From: Gemmatimonadota bacterium
GTDB taxonomy: Bacteria; Gemmatimonadota; Gemmatimonadetes; Gemmatimonadales; GWC2-71-9
Assembly: GCA_025357945.1 (NCBI GenBank)
Contig: JANYLJ010000003.1
Location: 1-64,000 of the forward strand
Length of the DNA stretch: 64,000 nt
Direction of reading: 5' to 3'
Translations under genes and position numbers: made by a program
Shown: in pieces, positions 1-64,000 of the stretch
Layout of the letters: each line of letters begins with the position of its first letter
Numbering within the stretch: position 1 is the first letter of the stretch
The notes under the pieces: generated by a model
Databases searched by the model: none
Seen by the model: only the letters and a program-made list of their open reading frames with translations
What the model was told of the DNA's origin: nothing

Positions 1-70
1 CCAGGGCGGTCCGGGCCAGGGCCAACCCAATTCCGCTCGAGTGGCCGACAATCAAGTAGGTCCGTTTCAT
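1..70 (-). CDS. Short-chain dehydrogenase/reductase, N-terminal fragment (cut by window edge)
   Basis: The reverse strand opens with ATG at 70 and reads MKRTYLIVGHSSGIGLALAR before leaving the window. The glycine-rich run VGHSSGIG right after a hydrophobic beta strand is the NAD(P)-binding signature of the SDR family (usually TGxxxGIG). Only 23 codons are present, so the substrate and the catalytic YxxxK cannot be seen. It is divergent from the DoxX-like gene, with about 135 bases between the two starts. Confidence 0.7.
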   Translation of the reverse strand, partial: MKRTYLIVGHSSGIGLALARTAL

Positions 71-205
71 CGGGCATAACACACCGAGGGGCGAGGACCG
101 TCGGGTAGCGCGCGGTAATCTATCCGAGGTGCCGCTTGCGAATATCCGGGGAACGGTCGACGTTTAAGGTCCGATCATTCAATCCGGTCATGATTGGAGG
201 TTACT

Positions 206-565
206 GTGTTGGGCATTCACGATCTATCGATCGCGCTACAGGCGCTGGTTGCCGCGTCGGTCTTCTTCGTCTGGGTGGTTCGTTATCCCAACATCGTCGA
301 GGAATTCAAGCAGTGGGGGCTGCCCGGGTGGTTGCGGGATTCGGTGGGCATTGCGAAGCTGACCTTCGCATTGCTACTGGTGATCGGGATCGAGCGACGG
401 CAGTTCGCCGTCGTCGGTGGCATCGGACTCGGCCTGCTCATGGTCGCCGCGTTCAGCACCCATGTTCGGGCCAGGAGCCCGGTGCGCAAGATGCTGCCAT
501 CAGTGACACTATTCGCACTCTCCCTGCTGATCGCCGGGATCAACTATTGGTTTCTGACCACCTAG
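206..565 (+). CDS. DoxX-like small four-helix membrane protein
   Basis: A protein of about 119 residues with four hydrophobic segments, a charged PNIVEEFKQWGLPGW stretch after the first helix, and the small-residue helix VVGGIGLGLLMVAAF before a short basic loop. This is the usual layout of DoxX-like (DoxX_2) proteins, integral membrane proteins of poorly defined function sometimes tied to redox stress. I chose GTG at 206 because TGGAGG at 195-200 sits five bases upstream; the in-frame TTG at 194 has no such site. Two more small membrane-protein genes follow. The family call rests on helix pattern, so it is moderate. Confidence 0.6.
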   Translation: MLGIHDLSIALQALVAASVFFVWVVRYPNIVEEFKQWGLPGWLRDSVGIAKLTFALLLVIGIERRQFAVVGGIGLGLLMVAAFSTHVRARSPVRKMLPSVTLFALSLLIAGINYWFLTT

Positions 566-607
566 CTCGACCAGCTGTGCCCTCGACAACTCCTTGGAGT
601 TTCCCAC

Positions 608-799
608 ATGCAACGCCAAAAGCGCCGTCTCCGCGCCGCCCTGGCCATTCTCGGCGCAGCGTTCACTTCATTTCTCCTTTCCGTCACGTTGTGGTTTACC
701 GGTAGCCACGAGCAGGGCCTCTTCGTCGGTCTTTGGGTGCCTTCTATTCTTTCTTTCGGTGCAGTAGGGCTTCTGATGATAGGCAATCGGCATGAGTAA
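608..799 (+). CDS. Small two-helix membrane protein, unknown function
   Basis: 63 residues: a basic N-terminus (MQRQKRRLR) and two predicted transmembrane helices, roughly residues 9-30 and 38-58. A ribosome site TTGGAG lies about 10 bases before the ATG. The stop overlaps the ATG of the next small gene by eight bases, so the two are probably translated together. I do not recognise a family. Confidence 0.5.
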   Translation: MQRQKRRLRAALAILGAAFTSFLLSVTLWFTGSHEQGLFVGLWVPSILSFGAVGLLMIGNRHE

Positions 800-944
800 C
801 CTTGGCTTGTTCGTTGTAGGCTTGGTGCTCACGATTCCCGCGGCGACCGGTGTCGTGGGGCTGGTGCTCGCCGCGATCGCGGACGGCCGCGAAAACGACC
901 GGATTCAGGCGGAGCGATCCTCGGAGAGCAAGCCGACCCGGTGA
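792..944 (+). CDS. 50-residue single-pass membrane peptide
   Basis: A short frame starting ATGAGTAAC inside the last codons of the preceding gene and ending TGA at 944. The product has one long hydrophobic helix (about residues 4-30, LFVVGLVLTIPAATGVVGL) followed by a charged tail rich in Arg, Glu and Asp. The eight-base overlap with the upstream membrane-protein gene and the transmembrane-plus-charged-tail pattern argue for a real coupled gene. No family is recognised, and chance cannot be excluded for so short a frame. Confidence 0.4.
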   Translation: MSNLGLFVVGLVLTIPAATGVVGLVLAAIADGRENDRIQAERSSESKPTR

Positions 945-1052
945 GGCCGACGTGTCCGGGCGCCAGATTGGGATCGAGCGGAGTGTCAGCCACAGGAGTC
1001 ACTCGCCAGCAATTCGTTATCCGCCGCCGACCACGTTGGCGTCGTGCGCCCC

Positions 1053-2744
1053 TTAGTGACGGGTGGCTTGTCTCCACGCGGAGAGCAGAGCATTGATTGC
1101 CGTCACTGAATCTGTCGAACCGGCCCTCGGCCGCCGCAGACCGTCGCTCGGGCAGGCCGCCATCGACGCGGCGATCGCGTCCGTCATGCCGGTGACGGCA
1201 AACGCTGCGGCGTGCGCGCCAGATGAATACTCGCTGAACGCAAAGACGAAGGTGCGACTGGCAGCGATGCGATTCGCCAACGATTTCCGGGCGCCATTAC
1301 TGCCGCGGAAATAGCTGAAGCTGTGCATCCCCTGCGAAGTGACCCACCAGGTATCAGACGTGATGGGGCCGCCATCAAGACGGTAGCTCACTGCTCCACT
1401 GGCCGGGAAAGAGCCTTGCGTGACAACGCCCACGACGAAGGTGCCGGATCCGCAGCCAATCAAGAGGTTCGGGTACCCTGACCGCGGGACCTGATTGGTG
1501 GCGCGGTTGGTGGATTCCAGGGCTGCCCCAATCGTCGAGCCGTTGCCGAAGGGAAGCCAGTCGTAGCTGGTGACAGCATAGGTGGCGGTCATGTTCTCCG
1601 ACTTCGCCTGGATCACCACGATGCCTGGTCCCGCGGTGACTAACCTGCCCGAACCGTCCATGCTCGCTGCCCCACTGAGTACGCTCCAGGTAACTCCGCG
1701 CGCCACAGGCGTGCCGTCGGCCAGCCGCGGACGGGCTGTGTACGCGTTCAGCACTCCGGCCTTCGCTCGGGACGGGCCGACGATGGAAACCGACGCCACA
1801 GGCGGTCGCAGTGGCAGCGGCAGCGGCGGCGGTGGCGGTGGCGGCGGTGGCGGCGGCGGCGGTGGTGGTGGTGGCGGTGGTGGTGGTGGCGGCGCCATCG
1901 GAGCCGGCACGGTCACGGTCACATCGGCCGCGGAGGTCAGCTTGCCCTTGCGGCCGTACGCGACAACCTGCGCGGTCCCCGGCCCAGCTGCAGTATACAA
2001 GCCGGTCAGCGAGTCGAGCGTACCCGGACCAGTCAGGCGAAATAGCACGCCATCGGCGCCGCCACAGTACACGGCAGTGGCCGAGTACGTCTCGGTCTGG
2101 CCCGGCTGAAGCGTTGCGGACGATGGCCGGATGGTGATCCCGTCAGCGGCGTGGTGACAACCGTGTCCACCGAGCAGGAAGTCCACACCGATCTGCCCGC
2201 CAGCGTAGGTGTTCAGGACGTCGAAGGTGCCTTTGGGCAGGATGTCGAGCGTCCCGTCGAGGCGGACGCTGAGCGACCGCGATGCCCGCCAGCGGAAGCC
2301 GGCCGTGCCGCCCACGCCAAGCTTGCTGTTCTGGATCGTCTTCGACAGGCGCTGGTCACTGACACCAACACCGATCAGGAAAAAGAACCGGTTGCTGAGC
2401 GGCGCGTTGTACACCAGCTGCAGATGAATCGGGGTGTACAGCAGCGGGCACGACAAACTATTCGGCGGGGTGCAGGAAATCAGCGGCTTCGATGGCGCAA
2501 CGTCGAACGGGTTGCTGGACGCGTCGAGTTCGACGGCGAGATTCCTTGCCACGAAGAGGCCGATTCGCCCGCCGCCGCCCCGCCGGTCGCTCGTCGTATT
2601 CGTGACCAGGTAGGCCGTTGTCGGACGGTTGTATCGCCCGAAGGCGCCAATCTCGAAGGTGCCCTTCTCGATGCCTCTGCCCTGACCCGCCAGTGTACTG
2701 GCTGCTATCAACAAGGCGGTCACTGCCAGCCCGACGCGACGCAT
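1053..2744 (-). CDS. Surface protein: N-terminal beta-barrel, Ig-like domain, polyproline linker, second Ig-like domain
   Basis: 563 residues from ATG at 2744, which has GAGGAGGG just upstream; a longer frame to 2777 lacks that site. A signal peptide (about 1-22, ending near LAGQG) leads into some 180 residues typical of an outer-membrane barrel, with alternating strands ending near GVDFLLGG. Next come a bacterial Ig-like (BIG2-type) module, exactly 23 consecutive prolines (residues 285-307) followed by LPLPLRPP, a second Ig-like module (VASVSIVGPSRAKAG to about 400) and a C-terminal domain of unknown type. The architecture suggests an exported protein with an exposed stalk. No enzyme motif is visible. 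The binding partner is unknown. Confidence 0.6.
   Translation of the reverse strand: MRRVGLAVTALLIAASTLAGQGRGIEKGTFEIGAFGRYNRPTTAYLVTNTTSDRRGGGGRIGLFVARNLAVELDASSNPFDVAPSKPLISCTPPNSLSCPLLYTPIHLQLVYNAPLSNRFFFLIGVGVSDQRLSKTIQNSKLGVGGTAGFRWRASRSLSVRLDGTLDILPKGTFDVLNTYAGGQIGVDFLLGGHGCHHAADGITIRPSSATLQPGQTETYSATAVYCGGADGVLFRLTGPGTLDSLTGLYTAAGPGTAQVVAYGRKGKLTSAADVTVTVPAPMAPPPPPPPPPPPPPPPPPPPPPPPLPLPLRPPVASVSIVGPSRAKAGVLNAYTARPRLADGTPVARGVTWSVLSGAASMDGSGRLVTAGPGIVVIQAKSENMTATYAVTSYDWLPFGNGSTIGAALESTNRATNQVPRSGYPNLLIGCGSGTFVVGVVTQGSFPASGAVSYRLDGGPITSDTWWVTSQGMHSFSYFRGSNGARKSLANRIAASRTFVFAFSEYSSGAHAAAFAVTGMTDAIAASMAACPSDGLRRPRAGSTDSVTAINALLSAWRQATRH
1824..1892. repeat. GGN/CCN trinucleotide tract encoding 23 prolines
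   Basis: Twenty-three uninterrupted CGG/TGG triplets on the + strand (CCG/CCA proline codons on the - strand), mixed between the two codons. It lies inside the surface-protein gene at 1053-2744. Because the unit is three bases, length change would alter the linker but not the frame. Confidence 0.9.
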
Positions 2745-2795
2745 CCGACCCTCCTCGTTACGCTTTGCCCGACACATTCCCCTGAAGTCGCCGGT

Positions 2796-2821
2796 CGCCG
2801 GTCGCCGATGGTGAACCGGCG
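2796..2821 (-). terminator. Hairpin after the Wzi-like gene (possible terminator)
   Basis: CGCCGGT at 2796-2802 pairs with ACCGGCG at 2815-2821, six bases beyond the stop of the leftward Wzi-like gene. No U-run follows, so termination is only suggested. The neighbouring text also repeats GTCGCCG, a GC-rich spacer motif. Confidence 0.35.
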
Positions 2822-2826
2822 CAACC

Positions 2827-4344
2827 CTAGTGGGAGAGTACGCCGCCGAGGCGGAAGCCGATAGTGGCCTGGACTCGCCCGACGAATGCCGTCGCTCCTG
2901 AGTTGCGCACGTGCTGGATCCCAGCCTGTCCGGTCACCGCCACGCCACGTTCTTCGCCGCTCACGCCCACTGTGGCCTGCCAGGTGTCGCGCCGCGTCCC
3001 GATGAACAACGTCGGGAGCCTGGCTGCGGTGCTGGCGTCGGGAAAGGGGTCGTTGATTTGCCCCTGGCCCTGCCGGCGCAGGTCGAGCTGCGGGGTCACC
3101 AGCCAATGATCACGAACCGGCACCGAGACGCTCACGGAAAATTGATCGTTGTCGATGAAGTTGCGCCCGATACCCACGCCGGCATCGGTGAAGTTCTCGT
3201 TGACATTGGCGGTGTGATACGCCAGCGAGGAGTTCATCGCATAACTCGCCCGCCACGCGAGCTCGCCCGCGAGCGCGCCCGAAGCCACGACGCCGAGCCC
3301 GAAGCGGTGCGGGTAGGGATTCGCCGGGTCGAAGGTCCAGTCGTCGATCGCTCCCTGCACCTCGAGCCGGAGCTGGTTCACCGGTCGCCACGTCGCGTCG
3401 CCACCGAGCATCACGTTGCGCCGGTCGCCGATGCCGAACTGGCGTCCGAACGTCATCAGGATGAAGGGATTGAGGATCGTCGGGTCCGGGGCCCCGCCAC
3501 TGCGCTGGGAGACCGATGATTCCCACACGGCAAGATCGAGGTTGTCGCGCACGCGAACCTGCAAGCGGTGGGTTGCAAAGAGCCGAGTCACCACGGTACC
3601 GCTGTCGGTCACGCCATCGCTCAACGGTGCCACCAGCGCCTCTAACCGGATGGTCCGGTTGCCCAACCAGAACGACAGATCGGTGCGCGGATAGCCGTAG
3701 TCACTGATCGGAATGCCGGGCATGCCCACCGGCCCCCAGTTGCGCGACATCTGGCCCAGATGTACGCCGCCCCACTGCCACTCGGCGGTGGCGTACGCGG
3801 CCACGAGCCGGAAGTGGTTGAGCTCATTGACCGATCCGTATGGACGATAATCCGGGTCGTCCCTCAGGCGAGGCTCGTACGCCGGGCGCAGATTGACCGT
3901 GACCGCACCGAGACCCATCGTGAACGCCACATCGACATAGGCCTGAAGATTGCCCACGCCGCCGAGTGCCGGCAGATCCCGCCGGCCCTGAGTATAGGCC
4001 TGAACGCCGCCGCGGGGTGCCACACGCCACCAGGCTTCCGACGGCGGCAGTTCCCAGGCGCGCAGCAGCTCACGCACCCGGCGCGCGCTCGAGCTGGTCG
4101 AGTCGCGTGCCGCGGCGGCGTGCAGCGCGGCGGCGACACTACGCTGCAGCAACGGCCGCACCTGTGGCGAGGGGTCCTTCACCTCGCCGCGTGCGATCAG
4201 CAGCTCCAGCATCGGCAGGCGCGGATCATCGAGTGCGATATACGGTGAGCCCTGTGCGGTGCCACGGTGTGCCATGACTGTTGCGGCGAAGGCGAGCAGT
4301 ACGACGATCAATCGCCAACGAGTGGAGACCACGCCGGCAATCAT
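2827..4344 (-). CDS. Capsule assembly Wzi-like outer-membrane protein
   Basis: 505 residues from ATG at 4344. The frame stays open upstream but runs into the export gene. A signal peptide (about 1-31, hydrophobic VVLLAFAATVMA) is followed by a helical stretch and then a strand-rich barrel. SRNWGPVGMPGIPISDYGY resembles the conserved WGPG region of the Wzi/capsule-assembly family, which anchors capsule polysaccharide at the cell surface. It starts 13 bases after the stop of the SLBB export gene, so the two form an operon. The family call is by motif and context. Confidence 0.6.
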   Translation of the reverse strand: MIAGVVSTRWRLIVVLLAFAATVMAHRGTAQGSPYIALDDPRLPMLELLIARGEVKDPSPQVRPLLQRSVAAALHAAAARDSTSSSARRVRELLRAWELPPSEAWWRVAPRGGVQAYTQGRRDLPALGGVGNLQAYVDVAFTMGLGAVTVNLRPAYEPRLRDDPDYRPYGSVNELNHFRLVAAYATAEWQWGGVHLGQMSRNWGPVGMPGIPISDYGYPRTDLSFWLGNRTIRLEALVAPLSDGVTDSGTVVTRLFATHRLQVRVRDNLDLAVWESSVSQRSGGAPDPTILNPFILMTFGRQFGIGDRRNVMLGGDATWRPVNQLRLEVQGAIDDWTFDPANPYPHRFGLGVVASGALAGELAWRASYAMNSSLAYHTANVNENFTDAGVGIGRNFIDNDQFSVSVSVPVRDHWLVTPQLDLRRQGQGQINDPFPDASTAARLPTLFIGTRRDTWQATVGVSGEERGVAVTGQAGIQHVRNSGATAFVGRVQATIGFRLGGVLSH

Positions 4345-4357
4345 CTGCTGCACTCGC

Positions 4358-6799
4358 CTATTTGAACCGGACCAGCGCGATGATGATCGTCGCGGTGCTC
4401 GCCAGCATCGTCGCGATCGCGGCGATGATCGACATATTGTCGCGCGGCGGCCGGTCGGGCTTGACGGGAACTGACACCACAGAACCCGGCGTCGGTGTGG
4501 GCGAGTGGCCGGCGAAGAACAGGAAGCCGCCCTGCCGGGTTTCGGTCTTGCCGTTGGCGTGCCGTACGCTGGCCCGGCCGCGGTTCCCGTTTTGCGCCAC
4601 GCCGCCCGCCGCGCCGATGTAGTAATCCAACCCCTTGCCCGGCTCCCACAGTACGCTGCCGGGCGAGTTGACCGCACCGTCGATGCGCACGCTCGGCTGG
4701 TATTCGGGGATGATGATGCGGTCGCCTGGTCGGAGCCCGATATCCTGCTCTGATCCCGGCTTGCGGAGTGCCCGCGGCAGGTCCACATCCAGCTGGCCAA
4801 CGCCGTCCACGTCACGGGTGAATCTGACGCCAGCGGGATAGGCGCGATCGGTCATGCCACCGGCACGGGCGAGGAGGTCGGTCAGGCGATCGGTCTTGGT
4901 GCGCAGCGAATACGTGCCGGGAAACCGCACTTCGCCACCGATCGATACGGTGCGCTGGTAGGCGAAGTCGGGCTGCCGGAAGATCAGCACATTATCCCAC
5001 GGCGCCAGCGGAACCTCTGGTGCGCCCGAGCGCCGGAACGCGGTGCCCGGCGGGCCGATGTAGCGGCCCAGGCTGTCGCGGTCGAACAGGTACGTCGAAT
5101 CGAGCGGCACGCGAAGAGTCGTTGCCAGCTGACCGGCGCTGCGATCGGTTGGCAGCCGGGCGATTTCGGCGGAGTCGAGTGACGCACCAGCGATCAGCCC
5201 ATGCGCCTGGAGTACCAGGTCGCGCAGCGTCATTCCTTCGCGCCACGGCACGATCGCCGGCAGGTTCACCGCGCCGACGATTGAAACAGTGCGGATCGGC
5301 CGCATGTCGAGCCGGTTGTAGATCACGATGGAGTCGCGATCCTCGAGCGCCGGGTCGGCCGGCCACGGTGCGGCGCTGTCGGCCGGCAGTGCCACCGGTA
5401 TCATGCGACGAGTCTGGTCCGCCCGGTTGAGCCGCGAGATATGCGCCCGGCCGGCGTACGTGGCCGGCTGCAAACCGCCGGCGCGGACGACGAGCCGCGA
5501 CAGGGTCAGGCCGGGCTCGATGCCGAACTTGCCTGGCAGGTACACGCTGCCGCGGATCTCGACATAGTTCCGCTCGGCGTCGCCTACGCTGAACACCCGG
5601 ACGGTGTCGCCGTCTTCGACCGCGAAGGGCGGAATCATCCCGCCGGGAAGCGGCACGTCGACGGTCACGCGTTGCGAACCGCCAGCGAGGCGCTGGGCCG
5701 GCGGGACCACCCGTTCGATCGATACCCGCGTCCGGGCGGCGTCGGCATCAAGCCCACCCGCGGCGGCGAGTACGTCGGCGAGCGTCTCGTTCGCGGCGAC
5801 GTCGTACGAGGCCGGGCGCAGCACGCTACCCCGGACCGTGACGCGGCGCTCGCGCACCCCGACGTACACCACGTCACCATTCTCGACGCGCAGGTCGCTC
5901 CTCGTGTCACCCTTGAGCAGGTAATCATAGAGGTCGAACGTGGCCACCTTGGTGCCGTTGCGTCGCACTGTGACGGCGCGCGGGTTCGCCCGCTCGGTCA
6001 CGCCGCCCGCGGTGTACAGCGCGGTGAGCACCGTACCGAGCGCACTCACCTGGTACGCGCCGGGCTGGTTCACTTCGCCCACGACGTGCACCTGCACCGC
6101 GCGTACGTTGGCGACGGAGAGGTCGAACTGGGTCGTCGCATTCGCTCCGCGGCGCACGCCGGAGTAGACGCGGCCGAGCCGGTCGTAGAGGACGTTGCGC
6201 GCCTGATCGAGCGTGAGGTTGGACAGGAACACCTGACCCACCTGCGGGATCAGCACGAACCCTTCGCGGGTGATCGAAAGCTGGTGGGTCAGCTCGACGT
6301 CGCCGGTGAGGATCAGGACGAGTACGTCACCGGGTCCGAGGCGATAGTCGGGCGGCACCGGGCCCGAGAGCAGCGGCAGGAACTGGGTGGTGCTGCGACG
6401 GAACACGTCGACACCGAACACGCCGCTCGGCGGTTGTGCCGGCGCGCGGCGAACGCCGGTATCCACTGACATGGGGGGCGGCGGGGTCGGGGCGAGGCCG
6501 AGAGCCTTGATCGCCGCGGCCTGGCTATCGGTGACGGCGCGCAGCGGCGGCAGTGAGGATTGGTCGGCGAGGAACGGATCGAGCAGTGTCGCGTCGTACC
6601 CGCTCGCCTTGAGTCGGGCCCGGATCTGTTCCGGCGTGAGGCCGGACTCCTTGATGCGGGCGCGGACGGCGTCGGCGTTGCCCGGCAGTTGCAGGGCGGC
6701 CTGGACCTGAGCTTGCGACGGTTGTTGTGCGGCGAGCGGGTTGGCGAAGGACAGCAGGGCGATCACCGCCAGCCAGCGCGGCACGGATCGATTGAGCAT
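4358..6799 (-). CDS. Polysaccharide export protein with multiple SLBB domains (Wza-like)
   Basis: 813 residues with a Sec signal peptide (1-24, ending ANPLAAQQ). A proline-rich linker precedes the polysaccharide-export domain (YRLGPGDVLVLILTG, about 150-240). Repeated SLBB beta-grasp units follow, each recognisable by a 'VxVxGxVxxPGxY' core (for example VHVVGEVNQPGAYQV and IRGSVYLPGKFGI) and an 'LxDLVxxAGGL' helix. One hydrophobic helix ends the chain (SIIAAIATMLASTATIIIAL). It is roughly twice the length of E. coli Wza and has no lipobox cysteine. It should form the outer-membrane or periplasm-spanning conduit for the glycan made by the genes at 7373-21169. Confidence 0.8.
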   Translation of the reverse strand: MLNRSVPRWLAVIALLSFANPLAAQQPSQAQVQAALQLPGNADAVRARIKESGLTPEQIRARLKASGYDATLLDPFLADQSSLPPLRAVTDSQAAAIKALGLAPTPPPPMSVDTGVRRAPAQPPSGVFGVDVFRRSTTQFLPLLSGPVPPDYRLGPGDVLVLILTGDVELTHQLSITREGFVLIPQVGQVFLSNLTLDQARNVLYDRLGRVYSGVRRGANATTQFDLSVANVRAVQVHVVGEVNQPGAYQVSALGTVLTALYTAGGVTERANPRAVTVRRNGTKVATFDLYDYLLKGDTRSDLRVENGDVVYVGVRERRVTVRGSVLRPASYDVAANETLADVLAAAGGLDADAARTRVSIERVVPPAQRLAGGSQRVTVDVPLPGGMIPPFAVEDGDTVRVFSVGDAERNYVEIRGSVYLPGKFGIEPGLTLSRLVVRAGGLQPATYAGRAHISRLNRADQTRRMIPVALPADSAAPWPADPALEDRDSIVIYNRLDMRPIRTVSIVGAVNLPAIVPWREGMTLRDLVLQAHGLIAGASLDSAEIARLPTDRSAGQLATTLRVPLDSTYLFDRDSLGRYIGPPGTAFRRSGAPEVPLAPWDNVLIFRQPDFAYQRTVSIGGEVRFPGTYSLRTKTDRLTDLLARAGGMTDRAYPAGVRFTRDVDGVGQLDVDLPRALRKPGSEQDIGLRPGDRIIIPEYQPSVRIDGAVNSPGSVLWEPGKGLDYYIGAAGGVAQNGNRGRASVRHANGKTETRQGGFLFFAGHSPTPTPGSVVSVPVKPDRPPRDNMSIIAAIATMLASTATIIIALVRFK

Positions 6800-6899
6800 G
6801 GGTGGTAACCTAACTGCCGTATCAGGGCATCAGTGGGGAGTCAGGCGCCCGTGCCACGGCGGCTTGACGGGGTCGCTGGCTGCCCGGTCTATTGCACCG

Positions 6900-7262
6900 G
6901 TGAACTCCATTCGTCATACACTCTTTGTCCTGTACGTTGCGGCCATGGTGCTGGCCTTTCTGCTGCCGGTGCCGACGGTGCCGATTCCGTTACCCAACCA
7001 GTTCGACAAGATGGTCCATTTCGGGATCTTTCTCGGGTTCGCGCTGCTGCTCCACCTTGACCGGCGACCGAGGCTCGGGATCACGCTGTTGGTGTCGCTG
7101 GCGTTCGCGGGCGGGATCGAGTTGGTGCAGTCGCTGCTGCCATACCGGAGCGGGGATTGGCGGGATTTCGCGGCCGGAGGCGCAGGGGCGGGGCTGGGAG
7201 TGGTGCTGGTGGTTCTGCTCAGGCGGCGCACGGGCAGCGTTGGGGATTCGGAGGCATCGTAG
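6900..7262 (+). CDS. VanZ-like membrane protein
   Basis: 120 residues with four hydrophobic segments. The VanZ pattern is clear: FDKMVHFGIFLGFALLLHL, then GGIELVQSLLPYRSGDWRDF, then a small-residue helix. VanZ-like proteins are common beside exopolysaccharide genes but their chemistry is undefined. GTG at 6900 is the best start because the protein then opens with a short basic segment before helix 1; there is no strong ribosome site, so the start is uncertain. It is divergent from the SLBB export gene with about 100 bases between them. Confidence 0.7.
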   Translation: MNSIRHTLFVLYVAAMVLAFLLPVPTVPIPLPNQFDKMVHFGIFLGFALLLHLDRRPRLGITLLVSLAFAGGIELVQSLLPYRSGDWRDFAAGGAGAGLGVVLVVLLRRRTGSVGDSEAS

Positions 7263-7372
7263 GCGGTCGTGCGAGGTTACGGCGTGAAGTGTGGGGCACC
7301 GCTTGTTGCAGCGCCCAATCCGGCAGCCTAGCTTTGCAGACACCATCGCAACCTGGGTATTCGACGACGCGC

Positions 7373-8302
7373 GTGAATTCACCCCCACAGCAGATCCTGC
7401 GCGACCATTGGCGGTTCATCGGCGCAATTGCCGTTGCCTTCGCTGCAGTCACCGCGGTTGTTGTAATCCGGTCCCCTCGAGAATTCATCGCGCACGGCTC
7501 CTTCCTGCCGCAAGGTGGTGATGCGTCACGGTCCCGATTGACGGGCCTTGCTGCGCAATTCGGGATCAACGTTCCGTCGGGTGACCGCGGTCAATCGCCG
7601 GATTTTTTCGCCGAGCTCGTGAAGTCGCGCACAGTGCTTGACAGCGCCGTGGCGCGTGGTGACAACGACTCAACGGGAGCGGGGAGCCGATCAATAGAAT
7701 TGGCGCGTCTGTTCAATATCGCGGAAGAGGATCCGGATGTCCGCCACGACAGGTTGATCGATGCGGTAAACCGCCGCCTGCTCGTCATCGCCGGCCTCCG
7801 GACCGGTATTGTCGCGATCGACTTTCGGGCCCCTTCGAGGCAGGTCGCGACGAACATGGTCGCGAACATTATCGAGCAGGTCAACCGATTCGTCGTCGCG
7901 TCCAAGCGGCGTCAGGCAGCCGAAGAGGGCACGTTCGCCCAACAACGGCTTGATAACGCGAATCAAGAGTTGCGAAAAGCGGAGGATTCGCTGGTTGCGT
8001 TCAGCGAGGCAAACCGGATAGCAGGCGCGCCGCGTCTACAGGTCGATCGTGAACGCCTCCAGCGCAGCATCGATATTCGGCAGCAAGTGGTGACAACCAT
8101 CGCCCAGCTCTACGAACAAGCTCGGATCGACGCGCAGCGGCGCACGCCGTCGATCGTACTTATCGATGCGCCTGCGTCGCTCGCACGGCCGTTGTCGAGA
8201 CACCTGCTTTCCAAGGTCGGAATCGCCGCGATCCTGGGCGCCGTATTCGCTCTGGCGGGCTTGGTCGCGGACGACAAACGCACGCCACAACCGTCGGGGT
8301 GA
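7373..8302 (+). CDS. Wzz-type chain-length determinant-like membrane protein
   Basis: About 309 residues from GTG at 7373: transmembrane helix near 15-33 (FIGAIAVAFAAVTAVVVI), a periplasmic region with long charged helices (heptad-like around TFAQQRLDNANQELRKAEDSL), and a second transmembrane helix near 285-302 before a short cytoplasmic tail. That two-helix layout with a coiled periplasmic core is typical of Wzz/polysaccharide co-polymerases, which set glycan length. No C-terminal tyrosine kinase domain is fused. It opens the lower-GC glycan block. Translation may start elsewhere, as no good ribosome site is visible. Confidence 0.65.
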   Translation: MNSPPQQILRDHWRFIGAIAVAFAAVTAVVVIRSPREFIAHGSFLPQGGDASRSRLTGLAAQFGINVPSGDRGQSPDFFAELVKSRTVLDSAVARGDNDSTGAGSRSIELARLFNIAEEDPDVRHDRLIDAVNRRLLVIAGLRTGIVAIDFRAPSRQVATNMVANIIEQVNRFVVASKRRQAAEEGTFAQQRLDNANQELRKAEDSLVAFSEANRIAGAPRLQVDRERLQRSIDIRQQVVTTIAQLYEQARIDAQRRTPSIVLIDAPASLARPLSRHLLSKVGIAAILGAVFALAGLVADDKRTPQPSG

Positions 8303-8391
8303 TCGCCGCAGCGGACGGCGCTTCACCGATGAGCGCCTAGCCGATGCCCACGTATTGATTCGCAGGAAACCCTTTCCATGCTGAGTCCCGC

Positions 8392-9093
8392 ATGTCCTAC
8401 GGAAACTACATTCTGCGAACCGGCCTCGGTGTCATCGGCCAATTCGAGCTGGTGTTGGGCAGCCACTATTACGCAAGAGATTTTCGCGATACCCGGCCAG
8501 TATTGGACTTGGGACCGGGCCGGTGCTGGTTTACCAAACAGAGCCCCCATGACATCGTGGCGGTCGACATCGAAGCGGAAATCGTCTCGCACTACGCCAA
8601 GGAAGGTCTGCAAATACGCGAAGGCTCGGCATACGAGATTCCGTTCCCGGACAGCTACTTTGCCGGCGTTTTTTGCTGCTGGTTATTCGAGCACATTTCC
8701 GACCTCGACCGTGCAATGCGCGAGGTGCGGCGGGTTCTCAAGCCAGGGGGAAAGCTGCTGCTGATCGTTCCTTCGGCGAAGTTGCGCCAGTTTTGGGACG
8801 ATTACACCCATATCCGCCCGTTTACGCATACGTCGCTAAGACAATTGGCTGAAAACAACGAATTCGTGGACGTCGCCACGCAAGACATGCCGTATTCACG
8901 CGGTGCCCTCGTGATTCTCAGGACTGCTGGTCCGGCAGCCTGCCGTTCATGGCTGCGCTTTACCGATACGTTCTGGCGGGGGCTGGGCCTGACTAACACC
9001 GGCAATGTCGAGCTTCGGTGTTTCAAGCCAGCGGACCGGGCTGACGCCGTAGAACCTGGGCCCGGCATCTCACGCGCTTTCCCGGTGGAATAG
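8392..9093 (+). CDS. Class I SAM-dependent methyltransferase
   Basis: 233 residues. Motif I (VLDLGPGRCWF, about 37-47), an acidic residue after strand 2 (IVAVDIEAE), then the Methyltransf_11-type segment EIPFPDSYFAGVFCCWLFEHI and VRRVLKPGGKLLLIVPS. This is a Rossmann methyltransferase using S-adenosylmethionine. Its position between chain-length and flippase genes suggests it methylates a sugar or a lipid-linked intermediate; the acceptor cannot be read from sequence. DNA here is about 53% G+C in a sampled 60-base line (8641), lower than the flanks. Confidence 0.75.
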   Translation: MSYGNYILRTGLGVIGQFELVLGSHYYARDFRDTRPVLDLGPGRCWFTKQSPHDIVAVDIEAEIVSHYAKEGLQIREGSAYEIPFPDSYFAGVFCCWLFEHISDLDRAMREVRRVLKPGGKLLLIVPSAKLRQFWDDYTHIRPFTHTSLRQLAENNEFVDVATQDMPYSRGALVILRTAGPAACRSWLRFTDTFWRGLGLTNTGNVELRCFKPADRADAVEPGPGISRAFPVE

Positions 9094-9105
9094 ATCGAGA
9101 CGAGG

Positions 9106-10428
9106 ATGTTGGAATCCGGTGGCTCCAATCGTTCAGACGAGACGTTGTCGGTCTCTTCGCGATTTCGGCGCGCTGCGGCCTGGTCGCTAGTTGGTGCGTT
9201 GATATCCCGGGGTGCCTTGCTGATCGGAACGTTCGCAAGCGCTCGCCTGCTGGGGGCGGCAGGCTTGGGAGAATTTGGAACAATCCAGAGCACCACAACG
9301 CTGGTTGGGGTCTTTGCAGGACTCGGACTCGCGACGACCGCCGCTCGCTTCGTTTCCCAACTGCGGTCGGAACATCCATCCCGTTGCGCTGCTTCGGTCC
9401 GCGCGTCGCTCTACATGAGTTTGGCGGTCGGAATCATTGTTGCCGGTGCGACCGTCCCGTTCACATCAAAGATCGCAAGCGGCTTGCTTGCCGCACCACA
9501 CTTGGGGGCGGCGCTCCGTTGGTCGTTGCCCTTGATTCCCGCCAGTGCCGTGCTCGGCGTTCTGACCGGTACTCTACTCGGATACGAAGAATTCCGGTTG
9601 TGGACGATATTGACGGGATTGCGTGGCATCCTGGGCGGGGTCGGTTCTGTCGTTGGCGCTCGCGTGGCGGGAGTAGGGGGAATGACCGCCGGATTCACTT
9701 CCGCGGAAGTCATCTCCGCCGCGCTTTTCGGATTCTTTCTTCGCCGAAAGCGACTCCGCAACCACCCGTTCGATTTGGTCCTGACGTTGGGCGAAGTACG
9801 GCCGGTGCTCCAATTCGGCGTTCCCGCAATGCTGAGTGGGATTGCCGTGATGCCGGCCTTGTGGTTCGGCAGATTACTGCTGCTTCATCAGGCAGGCGGG
9901 TTCACGCAAGCCGGTCTTTTCGACGCCGCGACCAAGTGGGGAACTCTCGTGTTGTTCGTTCCATCGTCAATTGCGCCCATTCAGCTGCCGTTGCTATCAA
10001 ACCTGCTCGCGACGGGAAATTCCGAAGGATTCCGGCGGGTGGTTCGTGAGACTTCGTTGATCAGCACCCTCTCGTGTGCCCTTCCAAGTCTCCTGTTGGC
10101 CGCGTGTTCGCCCTGGTTTATGGCTGTCTACGGGTCGGCGTTTCGTATCGGTTGGCCTGTTCTCGTAATCGTTTTGCTAGGGACTATTCCCAATGCTCTG
10201 AATACGGTGCTTGGGCAGGCGCTAATCAGCGTCGGTGCCGTGTGGCGTCGGTTCGCTTGGGATTGCTTGCTTGCAGCTGTCATCGCGTCATCGGCGTACT
10301 GGTTAATCGCCCCCCTCGGCGCGCTCGGGCTCGGTGCGGCGCTGCTGATGGGGTATTCAGTCATCGCCGTGGTTCTCGCCTGTGACCTCTGGCTGAGTGG
10401 CGTAGCCCTGCGCCCTCGCGTCGCCTAG
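9106..10428 (+). CDS. Polysaccharide flippase (Wzx/MATE-like, MVF superfamily)
   Basis: 440 residues, almost wholly hydrophobic, with about 12-14 membrane helices. The N-terminus RAAAWSLVGALISRGALLIGTFASARLLG and AAGLGEFGTIQ match the start of O-antigen/polysaccharide flippases, where the first helix is followed by 'ARxLGxxxxGxxxxxxS'. It should move lipid-linked repeat units across the inner membrane. It starts 13 bases after the methyltransferase and stops five bases before the polymerase. Confidence 0.8.
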   Translation: MLESGGSNRSDETLSVSSRFRRAAAWSLVGALISRGALLIGTFASARLLGAAGLGEFGTIQSTTTLVGVFAGLGLATTAARFVSQLRSEHPSRCAASVRASLYMSLAVGIIVAGATVPFTSKIASGLLAAPHLGAALRWSLPLIPASAVLGVLTGTLLGYEEFRLWTILTGLRGILGGVGSVVGARVAGVGGMTAGFTSAEVISAALFGFFLRRKRLRNHPFDLVLTLGEVRPVLQFGVPAMLSGIAVMPALWFGRLLLLHQAGGFTQAGLFDAATKWGTLVLFVPSSIAPIQLPLLSNLLATGNSEGFRRVVRETSLISTLSCALPSLLLAACSPWFMAVYGSAFRIGWPVLVIVLLGTIPNALNTVLGQALISVGAVWRRFAWDCLLAAVIASSAYWLIAPLGALGLGAALLMGYSVIAVVLACDLWLSGVALRPRVA

Positions 10429-10432
10429 CGCC

Positions 10433-11872
10433 TTGATCACGACGCAACGATTTGCCGGTCGGCGGTCGGCGTTGGCTTGGTCAATTCTTGGCGGTGCCGC
10501 CATCGTTGCCATGCTCGTGTCGCCGCACATCTGGAAGTTTCCGTCGGCACTTCTGCCGGCCACGGTTTTTCTGATTGCGCCGATCGTGATTCCTTGTTTC
10601 GTATCCCGATCCAACCGCCCCCTGTCACCTCACAATTGGGCGCTTGTCGTCCTCTTCGTTTGCACGGTCGGCGTGCCCGTTGTGATGGTGTGGGAAGGGC
10701 CGGCGCGAGGCGTACTTCCGATCATGCCAGATGATGATGCGATCGGTGTTGCGCTACGCTTGCAGGCGGCTGTTCTGGTCGCGTTCTTGGTGGGCTTGGT
10801 TTCTTGGAACCCCGCATTCGCCAAGCCCGGACCCAGGTCTCAACCGTCCGGATCTGGCCTGCTGCCTCGCGAGATTGTTCTGTTCGCGTTCGCGGGCGTC
10901 GCTGGGCTTTGGCTGACGTTCGGCAGCATTGAGGCGGTGTTTCACTTTTTCTCCAACCCGGCTGAGTTCGCGAACGAATCGGCTGATCCCACAGTGCGGA
11001 AAGCACTCGGCCTGATACTGCGCCCATTTCTGATTCTCAGCGTCATCGGCTGGTGGAGCAAACGGGTCGTCGAGCATCACTCCACGAGTCTTCGAGTTGT
11101 CGAGACGGCGATCGCCGTCATCGTTATCATCATCGTGGGCATCTCCTACAGCTTCAACCGCGCGGCGTTCGCTGTGCCCATCGTAGCCCTCCTTAGCGCC
11201 TATTCAGGCTGGGTACGCCGCCCGCCGCTCCTGACATTGGTCTTGCTCTCCCTGTTCGGGTTTGGATCACTGATTGCGATCGGTTCATACAGAAGTTCCG
11301 GATTTGACGCCGGAGACGTCCTGCGAGACCCGGATGCGCAAGGATTTCTGTGGGATCAAGTCCATCCGCTCGACCAATTGCAGATCTACGGCGGGGGGCC
11401 GCAGTTCACGGCGTTCCTGATTCGGGCGAACGAGCTCTCGCGATCCGAGGCAGGCGGGACGTTGTTTGGTTCGCTCGTTTCGCCAGTTCCAATATTTGGC
11501 AAACCGTTTCGATCTGCCAGCGGCCCGGTTGTCTACAACCGATTGATCTACGGTACTTCGACGATCCTCGACCAGCTCATCCCGTTTCCGGGCGAATTGT
11601 TCATCAACGTTGGATTGCTCGGGACGTTGCTCGTGTTTGTGGTTCTGGGAATGATCGTTCGACAACTTGATCACTACTACGAGATAGCTTCAAGCCCGCT
11701 GCAATCTTACATCGCGTTTTACACGACGGCGTGGGTCCTGTATCTCGTCCCTGGAAGCCTATCGGCTGTTGCCCAGATCTTCGTTTACTTTTTTTGGCCG
11801 ATCTACGCGTACCTTGTGCTACACAGATGGCATCACCGCCGCCAGTCGGCGGGCGCACTCGTGGGAGGCTGA
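10433..11872 (+). CDS. O-antigen/repeat-unit polymerase (Wzy-like) membrane protein
   Basis: 479 residues with 10-12 membrane helices and a large loop (about 290-380, containing YRSSGFDAGDVLRDPDAQGF) between late helices, the usual Wzy topology. The segment SYSFNRAAFAVPIVALL is like the 'sxsRgaxl' motif seen in repeat-unit polymerases. Wzy sequences diverge strongly, so the assignment leans on topology and on the flippase directly upstream. The start is TTG at 10433, four bases after the flippase stop. Confidence 0.7.
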   Translation: MITTQRFAGRRSALAWSILGGAAIVAMLVSPHIWKFPSALLPATVFLIAPIVIPCFVSRSNRPLSPHNWALVVLFVCTVGVPVVMVWEGPARGVLPIMPDDDAIGVALRLQAAVLVAFLVGLVSWNPAFAKPGPRSQPSGSGLLPREIVLFAFAGVAGLWLTFGSIEAVFHFFSNPAEFANESADPTVRKALGLILRPFLILSVIGWWSKRVVEHHSTSLRVVETAIAVIVIIIVGISYSFNRAAFAVPIVALLSAYSGWVRRPPLLTLVLLSLFGFGSLIAIGSYRSSGFDAGDVLRDPDAQGFLWDQVHPLDQLQIYGGGPQFTAFLIRANELSRSEAGGTLFGSLVSPVPIFGKPFRSASGPVVYNRLIYGTSTILDQLIPFPGELFINVGLLGTLLVFVVLGMIVRQLDHYYEIASSPLQSYIAFYTTAWVLYLVPGSLSAVAQIFVYFFWPIYAYLVLHRWHHRRQSAGALVGG

Positions 11873-11878
11873 CTCGAA

Positions 11879-12985
11879 ATGCGATTGTGCCTGGTGGGGG
11901 GGATCTTCGACAAGTCTCGCGAGTATCGCGAACGTCACCGATATACGCCCGAAACGTTGCTGGCCGATGCGCTCGAATCCCTAGGGGTCGAGGTAACGCG
12001 ACTTGGTCACCGCACTTTTCGCCCATCGCCGGCCCACGACGTCGTACATGTTCACCACTACGGCGGTGCAGCGTTACGCGCAGCGTCGCAGTCACGCACG
12101 CCGTTCGTGTTTACCGGTCATGATCTACGTCTGTTGAATGGATGGCCCGTGTCGGCGGCGTGGCGTCACGGGTACCGGTTCGTGACCGATATGGCCGACG
12201 GTCTGGTCGCTCTGTCACGCCGGGAGCTTGCATTTCTCCGAACGCGGGGAGATCCGGCGAGTATCATTCGCCGGATCCCCAATGGGATTCGCAGCGACAT
12301 CTACCGGCGACTGGATGTTCCCGAGACCGGCCAACTCGTGGCGCTCTGCGTTGCCCAACTCGATCCGATAAAGGGGATCGATGTCCTACTTCGTGCGGTC
12401 GCTTTGCTGCCCGATCTTCCCGTGCGAGTGCGACTCGTTTACCAGACCGCGGCGTTCGAGTCAACGTATCGTCGCCTTGCGTTGGAACTGGGCATCGAGG
12501 CCCAGGTACAGTTCATGGGGTTTCTGGCGCCGGGCGAATTAGTCCGGGAATACTCGGCCGCGACGATGTTGGTACTGCCGAGCCGCAGCGAGTCGCGACC
12601 CAGCGTGATCACCGAAGCGTTCCTGTGTGGAACGCCAGTAATCGCGAGCGATGTGGGCGCGGTTGGCGAGATGCTGGGCCCGCATGGACTCGTCACGCCG
12701 AGCGGAGACGTGGCTGCATTGGCAAACGCCATTCGCATGATGAGTGAGCGGCCGCGGTTGAATGCCGCTGAACGGGAATTGTTGCGCTCGTTCGCCTTAC
12801 GAGAAGCGAGCATCGAGGAGATGGCACAAGCTCACCTGCGACTGTATGACGAGGTAATTCGTGCGGGTCGGCGACGGCGCTCCGCTGTTCGACACATCTT
12901 CGCCACGGGGGTCCGGGCCGTCACGGACCTTGTTGAATGGCGACGCAATGTTGGCGCCGATGGCCAATGTCGTCTGGTGAAGTGA
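11879..12985 (+). CDS. Glycosyltransferase, GT4 family
   Basis: 368 residues with a GT-B fold. The N-terminal half begins MRLCLVGGIF and contains HVHHYGGAAL and FVFTGHDLRLL. The C-terminal half carries the GT4 nucleotide-sugar signature, ALCVAQLDPIKGIDVLLRA and SRSESRPSVITEAFLCG with the two Glu of the EX7E motif, then TPVIASDVGAVGEM. It should add one sugar of the repeat unit on the cytoplasmic side. Donor and linkage are unknown. The stop overlaps the next gene's likely GTG by four bases (GTGA). Confidence 0.82.
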   Translation: MRLCLVGGIFDKSREYRERHRYTPETLLADALESLGVEVTRLGHRTFRPSPAHDVVHVHHYGGAALRAASQSRTPFVFTGHDLRLLNGWPVSAAWRHGYRFVTDMADGLVALSRRELAFLRTRGDPASIIRRIPNGIRSDIYRRLDVPETGQLVALCVAQLDPIKGIDVLLRAVALLPDLPVRVRLVYQTAAFESTYRRLALELGIEAQVQFMGFLAPGELVREYSAATMLVLPSRSESRPSVITEAFLCGTPVIASDVGAVGEMLGPHGLVTPSGDVAALANAIRMMSERPRLNAAERELLRSFALREASIEEMAQAHLRLYDEVIRAGRRRRSAVRHIFATGVRAVTDLVEWRRNVGADGQCRLVK

Positions 12986-14148
12986 CAACTGTGTTCATCA
13001 TTCATGTTGGTGTGACGAACTTTCCATCGATTCCGTGCTTCTTCGGGGGGGCGATTCAGCGCCGGATCTGGGAACTGGCCCGCACTCAAGCCGTGTCAGG
13101 CGACGAGGTCGCGATCGTCTCGATCGGGAAAGCTGGAGAAACCAAGACCATCGAAGGCATTCGGATCGTGTATATCCGTTGCCTCATGGCGGGGCCGCTG
13201 CGGCATCTTGAGTTCCTTGGCCGGGCGGCGCTGGCAATTCGGCGCATTTCACGCGGGCGGCGGCATGTGGTGGTTCATTTCCACAGTCAACCCGAGGGCG
13301 CACTGTTCCGTGCTGTCTTCCGCACGCCGGCCGTGTTGTCCTATGATTTCTTCCGCTTTCGGCGTGGCCGGAAGGGGTTGGTCGGCGTGATCATCAGATA
13401 CTGCCTGCTACGGTTCGATCACCTGCTGCCATGCTCCGAATATTGCAAGAAAGAATCAACCGACTACTGGGATCTGCCGGCTGGGCGAGTTAGTGTGCTG
13501 TACAACGGTGTCAACACTGATCAGTTTAGGCCCCTCGGACGCGGCCGGGCCGCGGAGCTGTCGGCCATTTCGTCGGCGAGTTGCATCGCATTGTACGTTG
13601 GCAGGATTGCCCGGCAAAAAGGTTCTGAAATCCTCATCGCTGCGGCGGAACGACTGGCGGCTCGTCGCATACCGGTTGCAGTGGTCGCCGCTGGCCCGAT
13701 TGGTCAATTCGACGCGGATGGAGATAACGGCGATTGGATCGGCCGCATGCGGCGTGCGGGAATTACGTATCTCGGAGCAATTCGTGAGGATCGCCTGGCC
13801 GCGATCTACTGCAGCGCCGACGTGTTCGTCATGCCGACTATCGAACTCGAAATGTTCGGCATGGCGGCCTTGGAGGCGCTCGCATGCGGAGTCCCCGTGA
13901 TTGCGACGGATCACGGAGGGCTGCCGGAGGTGATTACGGTCGATTGCGGCGTTTTTGTACCGGTGAGCGATGCCATCGCGCTGGCTTCGGCGGTGGAGCG
14001 GCTGGTACTTGATCCCGGCGAACGCGCCCAACTTGCGGCCGCGGCGGTAGAGCGCGCCGAAGTATTTTCCTGGAACGCAATCGCCCGAAGGGCTCGCACC
14101 CACTACGCGGCGGCGCTTGGCGAATCGGCGCGGAACGGGTCCGAATGA
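12982..14148 (+). CDS. Glycosyltransferase, GT4 family
   Basis: About 388 residues. GTG at 12982 gives the tight GTGA overlap with the preceding glycosyltransferase; ATG at 12967 in the same frame is an alternative. The acceptor-side half starts VFIIHVGVTNF; a basic stretch, RISRGRRHVVVHFHSQPEG, follows. The donor half has LYVGRIARQKGSEILIAAAE and PTIELEMFGMAALEALACG (EX7E), then VPVIATDHGGLPEV. It is likely a cytoplasmic sugar transferase for the same glycan. It overlaps the next methyltransferase by ATGA. Confidence 0.82.
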   Translation: MTTVFIIHVGVTNFPSIPCFFGGAIQRRIWELARTQAVSGDEVAIVSIGKAGETKTIEGIRIVYIRCLMAGPLRHLEFLGRAALAIRRISRGRRHVVVHFHSQPEGALFRAVFRTPAVLSYDFFRFRRGRKGLVGVIIRYCLLRFDHLLPCSEYCKKESTDYWDLPAGRVSVLYNGVNTDQFRPLGRGRAAELSAISSASCIALYVGRIARQKGSEILIAAAERLAARRIPVAVVAAGPIGQFDADGDNGDWIGRMRRAGITYLGAIREDRLAAIYCSADVFVMPTIELEMFGMAALEALACGVPVIATDHGGLPEVITVDCGVFVPVSDAIALASAVERLVLDPGERAQLAAAAVERAEVFSWNAIARRARTHYAAALGESARNGSE

Positions 14149-14963
14149 GTGCCACGGCTCAGGCTGTATCGGGCATTGAACTCGAGCAATTGCTCCTGCG
14201 CACGCTCCCGATCTACGAACTCCCGGGGCAGGCATATTGGCGCGCGCTGGAACTGTCCGCAATCATGGATCTCAAGGATACAGTTGAATTCGACCGTCCC
14301 ATCCTCGAGATCGGGTGCGCCGATGGCGTGTTTGCGTCGCTGGTGTTCGACCAGATTGATGACGGCATCGATATCAATGAACGCGGGCTAGCGCGGGCGC
14401 GACGCAAGGGCGTCCCGTATCGTCGCGTGCATCTCATGGACGCGCGGAAGATGACATTCTCAGCTGAATCCTTCGGAACCGTGTTCGCCAACTGCGTCAT
14501 TGAACACATTCCCGATCTTCCAGCGGTATTGGCGTCGAGCCACACGATCCTGCGTGATGGCGGACGATTCGTCGCCACGGTGCCCCTGCTGGGGATGAAC
14601 GACCATCTGACTTTTCGATCCAAGCGGTATTCTGACCTGCGACGACGGCAACTCGTGCACCTGAACCTGCACGACGCGGACGGGTGGCAGTCCGTCTTCA
14701 GGAGTGCAGGGTTCAGGGAATTCGAACTGCGGCCGTACATTCGTGGCGGCCAGTGCGAGTTGTGGGACCGGCTTGACGCGCCGATTTGTTTAGGAATATC
14801 CGGACGATGGAACATCGGCGCGGCGCTTCGACTTGCTACCCACGCTCTTCCGCACGGCATCCGCGGCTGGATCCATCGATCGCTGGCTCGCTGGATCGCG
14901 GTGAAGGATGCCCGGCTGCGCCACGGACCGCCGTGCGCAGCGGCAATTGTTGCCAGCAAATGA
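14145..14963 (+). CDS. Class I SAM-dependent methyltransferase
   Basis: 272 residues. Motif I is PILEIGCADGVFASL (about 51-65). Motif II carries the acidic residue in GIDINERGL. The Methyltransf_11 section reads MTFSAESFGTVFANCVIEHI, followed by HTILRDGGRFVATVPLLG. The C-terminal 100 residues are family-specific. It overlaps both neighbours by ATGA, so it is translated as part of the glycosyltransferase block; a sugar methylation is the simplest role, but the acceptor is not visible. Confidence 0.75.
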   Translation: MSATAQAVSGIELEQLLLRTLPIYELPGQAYWRALELSAIMDLKDTVEFDRPILEIGCADGVFASLVFDQIDDGIDINERGLARARRKGVPYRRVHLMDARKMTFSAESFGTVFANCVIEHIPDLPAVLASSHTILRDGGRFVATVPLLGMNDHLTFRSKRYSDLRRRQLVHLNLHDADGWQSVFRSAGFREFELRPYIRGGQCELWDRLDAPICLGISGRWNIGAALRLATHALPHGIRGWIHRSLARWIAVKDARLRHGPPCAAAIVASK

Positions 14964-15847
14964 CCGCTCGTGTCACTATCGGCATCCCGTTCTTGAACGC
15001 GGCAACCTGGCTGCCGCTCGCCATTCGCTCGGTCTTCGCGCAGTCGATCGACGAATGGGAATTATTCCTTGTGGACGACGGCTCGACCGACGAGTCTCTG
15101 CGCATCGCGTCATCCGTGAGCGACAATCGGGTGCACATCGTGGCGGATGGGCGGCAGCGTGGCCTCTCGCGGCGCTTGAACGAGATCACGGAGCGTGCGT
15201 CGACGTCGTTCGTCGCGCGAATGGACGCCGACGATGTCATGCATCCCGAGCGGCTCGCGCGCCAACTTGCGGAGTTCGATCGTACCGGCCAGATCGATGT
15301 GTGCGCCAGCCTTGCAGTTACGATCGATGAAGGCAATAGGCCGATCGGAGTTCGGGGGCTGGCGACGTCCCAGGCGAGCGCGATGAATGTGTTTGCGCAT
15401 GGGCTGTTTGTGCATCCGACTGTGATGTTCACTCGTGAGTGGGCATTGCGCCACCCGTACAGTGACCAGTACGTCCGTGCGGAAGATCGTCACTTGTGGT
15501 GCGCGTATTTTTCCCAACTCACGTTTCGGGTTATCGACGAGCCACTCTTGTTCTACCGGGAGCCGGCGCCGATTCGGCTCGGTCCCTACTTGGCGTCGAA
15601 CCGTTCCGTACGTAAGATTATCCGTGACCTTGGTCCGGAGCATCTCAGCCGGGTTCAGCGGACAGCTCTGGTATTTCGATCTCACGTCGCGGACGCGGTG
15701 CACCGGGCAGCGTCGCTGTCGGGTACCGATCACGTGTTTATGAAGCGTCGACATTCGGCGCTGTCCATTTCTGAGGCCCGGAAGTGCGGCGAGGTTCTGG
15801 CCCACATCGCCCGGACGTTCCTACCTGGTGTTGATCGTGCCGAATGA
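14960..15847 (+). CDS. Glycosyltransferase, GT2 family
   Basis: 295 residues from ATG at 14960, which overlaps the methyltransferase stop (ATGA). The frame is open further upstream but that part is out-of-frame methyltransferase sequence. GT-A hallmarks: VTIGIPFLNAATWLPLAIRS, LVDDGSTDES, and the metal-binding DxD in RMDADDVMHPERL. DRHLWCAYF resembles the 'ED' region near the acceptor site. It transfers a sugar from a nucleotide donor to the growing lipid-linked unit. Confidence 0.82.
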   Translation: MTARVTIGIPFLNAATWLPLAIRSVFAQSIDEWELFLVDDGSTDESLRIASSVSDNRVHIVADGRQRGLSRRLNEITERASTSFVARMDADDVMHPERLARQLAEFDRTGQIDVCASLAVTIDEGNRPIGVRGLATSQASAMNVFAHGLFVHPTVMFTREWALRHPYSDQYVRAEDRHLWCAYFSQLTFRVIDEPLLFYREPAPIRLGPYLASNRSVRKIIRDLGPEHLSRVQRTALVFRSHVADAVHRAASLSGTDHVFMKRRHSALSISEARKCGEVLAHIARTFLPGVDRAE

Positions 15848-17006
15848 CGCGGCAGCCCGGAAGTCCAACCGGGTACTTCTCGTTTCAACGGTTCCAATCA
15901 CGCTCTATCACCTCCGCGGCTTCGTGGAATGGTTGGCGAAACATGGTTATGAAGTTCATGTAGCTTCTGCGCCCCGCGAGCTCGAGACATTCGTCGCCGG
16001 GTGGCCATGTGTGGTTCACCGTTTGCCGTTGCGCCGTCGGATGTCGCCCTTTGCAGACCTCTGGGCCATCGCTTGCTTGACCCGCCTGATCTGGAAGATC
16101 GATCCCGCGGTGATTCACACTCATTCCCCGAAGGCGTCACTGTTAAGCATGCTGGCTGCATCGATTACCGCGCGTCGCCTGAAAATCTATCATGTGCATG
16201 GTGCACCGTTCGAGACTGCTACTGGCTTGTCGAGGCTTGTTCTCATCGTCAGCGAGCGGTTGACGGCGTACCTCGCCGACGAGGTATGGTGTGTGAGCAA
16301 TTCTGTGCTCCGACTTTTGACCGAGATCGGGGTGCCTCAGACGAAGATGCGGGTTCCTCAGAACGGGAGCATCGCAGGGGTCGAGGCGCGGCGGTCCTTC
16401 TCCCCTGACGCCAGGGCAGCGGATCGCATGGCGTCGCGTGAAAAGCTCGGCTTGGGCGTCGAGGATATTCTAGTAGGGTTTGTTGGTCGACTTTCCGGCG
16501 ATAAGGGGATTGACGAACTTCGTCATGCATGGGCATCACTTAGTCTGGCAAATTCGCATGCATATCTTGTCGTGGTCGGCGATATCGACGAACGTCAACC
16601 AATCTCAGGGGATCTTGAATCATGGCTCGCGAGCGGACCTCATGTCTTTCACATCCCACACACGATGGAGCCTGCCGCGTGGTTTGCCGCAATGGACGTT
16701 TTTGTTCTTCCGTCATACCGAGAAGGGTTTCCGGTTGTCGTCCTTGAGGCAGCGGCGATGGCTCTCCCGACGGTCGCGACCCGGGTAACCGGTTGCGTCG
16801 ACGGTGTAATCGATGGGTGCACCGGCGCTCTCGTCCCTGTCCGAGACGCGAACGCATTGGAGGGCGCAATTGGTCAGTATTTGAAGAGTGCCGCGTTGCG
16901 ACAATCTCACGGAATACAGGCCCGTGCCCGCGTACTCGCCGATTTCGAACCAACGGCGTTGTACAACGATTATCTTACTCACTATCGCCGAACACAGACC
17001 GAGTAG
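15828..17006 (+). CDS. Glycosyltransferase, GT4 family
   Basis: 392 residues from GTG at 15828 (GTG at 15837 also possible); it overlaps the GT2 gene by about 20 bases. The N-terminal half has VLLVSTVPITLYHLRGF, VIHTHSPKASLLSML and IYHVHGAPFETATG. The donor half has VGFVGRLSGDKGIDELRHAW and PSYREGFPVVVLEAAAMALP (EX7E-like), then TVATRVTGCVDGVIDGCTG. The HTHSPKA and VHG motifs are shared with the WbpH/PglA-like branch of GT4. A sampled line in this gene (16561) is about 48% G+C. Confidence 0.82.
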   Translation: MLIVPNDAAARKSNRVLLVSTVPITLYHLRGFVEWLAKHGYEVHVASAPRELETFVAGWPCVVHRLPLRRRMSPFADLWAIACLTRLIWKIDPAVIHTHSPKASLLSMLAASITARRLKIYHVHGAPFETATGLSRLVLIVSERLTAYLADEVWCVSNSVLRLLTEIGVPQTKMRVPQNGSIAGVEARRSFSPDARAADRMASREKLGLGVEDILVGFVGRLSGDKGIDELRHAWASLSLANSHAYLVVVGDIDERQPISGDLESWLASGPHVFHIPHTMEPAAWFAAMDVFVLPSYREGFPVVVLEAAAMALPTVATRVTGCVDGVIDGCTGALVPVRDANALEGAIGQYLKSAALRQSHGIQARARVLADFEPTALYNDYLTHYRRTQTE

Positions 17007-17080
17007 CGTTGGCAGACGTTCGAGCGGAGACGCGATGCCATCCCTCGGCCACGCCGAACGCTAATGATCAAGATCTCAGT

Positions 17081-17170
17081 ACCACGCGGGTTGTCCTCGT
17101 CACTGGGGCTTCCGGGTTTGTCGGCACACCCATGTGCCCGCGCTTCCGGCGTCGCCCGTTTGTCGTCTAG
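17081..17170 (+). pseudogene. N-terminal remnant of a second NAD-dependent epimerase
   Basis: One frame reads RVVLVTGASGFVGTPMCPRF and hits a stop at 17168-17170. VLVTGASGFVGT is the exact start of an extended-SDR epimerase Rossmann fold, yet nothing of the rest of the protein follows. The intact epimerase begins 17 bases downstream with its own copy of the motif (VVITGAAGFVGT). No start codon or ribosome site is evident. I read it as the 5' stump of an epimerase whose 3' part lies at 18141-18512. Confidence 0.65.
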
Positions 17171-17186
17171 ACTTGGGATACACCCG

Positions 17187-18140
17187 ATGAGCCGTTCCGT
17201 CGTCATTACCGGCGCAGCCGGGTTCGTTGGAACGTCCGTTGTCGCGCGGCTGGTAACAGAAGGGCGAAATCGCGTGACAGCTGTGGTGCGCCGCAGGTCG
17301 AGCGATAACTGTAGCGGATATGAGTCGGTGTGCGTCGTTGATTTGGCTGCGTCCGATATCGATTTCACCTTTCTGCGTCGTGCGAGTGTGGTCGTCCATT
17401 TGGCAAATCGGGCGCACGTGCGCGCTGACTCACCACGCGCGTCAATGGCGGAATTACGGCGCATCAACGTCGAGGGGACGATTAATGTCGCCCGGAGCGC
17501 GGCCGCCAGAGGCGTCCGACGATTCGTTTACGTCAGTTCGATTGGCGTGAACGGCAACCTCACAGGCGAGTCACCGTTTCGGGAGACTGATCCCCCTTCG
17601 CCGCAGGAACCGTACGCTCATTCAAAATGGGAAGCGGAACAAGGACTGCGATCTGTGGAGACTGAGACCGGAATGGAGGTCGTCGTGATCCGTCCACCTC
17701 TCGTTTATGGTCCCGATGCCCCCGGGAACTTCGGTCGTCTGCTTCGCCTTGTGCGAAGCGGCGTTCCACTGCCGTTTGGAATGACGCGGAACTGCCGGAG
17801 TCTGATTGGAATCGACAACCTTGTTGATTTTGTTTTGGTCTGTATGGACCATCCTGCCGCCTCTGGGGAGACCTTCGTTGTCAGCGACGGTGAAGATATC
17901 TCGACGCCCGACCTCGTCCGACGACTGGCGAGCTCTATGGGGCGTCCCGCCTTGTTGCTGCCAATTCCGACGCGTGTGATGACCGTTGGGGCGTCCACGT
18001 TTGGCATGCAGGACACAGTCCAGTCTCTCCTTGGCTCGCTGCAAGTGGATGCCGGAAAGGCCCATCGCGTACTCAATTGGCGGCCGCCGGTACACCTTAC
18101 TCTCGGCTTGCATCGCGCGGCGCAGCCGAGTACCCGGTGA
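17187..18140 (+). CDS. NAD-dependent epimerase/dehydratase (UDP-sugar type)
   Basis: 317 residues from ATG at 17187. The Rossmann motif is VVITGAAGFVGTSVVARL, followed by VVHLANRAHV, the catalytic Ser/Tyr region FVYVSSIGVNG and YAHSKWEAEQ (YxxxK), then VIRPPLVYGPDAPGNFGRLL. The C-terminal part, SLIGIDNLVDFVLVCMDHP and SLQVDAGKAHRVLNWRPP, is typical of WbpV/GalE-like enzymes that work beside an initiating sugar transferase. It is probably a UDP-HexNAc 4-epimerase or related 4-keto reductase; substrate is inferred. It is flanked on both sides by pieces of a paralogue. Confidence 0.78.
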   Translation: MSRSVVITGAAGFVGTSVVARLVTEGRNRVTAVVRRRSSDNCSGYESVCVVDLAASDIDFTFLRRASVVVHLANRAHVRADSPRASMAELRRINVEGTINVARSAAARGVRRFVYVSSIGVNGNLTGESPFRETDPPSPQEPYAHSKWEAEQGLRSVETETGMEVVVIRPPLVYGPDAPGNFGRLLRLVRSGVPLPFGMTRNCRSLIGIDNLVDFVLVCMDHPAASGETFVVSDGEDISTPDLVRRLASSMGRPALLLPIPTRVMTVGASTFGMQDTVQSLLGSLQVDAGKAHRVLNWRPPVHLTLGLHRAAQPSTR

Positions 18141-18512
18141 CCTTCGCGTGGGAACCGCCGCCGTCTAGTAGCGCTGGGTAACCTGGTGGATTTCATACTC
18201 ACTTGCATCGAACACCCGGCCGCAGCGAACGAGACATTCCTGCTGAGTGACGGCGAAGGTCTTCCAAACGCGGATCTGTTCCGCCGCGCGGCAGCCGCGG
18301 TGGGGGTCCCGGCCCGCCTGGTCCCGGTGCCGACCGTCGTCCTCGAGGCATGTGCGGCGGTGCTGGGCACGAGGGCCCTCGTCCAGCGCCTTTGCGGCAG
18401 CCTGCAAGTGGATATCGGCAAGGCGCGGCGAACACTCGGCTGGCGGCCGCCGGTCAGCGTCGACGATGGGTTGCGGCGCGCCGTGCAGTCGCTTGGAGCT
18501 AGAGCGACGTGA
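18141..18512 (+). pseudogene. C-terminal remnant of a second NAD-dependent epimerase
   Basis: In the same frame as, and directly after, the TGA of the intact epimerase, the sequence reads NRRRLVALGNLVDFILTCIE and on to RTLGWRPPVSVDDGLRRAVQ. This is the last ~120 residues of an epimerase and aligns by eye with residues ~205-310 of the intact gene (SLIGIDNLVDFVLVCMDHP). The N-terminal two thirds, including the Rossmann motif and YxxxK, are absent. Its own stop overlaps the sugar transferase GTG by four bases, the arrangement expected of a formerly functional epimerase-transferase pair. A product initiated at GTG 18186 could be made but would lack the active site. Confidence 0.75.
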
Positions 18513-19069
18513 AACGCTTCGTGGACAAGGTCGTGGCCGTTGTTGCGGCGTGCGTGCTGCTCATTCTCTTCGCGGTGATCGGCCTGCTGGTGCGACTGAC
18601 CTCCCGGGGACCAGCGCTGTACTGGTCCGATCGCGTCGGCCGGTACAACCGGATCTTTCGCATGCCGAAGTTCCGCACCATGCGCGTCGACACCCCGTCA
18701 GTCGCGACGCACCTGCTGACCGACGCGCGGTCCCGGCTCACTCCGATCGGCGGATTCCTGCGCCGCACCAGCCTCGACGAGCTGCCTCAGCTCTGGAGCA
18801 TTCTGCGCGGAGACATGAGTTTTGTGGGGCCGCGTCCGGCGCTCTTCAATCAGGACGACCTGGTGATCCTCCGTACGGAGCAGGGCGTGGACCAGCTGTT
18901 GCCGGGAGTGACCGGCTGGGCACAGGTCAACGGGCGGGACAAGTTGTCGACCGCCGACAAGGTGCGGCTGGACGCCGAGTATTTGCGGCGCCGCTCGATG
19001 TGGCTTGACCTGCGGATCGTGATGCTGACGGTGCTGCGCGTCGTCCGGAGCGAGAGCGTGTCACACTGA
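18509..19069 (+). CDS. Initiating sugar phosphotransferase (bacterial sugar transferase, small monotopic type)
   Basis: 186 residues. One N-terminal hydrophobic re-entrant helix (about 5-30) leads into the catalytic domain: RMPKFRTMRVD, LRRTSLDELPQLWSILRGD with the Asp-Glu dyad, MSFVGPRPAL and LPGVTGWAQVNGRD. This is the PglC/WcaJ-type core that attaches the first sugar-1-phosphate to undecaprenyl phosphate. It lacks the extra helices of WbaP. GTG at 18509 overlaps the stop of the broken epimerase (GTGA). It converges on the dehydratase with 60 bases between stops. Confidence 0.88.
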   Translation: MKRFVDKVVAVVAACVLLILFAVIGLLVRLTSRGPALYWSDRVGRYNRIFRMPKFRTMRVDTPSVATHLLTDARSRLTPIGGFLRRTSLDELPQLWSILRGDMSFVGPRPALFNQDDLVILRTEQGVDQLLPGVTGWAQVNGRDKLSTADKVRLDAEYLRRRSMWLDLRIVMLTVLRVVRSESVSH

Positions 19070-19129
19070 GCGGTTGCTCGGCCATGTCCGCCTACCCAAC
19101 CGCGGTATTGGGCTCCAGTCGATGAGCCC

Positions 19130-21169
<2,040 letters not shown>

Positions 21170-21203
21170 GGTGAGTGCCGGAAGGCGACCGGACCCTTGA
21201 ACC

Positions 21204-21881
21204 TCACGGTTTCTTCTGCTGCATCTGCTCCGTCATCTGCCGTTTCATCTCTGCCGCATCGAATTTCCTGGCCGTCCCCGTGATGTGATCCTTCGCATCC
21301 GTGATCACCTTTACCAGCAGCGTCGTCCGTCCGAGACTCACCTCTTTCACAAGTCCCATCGGCGAAGCTTTCGCGCTGAGCCAGACGTCGTCCTTGCCAT
21401 CGTCCTTGGCCCAATGCTCACATACAAATGTGCCCGCAGGCACGGTAATGGTCTCCGTGCCAACCTCGTGCCATTTGTCCTGATCGTTTTTCGCTTTTGG
21501 CTTGCGAGTGTCGGTGGTGAAGGTGTATTCCGTTGGCGGCTGGCCCGGCATCTGTGATACAGAGCGGTGAAACTGAAAGTCATCCGGGGTCACCAGCACT
21601 TTGCCGTAGACGATCCCGCCAGCCTTCTCGTCGGCCATCCCGGTCTCCATCCAATAGCCATCTTTGCCAGCCACGGTTTCCTTGCCGACGATGGTCAGTT
21701 CCGACGTTTCCTTCTTGCCATTGCGCTGCTCTTCATACACAACGCCATGCCCCACGACCGGCTTGAAAAAAGCCGCGATCGCCTTCTTCTGGAACATGTC
21801 CATGCCGGCTTGTGCCGGTACCGGTACCGCGATGCCACCCGACAACCCGGCACCGAGGAGGATGATGGCAGTCAGCTTCAT
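21204..21881 (-). CDS. Secreted protein of unknown function
   Basis: 225 residues from ATG at 21881, with AGGAG about nine bases upstream. A signal peptide (1-24, ILLGAGLSGGIAVPVPAQA) precedes a soluble, strand-rich domain with short conserved-looking turns (YEEQRNGKKETSELTIVGKE, ETITVPAGTFVCEHW) and a basic C-terminal helix rich in Met, Gln and Lys (AAEMKRQMTEQMQQKKP). The pattern resembles periplasmic proteins of the DUF4412-like kind, but I cannot confirm a family. The only Cys is near residue 165. It is divergent from dps. Confidence 0.5.
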   Translation of the reverse strand: MKLTAIILLGAGLSGGIAVPVPAQAGMDMFQKKAIAAFFKPVVGHGVVYEEQRNGKKETSELTIVGKETVAGKDGYWMETGMADEKAGGIVYGKVLVTPDDFQFHRSVSQMPGQPPTEYTFTTDTRKPKAKNDQDKWHEVGTETITVPAGTFVCEHWAKDDGKDDVWLSAKASPMGLVKEVSLGRTTLLVKVITDAKDHITGTARKFDAAEMKRQMTEQMQQKKP

Positions 21882-22182
21882 CTGCGGCTCCTGTGGTGGG
21901 TAACTCCCGTTCACTCCAGTCACGAACAGCTCGGGGTCCACCGGCGTGGCGGCAAGCAACCGTACCATCACGGGGGCCGTCTCCCCAGCGACCATTTTTT
22001 CAATGTAACGAGTTCGGGCGATACGGGAGCTCTGGCCGGGAGAAAAAATCGGCTCAGCCCACGGCCGGGACTGCCGCCCGGTGGGGCGACGGATAACTGA
22101 GTCTATTATCTCTACGCGCCACAGAAGCGCCGGACCGTTAGCCGTACCCACGCGATTGGACTCATCCTCCCAGGAGACGCAT
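21882..22182. other. Divergent intergenic region (about 300 bases)
   Basis: It separates the leftward secreted-protein gene from dps. A TATTAT at 22104-22109 is a possible -10 element for dps but has no convincing -35. No hairpin, repeat or coding frame with support was found. Confidence 0.4.
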
Positions 22183-22674
22183 ATGCCAGCGAAGACGTTT
22201 GACACCCACCACGACTTGCCCGCCAGGACGCGGGGGCAGGTCATCCCGATCCTGAACCAGCATCTGGCCGACACCACAGACCTCTTCACGCAGGTCAAAA
22301 CGGCCCACTGGAATGTGAAGGGTGCCAACTTCATCGCGCTCCATGAGCTCTTCGACAAGCTCGCCGAAGAGCTGGAGGAGCAGGCAGACACCATCGCCGA
22401 ACGGGCTACCGCGCTGGGGGGGTACGCAACGGGGTCGCTCCGCCAGGCCGCGACCGCTTCGCGCTTGGCCGACCTGCCGGCTGGTCTGGCTGGTGGTATG
22501 GCCGTGGTTCGCGCACTCATCGCGCGGTACGCCCAGCTGGCCCGGACGACGCGGGCTGCCATTGATGCCACGACGCGTTTCGGCGATGCCGGCACGGCGG
22601 ATTTGTTCACCGGATTGTCCCGGGAGCTGGACAAAAGTCTCTGGTTTTTGGAGGCCCATGTGGCGGGACGGTAG
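22183..22674 (+). CDS. dps: Dps-family DNA-protecting ferroxidase
   Basis: 163 residues from ATG at 22183, with AGGAGA seven bases upstream. The Dps signature KTAHWNVKGANFIALHELFD carries the ferroxidase His and Asp, followed by the Glu-rich helix LAEELEEQADTIAERATALGG. A basic/His N-terminus (KTFDTHHDLPARTRG) could bind DNA. The four-helix bundle forms a 12-mer shell that oxidises and stores iron and shields DNA from peroxide. It converges on phosphoketolase with 50 bases between the stops. Confidence 0.88.
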   Translation: MPAKTFDTHHDLPARTRGQVIPILNQHLADTTDLFTQVKTAHWNVKGANFIALHELFDKLAEELEEQADTIAERATALGGYATGSLRQAATASRLADLPAGLAGGMAVVRALIARYAQLARTTRAAIDATTRFGDAGTADLFTGLSRELDKSLWFLEAHVAGR

Positions 22675-22724
22675 CGCGTCAGGTTTGAGCGACCGGGGAG
22701 ATGGCTGACGAATGCCAGCGCACC

Positions 22725-25160
22725 TCAGTCGCCCACGGTCGGCTCGAATCGTCGCAAAAGACGAGCGGACCCGATGTCAGGGGGGTCGGTTGCATCCCAC
22801 TGCCAATCGCGGATCTCCGGCATGTCCTCGCCGTACTTGTCGATGTAGTGCTTGTGCGCGATCAGCTTGGCCTTGAGCTGCTGCTTCAGGACGGCGCCCT
22901 TGTCGCCGATTTGCGGCAGGCGGTCGATGGTGTCCATCACGAGGTGGAAGCGGTCCAGATCGTTCAACACCGTCATGTCGAACGGCGTGGTGATGGTGCC
23001 CTCTTCCTTGTAGCCGCGGACGTGGATGTTGTCGTGGTTGGTACGGCGGTAGGTCAGCCGGTGGATCAACCACGGGTAGCCGTGGAAGGCGAAGATGACC
23101 GGCTTGTCCCTGGTGAAGATCTCGTCGAAATCCTTGTCGTTCAACCCGTGCGGGTGCTCGGTTTGCGGCTGCAGCTTCATCAGGTCGACGACGTTGACCA
23201 CCCGGATTTTCAGGTCGGGCAGGTGTTCGCGCATGATGGACACAGCGGCGAGCGTTTCGAGCGTGGGCACGTCGCCACAGCAGGCCATGACCACGTCGGG
23301 GGCGGTGCCCTGGTCGGTGCTGGCCCACTGCCAGATGCCGACGCCCGCGGTGCAATGCTCAACGGCGGCGGCCATTGTCAGCCACTGTGGCGCCGGGTGT
23401 TTGCCGGCGATCACGGCGTTGACGTAGTGGCGGCTCCGCAGGCAGTGGTCCATCACCGACAGCAGGCAGTTCGCATCCGGCGGCAGGTAGACGCGCACGA
23501 CTTCCGCCTTTTTGTTCATCACGTGGTCGATGAAACCAGGATCCTGGTGCGTGAAGCCGTTGTGATCCTGGCGCCAGACATGCGAGGCCAGCAGATAGTT
23601 CAGCGAGGCGATCTTCCGTCGCCACGGCAGCTGCAACGTGACCTTCAGCCACTTGGCGTGCTGGTTGAACATCGAGTCGACGATGTGGATGAACGCCTCG
23701 TAGCAATTGAAGAGGCCATGCCGACCGGTGAGCAGGTAGCCCTCGAGCCAGCCCTCGCATTGGTGCTCGCTGAGCATTTCCATCACGCGCCCGGTGGGCG
23801 CAAGAAATTCGTCGTTCGGCGCGGTCGCCGCGTCCCATTGGCGTTCGGTCGCTTCAAAGAGGGCTTCCAGGCCGTTGGAGAGCGTTTCGTCGGGCCCGAA
23901 GACGCGGAAATTCCGCTGCTCATCGTTCAGCTTTGCCACGTCGCGCAGGAAACGTCCGAGCACATGCGTGTCGCCGATGCCGCGCACGCCCGGCGAGGGC
24001 ACGTCGACGGCGTACTCGCGGAAATCCGGCATTCGCAGGTCGCGAAGCAGGATGCCGCCGTTGGCGTGCGGATTGGCGCCCATGCGTCGTTCGCCCTTGG
24101 GTGCCAGTTCGGCCAATTCCGGTTTCAGGCGGCCCTGTTCATCGAAGAGTTCCTCCGGCCGATAACTCCGCAGCCAGCCTTCAAGCTGCGCGAGATGTTC
24201 GGGAGGCGCCGTGGCCGAAACGGCGATCGGTACCTGGTGCGAACGGAAGCTGCCTTCAACCGGCAGACCATCGACGATCTTCGGCCCGGTCCAGCCCTTG
24301 GGTGAATTGAGGACGATCATCGGCCAGCGCGGCCGCGCGATGTTGCCGTGGACGCGGGCGTCGTGCTGGATCTGCTTGATCTGCTCCACCGCCCGGTCGA
24401 GCGCCGCCGCCATGGCTTCGTGCATAAGCTCCGGCTCGTCGCCCTCGACGAACCAGGGCGTCCAGCCGTAGCCGCGGAGCAACTGTTCCAATTCCTCGCG
24501 GGTAATCCGGGCGAGCACGGTCGGGTTGGAGATCTTGTAGCCGTTGAGGTGCAGGATCGGCAGCACCGCACCGTCGGTGACCGGATCGAGGAACTTGTTG
24601 GAGTGCCACGCCGTGGCCAGTGGCCCGGTTTCGGCTTCGCCATCGCCGACGACGCAGGCGACGACGAGCCCGGGATTGTCGAACGCGGCCCCGAACGAAT
24701 GGCTGAGTGAATAGCCCAGCTCGCCGCCCTCGTGGATCGAGCCGGGGCACTCCGGCGATGCGTGGCTGGGAATTCCGCCAGGAAACGAAAACTGCAGAAA
24801 GAGCTTCCGGAGCCCGGCTTCATCTTGGCTGATGTCGGGGTAGATCTCGCTGTAGGTGCCCTCGAGGTAGGTGTTGCCCACGACCGCCGGGCCGCCATGT
24901 CCGGGGCCGGAGACGTAAATCATGTCGAGGTCGTATTTCTTGATGACGCGGTTCAGGTGCACGTAAATGAAGTTCTGCCCCGGCGTCGTGCCCCAGTGTC
25001 CCAGCAGCATGTGCTTCACATCGGCGAGCGTCAGCGTCCGCTTGAGCAGCGGATTGTCGTACAGATAGATCTGGCCGACCGACAGATAGTTGGCGGCGCG
25101 CCAGTAGGCATCCATCTGGTGGAGCAGGTCGGGGGTCAGGGTTTTCGTGCGTGTGTTCAT
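22725..25160 (-). CDS. xfp: D-xylulose 5-phosphate/D-fructose 6-phosphate phosphoketolase
   Basis: 811 residues, full length for the family. The N-terminal XFP signature is [20 protein letters not shown] (starting near residue 82), then [19 protein letters not shown] and the thiamine-diphosphate motif [20 protein letters not shown]. The central region has [19 protein letters not shown], another family hallmark. It cleaves xylulose-5-P or fructose-6-P with phosphate to acetyl-phosphate plus glyceraldehyde-3-P or erythrose-4-P. It is the last gene of the leftward operon, 14 bases after the metal ATPase. The acetate kinase four genes upstream would turn its acetyl-phosphate into acetate and ATP. 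Confidence 0.95.
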
Positions 25161-25174
25161 GTTTCGCTACGCAA

Positions 25175-27310
25175 TCACAGGCTCACGTTCCGCAGCCGCA
25201 GGGCGTTGCTGACGACCGAGACCGAACTCAGGCTCATCGCGGCGCCAGCGATGATCGGGCTGAGCAGCAAGCCGAAGAACGGGTAGAGTACGCCGGCCGC
25301 CACCGGAATACCCAGCGCGTTATAGAGAAAGGCGAAGAACAGGTTCTGCCGGATGTTCCGCATGGTGGCACGACTGAGCCGGATGGCCTTGGCAATGCCG
25401 CGGAGGTCGCCTCGAACGAGGGTGATGCCAGCGCTTTGTATGGCCACGTCGGTGCCGGTGCCCATGGCAATACCGACTTCCGCTTCGCTGAGGGCGGGCG
25501 CGTCGTTGATGCCGTCGCCGGCCATCGCGACATGTTTACGTTCCGCGCGCAGCTTCTTGACCTGGGCGACTTTTTCGGCGGGTTCGATCTCCGCTTCCAC
25601 CGTTTCAAGGCCGAGTTGCCTGGCCACTGCGGCGGCGGTACGGCGGTTATCGCCGGTGAGCATGACGAGTTGCAGCCCGAGCGCATGGAGTTCGCGGATG
25701 GCTTCCGGGGTGGTGGATTTGATCGGGTCAGCCACGGCGAGGATTCCCGCCGGTTTGCCATCGATGGCGACGAAGATCGCGGTCTTGCCCTCTTCTTGAA
25801 GTTTCACGGCCGACGCTTCAAGCGGCTCCAATCCGGTGATCTGTTCGTGCCGCAAGAAATCCGGTTTACCGATGATCACGGTACGACCAGCGATTGTGCC
25901 GAGAACACCGCCCGCCGTTACCGAACGAAAGTCCTTCACCGCCTCGAACACGATGCCTTGTTCCTTCGCGCCCTGCACGATCGCGGCGGCGAGCGGGTGC
26001 TCGCTGTTCTGCTCCAGTGAGGCGGCGAGACGCAGGAACTCCTTCGCGTCGAACCCCCCGGTCGGCAGGACATCCATGAGCTTGGGTTTACCCTCGGTGA
26101 GGGTGCCCGTCTTGTCCACGACGAGCGTGGTGACTTTTTCCAACCGTTCGAGCGCTTCGGCGTTTTTCACGAGCACGCCCTCCTGCGCGCCGCGTCCGAC
26201 ACCGACCATGATCGACATGGGCGTCGCCAGGCCGAGGGCGCACGGGCAGGCGATGATGAGGACCGCGACGGCGTTGACGATGGCATGCGCGAGCTTTGGC
26301 TCTGGCCCGAGCCACATCCAGACGACAAAGGTGATCACCGAAACAGCCAGTACCGCCGGCACGAAGATGCCGGCGACCTTGTCGGCGAGACCTTGAATGG
26401 GCGCGCGGCTACGCTGGGCTTCGGCAACCACGTTCACGATTTGCCCGAGCAAGGTGTCGCTACCAACTCGCTCGGCGCGCATGACGAAACTGCCAGGGCC
26501 GTTGACGGTGCCGCCCGTTACGTTGTCGCCCACAGTCTTTTCCACCGGGAGCGACTCGCCGGTGACCATGGACTCTTCCACGCTGGAGTGACCTTCGACG
26601 ACCGCGCCATCTACCGGCACCCTGTCACCTGGAACCACGCGCAACCAGTCGCCGACTTTCACCTGGTCGAGCGGGACTTCATTGTCGCCCCCCGGTGCGA
26701 CTTGTCGCGCCGTGGGCGGTACGAGGTTGAGCAGCGCCTTGATCGCGCTGCCCGTGCGGCTGCGGGCACGGAGTTCGAGCACCTGACCGAGGAGCACCAG
26801 CACCACGATCACCGCGGCGGCCTCAAAGTAGATGGCGACCTTGCCCTCGTGTTGCATCGTGGGCGGGAACAGGTCGGGCATGAGCATTGCCGCGGCGCTG
26901 AACATGAACGCTGCGCCCACGCCGATGGCGATCAGCGTGAACATGTTCAAGTGACGCGTCACGATCGAGCGCCAGCCACGGTGGAAAAACGGCCAGCCTG
27001 CCCACCAGACCACGGGTGTGGTGAGCGCAAACTGCGTCCAGCGCAAGGCGTGGCTATCCACCCAGGCCTGTCTGGCCAGTGCCGGGATCAAGTGCGCCAT
27101 CGCGAGGACAAGCACTGGCAACGTCAGCGCGGCGCCGATCCAGAAGCGCCTCGTCATGTCGTGCAGCTCGGCGTTCTCCTCGGCATCCGGGCCCGCGGTC
27201 GGTGTCTTGAGCACCAGCGTCATGCCGCATTTGGGGCAATTGCCGGGATGGTCCTGTTGCACTTCGGGGTGCATCGGGCATGTGTAGATGATCTTCTGCG
27301 CCGGCGTCAC
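25175..27310 (-). CDS. Cu-type P1B ATPase with N-terminal heavy-metal-binding ribbon
   Basis: 711 residues from GTG at 27310, with GAAAGGGA upstream. The frame is open to 27445 but that part overlaps other genes. Order: Cys ribbon [20 protein letters not shown] (from about residue 9); eight membrane helices; actuator TGES; the CPC metal site in [13 protein letters not shown] (355-357); phosphorylation site DKTGT (399-403); EHPLAAAI; and the hinge [23 protein letters not shown] with this ribbon points to Cu(I) (CopA/CopB-like) export; silver is possible. Its GTG overlaps the stop of the 37-residue ribbon peptide (GTGA), so translation is coupled. Confidence 0.92.
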
Positions 27311-27420
27311 GTGAGATCCCCTTTCAGGGCCATGCCGCACTTCGGGCAATCGCCCCGCTTGTCCGACGCCACCCCAGGACACATCGAGCAAGAGTATTGG
27401 GCGGCGGGTCGCGAACGCAC
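27307..27420 (-). CDS. 37-residue stand-alone heavy-metal-binding ribbon peptide
   Basis: Starts at GTG 27420 with CAGGAAAT upstream and reads [20 protein letters not shown] followed by GMALKGDLT. Four Cys (residues 11, 14, 25, 28) and a final GM reproduce the 'CPxC...CPKCGM' ribbon at the N-terminus of the ATPase encoded next. The stop overlaps the ATPase GTG by four bases, and the start lies two bases after the stop of the 36-residue membrane peptide. Tight packing, a ribosome site and the Cys pattern make it a credible gene despite its length. Role inferred: copper (or other soft-metal) donor or sensor for the pump. Confidence 0.65.
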
Positions 27421-27422
27421 GA

Positions 27423-27533
27423 TTATTTCCTGGACTGCTTGACAATCACGACGACCAGCAGGACCACCAGCAGTACGCCGATCACCGTCCAAAGCCACAT
27501 CCCGCCCATCCATCCGCCTGAATAGTTCATCAT
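27423..27533 (-). CDS. 36-residue single-pass membrane peptide, copper-operon type
   Basis: From ATG at 27533 (AAAGGGG eight bases upstream) the product reads [20 protein letters not shown], then a Val/Leu-rich helix and a basic KQSRK tail. A short N-terminal segment rich in Met, Gly and Trp ahead of one helix recalls small membrane peptides found beside copper pumps; the exposed Met residues could bind Cu(I). It is the gene before the ribbon peptide in the leftward operon, 125 bases after acetate kinase. Confidence 0.6.
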
Positions 27534-27658
27534 AACGCCCCTTTCGTTGCGGTCTTGCTGGTATCGACGGCTTCCCCTCGTCCGATACATCGTACGACAA
27601 ACTCTCTCGCTGTGCTGGAGGGGAGACATAAGCTTCTGGTCGTAGTACACATCGCACG

Positions 27659-28879
27659 TCAGGCTTTCTCGCTGCTTTTGTTGTCGCTGGCCATGCCAAG
27701 TCCGAGCGCGCGGCAGACCGAGCGCGCTATCATCTGTTCTTCGTCCGTGTGAATGACGCGAACCGTGGCCCGGCTGGCGTCGGTGGAAATCACCGCCGCG
27801 GTCGCCGCATTGCGCGACTCGTTCAGTTCAATGCCGAGGAAGTTCAGCCCCTCGCAGATGCGGGCGCGGACCAGCGGCGCGTTTTCGCCGATGCCTCCTG
27901 CGAAGACGAGCGTGTCCAATCCACCGAGTACCGCGGCGAAGGAGCCGATCCACTTTTTCGCCTGATAGCAGAACAGCGCCACCGCTTCCGCCGCCCGCAC
28001 GTCACCGGCTTCCTGCGCGAGCAAGTCGCGCAGGTCGGAACTGATCGCCGAAACGCCGAGCAGCCCGGATTCGTGGTTCACCAGCTGTTGGAATCGGGCC
28101 GCGCTCATGCGCTCGGTGCGCGCCAGGTAGTACACCAGGCCGGGATCCAGATCTCCAGTTCGTGTGCTCATCACCAGCCCTGCCGTGGGCGTGAAGCCCA
28201 TGCTGGTATCGATGCTCCTGCCGTGGCGCACGGCGGCCAGCGAGGCACCATTGCCGAGATGCGCGAGGATGACGCGGCCCGTCGCGCCGGCGGGATCGAG
28301 GCGGCCGAGTTCCTCGATCAAATAGGAGTAGGACAGGCCGTGGAAACCGTAGCGCTCGACGCCCTTTGCCGCATAGCGCCGCGGGATCGGCAGCAACTTG
28401 GCGACCCGTGGCATGGTGCGGTGAAAGGCGGTGTCAAAGCATGCCACCTGACGCAGCTCAGGATGCCGACGCCTGAACGCCTCGATCAGTCCGATCTCGC
28501 GCGGCAGGTGATCGGGGGCGTACGGCGTGATGCGGTGCAGTTCGGCGAGCAGCTTGGGCGTGACCCGCTCTGGCTCGGAATGCTTCATGCCGTGCACCAC
28601 GCGGTGTCCTGCGGCGCTGACCGACGCGAAGATCGGTTGCGCCTCGAGCCACTCGAGCAAGAAACCCACCGCAGCACGGTGATCGCCGGTGGCAAGGCGG
28701 CGGGGGCCGGGCGATGTTCCAGCGGGGTCGTTGACGATCAAGTTCGTGCCGCTCAAACCGATGCGATCGATCTTGCCACTGAGACGCCGCCGCGGCGTAT
28801 CGCCGGCCTGATACACCGCGAAGCGGATGCTCGACGATCCGCCGTTGATCGTCAGGACGCAGGGCCTCGCAGATTTCAT
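27659..28879 (-). CDS. ackA: Acetate kinase
   Basis: 406 residues from ATG at 28879 (GGGAG ten bases upstream). Sugar-kinase/actin-fold motifs of the acetate kinase family: N-terminal LTINGGSSSIRFAVY, HRVVHGMKHS, ACFDTAFHRTMP, YGFHGLSYSYL, VILAHLGNGASLAAVRHGRS, TSMGFTPTAGLVMSTRTGD and VFAGGIGENAPLVR. It interconverts acetyl-phosphate + ADP and acetate + ATP. In this operon the acetyl-phosphate source is the phosphoketolase downstream; no phosphotransacetylase gene is present. It follows arsR by 65 bases on the same strand and may share its control. Confidence 0.94.
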   Translation of the reverse strand: MKSARPCVLTINGGSSSIRFAVYQAGDTPRRRLSGKIDRIGLSGTNLIVNDPAGTSPGPRRLATGDHRAAVGFLLEWLEAQPIFASVSAAGHRVVHGMKHSEPERVTPKLLAELHRITPYAPDHLPREIGLIEAFRRRHPELRQVACFDTAFHRTMPRVAKLLPIPRRYAAKGVERYGFHGLSYSYLIEELGRLDPAGATGRVILAHLGNGASLAAVRHGRSIDTSMGFTPTAGLVMSTRTGDLDPGLVYYLARTERMSAARFQQLVNHESGLLGVSAISSDLRDLLAQEAGDVRAAEAVALFCYQAKKWIGSFAAVLGGLDTLVFAGGIGENAPLVRARICEGLNFLGIELNESRNAATAAVISTDASRATVRVIHTDEEQMIARSVCRALGLGMASDNKSSEKA

Positions 28880-28944
28880 CGGTCAACTCCCGTGACAAAA
28901 CCACCGGTCCATCCTTGGGGCGACGAGAACGTCTCGCGCACGCC

Positions 28945-29274
28945 TCAGCCAGCGGCTCGCAATACCTGCTGCTGCCGGCGTACCCGCTCGCGCGCGCCAC
29001 CACACACCAGGTCGCACAACTTGAAAACATCCGGATCGGCGACACGGTAGAAGGCGTGGGTGCCCTCCTTCCGGCGCGCCACGAAGCCCAGGCCGTGCAG
29101 TACCGTGAGATGCTTGGACACGTTGGCCTGCGTTGCCCTGGTTGCGGCAACCAGATCGCTCACGCTCCGCTCGCGGTGTCGCAAGGCGTCGAGAATGCGG
29201 ATGCGCATTGGCTCACCCAGTGCCCGAAAGCGCTCGGCGACGATGTCGGTCAGTTCCGGGGTCATCCGGGCCAT
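28945..29274 (-). CDS. ArsR-family transcriptional repressor
   Basis: 109 residues from ATG at 29274, with GGAG ten bases upstream; the frame is open to 29346 without a better site. Winged helix-turn-helix: ERFRALGEPMRIRILDALR, SVSDLVAATRATQANVSKHL (recognition helix), LTVLHGLGFVARRKEGTHAF as the wing. The C-terminal helix carries CDLVC (Cys-x3-Cys), a plausible site for metal or persulfide sensing. It lies between two divergent operons, with a palindrome at 29351-29368 as the likely operator, so it could control both sides. The ligand is not deducible. Confidence 0.88.
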   Translation of the reverse strand: MARMTPELTDIVAERFRALGEPMRIRILDALRHRERSVSDLVAATRATQANVSKHLTVLHGLGFVARRKEGTHAFYRVADPDVFKLCDLVCGGARERVRRQQQVLRAAG

Positions 29275-29339
29275 GGTCAGCTCCACTCCGCGTGTCGTCG
29301 CACTGTCGCGTCGCTGCAAGGTACCCCGGCCGCGTTCGC

Positions 29340-29375
29340 TTGACAATATAACTATACGATCATATAGTAATAGTC
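29340..29375 (+). promoter_or_regulatory. Consensus sigma-70-type promoter of the efflux operon
   Basis: TTGACA at 29340-29345, a 17-base spacer, and TATAGT at 29363-29368, in otherwise GC-rich DNA. Standard spacing puts the transcript start at about 29375, touching the ATG at 29376 of the TolC-like gene. The mRNA would therefore be leaderless or nearly so; no ribosome-binding site precedes that ATG. Confidence 0.7.
29351..29368. promoter_or_regulatory. Palindromic operator (candidate ArsR-family site)
   Basis: ACTATACGATCATATAGT: arms ACTATA and TATAGT are exact inverse complements around a GATC core, 16 of 18 positions symmetric. It covers the spacer end and whole -10 element of the rightward promoter, where bound repressor would block RNA polymerase. 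AT-rich 6-6 inverted repeats of this kind are usual ArsR/SmtB targets, and arsR is the adjacent divergent gene. Confidence 0.65.
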
Positions 29376-30740
29376 ATGTCAGCTACCGGTCGCTGCCTCC
29401 TGATTCTGCTGGCCGCCGCAATTCCCGGTGCCCCCAGCGGCGCCCAGGCCCCGCTCACCCTGTCCGACGCCCTCCGCCGCGCCGACCAGCACGGGTTCGA
29501 CAACCGGATCGCGACCGCCACGGCCAGGAGTGCGGCCGCCCGGGCGGCCGGTACGCTTCGCGGCGTCCTGCCCGCGGTGCGCGCCGAGGCGGGGTGGCTG
29601 CGATCCGACGATCCACTGGTTGGTTTCGGTTTCCTCCTCCGCCAGCGTGGTGTGACCGCCGCGGCGTTCGATCCGGCGGGGCTCAATCAATCGCCGGCCC
29701 GCAGTGACGTCGCCACCGGGCTGGTGGTGGAGGCGCCGCTGATCAACGCCGACGCATGGCAGGCTCGGCGCGCCGCGGGATTCTCGCGTGACGCCGCGCA
29801 AGCCCACACCGATTGGGTCCGAAGCGGCAGCCACCTCGAGGTGCTGCGCGCCTACTACGCGGCGGTACTTGCGCGCCAGCAAGTGGCCACGCTGGAGTTG
29901 GTCAACGTCGCCGCCACCGGGCACGTGCGCGACGCCGAAGCGGCCGCGGCAAATGGTCTGGTGACGCGTTCCGATGCCCTTCTCGCCGCCGTGCGGCAAG
30001 GTGAAGTCGAAACCCGGCTCGTCGCGGCTCGCGGTGCTGCCGTGATCGCGCGTCTGCGCCTGGCGCTCGCCACTGGCACACCATCGGATACGATGTCGAC
30101 GCTGCCGGCGACGCTCCCCACCTCGATGCCCGCAGCCGACGACACCGCCGGCGTCATGCCGCGCGGTGACCTGCGCGCCGCTACCGCAAGCCGTGCCGCC
30201 GCGCGCGCCGACCAACAGCGTGCCGACCTGGCGTTGCTGCCCCGAATCAACGGCTTCGGGCGCTACGACTGGCACGACGCCGGGTCGATCGCCGGCGGCC
30301 GGGCGATGTGGACCGTTGGCGTGATGGCGACGTGGTCGCCGTTCAGCGGCGGTGCCGAATTCGCGGACCGGCGTCGGGCGGCCGCCGATGCCGACGCAGC
30401 CGAAGCGGGTGCCGAGGCCGCGCAAGCCGCCGCGGAACTGGAACAGCAGGTGGCCGCCACGTCGATGTCGGTCGCCGAGCGCGCGCTGGCGATCGCCACC
30501 AATAGTGTGCAGCAGGCGACGGAAGCCCATCGGATCATCGCGCGCAAGTATGCCGGCGGTCTGGCGGCGGTGAGCGAGCTGCTCGACACGCAGTCCGCCG
30601 AATTGGGGGCGCGCCTGTCCGCGGCACGGGCACGCTACGACCTGGTCATCGCGCGGGCTGAACTCGCCCGCGCCAACGGCAGCGACTTGACCAGTCTGGC
30701 GGCCGCGCTCGACGCGACGGCCGGACTACCGGAGCGATGA
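29376..30740 (+). CDS. TolC-family outer-membrane efflux protein
   Basis: 454 residues with a Sec signal peptide (1-24, LLILLAAAIPGAPSGAQA). Two OEP repeats follow: the first starts LTLSDALRRADQHGFDNRIA and contains long Ala-rich helices; the second spans roughly 240-450 with ELEQQVAATSMSVAERALAI and VSELLDTQSAELGARLSAAR. This is the trimeric channel of a tripartite pump. It is the first gene of the rightward operon and overlaps the adaptor by ATGA. Confidence 0.85.
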   Translation: MSATGRCLLILLAAAIPGAPSGAQAPLTLSDALRRADQHGFDNRIATATARSAAARAAGTLRGVLPAVRAEAGWLRSDDPLVGFGFLLRQRGVTAAAFDPAGLNQSPARSDVATGLVVEAPLINADAWQARRAAGFSRDAAQAHTDWVRSGSHLEVLRAYYAAVLARQQVATLELVNVAATGHVRDAEAAAANGLVTRSDALLAAVRQGEVETRLVAARGAAVIARLRLALATGTPSDTMSTLPATLPTSMPAADDTAGVMPRGDLRAATASRAAARADQQRADLALLPRINGFGRYDWHDAGSIAGGRAMWTVGVMATWSPFSGGAEFADRRRAAADADAAEAGAEAAQAAAELEQQVAATSMSVAERALAIATNSVQQATEAHRIIARKYAGGLAAVSELLDTQSAELGARLSAARARYDLVIARAELARANGSDLTSLAAALDATAGLPER

Positions 30741-31759
30741 TGCGACAGCCGACGACTGCACTCTGCCTGCTCACCGTGATCGCCGCGGCGTGCCACCGGG
30801 CTCCGCCGAGCGACACGCCGCCGCTCAGATCCACCGGTGTCGCCGTCGCTGTCAGGGACACGACCCGTGCCGACTACTTCGAGGCTGCGGGCGTCGCGAA
30901 CCCGATCCAGCAGGCGACGCTGAGCACGCGGCTCATGGCGACGGTACTCGACGTCGCGGTCGTCGAGGGCGCGCGGGTGTCGCGCGGTGACGTGCTGGTG
31001 CGACTCGATGCTGCGGATCTGGCAGCCAGGCGCCGCCAGGCGACGGCGGCGGTCGATGATGCGACGACGATGCGCGACCTGACCAAGCTCACCGCCGATC
31101 GGATGCGGGCCATGTACGCCGACAGCGCCGCGCCACGCGCGCAACTCGATGCGGCGGAATCGGCGTTGGCGCGAGCCACGGCCCAGCTCGTGGCGGCACG
31201 CGAGGCCGTCGCCGAAGTCGACGCGACCACCCGGTACGCTGAAATTCGCGCGCCGTTCACGGGCGTGGTGACGCGGCGGTTTGTCGACCCGGGTGCGTTC
31301 GCCGCGCCGGGTACGCCGCTGGTCACCATCGAAGCGACCGACCGGCTTCGTGTCAGCGTGACCGTTCCGGCCGCACTCGCGTCCGCGCTGCGGACCGGCC
31401 GTCACGTCGCGGCGCGACTCGAGGGCGTGCCTGCGGACGCCTTGATCGAGGGAGTGGTGCCGTCCGCGGGGAATCTTTACACCATCAATGCGCTGATCGA
31501 GAATCACGCCGCCGCATATCTCACGGGCAGCGCGGCGACGCTGCTGGTGCCATCGGGCACCCGCCGCGTGATCCTCGTGCCGGTGGCCGCACTGCTGCAT
31601 CAGGGCGACCTGGTTGGTGTACGCCGTCGGTTCGCGGCAAGCGATGAGATCACCTGGGTGAAGACCGGTGCGACGGTGGGACACGACGTCGAGATCCTGT
31701 CCGGGCTTGCGCCGGGGGACTCGGTGCTCGTTCCCGGCACGCCCGGCGGAGCGCCATGA
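30737..31759 (+). CDS. RND efflux periplasmic adaptor lipoprotein
   Basis: 340 residues. Lipobox VIAAAC puts the lipidated Cys at about residue 19. The HlyD/MFP layout is clear: a lipoyl half-motif (MATVLDVAVVEGARVSRGDV), an alpha-hairpin (DLAARRRQATAAVDDATTMR onward), then the matching half YAEIRAPFTGVVTRRFVDPG and a beta-barrel domain. It links the TolC-like channel to the RND pump. It is coupled to both by ATGA overlaps. Confidence 0.88.
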   Translation: MMRQPTTALCLLTVIAAACHRAPPSDTPPLRSTGVAVAVRDTTRADYFEAAGVANPIQQATLSTRLMATVLDVAVVEGARVSRGDVLVRLDAADLAARRRQATAAVDDATTMRDLTKLTADRMRAMYADSAAPRAQLDAAESALARATAQLVAAREAVAEVDATTRYAEIRAPFTGVVTRRFVDPGAFAAPGTPLVTIEATDRLRVSVTVPAALASALRTGRHVAARLEGVPADALIEGVVPSAGNLYTINALIENHAAAYLTGSAATLLVPSGTRRVILVPVAALLHQGDLVGVRRRFAASDEITWVKTGATVGHDVEILSGLAPGDSVLVPGTPGGAP

Positions 31760-34700
31760 TGGGCGTCGCCGGACGGATCGCCGCGGCAACGCTGCACTCC
31801 AAGCTCACGCCGCTGGTAGCGATCGCGTCGCTCGCGCTCGGCGCCCTGGCACTGGTCGCCACACCGCGGGAAGAGGAACCCCAGATTTCCGTGCCGATGA
31901 TCGACGTGACCGCGGTGTTGCCCGGCGCCGGGCCCGCGGAGGTGGAACAGCAGCTGGTACGCCCGATCGCGCAACGCATGCGCGAGATTCCCGGCGTTGA
32001 ATATGTGTACGGCCATGCCAGCGACGGCATCGCGCTGGTCACGGTGCGCTTTGCCGTGGGTCAGGATCTGGAACGCAGCGTCACGGCGGTTCACGTCAAA
32101 CTGATGGCGGCGATGGCGGAAGCACCGGCCGGCACCGTGCCGCCCCAGGTGACGCCGCACGGCATCGATGACGTCCCGATCCTCACGCTTACGCTGCACG
32201 GCGGCTCCGATGCGGACGCGCTCCGCAGCATCGCCGTGCATCTCCAGGACGACATTCGCACCGTGCCCGACGTGGCGCAGACCTTCGTCGTCGGCGGAGC
32301 CGCCGCCACCCTGCGCGTGGTTCTCGATCCGGCGCGGCTCGCGGCGAACGGGGTCACTCCCGACGAAGTCGCCGGTGCGCTGACACGCAGTGCGGCCCGG
32401 CTGCGAGCCGGCGAGTTCGCTGCGGCCGACGCGGTCTGGCTGGTCGACATCGGTGCACCGATCACCTCGGCCGCGGATGCGGCGCGCATCGTGGTCGCCA
32501 CGCGGGGTGGCGCACCGGTCTACCTCGGCGCGCTGGCAACGGTAACCGAGGGCGCGGCCGAAATCGATCACTATGTGGAAAACAGCGACTCGATCGGCAC
32601 CACGCCGGCCGTGACGATCGCGGTGGCCAAGCGCCCGGGCGCCAACGCGACGCTGGTCGCGCACCAGGTGCTGGCGCGGATCGCCGCCGCCAGGGGACAC
32701 CTGGTTCCGTCGAGCGTCCGAGTCGATGTCACGCGCAACTACGGTCAGACCGCGGCGGACAAAGCCAGCGAATTGATGCTACACCTGCTGATCGCCACGC
32801 TGTCGGTGACAGTGCTCATCGGCATCTTTCTCGGCGTCCGCGAGGCGCTGGTCGTGCTGGTCGCGGTGCCCGTCACGCTCGCGTTGACGCTGTTCACGTA
32901 TTACATGCTGGGCTACACCCTCAACCGGATCACGCTGTTCGCGCTGATCTTCTCGATCGGCATCCTGGTGGACGATGCGATCGTCGTGGTCGAAAACATC
33001 TACCGGCACCTGGTCATGGGCGGCACGTCGGCCGAGCAGGCCGCCATCGAGGGCGTGGACGAGGTCGGCAACCCGACCATTCTGGCCACGTTCACCGTGA
33101 TCGCCGCGATCCTCCCGATGGCGTTCGTATCGGGCATGATGGGACCGTACATGCGTCCGATTCCGATCGGTGCGTCGGCTGCCATGCTGGCATCGCTCGG
33201 AGTTGCCTTCGTGGTGACACCGTACCTGGCGCTGCGCCTGTTGCGCGGGCACGTACCCGTGCCAGCGCCCACCACGAGCCAGACGCCGGTGCCATCGCGC
33301 GGGTGGTATGCCCGGATGATGACTCCGCTGCTTGCCGATGCCGGTCGCCGCCGCCTGGTGTATGGCGGAACCGTGTTGCTGTTGTTGGCATCGGTCGGAC
33401 TGGTCGCGCTGCGGCTGGTGCAGGTCAAGATGCTGCCCTTCGACAACAAGAACGAATTCCAGATCATGCTGGACCTGCCGGAGGGCACCACGCTGGAAAC
33501 CACGCATGCGGTAGCCATCGAGATCGCGGCCGCGCTGCGGGCGGTGCCGGAGGTGCGCAGCACGCAGGTGTATGCCGGCACCGCCGCACCGTTCAACTTC
33601 AACGGCCTGGTGCGCCACTACTTCCTGCGGCGCGGCGCCAACGTCGCCGACCTGCAGGTGAATCTTGCGCCCAAGGGCGAGCGTCATCGCCAGAGCCACG
33701 CCATCGCGGTGGCGGTCCGCCCCATTGTCGACGCCATCGCGGCACGGCACGGGGCGCGCGCCAAGATCGCCGAAATTCCACCCGGTCCGCCGGTGTTGAG
33801 CACGCTGGTGGCCGAGGTGTACGGGCCGGACGACCGTACGCGCCTGGCGGCGGCGCGCCGGGTCAAGGCGGTGATGGCAGCGACTCCCGGCGTGGTCGAC
33901 GTCGATTGGAGCGTCCAGGCGCCGCAGGGTCGGCTCGCGCTGCACATCGATCGCGCCCAGGCGGGTCTCGCCGGTGCCAGCGTGGACCAGATTACCGAGG
34001 TGCTGGCACTCGGACTCTCGGGTGGCCGGGCCGGTGTGCTGTTCCGTCCGTTGGCCGCCGAGCCCGTGGTCATCACGCCGCGCCTCCCGCTCGAACAGCG
34101 GTCGTCGCTCGGCGCGCTGCTGGGGTTGCCGGTCGGCACCACGACCGGGCCCATGCCGCTCAGCCGATTCGTGACAGTCGACAGCGGCGTGCGTGAATCG
34201 AGCCGCGATCAGAAGAACCTTCGCCCCGTGATTTACGTTACCGCGGACGTCGCGGGATCGATCGAGTCGCCGGTGTACGCCATCCTCGCCATGAATCGCG
34301 CGCTTGACCGGGTCCAGGTCAACGGTGCGGAGATCCGCCGCTACAATGCGGTGCAGCCGACCGAGCTCGACGAAACCGCCGTCAAGTGGGACGGCGAGTG
34401 GCAGGTCACCATCGAAGTATTTCGGGACCTGGGCCTCGCGTTCGCCGTGGTGCTGGTGCTGATCTATTTGCTGGTGGTGGGCTGGTTCCATTCATACCTG
34501 GTGCCGCTGGTCATCATGGCGCCGATTCCGTTGACGCTGATCGGTATTTTGCCGGGCCACGCCTTGACGGGGGCGTTCTTCACCGCAACGTCGATGATCG
34601 GGATGATCGCCCTCGCCGGTATCATCGTTCGCAACTCCATCCTGCTGGTTGATTTCATTCAACTGGCGCAGGAGCGGGGAAGTTCGTTGTCCGATGCGGT

Positions 34701-34911
34701 CATTGAGGCGGGCACGGTGCGGTTCCGGCCGATCGCGCTCACCGCCGCCGCGGTGATCGCCGGCGGCATGGTCATGGTACTCGATCCGATCTTCCAGGGA
34801 CTGGCGGTGGCGCTCATGAGTGGTGCCGTGGTTGCCACCGCCCTCACCATGGTGATCGTGCCGCTGCTCTATTGGGAACTGCAGCGCCGCACCACGGGGG
34901 CACCGTCATGA
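31756..34911 (+). CDS. RND-family efflux pump permease
   Basis: 1051 residues, normal length. The layout is a first helix, a large periplasmic porter loop (VLPGAGPAEVEQQLVRPIAQ), helices 2-6 with GILVDDAIVVVENIYRHL (helix 4, Asp pair for proton relay), a second porter loop and the last helix bundle (IIVRNSILLVDFI). It is a proton antiporter. The substrate class is not clear: the first loop resembles 'efflux RND' multidrug or solvent pumps more than CzcA heavy-metal pumps, whose helix-4 motif differs. Genomic context suggests a toxic sulfur or metal-related compound. Confidence 0.88.
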   Translation: MMGVAGRIAAATLHSKLTPLVAIASLALGALALVATPREEEPQISVPMIDVTAVLPGAGPAEVEQQLVRPIAQRMREIPGVEYVYGHASDGIALVTVRFAVGQDLERSVTAVHVKLMAAMAEAPAGTVPPQVTPHGIDDVPILTLTLHGGSDADALRSIAVHLQDDIRTVPDVAQTFVVGGAAATLRVVLDPARLAANGVTPDEVAGALTRSAARLRAGEFAAADAVWLVDIGAPITSAADAARIVVATRGGAPVYLGALATVTEGAAEIDHYVENSDSIGTTPAVTIAVAKRPGANATLVAHQVLARIAAARGHLVPSSVRVDVTRNYGQTAADKASELMLHLLIATLSVTVLIGIFLGVREALVVLVAVPVTLALTLFTYYMLGYTLNRITLFALIFSIGILVDDAIVVVENIYRHLVMGGTSAEQAAIEGVDEVGNPTILATFTVIAAILPMAFVSGMMGPYMRPIPIGASAAMLASLGVAFVVTPYLALRLLRGHVPVPAPTTSQTPVPSRGWYARMMTPLLADAGRRRLVYGGTVLLLLASVGLVALRLVQVKMLPFDNKNEFQIMLDLPEGTTLETTHAVAIEIAAALRAVPEVRSTQVYAGTAAPFNFNGLVRHYFLRRGANVADLQVNLAPKGERHRQSHAIAVAVRPIVDAIAARHGARAKIAEIPPGPPVLSTLVAEVYGPDDRTRLAAARRVKAVMAATPGVVDVDWSVQAPQGRLALHIDRAQAGLAGASVDQITEVLALGLSGGRAGVLFRPLAAEPVVITPRLPLEQRSSLGALLGLPVGTTTGPMPLSRFVTVDSGVRESSRDQKNLRPVIYVTADVAGSIESPVYAILAMNRALDRVQVNGAEIRRYNAVQPTELDETAVKWDGEWQVTIEVFRDLGLAFAVVLVLIYLLVVGWFHSYLVPLVIMAPIPLTLIGILPGHALTGAFFTATSMIGMIALAGIIVRNSILLVDFIQLAQERGSSLSDAVIEAGTVRFRPIALTAAAVIAGGMVMVLDPIFQGLAVALMSGAVVATALTMVIVPLLYWELQRRTTGAPS

Positions 34912-34959
34912 AACTCGTCCCGATCGCTGTTTTCCCACCCGCTGACTCTGGAGGTTCCG

Positions 34960-35160
34960 ATGTGTTCCGAGAACGTGTTGCGACGCTTTGCCGGTAGCTT
35001 CGTCCTGATTTCGGTTGCCCTTGGCGTTTGGGTGCATCCGGCCTGGTTCGTGTTCACCGCCTTCGTCGGGGTCAATCTGCTGCAATCCAGCTTCACCGAC
35101 TTCTGCCCGCTCGAACGCGTCCTTGGGGCGACAGGATGGTTCGGCTGTGCCCGGCGGTAA
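34960..35160 (+). CDS. YgaP-like two-helix membrane protein (DUF2892)
   Basis: 66 residues: MCSENVLRRFAGSFVLISVA, HPAWFVFTAFVGVNLLQSSF and FCPLERVLGATGWFGC. This is the small inner-membrane domain found at the C-terminus of the rhodanese YgaP and as a free protein in sulfur-metabolism clusters. GGAGG lies seven bases before the ATG. Cys2, Cys49 and Cys63 could take part in persulfide chemistry. It sits between the pump and dsrE in the same operon. Confidence 0.8.
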   Translation: MCSENVLRRFAGSFVLISVALGVWVHPAWFVFTAFVGVNLLQSSFTDFCPLERVLGATGWFGCARR

Positions 35161-35256
35161 CCCGTCGAGCCCGGTGCCCAGGCGCCTCGTGGATGGCTTC
35201 CCCGAATGGCGGGCCGCCGGACTCCCCATCGAAGTATCCACGACGGAGGTAGCAAC

Positions 35257-35599
35257 ATGAAGGCACTCGTCATCTTGAACGACCCGCCCTATGGCTCGGA
35301 GCGCTGCTACAACGGGCTCCGCCTCGCGGGCTCGCTCGCGAAACAGGACGGTATCGAAGTGAAAGTCTTCCTCGCGGGCGATGCCGCCAGCTGTGCCAGG
35401 AGCGGCCAGAAGGTGCCGCAAGGCTACTACAACGTCCAGACGATGCTCGCAGCGGTGACACGTTGCGGGGGCAGGGTGGGTGTCTGCGGCACGTGCATGG
35501 ACGCGCGTGGAATCACCGAAGCGGACCTCGCTGAGGGCGAGTTCCCTCGAGGAGTGGACGTCCTGGACCATCGAAGCCGACAAGACCCTGATCTTCTGA
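35257..35599 (+). pseudogene. DsrE-family sulfur-relay protein, frameshifted near its C-terminus
   Basis: ATG at 35257 follows GGAGG. The frame gives MKALVILNDPPYGSERCYNG, then VKVFLAGDAASC, GYYNVQTMLAAV and VGVCGTCMDARGITEADLAE, a near-complete small DsrE/F-like protein with the CGTC pair. At about 35535-35541 the frame changes: the expected ending, SSLEEWTSWTIEADKTLIF then stop at 35599, is encoded in another frame. One extra base in the GGG run, or two lost ones, would explain it. Read in the original frame the ORF runs on to 35841 through the next gene. It is either a recent pseudogene, a sequencing error, or a programmed shift. Confidence 0.75.
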
Positions 35600-35608
35600 G
35601 GCCGTGTG

Positions 35609-36508
35609 ATGATATCAAAAACCGTACTCATACTTGGCGGAGGAGTTGGCGGAGTGGTGGCGGCGACCGAACTCCGCAAGGCCCTGCCGACGCGGCACCG
35701 TGTGGTGCTCGTCGAGCGCGAATCGTCCTCCGTGTTCGCTCCCTCCTTACTGTGGCTGATGACGGGGAGTCGTCCCGCCGAGCAGATCTCGCGCCCGATG
35801 ACCCGACTCGAGAAAAACGGTGTCGAGGTGGTGCGAGGTGAGATCGAGCGCATCGACCCCGGGAAGCGAGAGATCGTCGTCTCGGGTCGCACTCTGACCG
35901 GCGACTACCTCATCGTCGCCCTCGGGGCGGAACTCGCACCCGAGGCGGTGTCCCAGGCCGTTCGCCAGATGGTCGAGGCGAAGGGCATCGCCTACCACCC
36001 CGAGCACCAGATCCAGGAGGTGGCCGGCAGCGGTCCGCGGCTCAAGTGCATGAATGGTGCGGGGGCGTCGTTCGACCTTCTCGCCTATGTCCCAGCGCAC
36101 AGAGCGCCGAAGGTCGTGCGCGAGTCGGGCCTCGTTGGCGCGAGCGGCTGGGTTTCGGTCGATCGTCACACGCTCGAGACGCAGTACGACGGTGTCTACG
36201 CGCTCGGCGATGTTGTCGCCATTCCCTTGAAGCTCGGCAAGCCGCTGCCGAAGGCGGGCGTGTTCGCCCACGCCGAAGCGGATGTCGTTGCGCGCAACAT
36301 CGTGCGCAGCATCACCGGGAAGGGAAAGCCGGCTTCCTTCGACGGAGCGGGCGGGTGCTTCATCGAGACGGGCGATGGCAAGGCGGGGCTGGGGAAGGGC
36401 AACTTCTACGCGGAGCCGGTGCCAGAGGTGAAGATCCACCCACCCGGACGCCACTGGCACTTCGCCAAGGTCCTCTTCGAGAAGCGCTGGCTCAAGCGGT
36501 GGTTCTGA
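35609..36508 (+). CDS. Sulfide:quinone oxidoreductase-like flavoprotein with an internal deletion
   Basis: About 299 residues (ATG 35609; GTG 35606 also in frame). FAD motif TVLILGGGVGGVVAATELRK and the second dinucleotide region DGVYALGDVVAIPLKLGKPL, ending GNFYAEPVPEVKIHPPGRHW. Related SQR/FCC-like proteins are about 380 residues or more. Here, GAELAPEAV (about 107-115) jumps straight to SQAVRQMVEAKGIAYHPEH, so roughly 80-90 residues of the second Rossmann domain, normally holding a conserved Cys, appear to be missing in frame at about 35950. Only Cys at ~148 and ~251 remain. Activity is doubtful. Confidence 0.7.
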   Translation: MISKTVLILGGGVGGVVAATELRKALPTRHRVVLVERESSSVFAPSLLWLMTGSRPAEQISRPMTRLEKNGVEVVRGEIERIDPGKREIVVSGRTLTGDYLIVALGAELAPEAVSQAVRQMVEAKGIAYHPEHQIQEVAGSGPRLKCMNGAGASFDLLAYVPAHRAPKVVRESGLVGASGWVSVDRHTLETQYDGVYALGDVVAIPLKLGKPLPKAGVFAHAEADVVARNIVRSITGKGKPASFDGAGGCFIETGDGKAGLGKGNFYAEPVPEVKIHPPGRHWHFAKVLFEKRWLKRWF

Positions 36509-36559
36509 GTATCCTTCCTGCCATCGCTTGGCCCTTTCAGCCGGAGCTCGTCCCCTCCT

Positions 36560-38746
36560 ATGTCAGCCTCTTTCAGCAAGATCCGAGTCTTCGCATTAAT
36601 CCTGACCGCCCTCTCGGTGGCCGCGCTTTCCGTGTCCGCCCAGGTCGCACCAAGGAAACCCGTCGCGAAGCCCGTTGCGCCAGCCGCCGCCGCAGCCGCT
36701 CCGAAGATGGCGACTGGTCCGGGAGGCTGGATCAAGGAATTCGGCACCATGTGGACGTTCGACGCGCCGCCACTGGCCTACTGGAAGGGGCGCTACGGCT
36801 TCGAGCCGAGCCAGGAGTGGCTCGATAACGTCCGCCTCTCCAGCGTCCGGATTCCCGGCTGCTCGGCGTCGTTCGTCTCGGACCAGGGGTTGGTGATGAC
36901 CAACCATCACTGCGCCCGCGCCTGCATCACCGCAGTCTCACCGCCGGACACGAGCTACCAGGATGCGGGATTCGTGTCAGCGGCGGTCTCCGACGAAAAG
37001 AAGTGCTCGATGATCTACGCCGACCAGCTGGTCTCGATGGAAGACGTCACGGCGAAGATCCGTGCGGCGGAGACGGCCTCGGTGACGGCGAAACAGGTCG
37101 AACAACGCGACAAGGCGATCGGCGACATCCAGTCGTCCTGCCAGACCGAAACGCATCTCGTCTGCGAAGTGGTGACGTTCTATCAGGGCGGCAAGTACTC
37201 GCTCTACCGCTACAAGCGGTACAACGATGTCCGGTTGGTCATGGCGCCGGAAGAAACCATTTCCTTCTTCGGCGGCGACCCGGACAATTTCACCTACCCG
37301 CGCTACGACATCGACGTGACGCTGCTCCGCGTCTACGACGACAACCAGCCGATGCACGCCGACCATTACCTGCGCTGGAACTCCAACGGGTTCAAGGCTG
37401 GTGATCTCACGTTCGTCGTGGGCAATCCCGGCAGTACCGGCCGGCTGCTGACGATGGCGCAGATGGAATACCTGCGCGACGTGCAGTATCCCGCGACGCT
37501 GGCGACCTACAAGGCGCAGATCGCGATCTTCAAGGAACTCGCGGCGAAGAGCGCGGCCAACAAGCGGCAATACGAGAACACCATTTTTGGCCTGGAGAAC
37601 TCGCAGAAGGCGGTCCTGGGATATGACGCGGGCCTGGTCAATCCCGCGATCATGGCCCGCAAGGCCGCATTCGAAAAAGACTTCCGCTCGCGCATCATGG
37701 CCAAGCCCGCTCTCTCCGCCCAATACGGCCGGGCGTGGGACAACATCGCCGCGGCGCAGACGGAAGTGGCGAGCTTCGCCGTGCAGCAACAGTTCCAGGG
37801 ATTCGGCGGCGGGTCGGCTCTGTTGAACTTCGCCGTGGGGCTGGTGCGGATCGCGGCGCAGGCAACGCTGCCGGATTCGCTCCGGCTGCCGCAGTACCGG
37901 GGCGCGGGGCTGGATCGCATCAAGGCGCAGATGGGGCAGAACCCGTCGATCGACACCGAGCTGGAGAAACTGCTACTGGCGGCGCAGTTCGGGATGGCGC
38001 AGCGAGCGCTGCCGGCCGGCGATCCGTTTCTCACGGCCGCCCTCGGCGGGCGGAGTCCCGAGGTTGCGGCCGAGGCACTGGTGAACGGGACCAGGATGGC
38101 ATCGGCGTCAGCTCGGAAGGCACTACTCGATGGCGGCGCGGCGGCGATCGCTGCGAGCGACGATCCGATGATCGTACTCGCGCGCACGGTGAATCCCATG
38201 GCGACCCGGCACGCGATGCGCGCACTGCGGCTCAACACCACGGTCAGCGCGAACGTCGCGCTGGTGGGGCAGGCGATCTACGCGGCATACGGCGCGAGCC
38301 TGCCGCCCGACGCGACGTTTACGCTGCGAATCAGCGACGGGGTGGTGCAGGGCTTTCCATACAACGGGACGATCGCACCGTACAAGACGTCGTTCTACGG
38401 CATGTATGCGCGCAATGCGGAGTTCGACGGCCAGCCGCCGTTCAACCTGCCGCCGCGGTGGCAGGCCGCGCGAAGTGCGGTGGACATGGCGGCGCCGCTC
38501 GACTTCGTGACGACGGCGGACATCATCGGCGGAAACTCGGGGAGTCCGGTGATCAACCGAAAGGGTGAAGTGGTAGGACTGATCTTCGACGGCAACATCG
38601 AGATGCTGCCGAATCGGTTCATCTACACCGACGAGGTGGCGCGGTCGGTGGCGGTACACACCAGGGCCATCGTGGAGGCGCTGCGGAAGGTTTACGGCGC
38701 GGCGAGGCTCGCCGACGAAGTGGAGAGTGCCGGAGCGAAGCGGTAA
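36560..38746 (+). CDS. S46-family dipeptidyl-peptidase (DPP7/DPP11-like)
   Basis: 728 residues with a signal peptide (1-28, ALSVAALSVSAQ) and an Ala/Pro linker. Family S46 features: WTFDAPPLAYWKGRYGF, catalytic His in MTNHHCARAC (about 116-117), catalytic Asp in FTYPRYDID (about 250), and nucleophile Ser in GGNSGSPVINRKGEVVGLIF (near 660), then the FDGNIEMLPNRFIY segment. These periplasmic enzymes release dipeptides from oligopeptides in bacteria that live on peptides. The gene stands alone between the flavoprotein and the convergent pilin gene. Confidence 0.92.
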   Translation: MSASFSKIRVFALILTALSVAALSVSAQVAPRKPVAKPVAPAAAAAAPKMATGPGGWIKEFGTMWTFDAPPLAYWKGRYGFEPSQEWLDNVRLSSVRIPGCSASFVSDQGLVMTNHHCARACITAVSPPDTSYQDAGFVSAAVSDEKKCSMIYADQLVSMEDVTAKIRAAETASVTAKQVEQRDKAIGDIQSSCQTETHLVCEVVTFYQGGKYSLYRYKRYNDVRLVMAPEETISFFGGDPDNFTYPRYDIDVTLLRVYDDNQPMHADHYLRWNSNGFKAGDLTFVVGNPGSTGRLLTMAQMEYLRDVQYPATLATYKAQIAIFKELAAKSAANKRQYENTIFGLENSQKAVLGYDAGLVNPAIMARKAAFEKDFRSRIMAKPALSAQYGRAWDNIAAAQTEVASFAVQQQFQGFGGGSALLNFAVGLVRIAAQATLPDSLRLPQYRGAGLDRIKAQMGQNPSIDTELEKLLLAAQFGMAQRALPAGDPFLTAALGGRSPEVAAEALVNGTRMASASARKALLDGGAAAIAASDDPMIVLARTVNPMATRHAMRALRLNTTVSANVALVGQAIYAAYGASLPPDATFTLRISDGVVQGFPYNGTIAPYKTSFYGMYARNAEFDGQPPFNLPPRWQAARSAVDMAAPLDFVTTADIIGGNSGSPVINRKGEVVGLIFDGNIEMLPNRFIYTDEVARSVAVHTRAIVEALRKVYGAARLADEVESAGAKR

Positions 38747-38790
38747 TTGCGGGCGCGCGGCGCGGCCAGCCAAGCCTTAGTCTGGTCGAA

Positions 38791-39177
38791 TCAGGGACAG
38801 CCGATGACGCCGTCCACCGCGACCGGTGCGCCGGCGCCGACCTGAACGCCGCAGCTGTTGGTGCCGGCCTCGATCGTGCTGTTGGTGGCGCGCACGTTGT
38901 AACCGACCGCGCTGCCGGCCACGACCATCGTCGTGCCAGGTGAGAGCGTGAGGAGGCCATCGGCCTGGAGCTGCGCGAAGCTCGTGTACGATCCATTATC
39001 GGCGTAGTAGGTCTCTTCGGCCGTCTCGGCGTTGCGCACGTCGGTGCGCAGCGCGGCCACCTTCGCCTTGTCCCTGGTGCCGGAATACTTCGGGAGCGCG
39101 ATCGACGCGAGGATGCCGATGATCGCCACAACGACCAGCAGTTCAACGAAGGTGAACCCGCCGCGGTCTCGTGACAT
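38791..39177 (-). CDS. Type IV major pilin-like protein (PilA-like)
   Basis: 128 residues from ATG at 39177 (CGGAG upstream). Class III leader MSRDRGG, prepilin-peptidase cleavage before [20 protein letters not shown], and the essential Glu at mature position 5. [20 protein letters not shown] continues the N-terminal helix. Two Cys in the C-terminal part (NSCGVQV and VIGCP) probably form the pilin disulfide loop. Size and helix match a PilA/pseudopilin. No assembly genes are nearby, so it could be an orphan pilin. A candidate sigma-54 promoter lies at 39259-39274. Confidence 0.85.
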
Positions 39178-39469
39178 TTTCGTGCTCCGGTTGCCCACTC
39201 GTAGGCGTTCTCGCGTGGATCGTTCAATTTACGTGTTGTTGGACTACTGGGGTGGTAACGCAACCGAAGTGCCGCGCTGTTGCGTTCGATCTAATGCATT
39301 GTGGCATAGAAACTTACGACGCAACGTCCGGGCTTCTTGATCGGCTGGAATCGCCGCTACGATGCGTCGGCGCATCAGTAACGTCTGGCAAGGTGTGGCA
39401 CCCGATCATCGGCTGATAGTCGGTTATTCTTCGCGCCGCCGCCCGGTTCACTGGCGTCCCCGAGGCCTC
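39178..39469. other. Divergent intergenic region pilin / aldehyde dehydrogenase
   Basis: About 290 bases, noticeably AT-richer than its neighbours. It holds the candidate sigma-54 site described separately; no other clear promoter was recognised. Frames crossing it lack ribosome sites and look non-coding. Confidence 0.5.
39259..39274 (-). promoter_or_regulatory. Candidate sigma-54 (-24/-12) promoter of the pilin gene
   Basis: On the reverse strand the sequence is CGGCACTTCGGTTGCG, matching the sigma-54 consensus TGGCAC-N5-TTGC except for the first T. GG and GC are correctly 10 bases apart. Transcription would begin about 39249, leaving a leader near 70 bases before the pilin ATG. Pilin genes are classic sigma-54 targets. 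Confidence 0.5.
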
Positions 39470-40855
39470 ATGCCGGTACCGCTCACCGAAATTATCGCCC
39501 AGCAACGCGCTGCGTTCGTTCGGGACGGCGCGCCGCCGGTCGAACAGCGTCGGCGCGACTTGCTCAAGCTCAAGCGGATGTTGCTCGACCACGCGACCGG
39601 GATCGCGGCGGCGATCAGCGCCGATTTCGGTCACCGGTCACACCAGGAAACGCTCCTCGCCGACTTGTTCCCCACCGTTGCCGGGATCGATCATCTCCAC
39701 GCGCACGTCGCTCGGTGGGCACGTCCTGAGCGTCGTGGCGTGGTGTGGTATTTTCTCCCGGCGCGAGCGCGCGTGATCTATCAACCGTTAGGTGTGGTCG
39801 GCATCATCGCACCGTGGAACTATCCGATCTCCCTGGCGTTCTCGCCAATGGCCGCGGCGATCGCCGCCGGCAATCGCGTGATGCTCAAGCCATCGGAGTT
39901 CAACCCCGCCACAACGGCGCTGCTGGAAGAGCTGCTGGGCGAGATCTTCCCGATCGAGCAGGTTGCCGTCGTGACCGGCGGCGCCGAGGTCGGCGCGGCG
40001 TTCTCACGACTTCCGTTCGATCATCTCTTCTTTACCGGCAGCACGCCGGTGGGTCGCAAGGTGATGCAGGCCGCCAGCGAGCACCTGGTGCCCGTGACCC
40101 TCGAACTCGGCGGCAAGTCCCCGGCGATCGTGGAGCCCGGTTTTCCGATCGAACGCGCCGCGCGCGGCATCGCCACCGGCAAGCTGTTCAATGCCGGGCA
40201 GACGTGCATCGCCCCGGACTATGCCCTGGTCCCCGAAGAGGATGTCGAGCGATTCGTCACCGAAGTGACCGCGGCAATGCAACGACTCTATCCCACCATC
40301 GCGGGCAATCCGGACTACACCTCGATCATCAACGATGGCCACTTCAGTCGCCTTACCGGATTGGTGGCCGACGCGCGAGCCCGGGGCGCCCGCATCGTCG
40401 AGATCGGGCAAGGCGATGGGCGTACGCTGCCGCCCACGTTACTCATCGATGTCAACGACGACATGAAGGTGATGCAGGAGGAAATCTTCGGGCCGCTGTT
40501 GCCTATCGTTTCGTACCGCGACCTCGACGACGCGATCACGTACGTCAACGCCCACCCGCGTCCGTTGTCGCTTTACCTTTTTGGCAACGACGGACCGGGC
40601 CGCCGGGCCGTGCTCTCGCGGACCACCTCGGGTGGTGTGACGATCAACGATACGCTGCTGCATGTGGTCCAGGAAAACCTGCCGTTCGGCGGCGTGGGAC
40701 CGAGCGGTATGGGTGCGTATCATGGCCACGCAGGCTTTCGAACATTCAGCCACGCCAAGGCGGTGTTCTCGCAGTCACGCCTCAACGCGATCTCGCTGCT
40801 GCGACCACCGTACGGTGCGCGCTTTGACCGGATGATCAAGTTCCTTCTCGGCTGA
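39470..40855 (+). CDS. Coniferyl-aldehyde-dehydrogenase-like aldehyde dehydrogenase
   Basis: 461 residues from ATG at 39470. ALDH landmarks: IIAPWNYPISLAFSPMAAAI, FTGSTPVGRKVM, general base Glu212 in TLELGGKSPAI, nucleophile Cys246 in FNAGQTCIAPDY, and EEIFGPLLPIVSY. The C-terminal part, ENLPFGGVGPSGMGAYHGHA followed by GFRTFSHAKAVF, is typical of the CalB/class 3 branch with membrane-associating tails (SLLRPPYGARFDRMIKFLLG). It oxidises aromatic or fatty aldehydes with NAD(P)+. The physiological substrate cannot be stated. Confidence 0.88.
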   Translation: MPVPLTEIIAQQRAAFVRDGAPPVEQRRRDLLKLKRMLLDHATGIAAAISADFGHRSHQETLLADLFPTVAGIDHLHAHVARWARPERRGVVWYFLPARARVIYQPLGVVGIIAPWNYPISLAFSPMAAAIAAGNRVMLKPSEFNPATTALLEELLGEIFPIEQVAVVTGGAEVGAAFSRLPFDHLFFTGSTPVGRKVMQAASEHLVPVTLELGGKSPAIVEPGFPIERAARGIATGKLFNAGQTCIAPDYALVPEEDVERFVTEVTAAMQRLYPTIAGNPDYTSIINDGHFSRLTGLVADARARGARIVEIGQGDGRTLPPTLLIDVNDDMKVMQEEIFGPLLPIVSYRDLDDAITYVNAHPRPLSLYLFGNDGPGRRAVLSRTTSGGVTINDTLLHVVQENLPFGGVGPSGMGAYHGHAGFRTFSHAKAVFSQSRLNAISLLRPPYGARFDRMIKFLLG

Positions 40856-40907
40856 ACGCAATATTCTCTCTCTCTCTCCCTCTCCACCATCCAGCTGTGA
40901 GCACTCG

Positions 40908-41642
40908 ATGAACATCGCTGCCAATCCGATCTCGCCCGATCTCGCCCACATGCTCACAAGCGGTGTCGTCGCCGTGGTGCGAATGAACGAAGCGGTGTCA
41001 CTTCGCCGAGCCGCGGCGGCGGTCGTTGCGGGTGGCGTCGGTTCGTTCGAGGTGACCCTTACCACACCGGGCGCGATTGAGGCGGTGCGTGACCTCGCGT
41101 CGGCGAAGATCCCCGGGTGCGTGGTCGGCGCGGGCACCGTGCTCGACGCCGCGTCGGCCAACCAGGCGATCGATGCCGGTGCGCGGTTCATCGTGAGCCC
41201 GACGCTGGAGCCCGACGTGATCGCCTGTTGCATCGAACGCAAGATCGTCTGTATCCCCGGTGCGATGTCGCCCACCGAAATCCTGCAGGCGTGGCGCATG
41301 GGCGCCTCGATGATCAAGGTGTATCCCGCCGTGTCGGTCGGCACCGACTTCTTCACGAACATCCTCGGCCCGCTGCCGTTTCTGCGCCTGATCCCCTCGG
41401 GCGGGATGACGCTGGCGAACGGTGCCGACTGGATTCGTGCCGGGGCAGCGGCGGTGAGCATGGCCGCGGCACTCCTCGACCCGGCCCTCGTGAAGCGTGG
41501 CGCCTGGGACGAACTGACGGCGCGGGCGCGGCGGATTGCGGAGGCCGTGGCCGGCGCACGCCACGAAATGGCGAGCGACCTCGCCAGGATGACCGACAAC
41601 CTCGACCACGCGCCTGACGCCGGAGCCACCCATGCCGGATGA
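40908..41642 (+). CDS. eda: KDPG/KHG aldolase
   Basis: 244 residues; a TIM-barrel class I aldolase. Visible active-site elements: VVAVVRMNEAV (Arg25), GSFEVTLTTPGA (Glu48), VVGAGTVLDA and the Schiff-base lysine in MIKVYPAVSVG (Lys137), then LIPSGGMTLANGADWIRAGA. It splits 2-keto-3-deoxy-6-phosphogluconate into pyruvate and glyceraldehyde-3-P (Entner-Doudoroff), or 4-hydroxy-2-oxoglutarate. A CT-rich run (40865-40878) precedes it. Its end overlaps the amidase start by 11 bases. No edd gene is in the window, so the pathway partner lies elsewhere. Confidence 0.9.
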   Translation: MNIAANPISPDLAHMLTSGVVAVVRMNEAVSLRRAAAAVVAGGVGSFEVTLTTPGAIEAVRDLASAKIPGCVVGAGTVLDAASANQAIDAGARFIVSPTLEPDVIACCIERKIVCIPGAMSPTEILQAWRMGASMIKVYPAVSVGTDFFTNILGPLPFLRLIPSGGMTLANGADWIRAGAAAVSMAAALLDPALVKRGAWDELTARARRIAEAVAGARHEMASDLARMTDNLDHAPDAGATHAG

Positions 41643-43275
41643 TCGGGAGCTGTCACGCCGCGATGTGGTCAGTGCCGGACTCGCGTCTGCAATCGGGTGG
41701 ACCGGCAGCCGTTCACTCTTATCGGCAGCCGCAGCAGAGCCGACCCCGGGCGCGGACCGCCGGCAGGATTTCGCGCTTGACGAGGTCACTATCGACGAGT
41801 TGCAGGGGCGGATGCAGAGCAGTGCTGCGACCGCGCGATCGATCGCGGAGCAATACCTCGCGCGTATCGACGCGCTCGACAAGCGCGGGCCGGCCGTCAA
41901 CGCGGTGATCGAGCTCAACCCGGACGCGCTCGCCGTTGCCGCGCACTGCGACGACGAGCGACGCTCGGGGCGAGTCCGCGGTCCGTTGCACGGCATTCCG
42001 GTGCTCATCAAGGACAACATCGAGACGGCGGATCGGCTGAAAACCAGCGGCGGATCCTGGGCGTTGGCCGAGCACGTCGCCGCCCGCGATTCCTTCGTTG
42101 CCGAGCGGTTACGGGCGGCGGGTGCCGTGATTCTCGGCAAGACCAACCTCAGCGAATGGGCCAATTTCCGGTCGACCCATTCGTCGAGCGGTTGGAGCGG
42201 TCGAGGTGGACAGACTCGCAATCCGTACGCCCTGGACCGCACGCCATCGGGATCGAGTTCCGGATCGGGAACGGCCGCAGCGGCGAACTTCTGCACCATT
42301 GCCGTCGGTACCGAAACGGATGGCTCGGTGACGTCGCCGGCGGCGGTCGCCGGGCTGGTCGGCGTCAAGCCGACGGTCGGCCTGATCGGTCGGTCGGGGA
42401 TCATCCCGATTTCACACGTGCAGGATACGGCGGGGCCGATGGCCCGGACCGTTCGCGACGCGGCGATTCTTCTTGGTGTGCTCACAGGTGTTGACCCGCG
42501 TGACGCGACGACGCAGGCGAGTCGCCCGCACTCGCTCACGGACTACACCACGGCGCTCGATCGTGATGGCCTGCGCGGTGCTCGCATCGGGGTGGTACGG
42601 AAACACTTCACCGGATATCACGCCGCCACGGACACCGTGTTCGCTGCGGCGCTCGACCTCCTGCGGCAGCACGGCGCCACGATCGTGGATCCCGCCAACA
42701 TCGCCACCGCCGGGCAGTTCGACGATCCGGAGTTCGACGCGCTGCTGTATGAGTTCAAGACCGATCTCGATCGCTACCTCGGCTCTGTGGACAGGATGCT
42801 TCCGGTGCATTCACTGGCGGACGTGATCGCGTTCAACACGCAGAATGCGCAACGCGAACTGCAGTACTTCGGCCAGGAAATCATGGAGATGGCGGTCAAG
42901 AAGGCCCCGCTCACCGACGTGAAGTACCTCGCGGTACGCCGCAGGAACTCCCGGCTTGCGGCGACCCTCGGCATCGATGCGACGATGAACCAACATCGAC
43001 TCGACGCCCTGATTGCCCCGACGCAGGGACCGGCGTGGCTGATCGACCTGGTCAACGGTGATCCCGGCGGCATTGTCTCATTCACGGGCCCGGCGGCGGT
43101 CGCGGGGTATCCGCATGTGACCGTGCCGATGGGCTTCGTGCGCGGCCTGCCGGTGGGATTGTCGTTCGTGGGACGGGCCTGGACCGAGGCGAAGCTGCTC
43201 AAGTACGCCTACGCCTTCGAACAGGCCGCGCCGGCACGCCGGAAACCGGGATTCTCCGTCTCAGCGAGTACCTGA
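41632..43275 (+). CDS. Tat-exported amidase (amidase-signature family)
   Basis: 547 residues. A Tat signal (SRRDVVSAGLASAIGW, about 8-23) predicts folded export. Amidase-signature catalytic triad: Lys127 in GIPVLIKDNIET, cis-Ser within TPSGSSSGSG (208-212) and nucleophile Ser232 in GTETDGSVTSPAAV. It hydrolyses amide or aryl-amide bonds; substrate unknown. Closest in style to periplasmic amidases rather than GatA, which would not be Tat-exported. It overlaps eda and is followed by lspA 17 bases later. Confidence 0.88.
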   Translation: MPDDRELSRRDVVSAGLASAIGWTGSRSLLSAAAAEPTPGADRRQDFALDEVTIDELQGRMQSSAATARSIAEQYLARIDALDKRGPAVNAVIELNPDALAVAAHCDDERRSGRVRGPLHGIPVLIKDNIETADRLKTSGGSWALAEHVAARDSFVAERLRAAGAVILGKTNLSEWANFRSTHSSSGWSGRGGQTRNPYALDRTPSGSSSGSGTAAAANFCTIAVGTETDGSVTSPAAVAGLVGVKPTVGLIGRSGIIPISHVQDTAGPMARTVRDAAILLGVLTGVDPRDATTQASRPHSLTDYTTALDRDGLRGARIGVVRKHFTGYHAATDTVFAAALDLLRQHGATIVDPANIATAGQFDDPEFDALLYEFKTDLDRYLGSVDRMLPVHSLADVIAFNTQNAQRELQYFGQEIMEMAVKKAPLTDVKYLAVRRRNSRLAATLGIDATMNQHRLDALIAPTQGPAWLIDLVNGDPGGIVSFTGPAAVAGYPHVTVPMGFVRGLPVGLSFVGRAWTEAKLLKYAYAFEQAAPARRKPGFSVSAST

Positions 43276-43292
43276 TCCCGCGCCGCGCCCTG

Positions 43293-43787
43293 ATGCTGCC
43301 GAAGGTCCGCGCGTATCTCGCTGCACTCGTCCCCGTGTTGCTGGTTGACCGCGTGACCAAGGCCCTCGCGCTTGCGCAGCTGCCACCGGGCATCCCCCGG
43401 GAATTCGTCGGCAAGGCAGTCCGCTTCACACTGGTGTTCAATCGCAATGCCGCGATGGACATCACGCTCGGGCCCTGGTCGCGCTGGGGCTTCGCCATCA
43501 TCGCGGTCGTCGGCGTGGTCGTGATGCTTCGGCTGCTGCGCCTGAGTGCGCCGTCGGATCGGCTACGCGCGGCGGCGCTCGGATTGATCAGCGCCGGCGC
43601 AATTGGCAACCTGATCGACCGGCTGCGGTGGGACCGCGGTGTGATCGACTTCATCGACGTCGGGATTGGCAGCCACCGTTTCTGGACGTTCAACGTTTCG
43701 GATGCCGGGGTTACGGTGGGCGCATTGCTGCTGGCGCTGGTGTTTTCGCGCGAGCGGCATCACGAGCCCCCTTCGCCCGGCGCGTAA
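43293..43787 (+). CDS. lspA: Lipoprotein signal peptidase (signal peptidase II)
   Basis: 164 residues with four membrane helices. Family motifs: LLVDRVTKALAL, FTLVFNRNAAMDI, SAGAIGNLIDRLRWDRGVID with catalytic Asp, and FNVSDAGVTVG with the second catalytic Asp. It cleaves the signal peptide of prolipoproteins after lipidation; several candidate substrates are in this window (30737, 54061, 57990, 62103). The last 77 bases overlap, tail to tail, the 3' end of the MprF-like gene on the other strand. Confidence 0.85.
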   Translation: MLPKVRAYLAALVPVLLVDRVTKALALAQLPPGIPREFVGKAVRFTLVFNRNAAMDITLGPWSRWGFAIIAVVGVVVMLRLLRLSAPSDRLRAAALGLISAGAIGNLIDRLRWDRGVIDFIDVGIGSHRFWTFNVSDAGVTVGALLLALVFSRERHHEPPSPGA

Positions 43788-45462
43788 CCACCCGGTGCGC
43801 ACGTCGCGCCCGACTTACCACCCGCGCGGTGAAGAAGATCACCACGGCTATCAGCACGCTGAGTGACACGCGCAGCGTCCGGGGGGCGTTTTCGTCGAGG
43901 GCGAACCGCCACCAGAGGCTGCGGGAGTACTGGCCGTGCACTTGCAAGTAGATTCCCAGCCAGCCGACACCGCCTACCGCGGCCCCGATCGCGGCGACCC
44001 ACCCAGCGTTGATCGGCTCGGCACCGAACGGTATCCGTCGGTTGAACTCAGCGCGCGCGGTAAGCAGAAGCAACAGGAGCACCAGCAACAGGGCGGCGCT
44101 GGCGACATCGAGCGAACGCAGCAGCGCGGCCGGGATGCCGAGGAGGAGCAGTACCACCGTCAGGTGGAAGGCGCTCCGGAGCCGGCGCTCGAGACCGAAG
44201 GCGAGGAGCACCAGCCCGATCCCGACCAGCGAACCGATGAAGTGCGAACCCTCGATCACGGCGAGTTGCAGCAGGTGATTGAACCAGGTCAGGGTGACCG
44301 GCGCGTCGGGTAGCGTGTCGAACGCCAGCAGGATGACGCCGGCAACGAAGGTCAGGACGGCGAAGAGATGCGGCGAGATCTCCCGCGCGACACGGACGGG
44401 CGGCGCGGCCCGCCGCTTGTCCCTGCCTGACGCCTCGATCGCCATGATCCCGGCGGCGCAGCAAAGCGGAATCAGATAGTACACCGCGCGGTAGACGAGG
44501 AGCGCGGCCGTGGCGAGTGGCGCGCCGAGTCCGGGTGGACGCAGCAGCAGGACCGCCGCCTCGAATACGCCGACGCCCCCCGGAAGCGGGATAATCTGCG
44601 TGACAATCTGCGCCAGCAGGAAGCCGCTCAGAAAGCGCGGAAACGACACCGGGCCGGCGGCGATCATCAGCACGTAGAGGGCGGTCGAGCTGAGCAGCCA
44701 ATCCGCCATCGAGACCGCCAGCTGCTCGCGGAGCATGCTCCCCTTCGGCAGATCGAACGTTCGGTGCCGGAACTTGATCGTTCCGGTACCGCGTTCGGAC
44801 AGAAAGAGCGCGGCGGCGACCAGCAGCAGGAATACCATGCCGACCGGTTGCAGCGAATGCACCGGGAGATGGAAGGATCTGGGGATAGGAATCGGTGCGA
44901 TCACGAAGCTCAGGCCCGCCACCGCGAAGAGACCGATCACGAAGGTCAGCAGGTTGCCGGCCACGACCGCGGCCGTCTCCGAGCCGGTCACGCCCAACCG
45001 GCTGAACAACCGATAACGCAACCCACCGCCAGCAACGATCGACATCGGCGCGCTGTTTTGCACCGCGTGACTCACGAACGACGATGACCACATCCGGCGG
45101 ATCGGAATCGGGTGCCCGGCCAGGCGTAGCGACAGGTAGTCGTAGCCAACGAGGGAGGCGTACCCGAGGATTGTCAGCACCAGGCTCGCGGCGGTGTATC
45201 GCCACCCGATTCGGCGCAACGAGGCAACGATGTCGCTGAGGTTGTACGCGGTGAGGACGTGGCGGAGCACCACGATCGCCACGGCGAACAGCGCCACGTT
45301 GATGCCGAGGGCGAGCCAGCGCTTCCAGGTCGACCGTTGCTTGCGAGGGGTCAGCGCCGGCTCCGTGGTGTCGGGAAGCAGTGTGGGCTCAGCGCCATCC
45401 GCAGCACCTCCGCCAGATGCACGGACTTTCGTCCGGTCAGCTGCTCGACCTGCTCCTGGCAC
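43711..45462 (-). CDS. MprF-type multi-pass membrane protein (flippase domain) without synthase domain
   Basis: 583 residues, about 13-14 membrane helices. The early part (ADRTKVRASGGGAADGAEPT excluded) has the UPF0104/LPG_synthase_TM pattern: NSAPMSIVAGGGLRYRLFSR, GNLLTFVIGLFAV and QIIPLPGGVGVFEAAVLLL, as in the lysyl-phosphatidylglycerol flippase half of MprF. Further helices match the rest of MprF's membrane region, but the soluble aminoacyl-transferase domain (about 300 residues) is absent. The first ATG is at 45462, overlapping the upstream dehydrogenase gene by 112 bases; translation might really begin nearer 45350. Confidence 0.65.
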   Translation of the reverse strand: MPGAGRAADRTKVRASGGGAADGAEPTLLPDTTEPALTPRKQRSTWKRWLALGINVALFAVAIVVLRHVLTAYNLSDIVASLRRIGWRYTAASLVLTILGYASLVGYDYLSLRLAGHPIPIRRMWSSSFVSHAVQNSAPMSIVAGGGLRYRLFSRLGVTGSETAAVVAGNLLTFVIGLFAVAGLSFVIAPIPIPRSFHLPVHSLQPVGMVFLLLVAAALFLSERGTGTIKFRHRTFDLPKGSMLREQLAVSMADWLLSSTALYVLMIAAGPVSFPRFLSGFLLAQIVTQIIPLPGGVGVFEAAVLLLRPPGLGAPLATAALLVYRAVYYLIPLCCAAGIMAIEASGRDKRRAAPPVRVAREISPHLFAVLTFVAGVILLAFDTLPDAPVTLTWFNHLLQLAVIEGSHFIGSLVGIGLVLLAFGLERRLRSAFHLTVVLLLLGIPAALLRSLDVASAALLLVLLLLLLTARAEFNRRIPFGAEPINAGWVAAIGAAVGGVGWLGIYLQVHGQYSRSLWWRFALDENAPRTLRVSLSVLIAVVIFFTARVVSRARRAHRVVTRRAKGARDAARAKTPAPAAMRPP

Positions 45463-48299
45463 GAGAAGCCGTTGGTGATAATCAGCGTGTCACGGTCGGC
45501 CGCCCGCACCGCCGGCAGCAGCACCCGTTCGCCTGCCTTCACCGACACGGCGTACTTGTCCGCTTCGAAGCCGAACGATCCGGCCATGCCACAGCAGCCG
45601 GAATCGAGGAGTTGGTACTCGAGTCCGAGTGCCTGCAGCAGCCGCTCTTCGGCCTGCATCCCGATCACCGCCTTCTGGTGGCAGTGACCATGCACCACGG
45701 CTCGGCGGCGCAGCGGCGGGGGCTGATACCCTTCCTGCACCAGAAACTCGCTCAGCATGAAGGTCTGTTGCGCCAGGCGTCGGGCATCTTCATCGTCAGG
45801 AAACAATCCGCACAATTCATCCCGAAAGGCGGCCACACAGCTCGGCTCGAGTCCGATGACCGGTACGCCGGCGCGAATGTCGTCCCGCAATGTGGCGAGT
45901 GTCTGACGCCACAGCGACTTTGCGGTGTCGAGCATCCCCCAGTCGTAGAGCGGTCGCCCGCAACAGAGTGATCGCCGCGGGATATCCACGGCGAACCCGG
46001 CGTGCTCGAGCACTTCCACCGCGGCGATGGCAGCGCTCGGGTTCAGATAGTTGCTGAACGTGTCGGGCCAGAGGATGACGCGACGCGTGCCCGTGGCGCT
46101 GCGTTTGTGGCGCTGGAACCACGACCGGAATGTTGGCGAAGCGAACGCGGGAATCGTGCGTTCCGGCGCGATACCGCCAATCCGCTTGATCACAGACGCG
46201 AAGGGGCGCGTCCGGGTGAAGAAGTTGACGATCGGCGCGATCGGTGCAGCCGCGCGTGCCCACCAGTAGATCCAGCCCATCGCGTACGCCGTCCGTGGTC
46301 GCACCCGTCCCGCGTAATAATGCGACAGGAACTCGGCCTTGTACGTCGCCATGTCGACGTTGACGGGACACTCGCTCTTGCACCCCTTGCAGGCGAGGCA
46401 GAGATCGAGTGCTTCCTTGACATGCTCGTTGCGCCAACCGTCGGTGAGCACGTCACCTGCCATCATCTCGAAGAGCATGCGCGCGCGACCGCGGGTGGAA
46501 TCCTCTTCTTCGTGTGTCACCATGTAGCTCGGACACATGGTACCGCCGCTACCGCGCCGGCAGGCACCGACGCCGGCGCACCGTGCCGTGGCCCTGGCGA
46601 ATGATCCGCCATCGCCACGATACGCAAAATGCGTTTCGACATGCTTGTCGGCGTAGCCAGGATGAATGCGGAGATCCTGATCGGGCCGGCGCGGATGCAC
46701 CACCTTGCCCGGATTCATCCGGTTGTCGGGATCCCAGATCCACTTGAAGCGCTCGAACGCCCGCACAAGATCCTCACCGTACATCTTCGCCAGAAAGATC
46801 GCGCGGGCCTGTCCATCGCCGTGCTCGCCCGAAATCGAGCCGCCGTGGGACACCACCAGATCCGCGGCACGTTCGAGGAACTGCCCGAACGCCTCGACAC
46901 CGGCGACGCTTTCAAAGTCGAAGTCGATGCGAAAGTGCACGCATCCCTGGCCGAAATGGCCGTACATCGCGCTGTGAAAGTTGAACTCGCGGAGCAGCGC
47001 GCGCAGGTCGCGGAGATAGGCGCCCAGCCGCTCCGGCGCGACCGCGGCATCTTCCCAACCTTCGTAGCCGGGCCGCATTCCTGGTGGGTGCGCCGACACA
47101 CCCAGCGCCGCTTCGCGGATCTCCCAGAGCTTCCGGGCGTCGTCATCGCGGTCGCAGAGCAGTAGCGACGGTGCGTCCGGCTTCGCGGCGAGTTCGTCCA
47201 TCAACCGGTGTGCCTGGGCGTCGGCATCGGCCTTGGTGTCAGCGCCGAACTCGACCAGGAGCCAGCCGTCGCCGGGCGGCAGCAGGGCGACCTGATCCGG
47301 ATGCCATTGTCGCTTCCGCATCAGGTCGATCAGCACGCCGTCCATTCCCTCGAGTCCCACTGGCTGGTGCGCCATGATTTCGGGGACGTGGTCGGCAGCC
47401 TGATATGCATCGGGGTAACCGAGGACGAGGAGCGTGCGCGCGGGCTTGTCTGGAATGAGCGTGACCGTGGCGCCAAGAATGAGCACACACGTCCCTTCGG
47501 TGCCCACGAGTGCATGGGCGACGTTGAAGCCGTGTTCCGGTAGCAGGGCATCGAGGTTGTACCCCGATACTCGGCGCGGGATGTTCACAAAGCGGCTGCG
47601 GATGTCCGCCGCATGGGTGTCGCGGAGGTCGCGGAGTCCTTGATAGATGGTCGCGCGGCGGCCGCCCGCGGCGGTGATCGCGTGGAAATCGGCATCGTTC
47701 GTGAGGCCCACGGTGAAGCGTTCGCCGTCGTATGTAAGCACGTCGAGCTCGATCACCTGGTGGCGCGTCAGCGGCCCAGGGCCGTAGAACTGTGACATCA
47801 CCGAATGCACACCGCAGGAGTTGTTGCCGATCATCCCGCCGAGGGTGTTGCGGCTGTGCGTGGCGGGATCGGGGCCGAAGGTGAGGCCATACGCCCGGGC
47901 CTGGTCGCGCAGGTCGTCGAGAATACACCCCGGTTCCACGCGCGCGATTCGCCGCGCCGGATCGATCTCGAGCACGCGATTGAGGTACTTCGACATGTCG
48001 ATGATGACGGCGACGTTGCATGCCTGGCCGGCGAGCGAGGTGCCGCCGCCGCGCGAGGTGATCGGCGCGCCATACTTGCGGCAGAGGGCGACGGTGCCGA
48101 CGACGTCATCGACGGTGCGTGGCAGCACCACGCCGATCGGTACGTGACGGTAGTTGGAGGCGTCGGTGGACCAGGCGGCACGGGAGCCGGTGTCGAAGCG
48201 GACCTCGGCCGTGGTCGTCGCCTCTAATTCGGCGGCGAGGGCACGGGCATAATCGGGCTGTGACGTGGTGAAGTCGTTGTGGCGTTGGAGGATGCGCAT
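45351..48299 (-). CDS. YdiJ-type FAD/Fe-S dehydrogenase (D-2-hydroxyacid oxidising)
   Basis: 982 residues. The FAD-binding (FAD_binding_4) part contains PITSRGGGTSLAGQACNVAV and NTLGGMIGNNSCGVHSVM, followed by an FAD-oxidase C domain (HFGQGCVHFRIDFDFESVAG, GGSISGEHGDGQARA). Then 4Fe-4S motifs CVGACRR-like/MCPSYMVTHEEEDSTRGRA and CLACKGCKSECPVNVDM. Two CCG domains finish (SLCCGRPLYDWG, DSGCCGMAGSFGFE). This fused GlcD-GlpC layout is that of YdiJ, a D-2-hydroxyglutarate/D-lactate-type dehydrogenase feeding the respiratory chain. Substrate inferred from the family. Confidence 0.88.
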   Translation of the reverse strand: MRILQRHNDFTTSQPDYARALAAELEATTTAEVRFDTGSRAAWSTDASNYRHVPIGVVLPRTVDDVVGTVALCRKYGAPITSRGGGTSLAGQACNVAVIIDMSKYLNRVLEIDPARRIARVEPGCILDDLRDQARAYGLTFGPDPATHSRNTLGGMIGNNSCGVHSVMSQFYGPGPLTRHQVIELDVLTYDGERFTVGLTNDADFHAITAAGGRRATIYQGLRDLRDTHAADIRSRFVNIPRRVSGYNLDALLPEHGFNVAHALVGTEGTCVLILGATVTLIPDKPARTLLVLGYPDAYQAADHVPEIMAHQPVGLEGMDGVLIDLMRKRQWHPDQVALLPPGDGWLLVEFGADTKADADAQAHRLMDELAAKPDAPSLLLCDRDDDARKLWEIREAALGVSAHPPGMRPGYEGWEDAAVAPERLGAYLRDLRALLREFNFHSAMYGHFGQGCVHFRIDFDFESVAGVEAFGQFLERAADLVVSHGGSISGEHGDGQARAIFLAKMYGEDLVRAFERFKWIWDPDNRMNPGKVVHPRRPDQDLRIHPGYADKHVETHFAYRGDGGSFARATARCAGVGACRRGSGGTMCPSYMVTHEEEDSTRGRARMLFEMMAGDVLTDGWRNEHVKEALDLCLACKGCKSECPVNVDMATYKAEFLSHYYAGRVRPRTAYAMGWIYWWARAAAPIAPIVNFFTRTRPFASVIKRIGGIAPERTIPAFASPTFRSWFQRHKRSATGTRRVILWPDTFSNYLNPSAAIAAVEVLEHAGFAVDIPRRSLCCGRPLYDWGMLDTAKSLWRQTLATLRDDIRAGVPVIGLEPSCVAAFRDELCGLFPDDEDARRLAQQTFMLSEFLVQEGYQPPPLRRRAVVHGHCHQKAVIGMQAEERLLQALGLEYQLLDSGCCGMAGSFGFEADKYAVSVKAGERVLLPAVRAADRDTLIITNGFSCQEQVEQLTGRKSVHLAEVLRMALSPHCFPTPRSRR

Positions 48300-48427
48300 C
48301 GAGGAAGAAAGGTACCTGACGTTGGTCCCCTTTGTTGCCAGTCGTCGGTAGCGTCAGTCGCCCTCGGCCTCTTGCGGGGCCTCACGCGGGGTAGCCCCCG
48401 CGCGCCTTCGGCCTTGTTCGATCGTGA

Positions 48428-48452
48428 GGGCGGCCGCGCAACGCGGCCGCCC
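48428..48452. terminator. Perfect 11-bp GC hairpin
   Basis: GGGCGGCCGCG at 48428-48438 pairs fully with CGCGGCCGCCC at 48442-48452 around a three-base CAA loop. It lies 18 bases beyond the stop of the leftward M13 peptidase gene. No U-run follows, so it may act as a transcription roadblock or mRNA 3'-end stabiliser; it could also be a small repeat element. Confidence 0.5.
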
Positions 48453-48469
48453 CGCTCGGCGGAGCGCGG

Positions 48470-50512
48470 TCACCAGATCTTGACCCGATCCGCCGGCGCT
48501 CGGTACATCTTGTCGCCCGGCTGCACGTTGAAGGTGCGCAGGAACGCGTCGTTATTCACGAGCGGCACGAACACGCGGTACGGTCCCGGCGAGTGCGGGT
48601 TCGTCAGCAACTGTTGACGCAACGCCTCGTCGCGGAACTTCGAGCGCCAGATCTGTGCGAAGCCGATGAAAAACCGCTCGTCGCCGGTCAGACCGTCGAT
48701 CACCGGAGCCTGCTTGCCTCCGAGCGACACATGATAGGCGCGGTATGCCTGCGCGAGGCCGCTCAGATCGCCGATGTTCTCGCCCATCGTCAGCTGTCCA
48801 TTGATGTGCAGGTCGTCGATCGGATTGATGGCGTTGTACTGCGCGCCAAGCTTCGTGGTGCGGGCGTCGAACGCCCGCGCGTCCGAGGCGGTCCACCAGT
48901 CGCGAAGATTTCCTTCGCCATCCGACTTGCGGCCCTGATCGTCGAAGCCGTGACCGATCTCATGGGCGATGACCGCGCCGATGCCGCCGTAGTTCACCGC
49001 GTCGTCGGAGTTCACGTCGAAGAATGGCGGCTGGAGAATGGCGGCTGGGAAGACGATCTCATTGTTCGACGGGTTGTAGTACGCGTTGACAGTCTGCGGG
49101 GACATTCCCCAACGCGTCCGATCCACTGGCTTGCCGAGGCGGCCGATGGCGTCTTCGTACTGGAAGGCCGCGAAACGCATTGCGTTCCCCACCAGATCGT
49201 CGCGCCTGATCTGGAGCGCCGAGAAATCGCGCGGCTTGTCGGGATAGCCGATTTTTACCGTGAACTGCGCCAACTTGTCCTTGGCCTGCGTCTTGGTCTC
49301 GGGACTCATCCATTCCAGACTATCAATACCCGCGCGGTAGGCCGCACGCATATTTGTTACGAGCGCGTCCATGCGCGCCTTCGCTTCGGGCTTGAAATAT
49401 CTGGCGACATAGAGCTTGCCGGCCGGCTCGCCGAGGATCCCGTCGGTACCGTCGACGGCGCGCTTCCAGCGGACCGCCATCTCCTGCTGACCAGAAAGCG
49501 TCCGGCCGCGGAAGGCGAAGCGTGCCCGCGCGAACGCACCCGGGAGAAGATCAGCGGTTCGGTCGAGCACCTTGAAGGTGAGATATTCGCGCCAGGTGGA
49601 CGCCGGGGTGTGCACGAGAATCGGGTCGAGTGCCTTCATGTAGTCCGGCTGCCGGACGACCACCTCTGTGGCCGTCGCGAGGCCGGCCGTCGTGAGATAT
49701 GCCGACCAGCTGAACGACGGCGAGAGCGCTTCAAACTCAGCGACCGTCACCTTGTTGTAGGTCGCATTGCGATCGCGCAGTCGCGCGCGGTCCCACTGGG
49801 GCGTGGCGATCGCCGTCTCGAGGGCGACAATTCGTCGCGCGGAGCCGGCGGGGTCGGGCTGCTTGGCGAGCGTCAGCAGTTGCGTGATGTAGTCGAGATA
49901 GGCCGTGCGCGTCGCCGCCATCTTTGCGTCCTGCTTCAGGTAGTAGTCGCGATCCGGCAGTCCGAGGCCCGACTGTCCCGCCTGCACGATGTTCACGGAC
50001 GAGCGCTTGGGGTCTTGTCCGACGCTCACGTTCAGCGGCCCCTGCACGCCGAGTCGAGCCAAATGCGCGAGGACAATGGGGAGTTGTGCGGCGGTCTTCA
50101 GCCCGGCGATCGTGCGCATTTCACCGGCGAGCGGTGTCAGGCCGAGCTGTTCGATGCGCGCCGTGTCCATGAAGCTCGCGTACAGATCACCGACTTTTCG
50201 GTTCTCGGAACCTTCCGGTGCCGTGGCGCGGCTGGTCTCCTCGAGAATCTCGTGGAGCGCGTTGCGGCTGCGTTCCGTCAACTCGGGGAAGGCACCCCAA
50301 CTCGACGCGTCCGCCGGAATCGCCGTTTTCTTCAACCAGCCGCCGTTCACGTACCGGAAGAAATCGTCCTGCGGCCGCCCGGAGCGGTCAAAGTTTGCCG
50401 TGTCGATGCCGCTCGTGAATATCTGCGCGCCGGCGGGCGAGGCATGCAAGGCTGCGACGATCGCGGCAGTGCCGGCGATGCGTCTGAGCGTGAGACAAGG
50501 CGGCTGTGCCAT
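48470..50512 (-). CDS. M13-family zinc metallopeptidase (neprilysin/PepO-like)
   Basis: 680 residues with a signal peptide (1-29, IVAALHASPAGA). M13 N-domain start FDRSGRPQDDFFRYVNGGWL. NAYYNPSNNEIVFPAAILQP precedes the zinc site HEIGH (517-521 in AVIAHEIGHGFDDQG) and the third ligand in GENIGDLSGLAQAYRAY. The C-terminus ends KIW, as M13 enzymes end in a conserved 'xxxW'. It is a periplasmic or surface endopeptidase acting on short peptides. It is divergent from the ECF sigma gene. Confidence 0.93.
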   Translation of the reverse strand: MAQPPCLTLRRIAGTAAIVAALHASPAGAQIFTSGIDTANFDRSGRPQDDFFRYVNGGWLKKTAIPADASSWGAFPELTERSRNALHEILEETSRATAPEGSENRKVGDLYASFMDTARIEQLGLTPLAGEMRTIAGLKTAAQLPIVLAHLARLGVQGPLNVSVGQDPKRSSVNIVQAGQSGLGLPDRDYYLKQDAKMAATRTAYLDYITQLLTLAKQPDPAGSARRIVALETAIATPQWDRARLRDRNATYNKVTVAEFEALSPSFSWSAYLTTAGLATATEVVVRQPDYMKALDPILVHTPASTWREYLTFKVLDRTADLLPGAFARARFAFRGRTLSGQQEMAVRWKRAVDGTDGILGEPAGKLYVARYFKPEAKARMDALVTNMRAAYRAGIDSLEWMSPETKTQAKDKLAQFTVKIGYPDKPRDFSALQIRRDDLVGNAMRFAAFQYEDAIGRLGKPVDRTRWGMSPQTVNAYYNPSNNEIVFPAAILQPPFFDVNSDDAVNYGGIGAVIAHEIGHGFDDQGRKSDGEGNLRDWWTASDARAFDARTTKLGAQYNAINPIDDLHINGQLTMGENIGDLSGLAQAYRAYHVSLGGKQAPVIDGLTGDERFFIGFAQIWRSKFRDEALRQQLLTNPHSPGPYRVFVPLVNNDAFLRTFNVQPGDKMYRAPADRVKIW

Positions 50513-50776
50513 GACGAGCTACTCCGACTGGGGTGATTGGGAGGCGGGCTCCCGGTGGAAGATCATACGGCCCGCCCCGTGGGTGGCGCCAGAGCATCGC
50601 ACCCGAAGTCGGCCATATCGGTATCAGGCGTCCGGCAGTAATCTGGCGACAGGTTCGACGAACGAACCGCCACAGCCTGAGCCAATCCCTCGCCATTCCG
50701 CGCCTTTCCAGATGAATGGAACGTCACCCGGTGCGGGGAGGGGCGGAGGCGATGGGAAAGCCGTATCTTGGGACTT
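50513..50776. other. Divergent intergenic region M13 peptidase / ECF sigma factor
   Basis: About 260 bases. It contains GGAAC at 50718-50722 that resembles an ECF -35 element but no matching -10 at 16-17 bases. Long reading frames cross it but only as shadows; nothing else is supported. Confidence 0.35.
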
Positions 50777-51346
50777 GTGGACGGCCAGCCTTCGGAAGTC
50801 ACCGCTCTCCTCCACCGGATAGCCGACGGGGACGAGGAGGGGATTCAGCGCCTCATTCCGCTGGTGTACGCGGAGTTGCGCCAGCTCGCGGCGCGCCAAC
50901 TCCGCAACGAACGCCCCGATCATACCCTCAGTCCCACGTCGTTGGTGCACGAGGCGTTTCTTCGTCTCACCGGACATGCGTCAGTGACCTGGGAGGGTCG
51001 TTCGCACTTCTTCCGGGTTGCCGCACAGGCGATGCGCCGGATCCTGGTCGATCACGCCCGTCGACGCACGGCGCAAAAGCGCGGCCGCCAGCATCAGATC
51101 ACCCTCGACACCGCGCTCGAAGCGTCCTTGCCCTCAACGAGCCAGGACATCATCGGCGTCGACGAGGCGCTGGAACGGTTGGCACTGCTGGATGCCCGCC
51201 AGGCGCGCGTCGTGGAACTGCGCTACTTCGTGGGACTATCGATCGAGGAGACCGCCGACGTGATCGGTGCCTCCGTTGCCACCGTCAAGCGCGACTGGAT
51301 GGTGGCGCGCGCGTGGTTGCAGCGCGAACTCTCGCCCAACGAATGA
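50777..51346 (+). CDS. ECF-subfamily RNA polymerase sigma factor
   Basis: About 189 residues from GTG at 50777 (TTG at 50768 also in frame). Region 2: DEEGIQRLIPLVYAELRQLA and PTSLVHEAFLRL; then SHFFRVAAQAMRRILVDHAR. Region 4: RYFVGLSIEETADVIGASVA, TVKRDWMVARAWL. The LVHEAFLRL / RRILVDHARRR pattern marks the TIGR02999-like group common in Acidobacteria, Planctomycetes and Gemmatimonadota, in which the partner is a Ser/Thr kinase rather than an anti-sigma factor. The kinase gene follows after 18 bases, as expected. Confidence 0.9.
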   Translation: MDGQPSEVTALLHRIADGDEEGIQRLIPLVYAELRQLAARQLRNERPDHTLSPTSLVHEAFLRLTGHASVTWEGRSHFFRVAAQAMRRILVDHARRRTAQKRGRQHQITLDTALEASLPSTSQDIIGVDEALERLALLDARQARVVELRYFVGLSIEETADVIGASVATVKRDWMVARAWLQRELSPNE

Positions 51347-51364
51347 TCTCGTGCCGGATCACCC

Positions 51365-53857
51365 ATGACGACTGACGCCGAACGCTGGGAACGGGTCACT
51401 GACGCGTTCGGCCGCCTCGCCGAGTTGAACGAGGCGGAGCGCCTCGCCGCACTCGTCACCCTCGCCACGGCCGATCCCGGGATTCACGACGACGTTGCCT
51501 CATTGCTCGTGTCGAGCGACCACGTCGGCGATCGGTTCGACCAGCCGACATTTCTCGGTGACCTTGCCGACCTCACCGAACCGGCGATGTCCGGACGACG
51601 GATCGGGCCGTACCTGATCACGCGAGAAATCGGTCACGGCGGGATGGGTGCCGTGTGGGAGGCCCAGCGCGCCGACGACCAGTATCAGAAACGCGTCGCC
51701 ATCAAGATGGTTGCGATGGGACGCGACACCGCGGCAATGTTGGGGCGATTCCGTCACGAACGCGAACTCCTGGCGCGCCTCGAGCATCGCAACATCGCGA
51801 CCCTGCTCGACGGCGGCATGACGGATGAGGGCCAACCGTGGTTCGCGATGGAGTTCGTGGACGGCGAGCCGATCACCACGTGGTGCGATCGCCACAAGCT
51901 CAATGTTCGGCAGCGCGTGGAAATCTTTCGGCAGGTATGCGGCGCCACCCAATACGCCCACGAGCACCTCGTCGTGCATCGCGATCTCAAGCCGGGCAAC
52001 ATCATGGTCGCGACCGATGGTACGGTCAAGTTGCTCGACTTCGGCATCGCCAAACTCACCGACCTCGGCGACGCGGAAGCCGGCCTGACAGCCACTGCCG
52101 GGGTGGCACTCACCGCGGCCTATGCGTCGCCGGAACAATTGCGCGGCGAGTCGGTCTCCACCGCGAGCGATATCTATTCGCTCGGTGTCGTACTCTACGA
52201 ACTGCTCACCGGCGTGGGGCCCTTCACCGGCCTGCCTGGTAACGCCCTTGAGCGCACGGCGAACCCACCGAGTCGCGCGGTGACCGCAGAAATGGCGACT
52301 GCGATGGGTGCTGATGACGTGCGCGGCGTATCGCAGGCGATCGCTGGCGATCTGGACGCCGTCGTCCTGATGGCGCTCCGCTCCGAGATTGAGCGACGCT
52401 ATCGGTCGGTGCAACAACTGAGCGACGACCTGCAGCGTGCCCTCGATGGGCGACAGGTGTTCGCCCGTCCGGATACGTTGAGTTACCGCGTTGCGACGCT
52501 GGTCCGGCGCAATCGCGCAGCATCTCTCCTGGCCGGCGTCGCTCTGCTCGCACTCCTCGGTGCGACAGGGTTTTCGCTACGTCAGGCGGCCGTCGCGCGC
52601 GCCGAACGTGACCGCGCCTTGCGCGAAGTGCGGCGTACCGCGGCGGTCACCGCCTTCTTCCAGGATGTGCTCTCCTCTGCCAGGCCGGACCGTCAGGGCA
52701 GCGGCGTGACCGTGGTGCAGGCAATCGACTCGGCGATCGTGCGGACCGACTCCGCATTCACCGGCCAATCCGATCTCCGCGCGGCCATCAAGCTGACACT
52801 CGGCGCGACGCTCGCCAACATGTATCTCTACAAGCGCGCCAAGCCCCTGCTCGAAGATGCGTATCGGTTGCGTCGTGCGATTGACGGTGACGCACCCTCG
52901 ATGGAGAAGGCCGACGCACTCTTCAGTCTTGCCGCCATCGAAGCCGAGGTCGGCGACCGCGCGAAGGCCGAGTCCCTCTATCGGCAATCCATCGACATTC
53001 GAGGACGCGTGACGCCGGGCGACTCGTCGAAGATCTACGAGGGGATGGGCAACGTTGCCGAGGCGATGCTCAATGGGGGAAAGCTCACCGAGGCGGCGGC
53101 GCTCTACGACACGGTCGCGCGAGCACTCGACCGTCTTCGCCCCGGTGACATCATACTCCGCGCCACCACGCGCGCCAATCTGGGCACCGCGATGTCGCAG
53201 CTCGGCCGCTATGTGGCGGCCGAACCGGTCCTGCGAGAAGCCGTGCAGCTGTTCGAGCAGGCCCGGGGACCGAACGACCCCAGCGTCGCGGCCGCGCTCC
53301 AGCCACTGGCCGGCACGCTGATCTTCAACGGCAAGTATGCCGAGGCAGAGCAGGTGGCCCGTCGCGGCGTCGCGATTTACGAAAAGGAATTCGGGCGGAG
53401 CAATCCGGCGACGGTCTCGCTGGTGCGTATGCTGACCGGGGCGATGGTGGAATCAGGGCGTTGTAAAGAGGCACTACCGCTGATCCGCGAGATGCTGGCG
53501 CTCCGCGGCAAGGTCATGGCTGAAACCGATCCGACGCTCGGTGTGGCATTGCTCCAGCTGGGACAGTGTCAGGAGGCGAGCGGGCAGTACGCTGCCAGTG
53601 AGGCGACGCTGCGAGATGCGCTGGCTGTGCGCATCCGCGCCTTCGGATCGAGGCATTGGGCCGTCGCGCAGGTCCAGAGCATGCTGGGCGAGGTGCTGGG
53701 CCGGCGCAAGAACGACGTCGAGGCGGAGAAGATGCTGCGAGCGGGTTACGCCGGACTCAGCGCGGGGCTCGCTCCGGGGCATATCCGGACGGAACAGGCG
53801 CGGGCGAGGCTCGAGGGGTTCCTGAAGGCGCGTGGGAGGGTGTTGGGCGCGAATTGA
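51365..53857 (+). CDS. Membrane Ser/Thr protein kinase with C-terminal TPR sensor region
   Basis: 830 residues. Kinase lobe: glycine loop REIGHGGMGAVWEAQ (about 87-101), Lys114 in VAIKM, catalytic HRD at 205-207 (VHRDLKPGNIM), DFG at 225-227 and YASPEQLRGE activation segment. One transmembrane helix (about 388-404) leads to a periplasmic tail of tetratricopeptide-like repeats, e.g. AEAMLNGGKLTEAAALYDTV and AGTLIFNGKYAEAEQVARRG. The adjoining ECF sigma is the likely target. The stimulus would be read by the TPR region; unknown. Confidence 0.9.
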   Translation: MTTDAERWERVTDAFGRLAELNEAERLAALVTLATADPGIHDDVASLLVSSDHVGDRFDQPTFLGDLADLTEPAMSGRRIGPYLITREIGHGGMGAVWEAQRADDQYQKRVAIKMVAMGRDTAAMLGRFRHERELLARLEHRNIATLLDGGMTDEGQPWFAMEFVDGEPITTWCDRHKLNVRQRVEIFRQVCGATQYAHEHLVVHRDLKPGNIMVATDGTVKLLDFGIAKLTDLGDAEAGLTATAGVALTAAYASPEQLRGESVSTASDIYSLGVVLYELLTGVGPFTGLPGNALERTANPPSRAVTAEMATAMGADDVRGVSQAIAGDLDAVVLMALRSEIERRYRSVQQLSDDLQRALDGRQVFARPDTLSYRVATLVRRNRAASLLAGVALLALLGATGFSLRQAAVARAERDRALREVRRTAAVTAFFQDVLSSARPDRQGSGVTVVQAIDSAIVRTDSAFTGQSDLRAAIKLTLGATLANMYLYKRAKPLLEDAYRLRRAIDGDAPSMEKADALFSLAAIEAEVGDRAKAESLYRQSIDIRGRVTPGDSSKIYEGMGNVAEAMLNGGKLTEAAALYDTVARALDRLRPGDIILRATTRANLGTAMSQLGRYVAAEPVLREAVQLFEQARGPNDPSVAAALQPLAGTLIFNGKYAEAEQVARRGVAIYEKEFGRSNPATVSLVRMLTGAMVESGRCKEALPLIREMLALRGKVMAETDPTLGVALLQLGQCQEASGQYAASEATLRDALAVRIRAFGSRHWAVAQVQSMLGEVLGRRKNDVEAEKMLRAGYAGLSAGLAPGHIRTEQARARLEGFLKARGRVLGAN

Positions 53858-53858
53858 T

Positions 53859-53990
53859 GTCATCCTGAGCGAAGTGAGCGCGTAGCGCGAACGCAGTCGA
53901 AGGACCTCGGCCCCGCGAGCAACTGCCAAACATGGCGCACGGAACCGAGGTTCTTCGACTTCGGCGCTTCGCGCCTTCGCTCAGGATGAC
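53859..53990. repeat. Large imperfect inverted repeat, GTCATCCTGAGCGAAG family
   Basis: The first 16 bases GTCATCCTGAGCGAAG (53859-53874) recur exactly, inverted, at 53975-53990. Arms 53859-53910 and 53944-53990 match with few mismatches (CAGTCGAAGGACCTCGG against CCGAGGTTCTTCGACT). The loop is about 33 bases. It starts one base after the kinase stop. It would form a long stem in RNA and resembles the dispersed intergenic 'CATCCTGAGCGAAG' elements seen in several high-GC phyla. A related half-site lies at 59755. Confidence 0.85.
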
Positions 53991-54030
53991 ACCTATCGTC
54001 ATTTGAGCCGTTTCCCACCAGAATTGCGCC

Positions 54031-54052
54031 CGGGTTGGTAAGACCCAACCCG
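54031..54052. promoter_or_regulatory. Hairpin covering the ribosome site of the next gene
   Basis: CGGGTTGG at 54031-54038 pairs with CCAACCCG at 54045-54052 around TAAGAC. The only ribosome-site-like run, GAGG at 54052-54055, begins at the stem's edge, with ATG at 54061. Folding could restrict translation; no ligand-binding structure is evident. Confidence 0.35.
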
Positions 54053-54060
54053 AGGTCGCC

Positions 54061-56958
54061 ATGCGCCACGCTACGTTTCAGTCTGCTCTGATCCTGATCC
54101 TGCTGGCCGGTTGCGGTGGTTCGCCGACCGACCCGCCGGGCACTCCGCCGCCGCCACCTCCCGGCGGAACGGTACCGTCGGTCCTAGCCGTGCAGGCCGG
54201 CAACGGCCAGCAGGCCGAGCCCGGAGCGGTGCTCACCGGCAAGCCATCGGTTTCGGTGAAGGACGCTGCCGGACTTGGCGTGGCCGGCGTGACGGTGACG
54301 TTCGCCGTCGATTCTGGGGGCGGGTCGCTCCAATCGACGACGGCCACGACAGCGACTGACGGTACCGCGAGTCCGGGCGACTGGCGCTTGGGCACGAGTG
54401 AGGGCCGTAACGTGATGTCGGCGCGGGTGGCCTCACTGCCGGCCGTGAAGTTCTTCGCGACGGCGGCGGTTGCATCGGTCATCGTCGCCAGTCAGACGGT
54501 GGGGACGGGTGGTGGAACAATCACGGTGACCCGCCCCGGACTTCCACTTGATGGCTTCCAACTCCAGCTCCCCGTGGGCGCACTGACCACAGCGTCATCA
54601 ATTTCACTTACCGTGGTCTCCTCCGCGGCAGTGCCCTTACCGATTGGCGCCACGCCGCGTACGCCACTGGTCCAAATCTCGGCCTCGAGCGGCACGCTCG
54701 CCCAACCCGCGATGGTGCGGTTCCTCCTGGCGCCGACCGTCGGTTCGATTCGTGTTGCCTTGCTCCGCAACTCTGTCACGGGTGCGGTTCGTTTTCTGCC
54801 GACAATCATCAGCGACGAAACCGGAATCACCGCCGTTCTTCCCGATCTCGCCACAAGCGCGTCCTCGGCTGGCTTACGCGGGAACTCCACTATCCGCGAT
54901 CCCAATCCGATCCAGTTGTTGGTGGTCGAACTTACCGAAATCATGGCTAGAGGCGACGAGGATACCGGATACCGCCCCGGAGTCGACGACTGGGACTTCC
55001 CCCGCCAGCCAATTGCCGGGATCCCCGGGGGATTCGCCGGCACAGTCGATCCCGGACAAGCGATGATCGGGACCTCGCTCTGGTACTTCTTGAGGCAGAA
55101 GAGCGGTGGCGCGCCCCTCTGGGGGCGCTTGCAGGCAGCCAAGGGAATTCCGGAAAGCAATCGGAATGGCCTGCGGTGGGTTGGGGTGACCGCTCGCCCT
55201 TTCACCCAGTATTGGCTCGAAAGCGTTGTCGCGACGACGATGAACACCGAGGTGCAGCAGCGCCCTGCCGTCGCAGCCGTGACGGTACTTCAGTCTGTCC
55301 GGATTGGTATGAAACCACTCCGCCTGCAAAGCATGACCAGCGACAGCATCACGACGGTCAAGCCCAGCACACCAGTTCCGGTGCTCCTCTACTCCGGCAC
55401 ATCGATCGACGCGCCGAAGATGGCGCTCGCGTATCGCACCGAAGGCAACGCCATGGATCTGGCGATCCCGGATGTGCCGGGGCAGGCGTTCCGGGTGCAG
55501 TTTGACGACAACGGGGTGATCACTCCATTCACGGTGACGACGAGCGGAGGTGGCGTCTTCACCGTGGTGGGAATTGGAGTGGCAATGATATGGAACAGTT
55601 TCCTGGAGGACCAAATGGCGGCGGAGTGGCCGACCGTTACCGCAGGGACAATTGGCAATCTGGAGGGCTGGCCCTCCCCGCAGCTTCGCGGGTTCGTCGT
55701 GCCGGAGACCGAGAACACTTCTAACGCCGATCTTGATAACACCAAGGTCTTCCTGGTAGATCCATTGGTCCATTGGTGGAGGTGCGCGGCCTGCCCAAAC
55801 AATGGCTTCCTGACCCTCGACACTCACGAGGATACCCGGATACTGCTGTGGCGTCGTGTCTCTCGCAGAAATGACGGAAGCTACGGGGCGCTCCCGGCAA
55901 CATTCGCCACCGCTGCAAGTTTCTCGGCCAATGACATTGCGCCCGGGCTCGAAGCGACCTCCGGCTTCGCACTCTACCAGCCGGGGCCGGGCAGCAGTAC
56001 CAGCACCGCGAACGGCAGGGCGTGGTTCGACTGGCAAACGGTACGCTACGTCAAGCTTCCGGCCACGATCACGCCTTCCGCGCCGACCGGCACCGCCAAC
56101 GCCGACGTCGCCCTGACGATGTCGATCCCCGGGGCACCCGGAAACCTCGAGTATTTGTGGTACTTCGCCGACTTCAATCCGAAGGTTCTCACGACCACCG
56201 CAGCGACGACCCACAAGTGGGCGTCATCAGGCACCTATCCCGTCAAGGTGATCGCCCGCGACAAGACCACCAAGCTGCAGGTGGCCACGGCGTCGGTGGA
56301 CGTGGTGATCACCACGCCGTATTTCGCTTGGAAGTTCACCTCCATGACCCTGGCGATCAGTTCGGGCCAGGACCAGCTGAATGGCTACGACAGTCGCTGG
56401 AGAGGTGACAGCACAATCCTGGCACGAATCGCTAACGGAACCACCCAGGGTGGAATCAGGTTCGTCGACCAGGCCTTCACGCCGACCGGCTCCCCGCCTC
56501 GGACCGCGCCGGTCGGACTCTACCTGCTCGAGGGCACGTCGGTCACCCTGGCCACAGTCATGCACGGGCTCACCGAGAACATCTTCTCGATCGCCACCTT
56601 CCCGAATGCGTCACTGACAATCCCGACGGCCCCCCAGAACAGCGGCTGGAACCTGGTACAGCAGTCCGCACCCGCGAACCCGTTCTGCAACATTTCCGAG
56701 GATTCCTATGTGTTCAACGGGACCATTACGAGCGGTCGTCTGACCGCGCTCCGGGTCCCGCTCTGCGTGCAGAGCAACGTTCAGCCAAATATCAATGGGC
56801 AACGGCTCATGTCGATGGACGTCGACGTGGGCTTCCAGGGTGCGCTAGCGACAGGCACGATTTCCGTGATCTACTATTTCTACGGAAACGGCACGCCCAG
56901 CCAAACTTTCCAGCGGGTCGCGCGACTGACCTTTGCGGCAACTCGATTGACCCAATAA
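54061..56958 (+). CDS. Large Ig-like/PKD-like surface lipoprotein, unknown function
   Basis: 965 residues. Lipobox LLAGC near residue 18, followed by a proline-rich spacer (DPPGTPPPPPPGGTVPS). Domain 1 (about 40-135) is an invasin/BIG1-like Ig fold (VKDAAGLGVAGVTVTFAVDS). Domain 2 begins VGTGGGTITVTRPGLPLDGF. A PKD-like segment appears near 680-770 (SIPGAPGNLEYLWYFADFNP and GTYPVKVIARDKTTK). The middle part (about 290-650) is unlike anything I recognise; it has a WWRCAACPN pair of Cys. An exposed carbohydrate- or protein-binding role is likely but unproven. Confidence 0.55.
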   Translation: MRHATFQSALILILLAGCGGSPTDPPGTPPPPPPGGTVPSVLAVQAGNGQQAEPGAVLTGKPSVSVKDAAGLGVAGVTVTFAVDSGGGSLQSTTATTATDGTASPGDWRLGTSEGRNVMSARVASLPAVKFFATAAVASVIVASQTVGTGGGTITVTRPGLPLDGFQLQLPVGALTTASSISLTVVSSAAVPLPIGATPRTPLVQISASSGTLAQPAMVRFLLAPTVGSIRVALLRNSVTGAVRFLPTIISDETGITAVLPDLATSASSAGLRGNSTIRDPNPIQLLVVELTEIMARGDEDTGYRPGVDDWDFPRQPIAGIPGGFAGTVDPGQAMIGTSLWYFLRQKSGGAPLWGRLQAAKGIPESNRNGLRWVGVTARPFTQYWLESVVATTMNTEVQQRPAVAAVTVLQSVRIGMKPLRLQSMTSDSITTVKPSTPVPVLLYSGTSIDAPKMALAYRTEGNAMDLAIPDVPGQAFRVQFDDNGVITPFTVTTSGGGVFTVVGIGVAMIWNSFLEDQMAAEWPTVTAGTIGNLEGWPSPQLRGFVVPETENTSNADLDNTKVFLVDPLVHWWRCAACPNNGFLTLDTHEDTRILLWRRVSRRNDGSYGALPATFATAASFSANDIAPGLEATSGFALYQPGPGSSTSTANGRAWFDWQTVRYVKLPATITPSAPTGTANADVALTMSIPGAPGNLEYLWYFADFNPKVLTTTAATTHKWASSGTYPVKVIARDKTTKLQVATASVDVVITTPYFAWKFTSMTLAISSGQDQLNGYDSRWRGDSTILARIANGTTQGGIRFVDQAFTPTGSPPRTAPVGLYLLEGTSVTLATVMHGLTENIFSIATFPNASLTIPTAPQNSGWNLVQQSAPANPFCNISEDSYVFNGTITSGRLTALRVPLCVQSNVQPNINGQRLMSMDVDVGFQGALATGTISVIYYFYGNGTPSQTFQRVARLTFAATRLTQ

Positions 56959-56992
56959 CGCACACCAGGGTCGCTGCCGATATTCTTCCGGC

Positions 56993-57421
56993 ATGCGCCT
57001 CTGGTCGCTCCACCCGAAGTATCTCGACCCGGCGGGTCTCGTCGCGCTCTGGCGCGAGACCCTGTTGGCCCGCTCGGTTCTCGGCGGCGCCACCCGCGGC
57101 TATCAGCACCACCCGCAACTCCAGCGCTTCAGGGCGACGCGTGACCCGGCAGCCACGGTCGATCGATATCTTGAAGGCGTATTCGACGAAGCGTGCGCAC
57201 GCGGCTACACCTTCGATGCGACCAAGTTCATCCGTCGCCGCACGTCGTCGCCGCTTCCGGTCCCGAGCGGTCAGGTCGACTTCGAGTGGGCCCACCTCAA
57301 GCGCAAGCTCCGCACGCGGCATCCGGCCAGGTACCGTGGGCTCCTCGCGGCGAGCGCGCCGCAGACACACCCGCTTTTCCGCATTGTGCCGGGACCGGTC
57401 GCCGACTGGGAGCGAGCGTGA
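56993..57421 (+). CDS. Pyrimidine-dimer DNA glycosylase/endonuclease V-like protein
   Basis: 142 residues, the size of T4 endonuclease V. It opens MRLWSLHPKYLDPAGLVALW with Glu22, matching the catalytic Glu of the family; GYQHHPQLQRFRATRDPAATVDRYL supplies the DNA-binding basic face. The second residue is Arg where the T4 enzyme has the nucleophilic Thr2, as in other bacterial members that begin 'MRLWS'. Function would be repair of UV dimers or other lesions. Single gene, no operon partner visible. Confidence 0.75.
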   Translation: MRLWSLHPKYLDPAGLVALWRETLLARSVLGGATRGYQHHPQLQRFRATRDPAATVDRYLEGVFDEACARGYTFDATKFIRRRTSSPLPVPSGQVDFEWAHLKRKLRTRHPARYRGLLAASAPQTHPLFRIVPGPVADWERA

Positions 57422-57493
57422 CCGTGCGAACCCGGTCTGGACAGTCGTCTCTTGATGTGTCAGACTTCTCTCCACCAACAGACAGGACCTCCC

Positions 57494-57988
57494 ATGCCGC
57501 GCAAGCCATCCCCGAAAACTCCCGATGCATCGCCGGTCACCCGTGAGCGGCTGATCCAGCTGCTGAACGACGACCTCTCCCGCGAATACCAGGCGATCAT
57601 CGCCTACGTGGTCTATTCGCAGGTGATCAAGGGGGCCAAGTTCATGTCCATCGCAAGCGAGCTGGAGAAGCATGCCGGCGAGGAACTCGAGCATGCGATC
57701 ATCATCGCGAAGCAGATCGATTACCTCGGCGGCGATCCGACCGTGACGCCGAAGTCCGTCAAGACGTCGGACAAGCCGGAGGAGATGCTGCGATTCGATC
57801 TGGACAACGAAACCCAGACGATCCTGCAATACCGCGCCCGCGTGAAGCAGTGCGAGGCGCTGGGCGAATACGCCATGGCCGAACACATTCGCGAGATCCT
57901 CATGCAGGAGCAGGAACACCTGACCGACCTCGCCTCCGCCCTCGGCGAGGATCCACCGAACCTGTCACGGCTTCAAGCCAGGAAGTGA
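57494..57988 (+). CDS. Ferritin-like diiron protein (bacterioferritin/Dps-related)
   Basis: 164 residues from ATG at 57494 (AGGA eight bases upstream). Four-helix bundle with iron ligands in LSREYQAIIAYVVYSQVI (Glu) and ELEKHAGEELEHAIIIAKQI (ExxH), and the third and fourth helices ENETQTILQYRARVK-like and EHIREILMQEQEHLTDL (ExxH). The 'EYQAIIAY' and 'HAGEELEHA' motifs are those of bacterioferritin-like proteins. There is no obvious haem Met. It oxidises or stores iron; it is followed two bases later by the phosphatase gene. Confidence 0.82.
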   Translation: MPRKPSPKTPDASPVTRERLIQLLNDDLSREYQAIIAYVVYSQVIKGAKFMSIASELEKHAGEELEHAIIIAKQIDYLGGDPTVTPKSVKTSDKPEEMLRFDLDNETQTILQYRARVKQCEALGEYAMAEHIREILMQEQEHLTDLASALGEDPPNLSRLQARK

Positions 57989-57989
57989 C

Positions 57990-58739
57990 ATGAGCGTGCG
58001 CCGCGCAGCCAACATCGCCTCCCTGTTCGCGACCCTCCTTGTCGCGGCGTGCGCGTCGCACCCGCGCGCCACCGTGGCGCCGCAGCCGATGGCGTCGATC
58101 GCCGGCGGCCGCAAGGACATCCACTGGTTTCGCTCGTCGGCCGAGTATCGCGGCATCGCGCTCGAGGTGTATCGCGATGCCGGTGATCATCTCGCCGAAC
58201 TCACGCGCGGACTCAGCACTGGCAGTTGGGCAGTGATTCTCGATGCTGACGAAACCATCCTCGATAATTCACTGCATGAACGGCGGCTCGCTGATCGCAA
58301 CGAGAGCTTCACCGAAACCGAATGGGCGCGCTGGGTGCGCGAGCGCGCCGCGACGGCCGTGCCCGGCGCCGTGGAATTCACCCGCAAGGTTCGCGCGATG
58401 GGCGGGCGGATCGCCATCGTGACCAATCGTGCCGACTCGCTCTGCGGGCCAACGCGGGAAAACCTCAAAAGCGTCGGTGTCGAAGCCGATGTCATACTCT
58501 GCCAACCGGTCGGAACGAGCGACAAGAACCCACGCTTCCAGAAGATCCAGCGCGGCACCGCAGCTCCTCGCGTGCCGGCGCTAAAGGTGGTCGAATGGCT
58601 GGGTGACAACATCCAGGATTTTCCCACCCTGACGCAGGCCGTTCGGACGGTGTCGGGGGGCTACGCCGATTTTGGTGTCCGCTATTTTCTGCTCCCCAAT
58701 CCGATGTATGGATCATGGGAGAAAAATTCCGAGCCCTAG
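57990..58739 (+). CDS. Class C acid phosphatase, lipoprotein e(P4)-like (HAD fold)
   Basis: 249 residues. Lipobox LLVAAC gives lipidated Cys21. HAD motif I is VILDADETILDNS with catalytic Asp85 and Asp87; motif II region GGRIAIVTNRADSLC; motif III GDNIQDFPTLTQA. It ends PNPMYGSWEKN, the e(P4) C-terminal signature. It hydrolyses phosphomonoesters such as nucleotides at the outer membrane or periplasm. The gene starts two bases after the ferritin-like gene. Confidence 0.88.
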   Translation: MSVRRAANIASLFATLLVAACASHPRATVAPQPMASIAGGRKDIHWFRSSAEYRGIALEVYRDAGDHLAELTRGLSTGSWAVILDADETILDNSLHERRLADRNESFTETEWARWVRERAATAVPGAVEFTRKVRAMGGRIAIVTNRADSLCGPTRENLKSVGVEADVILCQPVGTSDKNPRFQKIQRGTAAPRVPALKVVEWLGDNIQDFPTLTQAVRTVSGGYADFGVRYFLLPNPMYGSWEKNSEP

Positions 58740-58764
58740 CCGACTCACTGTCTATCCGTTATTG

Positions 58765-58776
58765 TTCATATATGAA
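58765..58776. promoter_or_regulatory. Palindrome spanning the marR start codon
   Basis: TTCATATATGAA is a perfect 12-base palindrome; extending to 20 bases (58761-58780) keeps 8 of 10 pairs. It contains the ATG at 58772, in AT-rich DNA. MarR proteins bind such short AT-rich palindromes, so self-repression is likely. Confidence 0.5.
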
Positions 58777-59224
58777 TAGTCCCGCGACAGCGTCCGAAAT
58801 GGCCACGCCGAGCACCGCGCCCGAAGTAATGTTCTCCCTCCTCGGCGCCGCCCACGCGCTGGAGGACCGGATCGAGCAGCAGCTCGGACAGGTCGGCCTC
58901 TCGATGTCGAAGCTCGGCGTCTTGACTCAGCTCGTGGAAGCCGGCGAACCGCTGGCGCTGAGCGAGCTTGCGGCGCGGCTGAGCTGCGTGCGCTCCAACA
59001 TGACGCAGCTGGTGGACCGTCTCGAAGCGGACGGGCTGGTGCGCCGAGTCGATGATCCAGCCGATCGCCGCAGCGTCCTTGCCGCCGTCACCCGCCTCGG
59101 CGAAGAGCGGCAAGTCGCCGGCGCTCACGAACTCGCCAAGGTGCGCGAGGAGTTTACCGCCGCGCTGCCCGTGGCAGATCGTGTGGCACTGGCACGCGCG
59201 CTCGCGGCGCTGGGAAAAGGGTAG
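58772..59224 (+). CDS. MarR-family transcriptional regulator
   Basis: 150 residues from ATG at 58772. Winged helix-turn-helix pattern: VGLSMSKLGVLTQLVEAGEP, LALSELAARLSCVRSNMTQL as helix-turn-helix, VDRLEADGLVRRVDDPADRR as the wing with the hallmark DxRxxxV-like end. N- and C-terminal helices form the dimer. No ribosome site precedes the ATG and a palindrome overlaps it. Target besides itself is unknown; the PH-domain gene follows 21 bases downstream. Confidence 0.85.
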   Translation: MNSPATASEMATPSTAPEVMFSLLGAAHALEDRIEQQLGQVGLSMSKLGVLTQLVEAGEPLALSELAARLSCVRSNMTQLVDRLEADGLVRRVDDPADRRSVLAAVTRLGEERQVAGAHELAKVREEFTAALPVADRVALARALAALGKG

Positions 59225-59245
59225 CACCGGACGACAGGAGATTTC

Positions 59246-59704
59246 TTGAGCTACATCGACACCCATCTGCTCGCCGGTGAAGTCGTCCGGTACCGCACCC
59301 GACTGCACTGGAAAATCTTCGTCGTCCCGGTGCTGGTCGCGCTGGTGATGGTGGCGTTGGCGCTCTGGGCGATCTCGGCCGAGCGCCGGGTCCTGGCAAT
59401 CCCGCCGATCGCGATCGCCCTGATCCTGCTCGGGGCAGGCTGGGTTCGCCGGCGCAGCTCGGAGTTCGCGGTCACCAACAAGCGGGTGATCATCAAGCTC
59501 GGCGTGCTGACGACGCGATCGATGGAACTGCTGCTCCCCAAAATCGAAGGGATCGCGGTGACCCAGAGTCTCTGGGGTCGCCTGTTCGGCTTCGGCGAGA
59601 TCGTCGTCACCGGCAGCGGCGGGACCCAGGAACCGTTCGACGGCATCCAGTCACCGTTGGACTTTCGCCAGGCGGTGCAGGCAGCCACGGATGGCGGGCA
59701 ATAG
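59246..59704 (+). CDS. Bacterial PH-domain membrane protein (YdbS/YdbT-like)
   Basis: 152 residues from TTG at 59246, with AGGAG five bases upstream. Two membrane helices (about 24-45 and 50-66) precede a bPH2 domain: SSEFAVTNKRVIIKLGVLTT, RSMELLLPKIEGIAVTQSLW, GRLFGFGEIVVTGSGGTQEP. Proteins of this kind bind membrane surfaces; role unclear. It may be controlled with marR. Confidence 0.8.
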   Translation: MSYIDTHLLAGEVVRYRTRLHWKIFVVPVLVALVMVALALWAISAERRVLAIPPIAIALILLGAGWVRRRSSEFAVTNKRVIIKLGVLTTRSMELLLPKIEGIAVTQSLWGRLFGFGEIVVTGSGGTQEPFDGIQSPLDFRQAVQAATDGGQ

Positions 59705-59837
59705 GGAGAGAAGAGAGACGAGAGACGAGAGACGAGAGAAGCGAGCGGGAGGTCGTCATCCCGAGCGCAGCGAGGGATCGGCCCGTAACGCAGCGATCCT
59801 CCGCCCCTTCCCCCTCTCTTCTCTCTTCTCTCCCCTC
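59703..59837. repeat. Purine/pyrimidine inverted repeat enclosing a CATCC element
   Basis: A purine-rich arm with four GACGAGA-like 7-mers (59703-59742) is matched by a pyrimidine-rich arm (59804-59837, CCCCTCTCTTCTCTCTTCTC), in inverse orientation. Between them lies GTCATCCCGAGCGCAGCGAG (59755-59774) and a hairpin GGATC (59775-59779) with GATCC (59795-59799). It fills the gap before the Gfo/Idh gene. Confidence 0.75.
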
Positions 59838-59887
59838 TGTTTTGGTCGTAACTTTCCGTCACATCCATCAACTCGAGGCGGAGCTCC

Positions 59888-61438
59888 ATGTCTGCTCGTA
59901 AGGTGACCCGGCGCGACTTCGTCGCCGGCACGGCAAGCGCGGCGATGAGCGCGATGATCGTTCCCCGGCACGTCCTCGGCCGCGGCTTCAAGGCGCCGAG
60001 CGACACACTCAACGTCGCGATCGTGGGCGCCGGCGGCAAAGGGTTGGACAACGCCGAGGCGCTCGGTGGCGAGAACATCGTCGCGCTGTGCGATGTGGAC
60101 TTCGGTTACGTCGATCGACAGCTCGCCAGTCGGCTCCGCATCGCCAATGGCCGGGAACCGGGCGCGAGCGCGCTCAGGTTGCGGGACCAGTTCACCGCGG
60201 CCAAGCGCTATGCCGACTTTCGTGAGATGCTCGACCAGCAGAAGGACATCGACGGCCTGGTAATCGCCACGCCGGATCACGCCCACGCGATCATCGCGAA
60301 GTCCGCGATGCAACTCAAGAAGCACGTCTACGTCCAGAAACCGCTGACGCACTCCGTGCACGAGGCGCGCGTACTTCGCGATCTCGCCAAGAGCAGTGGC
60401 GTCGCGACGCAGATGGGAAACCAGGGCCACTCCAGCAACGAAGCGCGCCTGATCAACGAGTGGGTCCAGGCAGGACTGATCGGGCCGGTGCGCGAGGTGC
60501 AGGTCTGGACGAATCGTCCGACCGGCTGGTGGCCGCAGGGTGTTCCTCGGCCGGCCCGGCTGGTTCCGCCGCTGCCCGCGACGGCGGCGAAGCCCGAGGT
60601 CGTGTATGCGCCCGGGAGCCCCAAGCTGCAGGCTGGCGCGCCGGAATGGAACCAGGGCATGATCAACAGCCTGATCGCCGACGGCCTGTGGAACAACAAC
60701 TACTCGCCGCCGGCTTCATTGAACTGGGAGTTGTTCACGGCACCGTGCGCGCACGACGTGGCGTACCACCCGATTTATCATCCGTTCAACTGGCGTGGCT
60801 GGCTCGATTTCGGTGTCGGTGCGATCGGCGACATGGGAGCGCACCTGATCGACCACCCGTATTGGGCCCTCGGGCTCGGTGCACCCACGAGCATTGAAGC
60901 GACCTCGACGGCGTGGGGCGGTGGCGCACGCAATCCGGCGACCTACCCGATGGCGACCACGGTACACTACGAATTCGCGGCGCGCGGCAACGAGCCGCCA
61001 GTGCGCCTCAGCTGGTTCGACGGCGGGCTCTATCCGCCGCGTCCGGCCGCACTTCCCGACGACGTCGTGCTGAAGAGCGAGGGCGGCGTGTTCTTTATCG
61101 GCGACAAGGGCGTCCTGCTGCACGAGACGTACGGCCAGAACCCGCAACTGTACCCGCGCGACCTGATGCAGAAAACGGCCGCCGTGGCACAGACCTATCC
61201 GCGCGTGACGGTGACGCACGAAATGAACTGGGCTCAGGCGTGCAAGGGCCAGGGGAAGGCCACCTGCCCGTTCGAGTACGCCGCCGGCCTCACCGAGACG
61301 ATGCTGCTCGGCATCGTCGCGTTGCGGGCCGGGCAGGGGAAGAAGATCCGCTATGACGCGACGAACATGTCGGTCACCAACGTGCCGGATGCCAATCAAT
61401 ACCTCAAGCCGGGCTATCGAGCCGGCTGGGAAATCTGA
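59888..61438 (+). CDS. Tat-exported Gfo/Idh/MocA-family oxidoreductase
   Basis: 516 residues. Twin-arginine signal [20 protein letters not shown] (7-26). Rossmann motif [19 protein letters not shown], then [20 protein letters not shown] and [14 protein letters not shown] with the active-site Lys (QKP replaces the usual EKP). The long C-terminal alpha/beta domain is typical of the exported subgroup common in Bacteroidetes, Planctomycetes and Gemmatimonadota; [18 protein letters not shown] holds the catalytic His region. It acts on a sugar or cyclitol in the periplasm, likely with bound NAD(P). Confidence 0.87.
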
Positions 61439-61996
61439 ATGCACCTGCGACGCCCCGGCGCCGGCCTGACGGCGCTGGTGGTCATGTTTACCGCCCCACC
61501 GCTTGCCGCACAATCGAACACGACCTGGCTGGTCGGTGCCGGACTCTCGCTGCCGGCCGGCGTGTTCAACGCGTACGCCAATAACGGCTCGGATATCACC
61601 GCAGGTTGGGAGCATCGGTTCGGCAAGCATCCGTTCGCGGTACGCCTCGATTTGTCGTACGCGACGAACACCGATACGACCGGGATCGGGTTCCACGAAA
61701 CCACGCACCTCATCAACGCGATGGCGAACGTGGTCTATCATTTCCAGGGCGCCCGGCCCCGCCTCTACGCACTGCTCGGCGTGGGACATTTCAGTCGCCG
61801 TTTTTCCAGCGACGACCCGAACGACGCCCCGATCAACGATTCCCGATTGGGGCTCCAGGTTGGCGAGGGGCTGATCTTCCGCTTCAGGTCGGCGGCAATC
61901 TTTGTGGAAGGACGGTTTGTCACGGGGGTTGGTCCGCAGCCGTTGCGATTCTTCCCTGTCGTCGTCGGTATCCGGTTTGGCGGCGGTACCCAGTAG
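61439..61996 (+). CDS. Outer-membrane beta-barrel protein (OmpW/OmpA-N type)
   Basis: 185 residues with a signal peptide (1-25, VVMFTAPPLAAQ). Eight-stranded barrel pattern: WLVGAGLSLPAGVFNAYANN, FAVRLDLSYATNTDT, MANVVYHFQGARPRLYALLG, GHFSRRF, ending FFPVVVGIRFGGG. Comparable to the barrels encoded near 2.7 kb. Starts directly after the preceding stop. Confidence 0.7.
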   Translation: MHLRRPGAGLTALVVMFTAPPLAAQSNTTWLVGAGLSLPAGVFNAYANNGSDITAGWEHRFGKHPFAVRLDLSYATNTDTTGIGFHETTHLINAMANVVYHFQGARPRLYALLGVGHFSRRFSSDDPNDAPINDSRLGLQVGEGLIFRFRSAAIFVEGRFVTGVGPQPLRFFPVVVGIRFGGGTQ

Positions 61997-62102
61997 CGCC
62001 TGCGCCACACTGGCGGTTCGACCCCGGTGAGGCGATCTTGCTGCGCCGAAGTCTGGCAACCCCCGTTGTCATGTTCGATCGCCACGTTCTGGGAGCGCCC
62101 GG

Positions 62103-63236
62103 GTGAGGCTGTACCGGCAGTTGTACTTGTATTTCCCGGCGGCCGTATTGACTGCCGCATGCGGCGGCGACGTGCCGCTGGCACAGGCTACGCCGGAGAT
62201 CGAAGCCTCGTTCGTCGAAACATCGAACTCGCCGATCCCGCTCACGGCGCTGGTCCAGCTCAACGTGCCGACGTACGAAGGGTCGGGCCAGGCGGTCCAT
62301 CCCGACGTGGTGCGATTCCCCACGGCGTGGCAGGGGTGGGAATACTGGATGGCCATGACGCCGTTCCCGAGAGGGAATGAGGCGTTCGAAAATCCGTCGA
62401 TCCTGGTCAGCCACGATGGGCTGCGCTGGCAGGTGCCTGCAGGACTCGTCAACCCGCTCGCCAAGACGCCGGGCAAGCGTGGCTACAATTCCGATCCGGA
62501 CATGAGCTACGATGCGGCCGGCAAGCGATTGCTGCTGCTGTATCGCGAAGTCAGCGCGACCCACAACCTGATCCGGTCCACCGCGTCGACCGACGGTGTT
62601 CACTGGAGCAAGCCCGTCCTCGTCTTTCGGCGGCCTAATCACGGCATGGTGTCTCCCACGGTGACGTTCGCCGCAGCCGGAACACCGATCCTCTGGTACG
62701 TAGATGCGGGTCCGAAGAACTGCTCCGAACGCACCACTCACGTGATGATGCAGCGCGGGAGCGCTGTTGGTGCACTGCTACCCACGGCTCCGGAACGGGG
62801 TTGGACCGTTCCCCAAATGACCCTGACCCAACCGGGTATGAACATCTGGCACATTGATGCCATGTGGGTGCCCGAACGCAACGAATACTGGGCGGTGTAC
62901 ATCGCCTACCCGATTCATCGTTGTGCGGGGCAGGACCTCTTCTTCGCACGCAGCCGCGATGGCGTGAACTGGACGACGTACAGCATTCCCTTCCTTCGCC
63001 GGGGTGAGGCGACGTGGACCACGGGGACGCTGTATCGCGCGTCGGTGACCTATGATGCGTCGCGTGACGTGATTCAGTTCTTCCTGTCCGGATCGGCTGC
63101 CAACAAGTCCTGGCACCTGGGCTACGTTGATTACCAGCTCGGCTCGTTCCTCGCCTCGCTCGAGCATGGCGATCCGGTGACGATTCCCGCGGCGCCGTCC
63201 CGGGCGCCGACCACGGGACCGATCAGCGAGCCCTGA
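62103..63236 (+). CDS. Secreted lipoprotein, GH43-like/beta-propeller fold
   Basis: 377 residues from GTG at 62103. Lipobox LTAAC near residue 20. Repeating blade-like segments: ENPSILVSHDGLRWQVPAGL, DPDMSYDAAGKRLLLLYREV, TASTDGVHWSKPVLVFR, SPTVTFAAAGTPILWYVDAG and FFARSRDGVNWTTYSIP, each with an 'SxDGxxW' turn. This recurrent motif matches beta-propeller glycosidase or sialidase-like folds (GH32/43/117). No catalytic triad can be confirmed by eye, so it may be binding rather than enzymatic. Confidence 0.5.
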   Translation: MRLYRQLYLYFPAAVLTAACGGDVPLAQATPEIEASFVETSNSPIPLTALVQLNVPTYEGSGQAVHPDVVRFPTAWQGWEYWMAMTPFPRGNEAFENPSILVSHDGLRWQVPAGLVNPLAKTPGKRGYNSDPDMSYDAAGKRLLLLYREVSATHNLIRSTASTDGVHWSKPVLVFRRPNHGMVSPTVTFAAAGTPILWYVDAGPKNCSERTTHVMMQRGSAVGALLPTAPERGWTVPQMTLTQPGMNIWHIDAMWVPERNEYWAVYIAYPIHRCAGQDLFFARSRDGVNWTTYSIPFLRRGEATWTTGTLYRASVTYDASRDVIQFFLSGSAANKSWHLGYVDYQLGSFLASLEHGDPVTIPAAPSRAPTTGPISEP

Positions 63237-63260
63237 TCTGGCCGGTCCCGGCGGTCACTC

Positions 63261-64000
63261 GTGAAGTTGCCACGTTCTACGCGAATATTCCTCTTCTTCG
63301 CCGCTCTGATCGTCATCGGACTGACGGCGTCGTACGCTCACCGGGCGGGGGATTTCGCCGGGTACCTGATCGTCGGCGACCTGGGACTCGCCGGTCGCGA
63401 CATCTATCGCGACGCGCCGCCGGGCCTCAACAACTGGCCGCCGTTCTTCGGCCTGGTGTGTGTTCCCCTCGCATTGATCGCGCGTCTTTCGCCCATCGGC
63501 AGCCGTGTCGTGTGGCTGGTGCTCAATTGGGTCGCGCTGGTGTACGCCCTCGCCGCGTCCATTCGCCTGGTGTACGATCGGCGCCTGACGCTTGCCGGCG
63601 TGTCTCGCGAGAGCGATGCCGGAATCGACATCGCCAGCGGCGCGGCGCTGCTGCCGTTGCTGCTCTCCGTGCGCTGGAGCCTCAGCAATTTCGAGCACCT
63701 GCAGGTCAACATCATCATCCTCGCGCTGGTGCTCGCCGGGCTGGTCTGCCATCGTGCGGGCCGTGACGTGCGCGCCGGGTTGCTGATCGGCGCAGCCGCC
63801 GCCCTCAAGGTCATGCCAGTCGTCTTCGTTCCGTATTTTGTCTGGCGCCGGCAATGGCGTCCGGCGTTCTTCACGACAATCGCGGCGGTCGGATGGTCGC
63901 TGCTTCCACTCGTGTTCTACGGGCCGAAAGGGTTCGCCGATCAGTTCAGCCACTGGCTCGATTTCTTCCGGCGGGGTCAGGGGGTCGGCGCGATGAACGT
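63261..64000 (+). CDS. GT87-family (DUF2029) membrane mannosyltransferase-like protein, 3' end beyond window
   Basis: Open from GTG at 63261 to the window end, 246 codons, no stop. Hydrophobic helices alternate with loops: RIFLFFAALIVIGLTASYAH, LNNWPPFFGLVCVPLALIAR, FEHLQVNIIILALVLAGLVC and AALKVMPVVFVPYFVWRRQW. The Asp of GDLGLAGRDIYRDAP sits in the first loop. This pattern is that of GT-C glycosyltransferases using polyprenyl-phosphate mannose or glucose (GT87). Substrate is not known. Confidence 0.8.
   Translation, partial: MKLPRSTRIFLFFAALIVIGLTASYAHRAGDFAGYLIVGDLGLAGRDIYRDAPPGLNNWPPFFGLVCVPLALIARLSPIGSRVVWLVLNWVALVYALAASIRLVYDRRLTLAGVSRESDAGIDIASGAALLPLLLSVRWSLSNFEHLQVNIIILALVLAGLVCHRAGRDVRAGLLIGAAAALKVMPVVFVPYFVWRRQWRPAFFTTIAAVGWSLLPLVFYGPKGFADQFSHWLDFFRRGQGVGAMN

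Follow-up and report, generated by a model that had tools for sequence, protein, structure and literature searches.

The nearest described analogue of the locus reported here is the cps island of Neisseria meningitidis, in which galE1 is intact and galE2 truncated, and for which illegitimate recombination into the resident gene was proposed by the authors (PMC5349592). Like our locus, the meningococcal island holds an intact epimerase and the 5′-truncated remnant of a replaced epimerase at a glycan-island edge; however, galE1 and galE2 sit at either end of that island, in duplicated regions D and D′, whereas the two genes studied here stand head to tail and are far more diverged (PMC5349592). 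A second parallel comes from the immunity-gene arrays of the Vibrio cholerae type VI secretion system (T6SS), which show sequential displacement with homology-facilitated illegitimate recombination as the putative mechanism (PMC5361080). These arrays share a one-sided homology anchor and the position of the displaced gene's downstream part behind the newcomer, but the genes have another function and their remains include useful immunity genes, while our remnant is a truncated enzyme (PMC5361080). Homology-facilitated illegitimate recombination has been described in competent bacteria. In gene content, the locus resembles the R. etli 4-reductase system and the WbpV/WbpL pair, with an extended SDR gene adjoining that of an initiating transferase and a 4,6-dehydratase nearby, but its transferase is of the PglC type and its activities are predicted from sequence.

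We analyzed a 64,000-nucleotide stretch of a Gemmatimonadota genome (hereafter, the window), concentrating on positions 17081–18512. This segment quite probably represents the scar left on the right-hand side by the replacement of a glycan cassette, the incoming one having been joined into a resident reductase–transferase pair.

An intact epimerase between two epimerase remnants

Along the window, a 28-codon Rossmann N-terminus is followed by a complete epimerase/reductase and then by an in-frame, 119-codon C-terminal tail. These pieces and their surroundings are as follows.

1037–7189: left flank conserved in the same-genus genome G009, with genes for an outer-membrane protein and a Wza-like exporter and a VanZ-like gene, from DNA identity and Pfam (Poly_export/SLBB, VanZ)
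7190–18140, plus strand: putative incoming, non-shared glycan cassette, from a Wzx-like flippase to the nested epimerase (Pfam); no G009 DNA match between the shared blocks; GC ~60% versus 66% in the flanks
15828–17006, plus strand: GT4 glycosyltransferase (PF00534), the last cassette gene ahead of the N-terminal fragment; best relatives in the order 41–44% identical
17081–17167, plus strand: epimerase/reductase N-terminal fragment, 28 codons, ending in TAG
17187–18140, plus strand: nested epimerase/reductase, full-length PF01370; closest relatives 52% identical
18141–18152: putative right-hand exchange junction, 12 bp from the newcomer's stop to resident homology; GC change-point range 17845–18297
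18153–18512, plus strand: C-terminal remnant of the resident epimerase/reductase, 119 codons, lacking the Rossmann and catalytic parts
18509–19069, plus strand: resident PglC-like phosphoglycosyl transferase (PF02397; PglC structure 8g1n, E 4e-29)
19130–21169, minus strand: PglF/WlaL-like UDP-GlcNAc 4,6-dehydratase (PDB 5bjw, WlaL, E 8.7e-87)

Scanning the whole window blindly in six frames with a profile built from 28 members of the family recovered all three pieces (E 1.6e-130 for the intact gene, 1.8e-44 for the tail and 2.4e-5 for the N-terminal fragment), in agreement with the initial annotation, which had placed each of them correctly. The nested gene starts nineteen bases after the fragment's TAG and encodes 317 amino acids, matched by PF01370 from end to end (E 1.6e-34, profile positions 1–239 of 240) and containing both the glycine-rich GxxGxxG loop (TGAAGFVG) and the YxxxK motif (YAHSK). 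Decay of the nested gene itself was considered and rejected, as only 3 of 42 conserved positions differ in it, in keeping with other members of the family. Its residue 120 (17544–17546) is a glycine in place of the near-invariant lysine in the SSxKVNG motif of relatives, which may alter its specificity. No relative more than 52% identical was found among 288 genomes of the order and 395 sampled from the phylum; genome_contigs yielded one 46% match. Because no donor appears among the genomes searched, the incoming end and any micro-homology at the junction cannot be inspected.

Tail homology begins at the asparagine of NRRRLVALGNLVDF (18153), 12 bp past the TGA of the nested gene and in the same frame, at the position of residue 202 in the nested gene. 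Nearly all alignments between the tail and its relatives start at this base. From there, homology runs without a stop to 18512, covering about 38% of the gene, and the tail's TGA lies within the GTGA that begins the sugar transferase, as the initial annotation had noted. Approximately 3 of 21 conserved positions are changed in the tail, which has neither a Rossmann domain nor a catalytic YxxxK and no Pfam match of its own. The short open reading frame at 18186–18512 is thus a remnant and should not be annotated as an enzyme gene in its own right. GC content follows the same division: the nested gene (60.0%) and the upstream glycosyltransferase (57.7%) resemble the cassette, while the tail (68.1%) and the transferase (65.8%) resemble the flanks.

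The N-terminal fragment belongs to a frame (17060–17167) that reads ...TTRVVLVTGASGFVGTPMCPRFRRRPFVV before the TAG at 17165–17167, so that, as first described, no protein follows it. Its profile score of 19.8 bits was reached by 0 of 60 simulated windows with the same dinucleotide make-up (15.0 bits was reached in one of three earlier simulations). Given these simulations, the correct strand and a position just upstream of an epimerase, a chance match is very unlikely and we regard the fragment as real. Two attempts to assign its parent failed or gave little: the 28 residues are 48–61% identical to every family member, leaving no signal in identity, and GC (67.8%, reached by 5% of equal-length cassette windows versus 48% of flank windows) favors the resident weakly. 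The fragment may be the resident gene's opposite end or else the relic of an earlier exchange.

Relatives carry an uninterrupted resident pair

A single close family member lies directly upstream of the same transferase in G001, G067, G129, G212, G248 and G262, which span the genus and the order; G001 is of the same genus, and its contig starts inside the epimerase. Their transferases are 76% (G001), 73% (G067) and 70% (G129) identical to that of the window, and those of the remaining three are also close relatives. The stop/start overlap GCGACGTGAAGCG at the epimerase–transferase border of the window recurs in G001 and G067. This confirms the expectation that relatives hold one uninterrupted epimerase before the transferase, and a second close family member beside the first was found in none of nine relative loci examined. 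Behind relatives of the upstream glycosyltransferase, an epimerase occurred in none of three cases and a transferase followed directly in two of three.

The tail is 69% identical to the epimerase of G067, 65% to that of G043 and 58% to that of G001, but only 52–54% identical to the nested gene. Because of this difference, the nested gene represents a different allele and not a recent copy, and a recent duplication is ruled out; the tail and the nested gene appear to be long-separated alleles. As with galE2, the remnant therefore corresponds to the displaced resident allele and the intact copy to another one (69% versus 52–54%). The initial annotation had expected both remnants to derive from one resident allele and the intact gene from another, which holds for the tail but could not be established for the N-terminal fragment.

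A same-genus genome with a different cassette

The edge of glycan-cassette exchange suspected at this site is demonstrated directly by G009. Its DNA matches the left flank of the window at 87.9% identity over 1037–6828 and 90.1% over 6836–7189, ending sharply at 7189, and then matches nothing up to a second shared block at 18677–19081 (405 bp, 91.6% identity). Different glycan genes occupy this interval in G009, so the same locus holds different cassettes between shared blocks in the two genomes. In the window, Pfam identifies a Wzx-like flippase, GT4 glycosyltransferases, methyltransferases and, last, the nested epimerase; a further gene without a Pfam match was labeled Wzy-like from its position and its appearance as a membrane protein.

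The second shared block corresponds to a truncated resident transferase in G009, from approximately codon 57 to 186. There (L060), a new, intact transferase reading frame ends at 12101 and is followed by 14 bp and then by the tail of the resident transferase (12116–12519). The right junction of G009 therefore cuts the resident transferase, and the window scar is of the same kind, one gene upstream. The G009 fragment appears to be a distinct exchange scar at this locus, and two such apparent scars in adjacent genes of the resident pair, both within one genus, are the strongest evidence for an exchange edge. Omega was 0.26 for the G009 transferase fragment and 0.12 for the Wza-like gene, individual windows of which reach 0.35, making altered selection on the fragment only suggestive.

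Beyond 19081, the right flank of the window is neither shared nor collinear with G009, which implies that the resident pair forms only a small island of shared sequence and that the locus has undergone other rearrangements. In the window, the dehydratase gene and that of the transferase converge, whereas in G001 and G009 the dehydratase follows the transferase on the plus strand, pointing to a further inversion or replacement right of the transferase. The phosphoketolase region at 22725–25160 matches another G009 contig (C8), and synteny is lost right of the cassette. Farther along, short GAGAGAC-type 7-base tandem tracts occur at 59712–59745 of the window and on many contigs of the genome, in both orientations.

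Origin of the arrangement

Cassette replacement is the best-supported origin and builds on direct observations: the tail and the nested gene are different alleles, the left flank and the transferase end are shared, sister genomes carry differing cassettes, and the positions of the junctions are known. The ancestral locus would have held an epimerase-type 4-reductase overlapping, through GTGA, a PglC-like initiating transferase, and its variable region would then have been replaced by a foreign Wzx/Wzy-type cassette. The left end of the cassette falls at the conserved Wza/VanZ flank, where it could have been anchored through homologous recombination. The right end, probably through illegitimate recombination, would have been fused to the interior of the resident reductase gene, just past the stop of the cassette's own. 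The outcome would be a full newcomer reductase and the resident transferase, with a dead tail of 119 codons between them. Because the left flank is shared and the right join lacks long homology, the locus would fit homology-facilitated illegitimate recombination, a candidate mechanism. The initial annotation had proposed that a new epimerase split the resident pair; displacement of the resident by a different allele stands, but most likely a whole Wzx/Wzy cassette arrived, starting at 7190, and not one gene. Nor was the resident merely interrupted, as approximately 172 codons are missing if both remnants are its ends. Four points count against this reading: no donor appears among the genomes searched, the right flank past 19081 differs from that of G009, the tree of the tail columns accepts the tail and the nested gene as sisters, and a single exchange leaves the position of the N-terminal fragment inside the cassette unexplained.

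An alternative is a two-step history, in which 7190–17006 was already the resident's partner and a later piece of ~1 kb, carrying the new epimerase alone, replaced the resident's middle, making both remnants one allele. The order and orientation of fragment, intact gene and tail agree with such a history, as does the flank-like GC of the fragment; however, the nested gene has the GC of the cassette, G009 lacks the entire cassette and 28 residues are too few to assign a parent. We consider this sequence of events unlikely, though well worth retaining.

Decay by deletion of an ancestral tandem array of two or three diverged epimerases, leaving one intact, is quite improbable. The initial annotation had offered three decayed tandem copies as its second option, of which recent copies are incompatible with 52–54% identity. 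An old, diverged pair is compatible with the tree, as the 119 tail columns do not resolve and accept the tail and the nested gene as sisters (AU p 0.21), yet no relative has such a pair (none of the nine loci), the old split sits poorly with a tail still open over 123 codons and exchange at this spot is evident from G009. An assembly artifact joining two strains' contigs with different alleles is highly improbable: the draft is probably a metagenome-assembled genome (75 contigs, 2% estimated contamination), but G009 carries an analogous scar independently, and repeat-driven misassembly at the site is unlikely because exact matches shared by the intact gene and the tail do not exceed 14 bp and the region 16.5–19.2 kb, junctions included, is free of within-window repeats of 18 bp or more.

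Predicted pathway and possible translational coupling

The enzymes around the scar form a coherent predicted pathway, which counts in favor of cassette replacement. The dehydratase (WlaL/PglF type) is the probable source of a 4-keto substrate, and the nested gene is likely to be a 4-reductase, judging from the neighboring PglF-like dehydratase and PglC-like transferase. By analogy with the R. etli 4-reductase and the WbpV/WbpL pair, the pathway probably yields UDP-QuiNAc or UDP-FucNAc, from which the transferase would move the phosphosugar to undecaprenyl phosphate. The complete pathway of predicted enzymes would thus have been retained through the exchange. No curated NCBIfam model matched the window's enzymes at its cut-off.

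Because the frame is open over 123 codons from the newcomer's stop to the overlapping transferase start, the tail could conceivably have been kept as a re-initiated coupling cistron, by which translation of the transferase would be coupled anew to the newcomer enzyme. Exchanges might then be selected to join just behind the incoming enzyme's stop, and the joins lie 12 bp (window) and 14 bp (G009) behind it; we nevertheless consider this idea improbable.

Implications

At one locus, two sister genomes carry apparent exchange scars in adjacent genes, and the resident reductase–transferase pair marks where the variable region ends on the right. The feature clearly records repeated surface-glycan gene exchange but is of an ordinary kind, and it adds a new instance of a displaced-enzyme remnant at a cassette edge.
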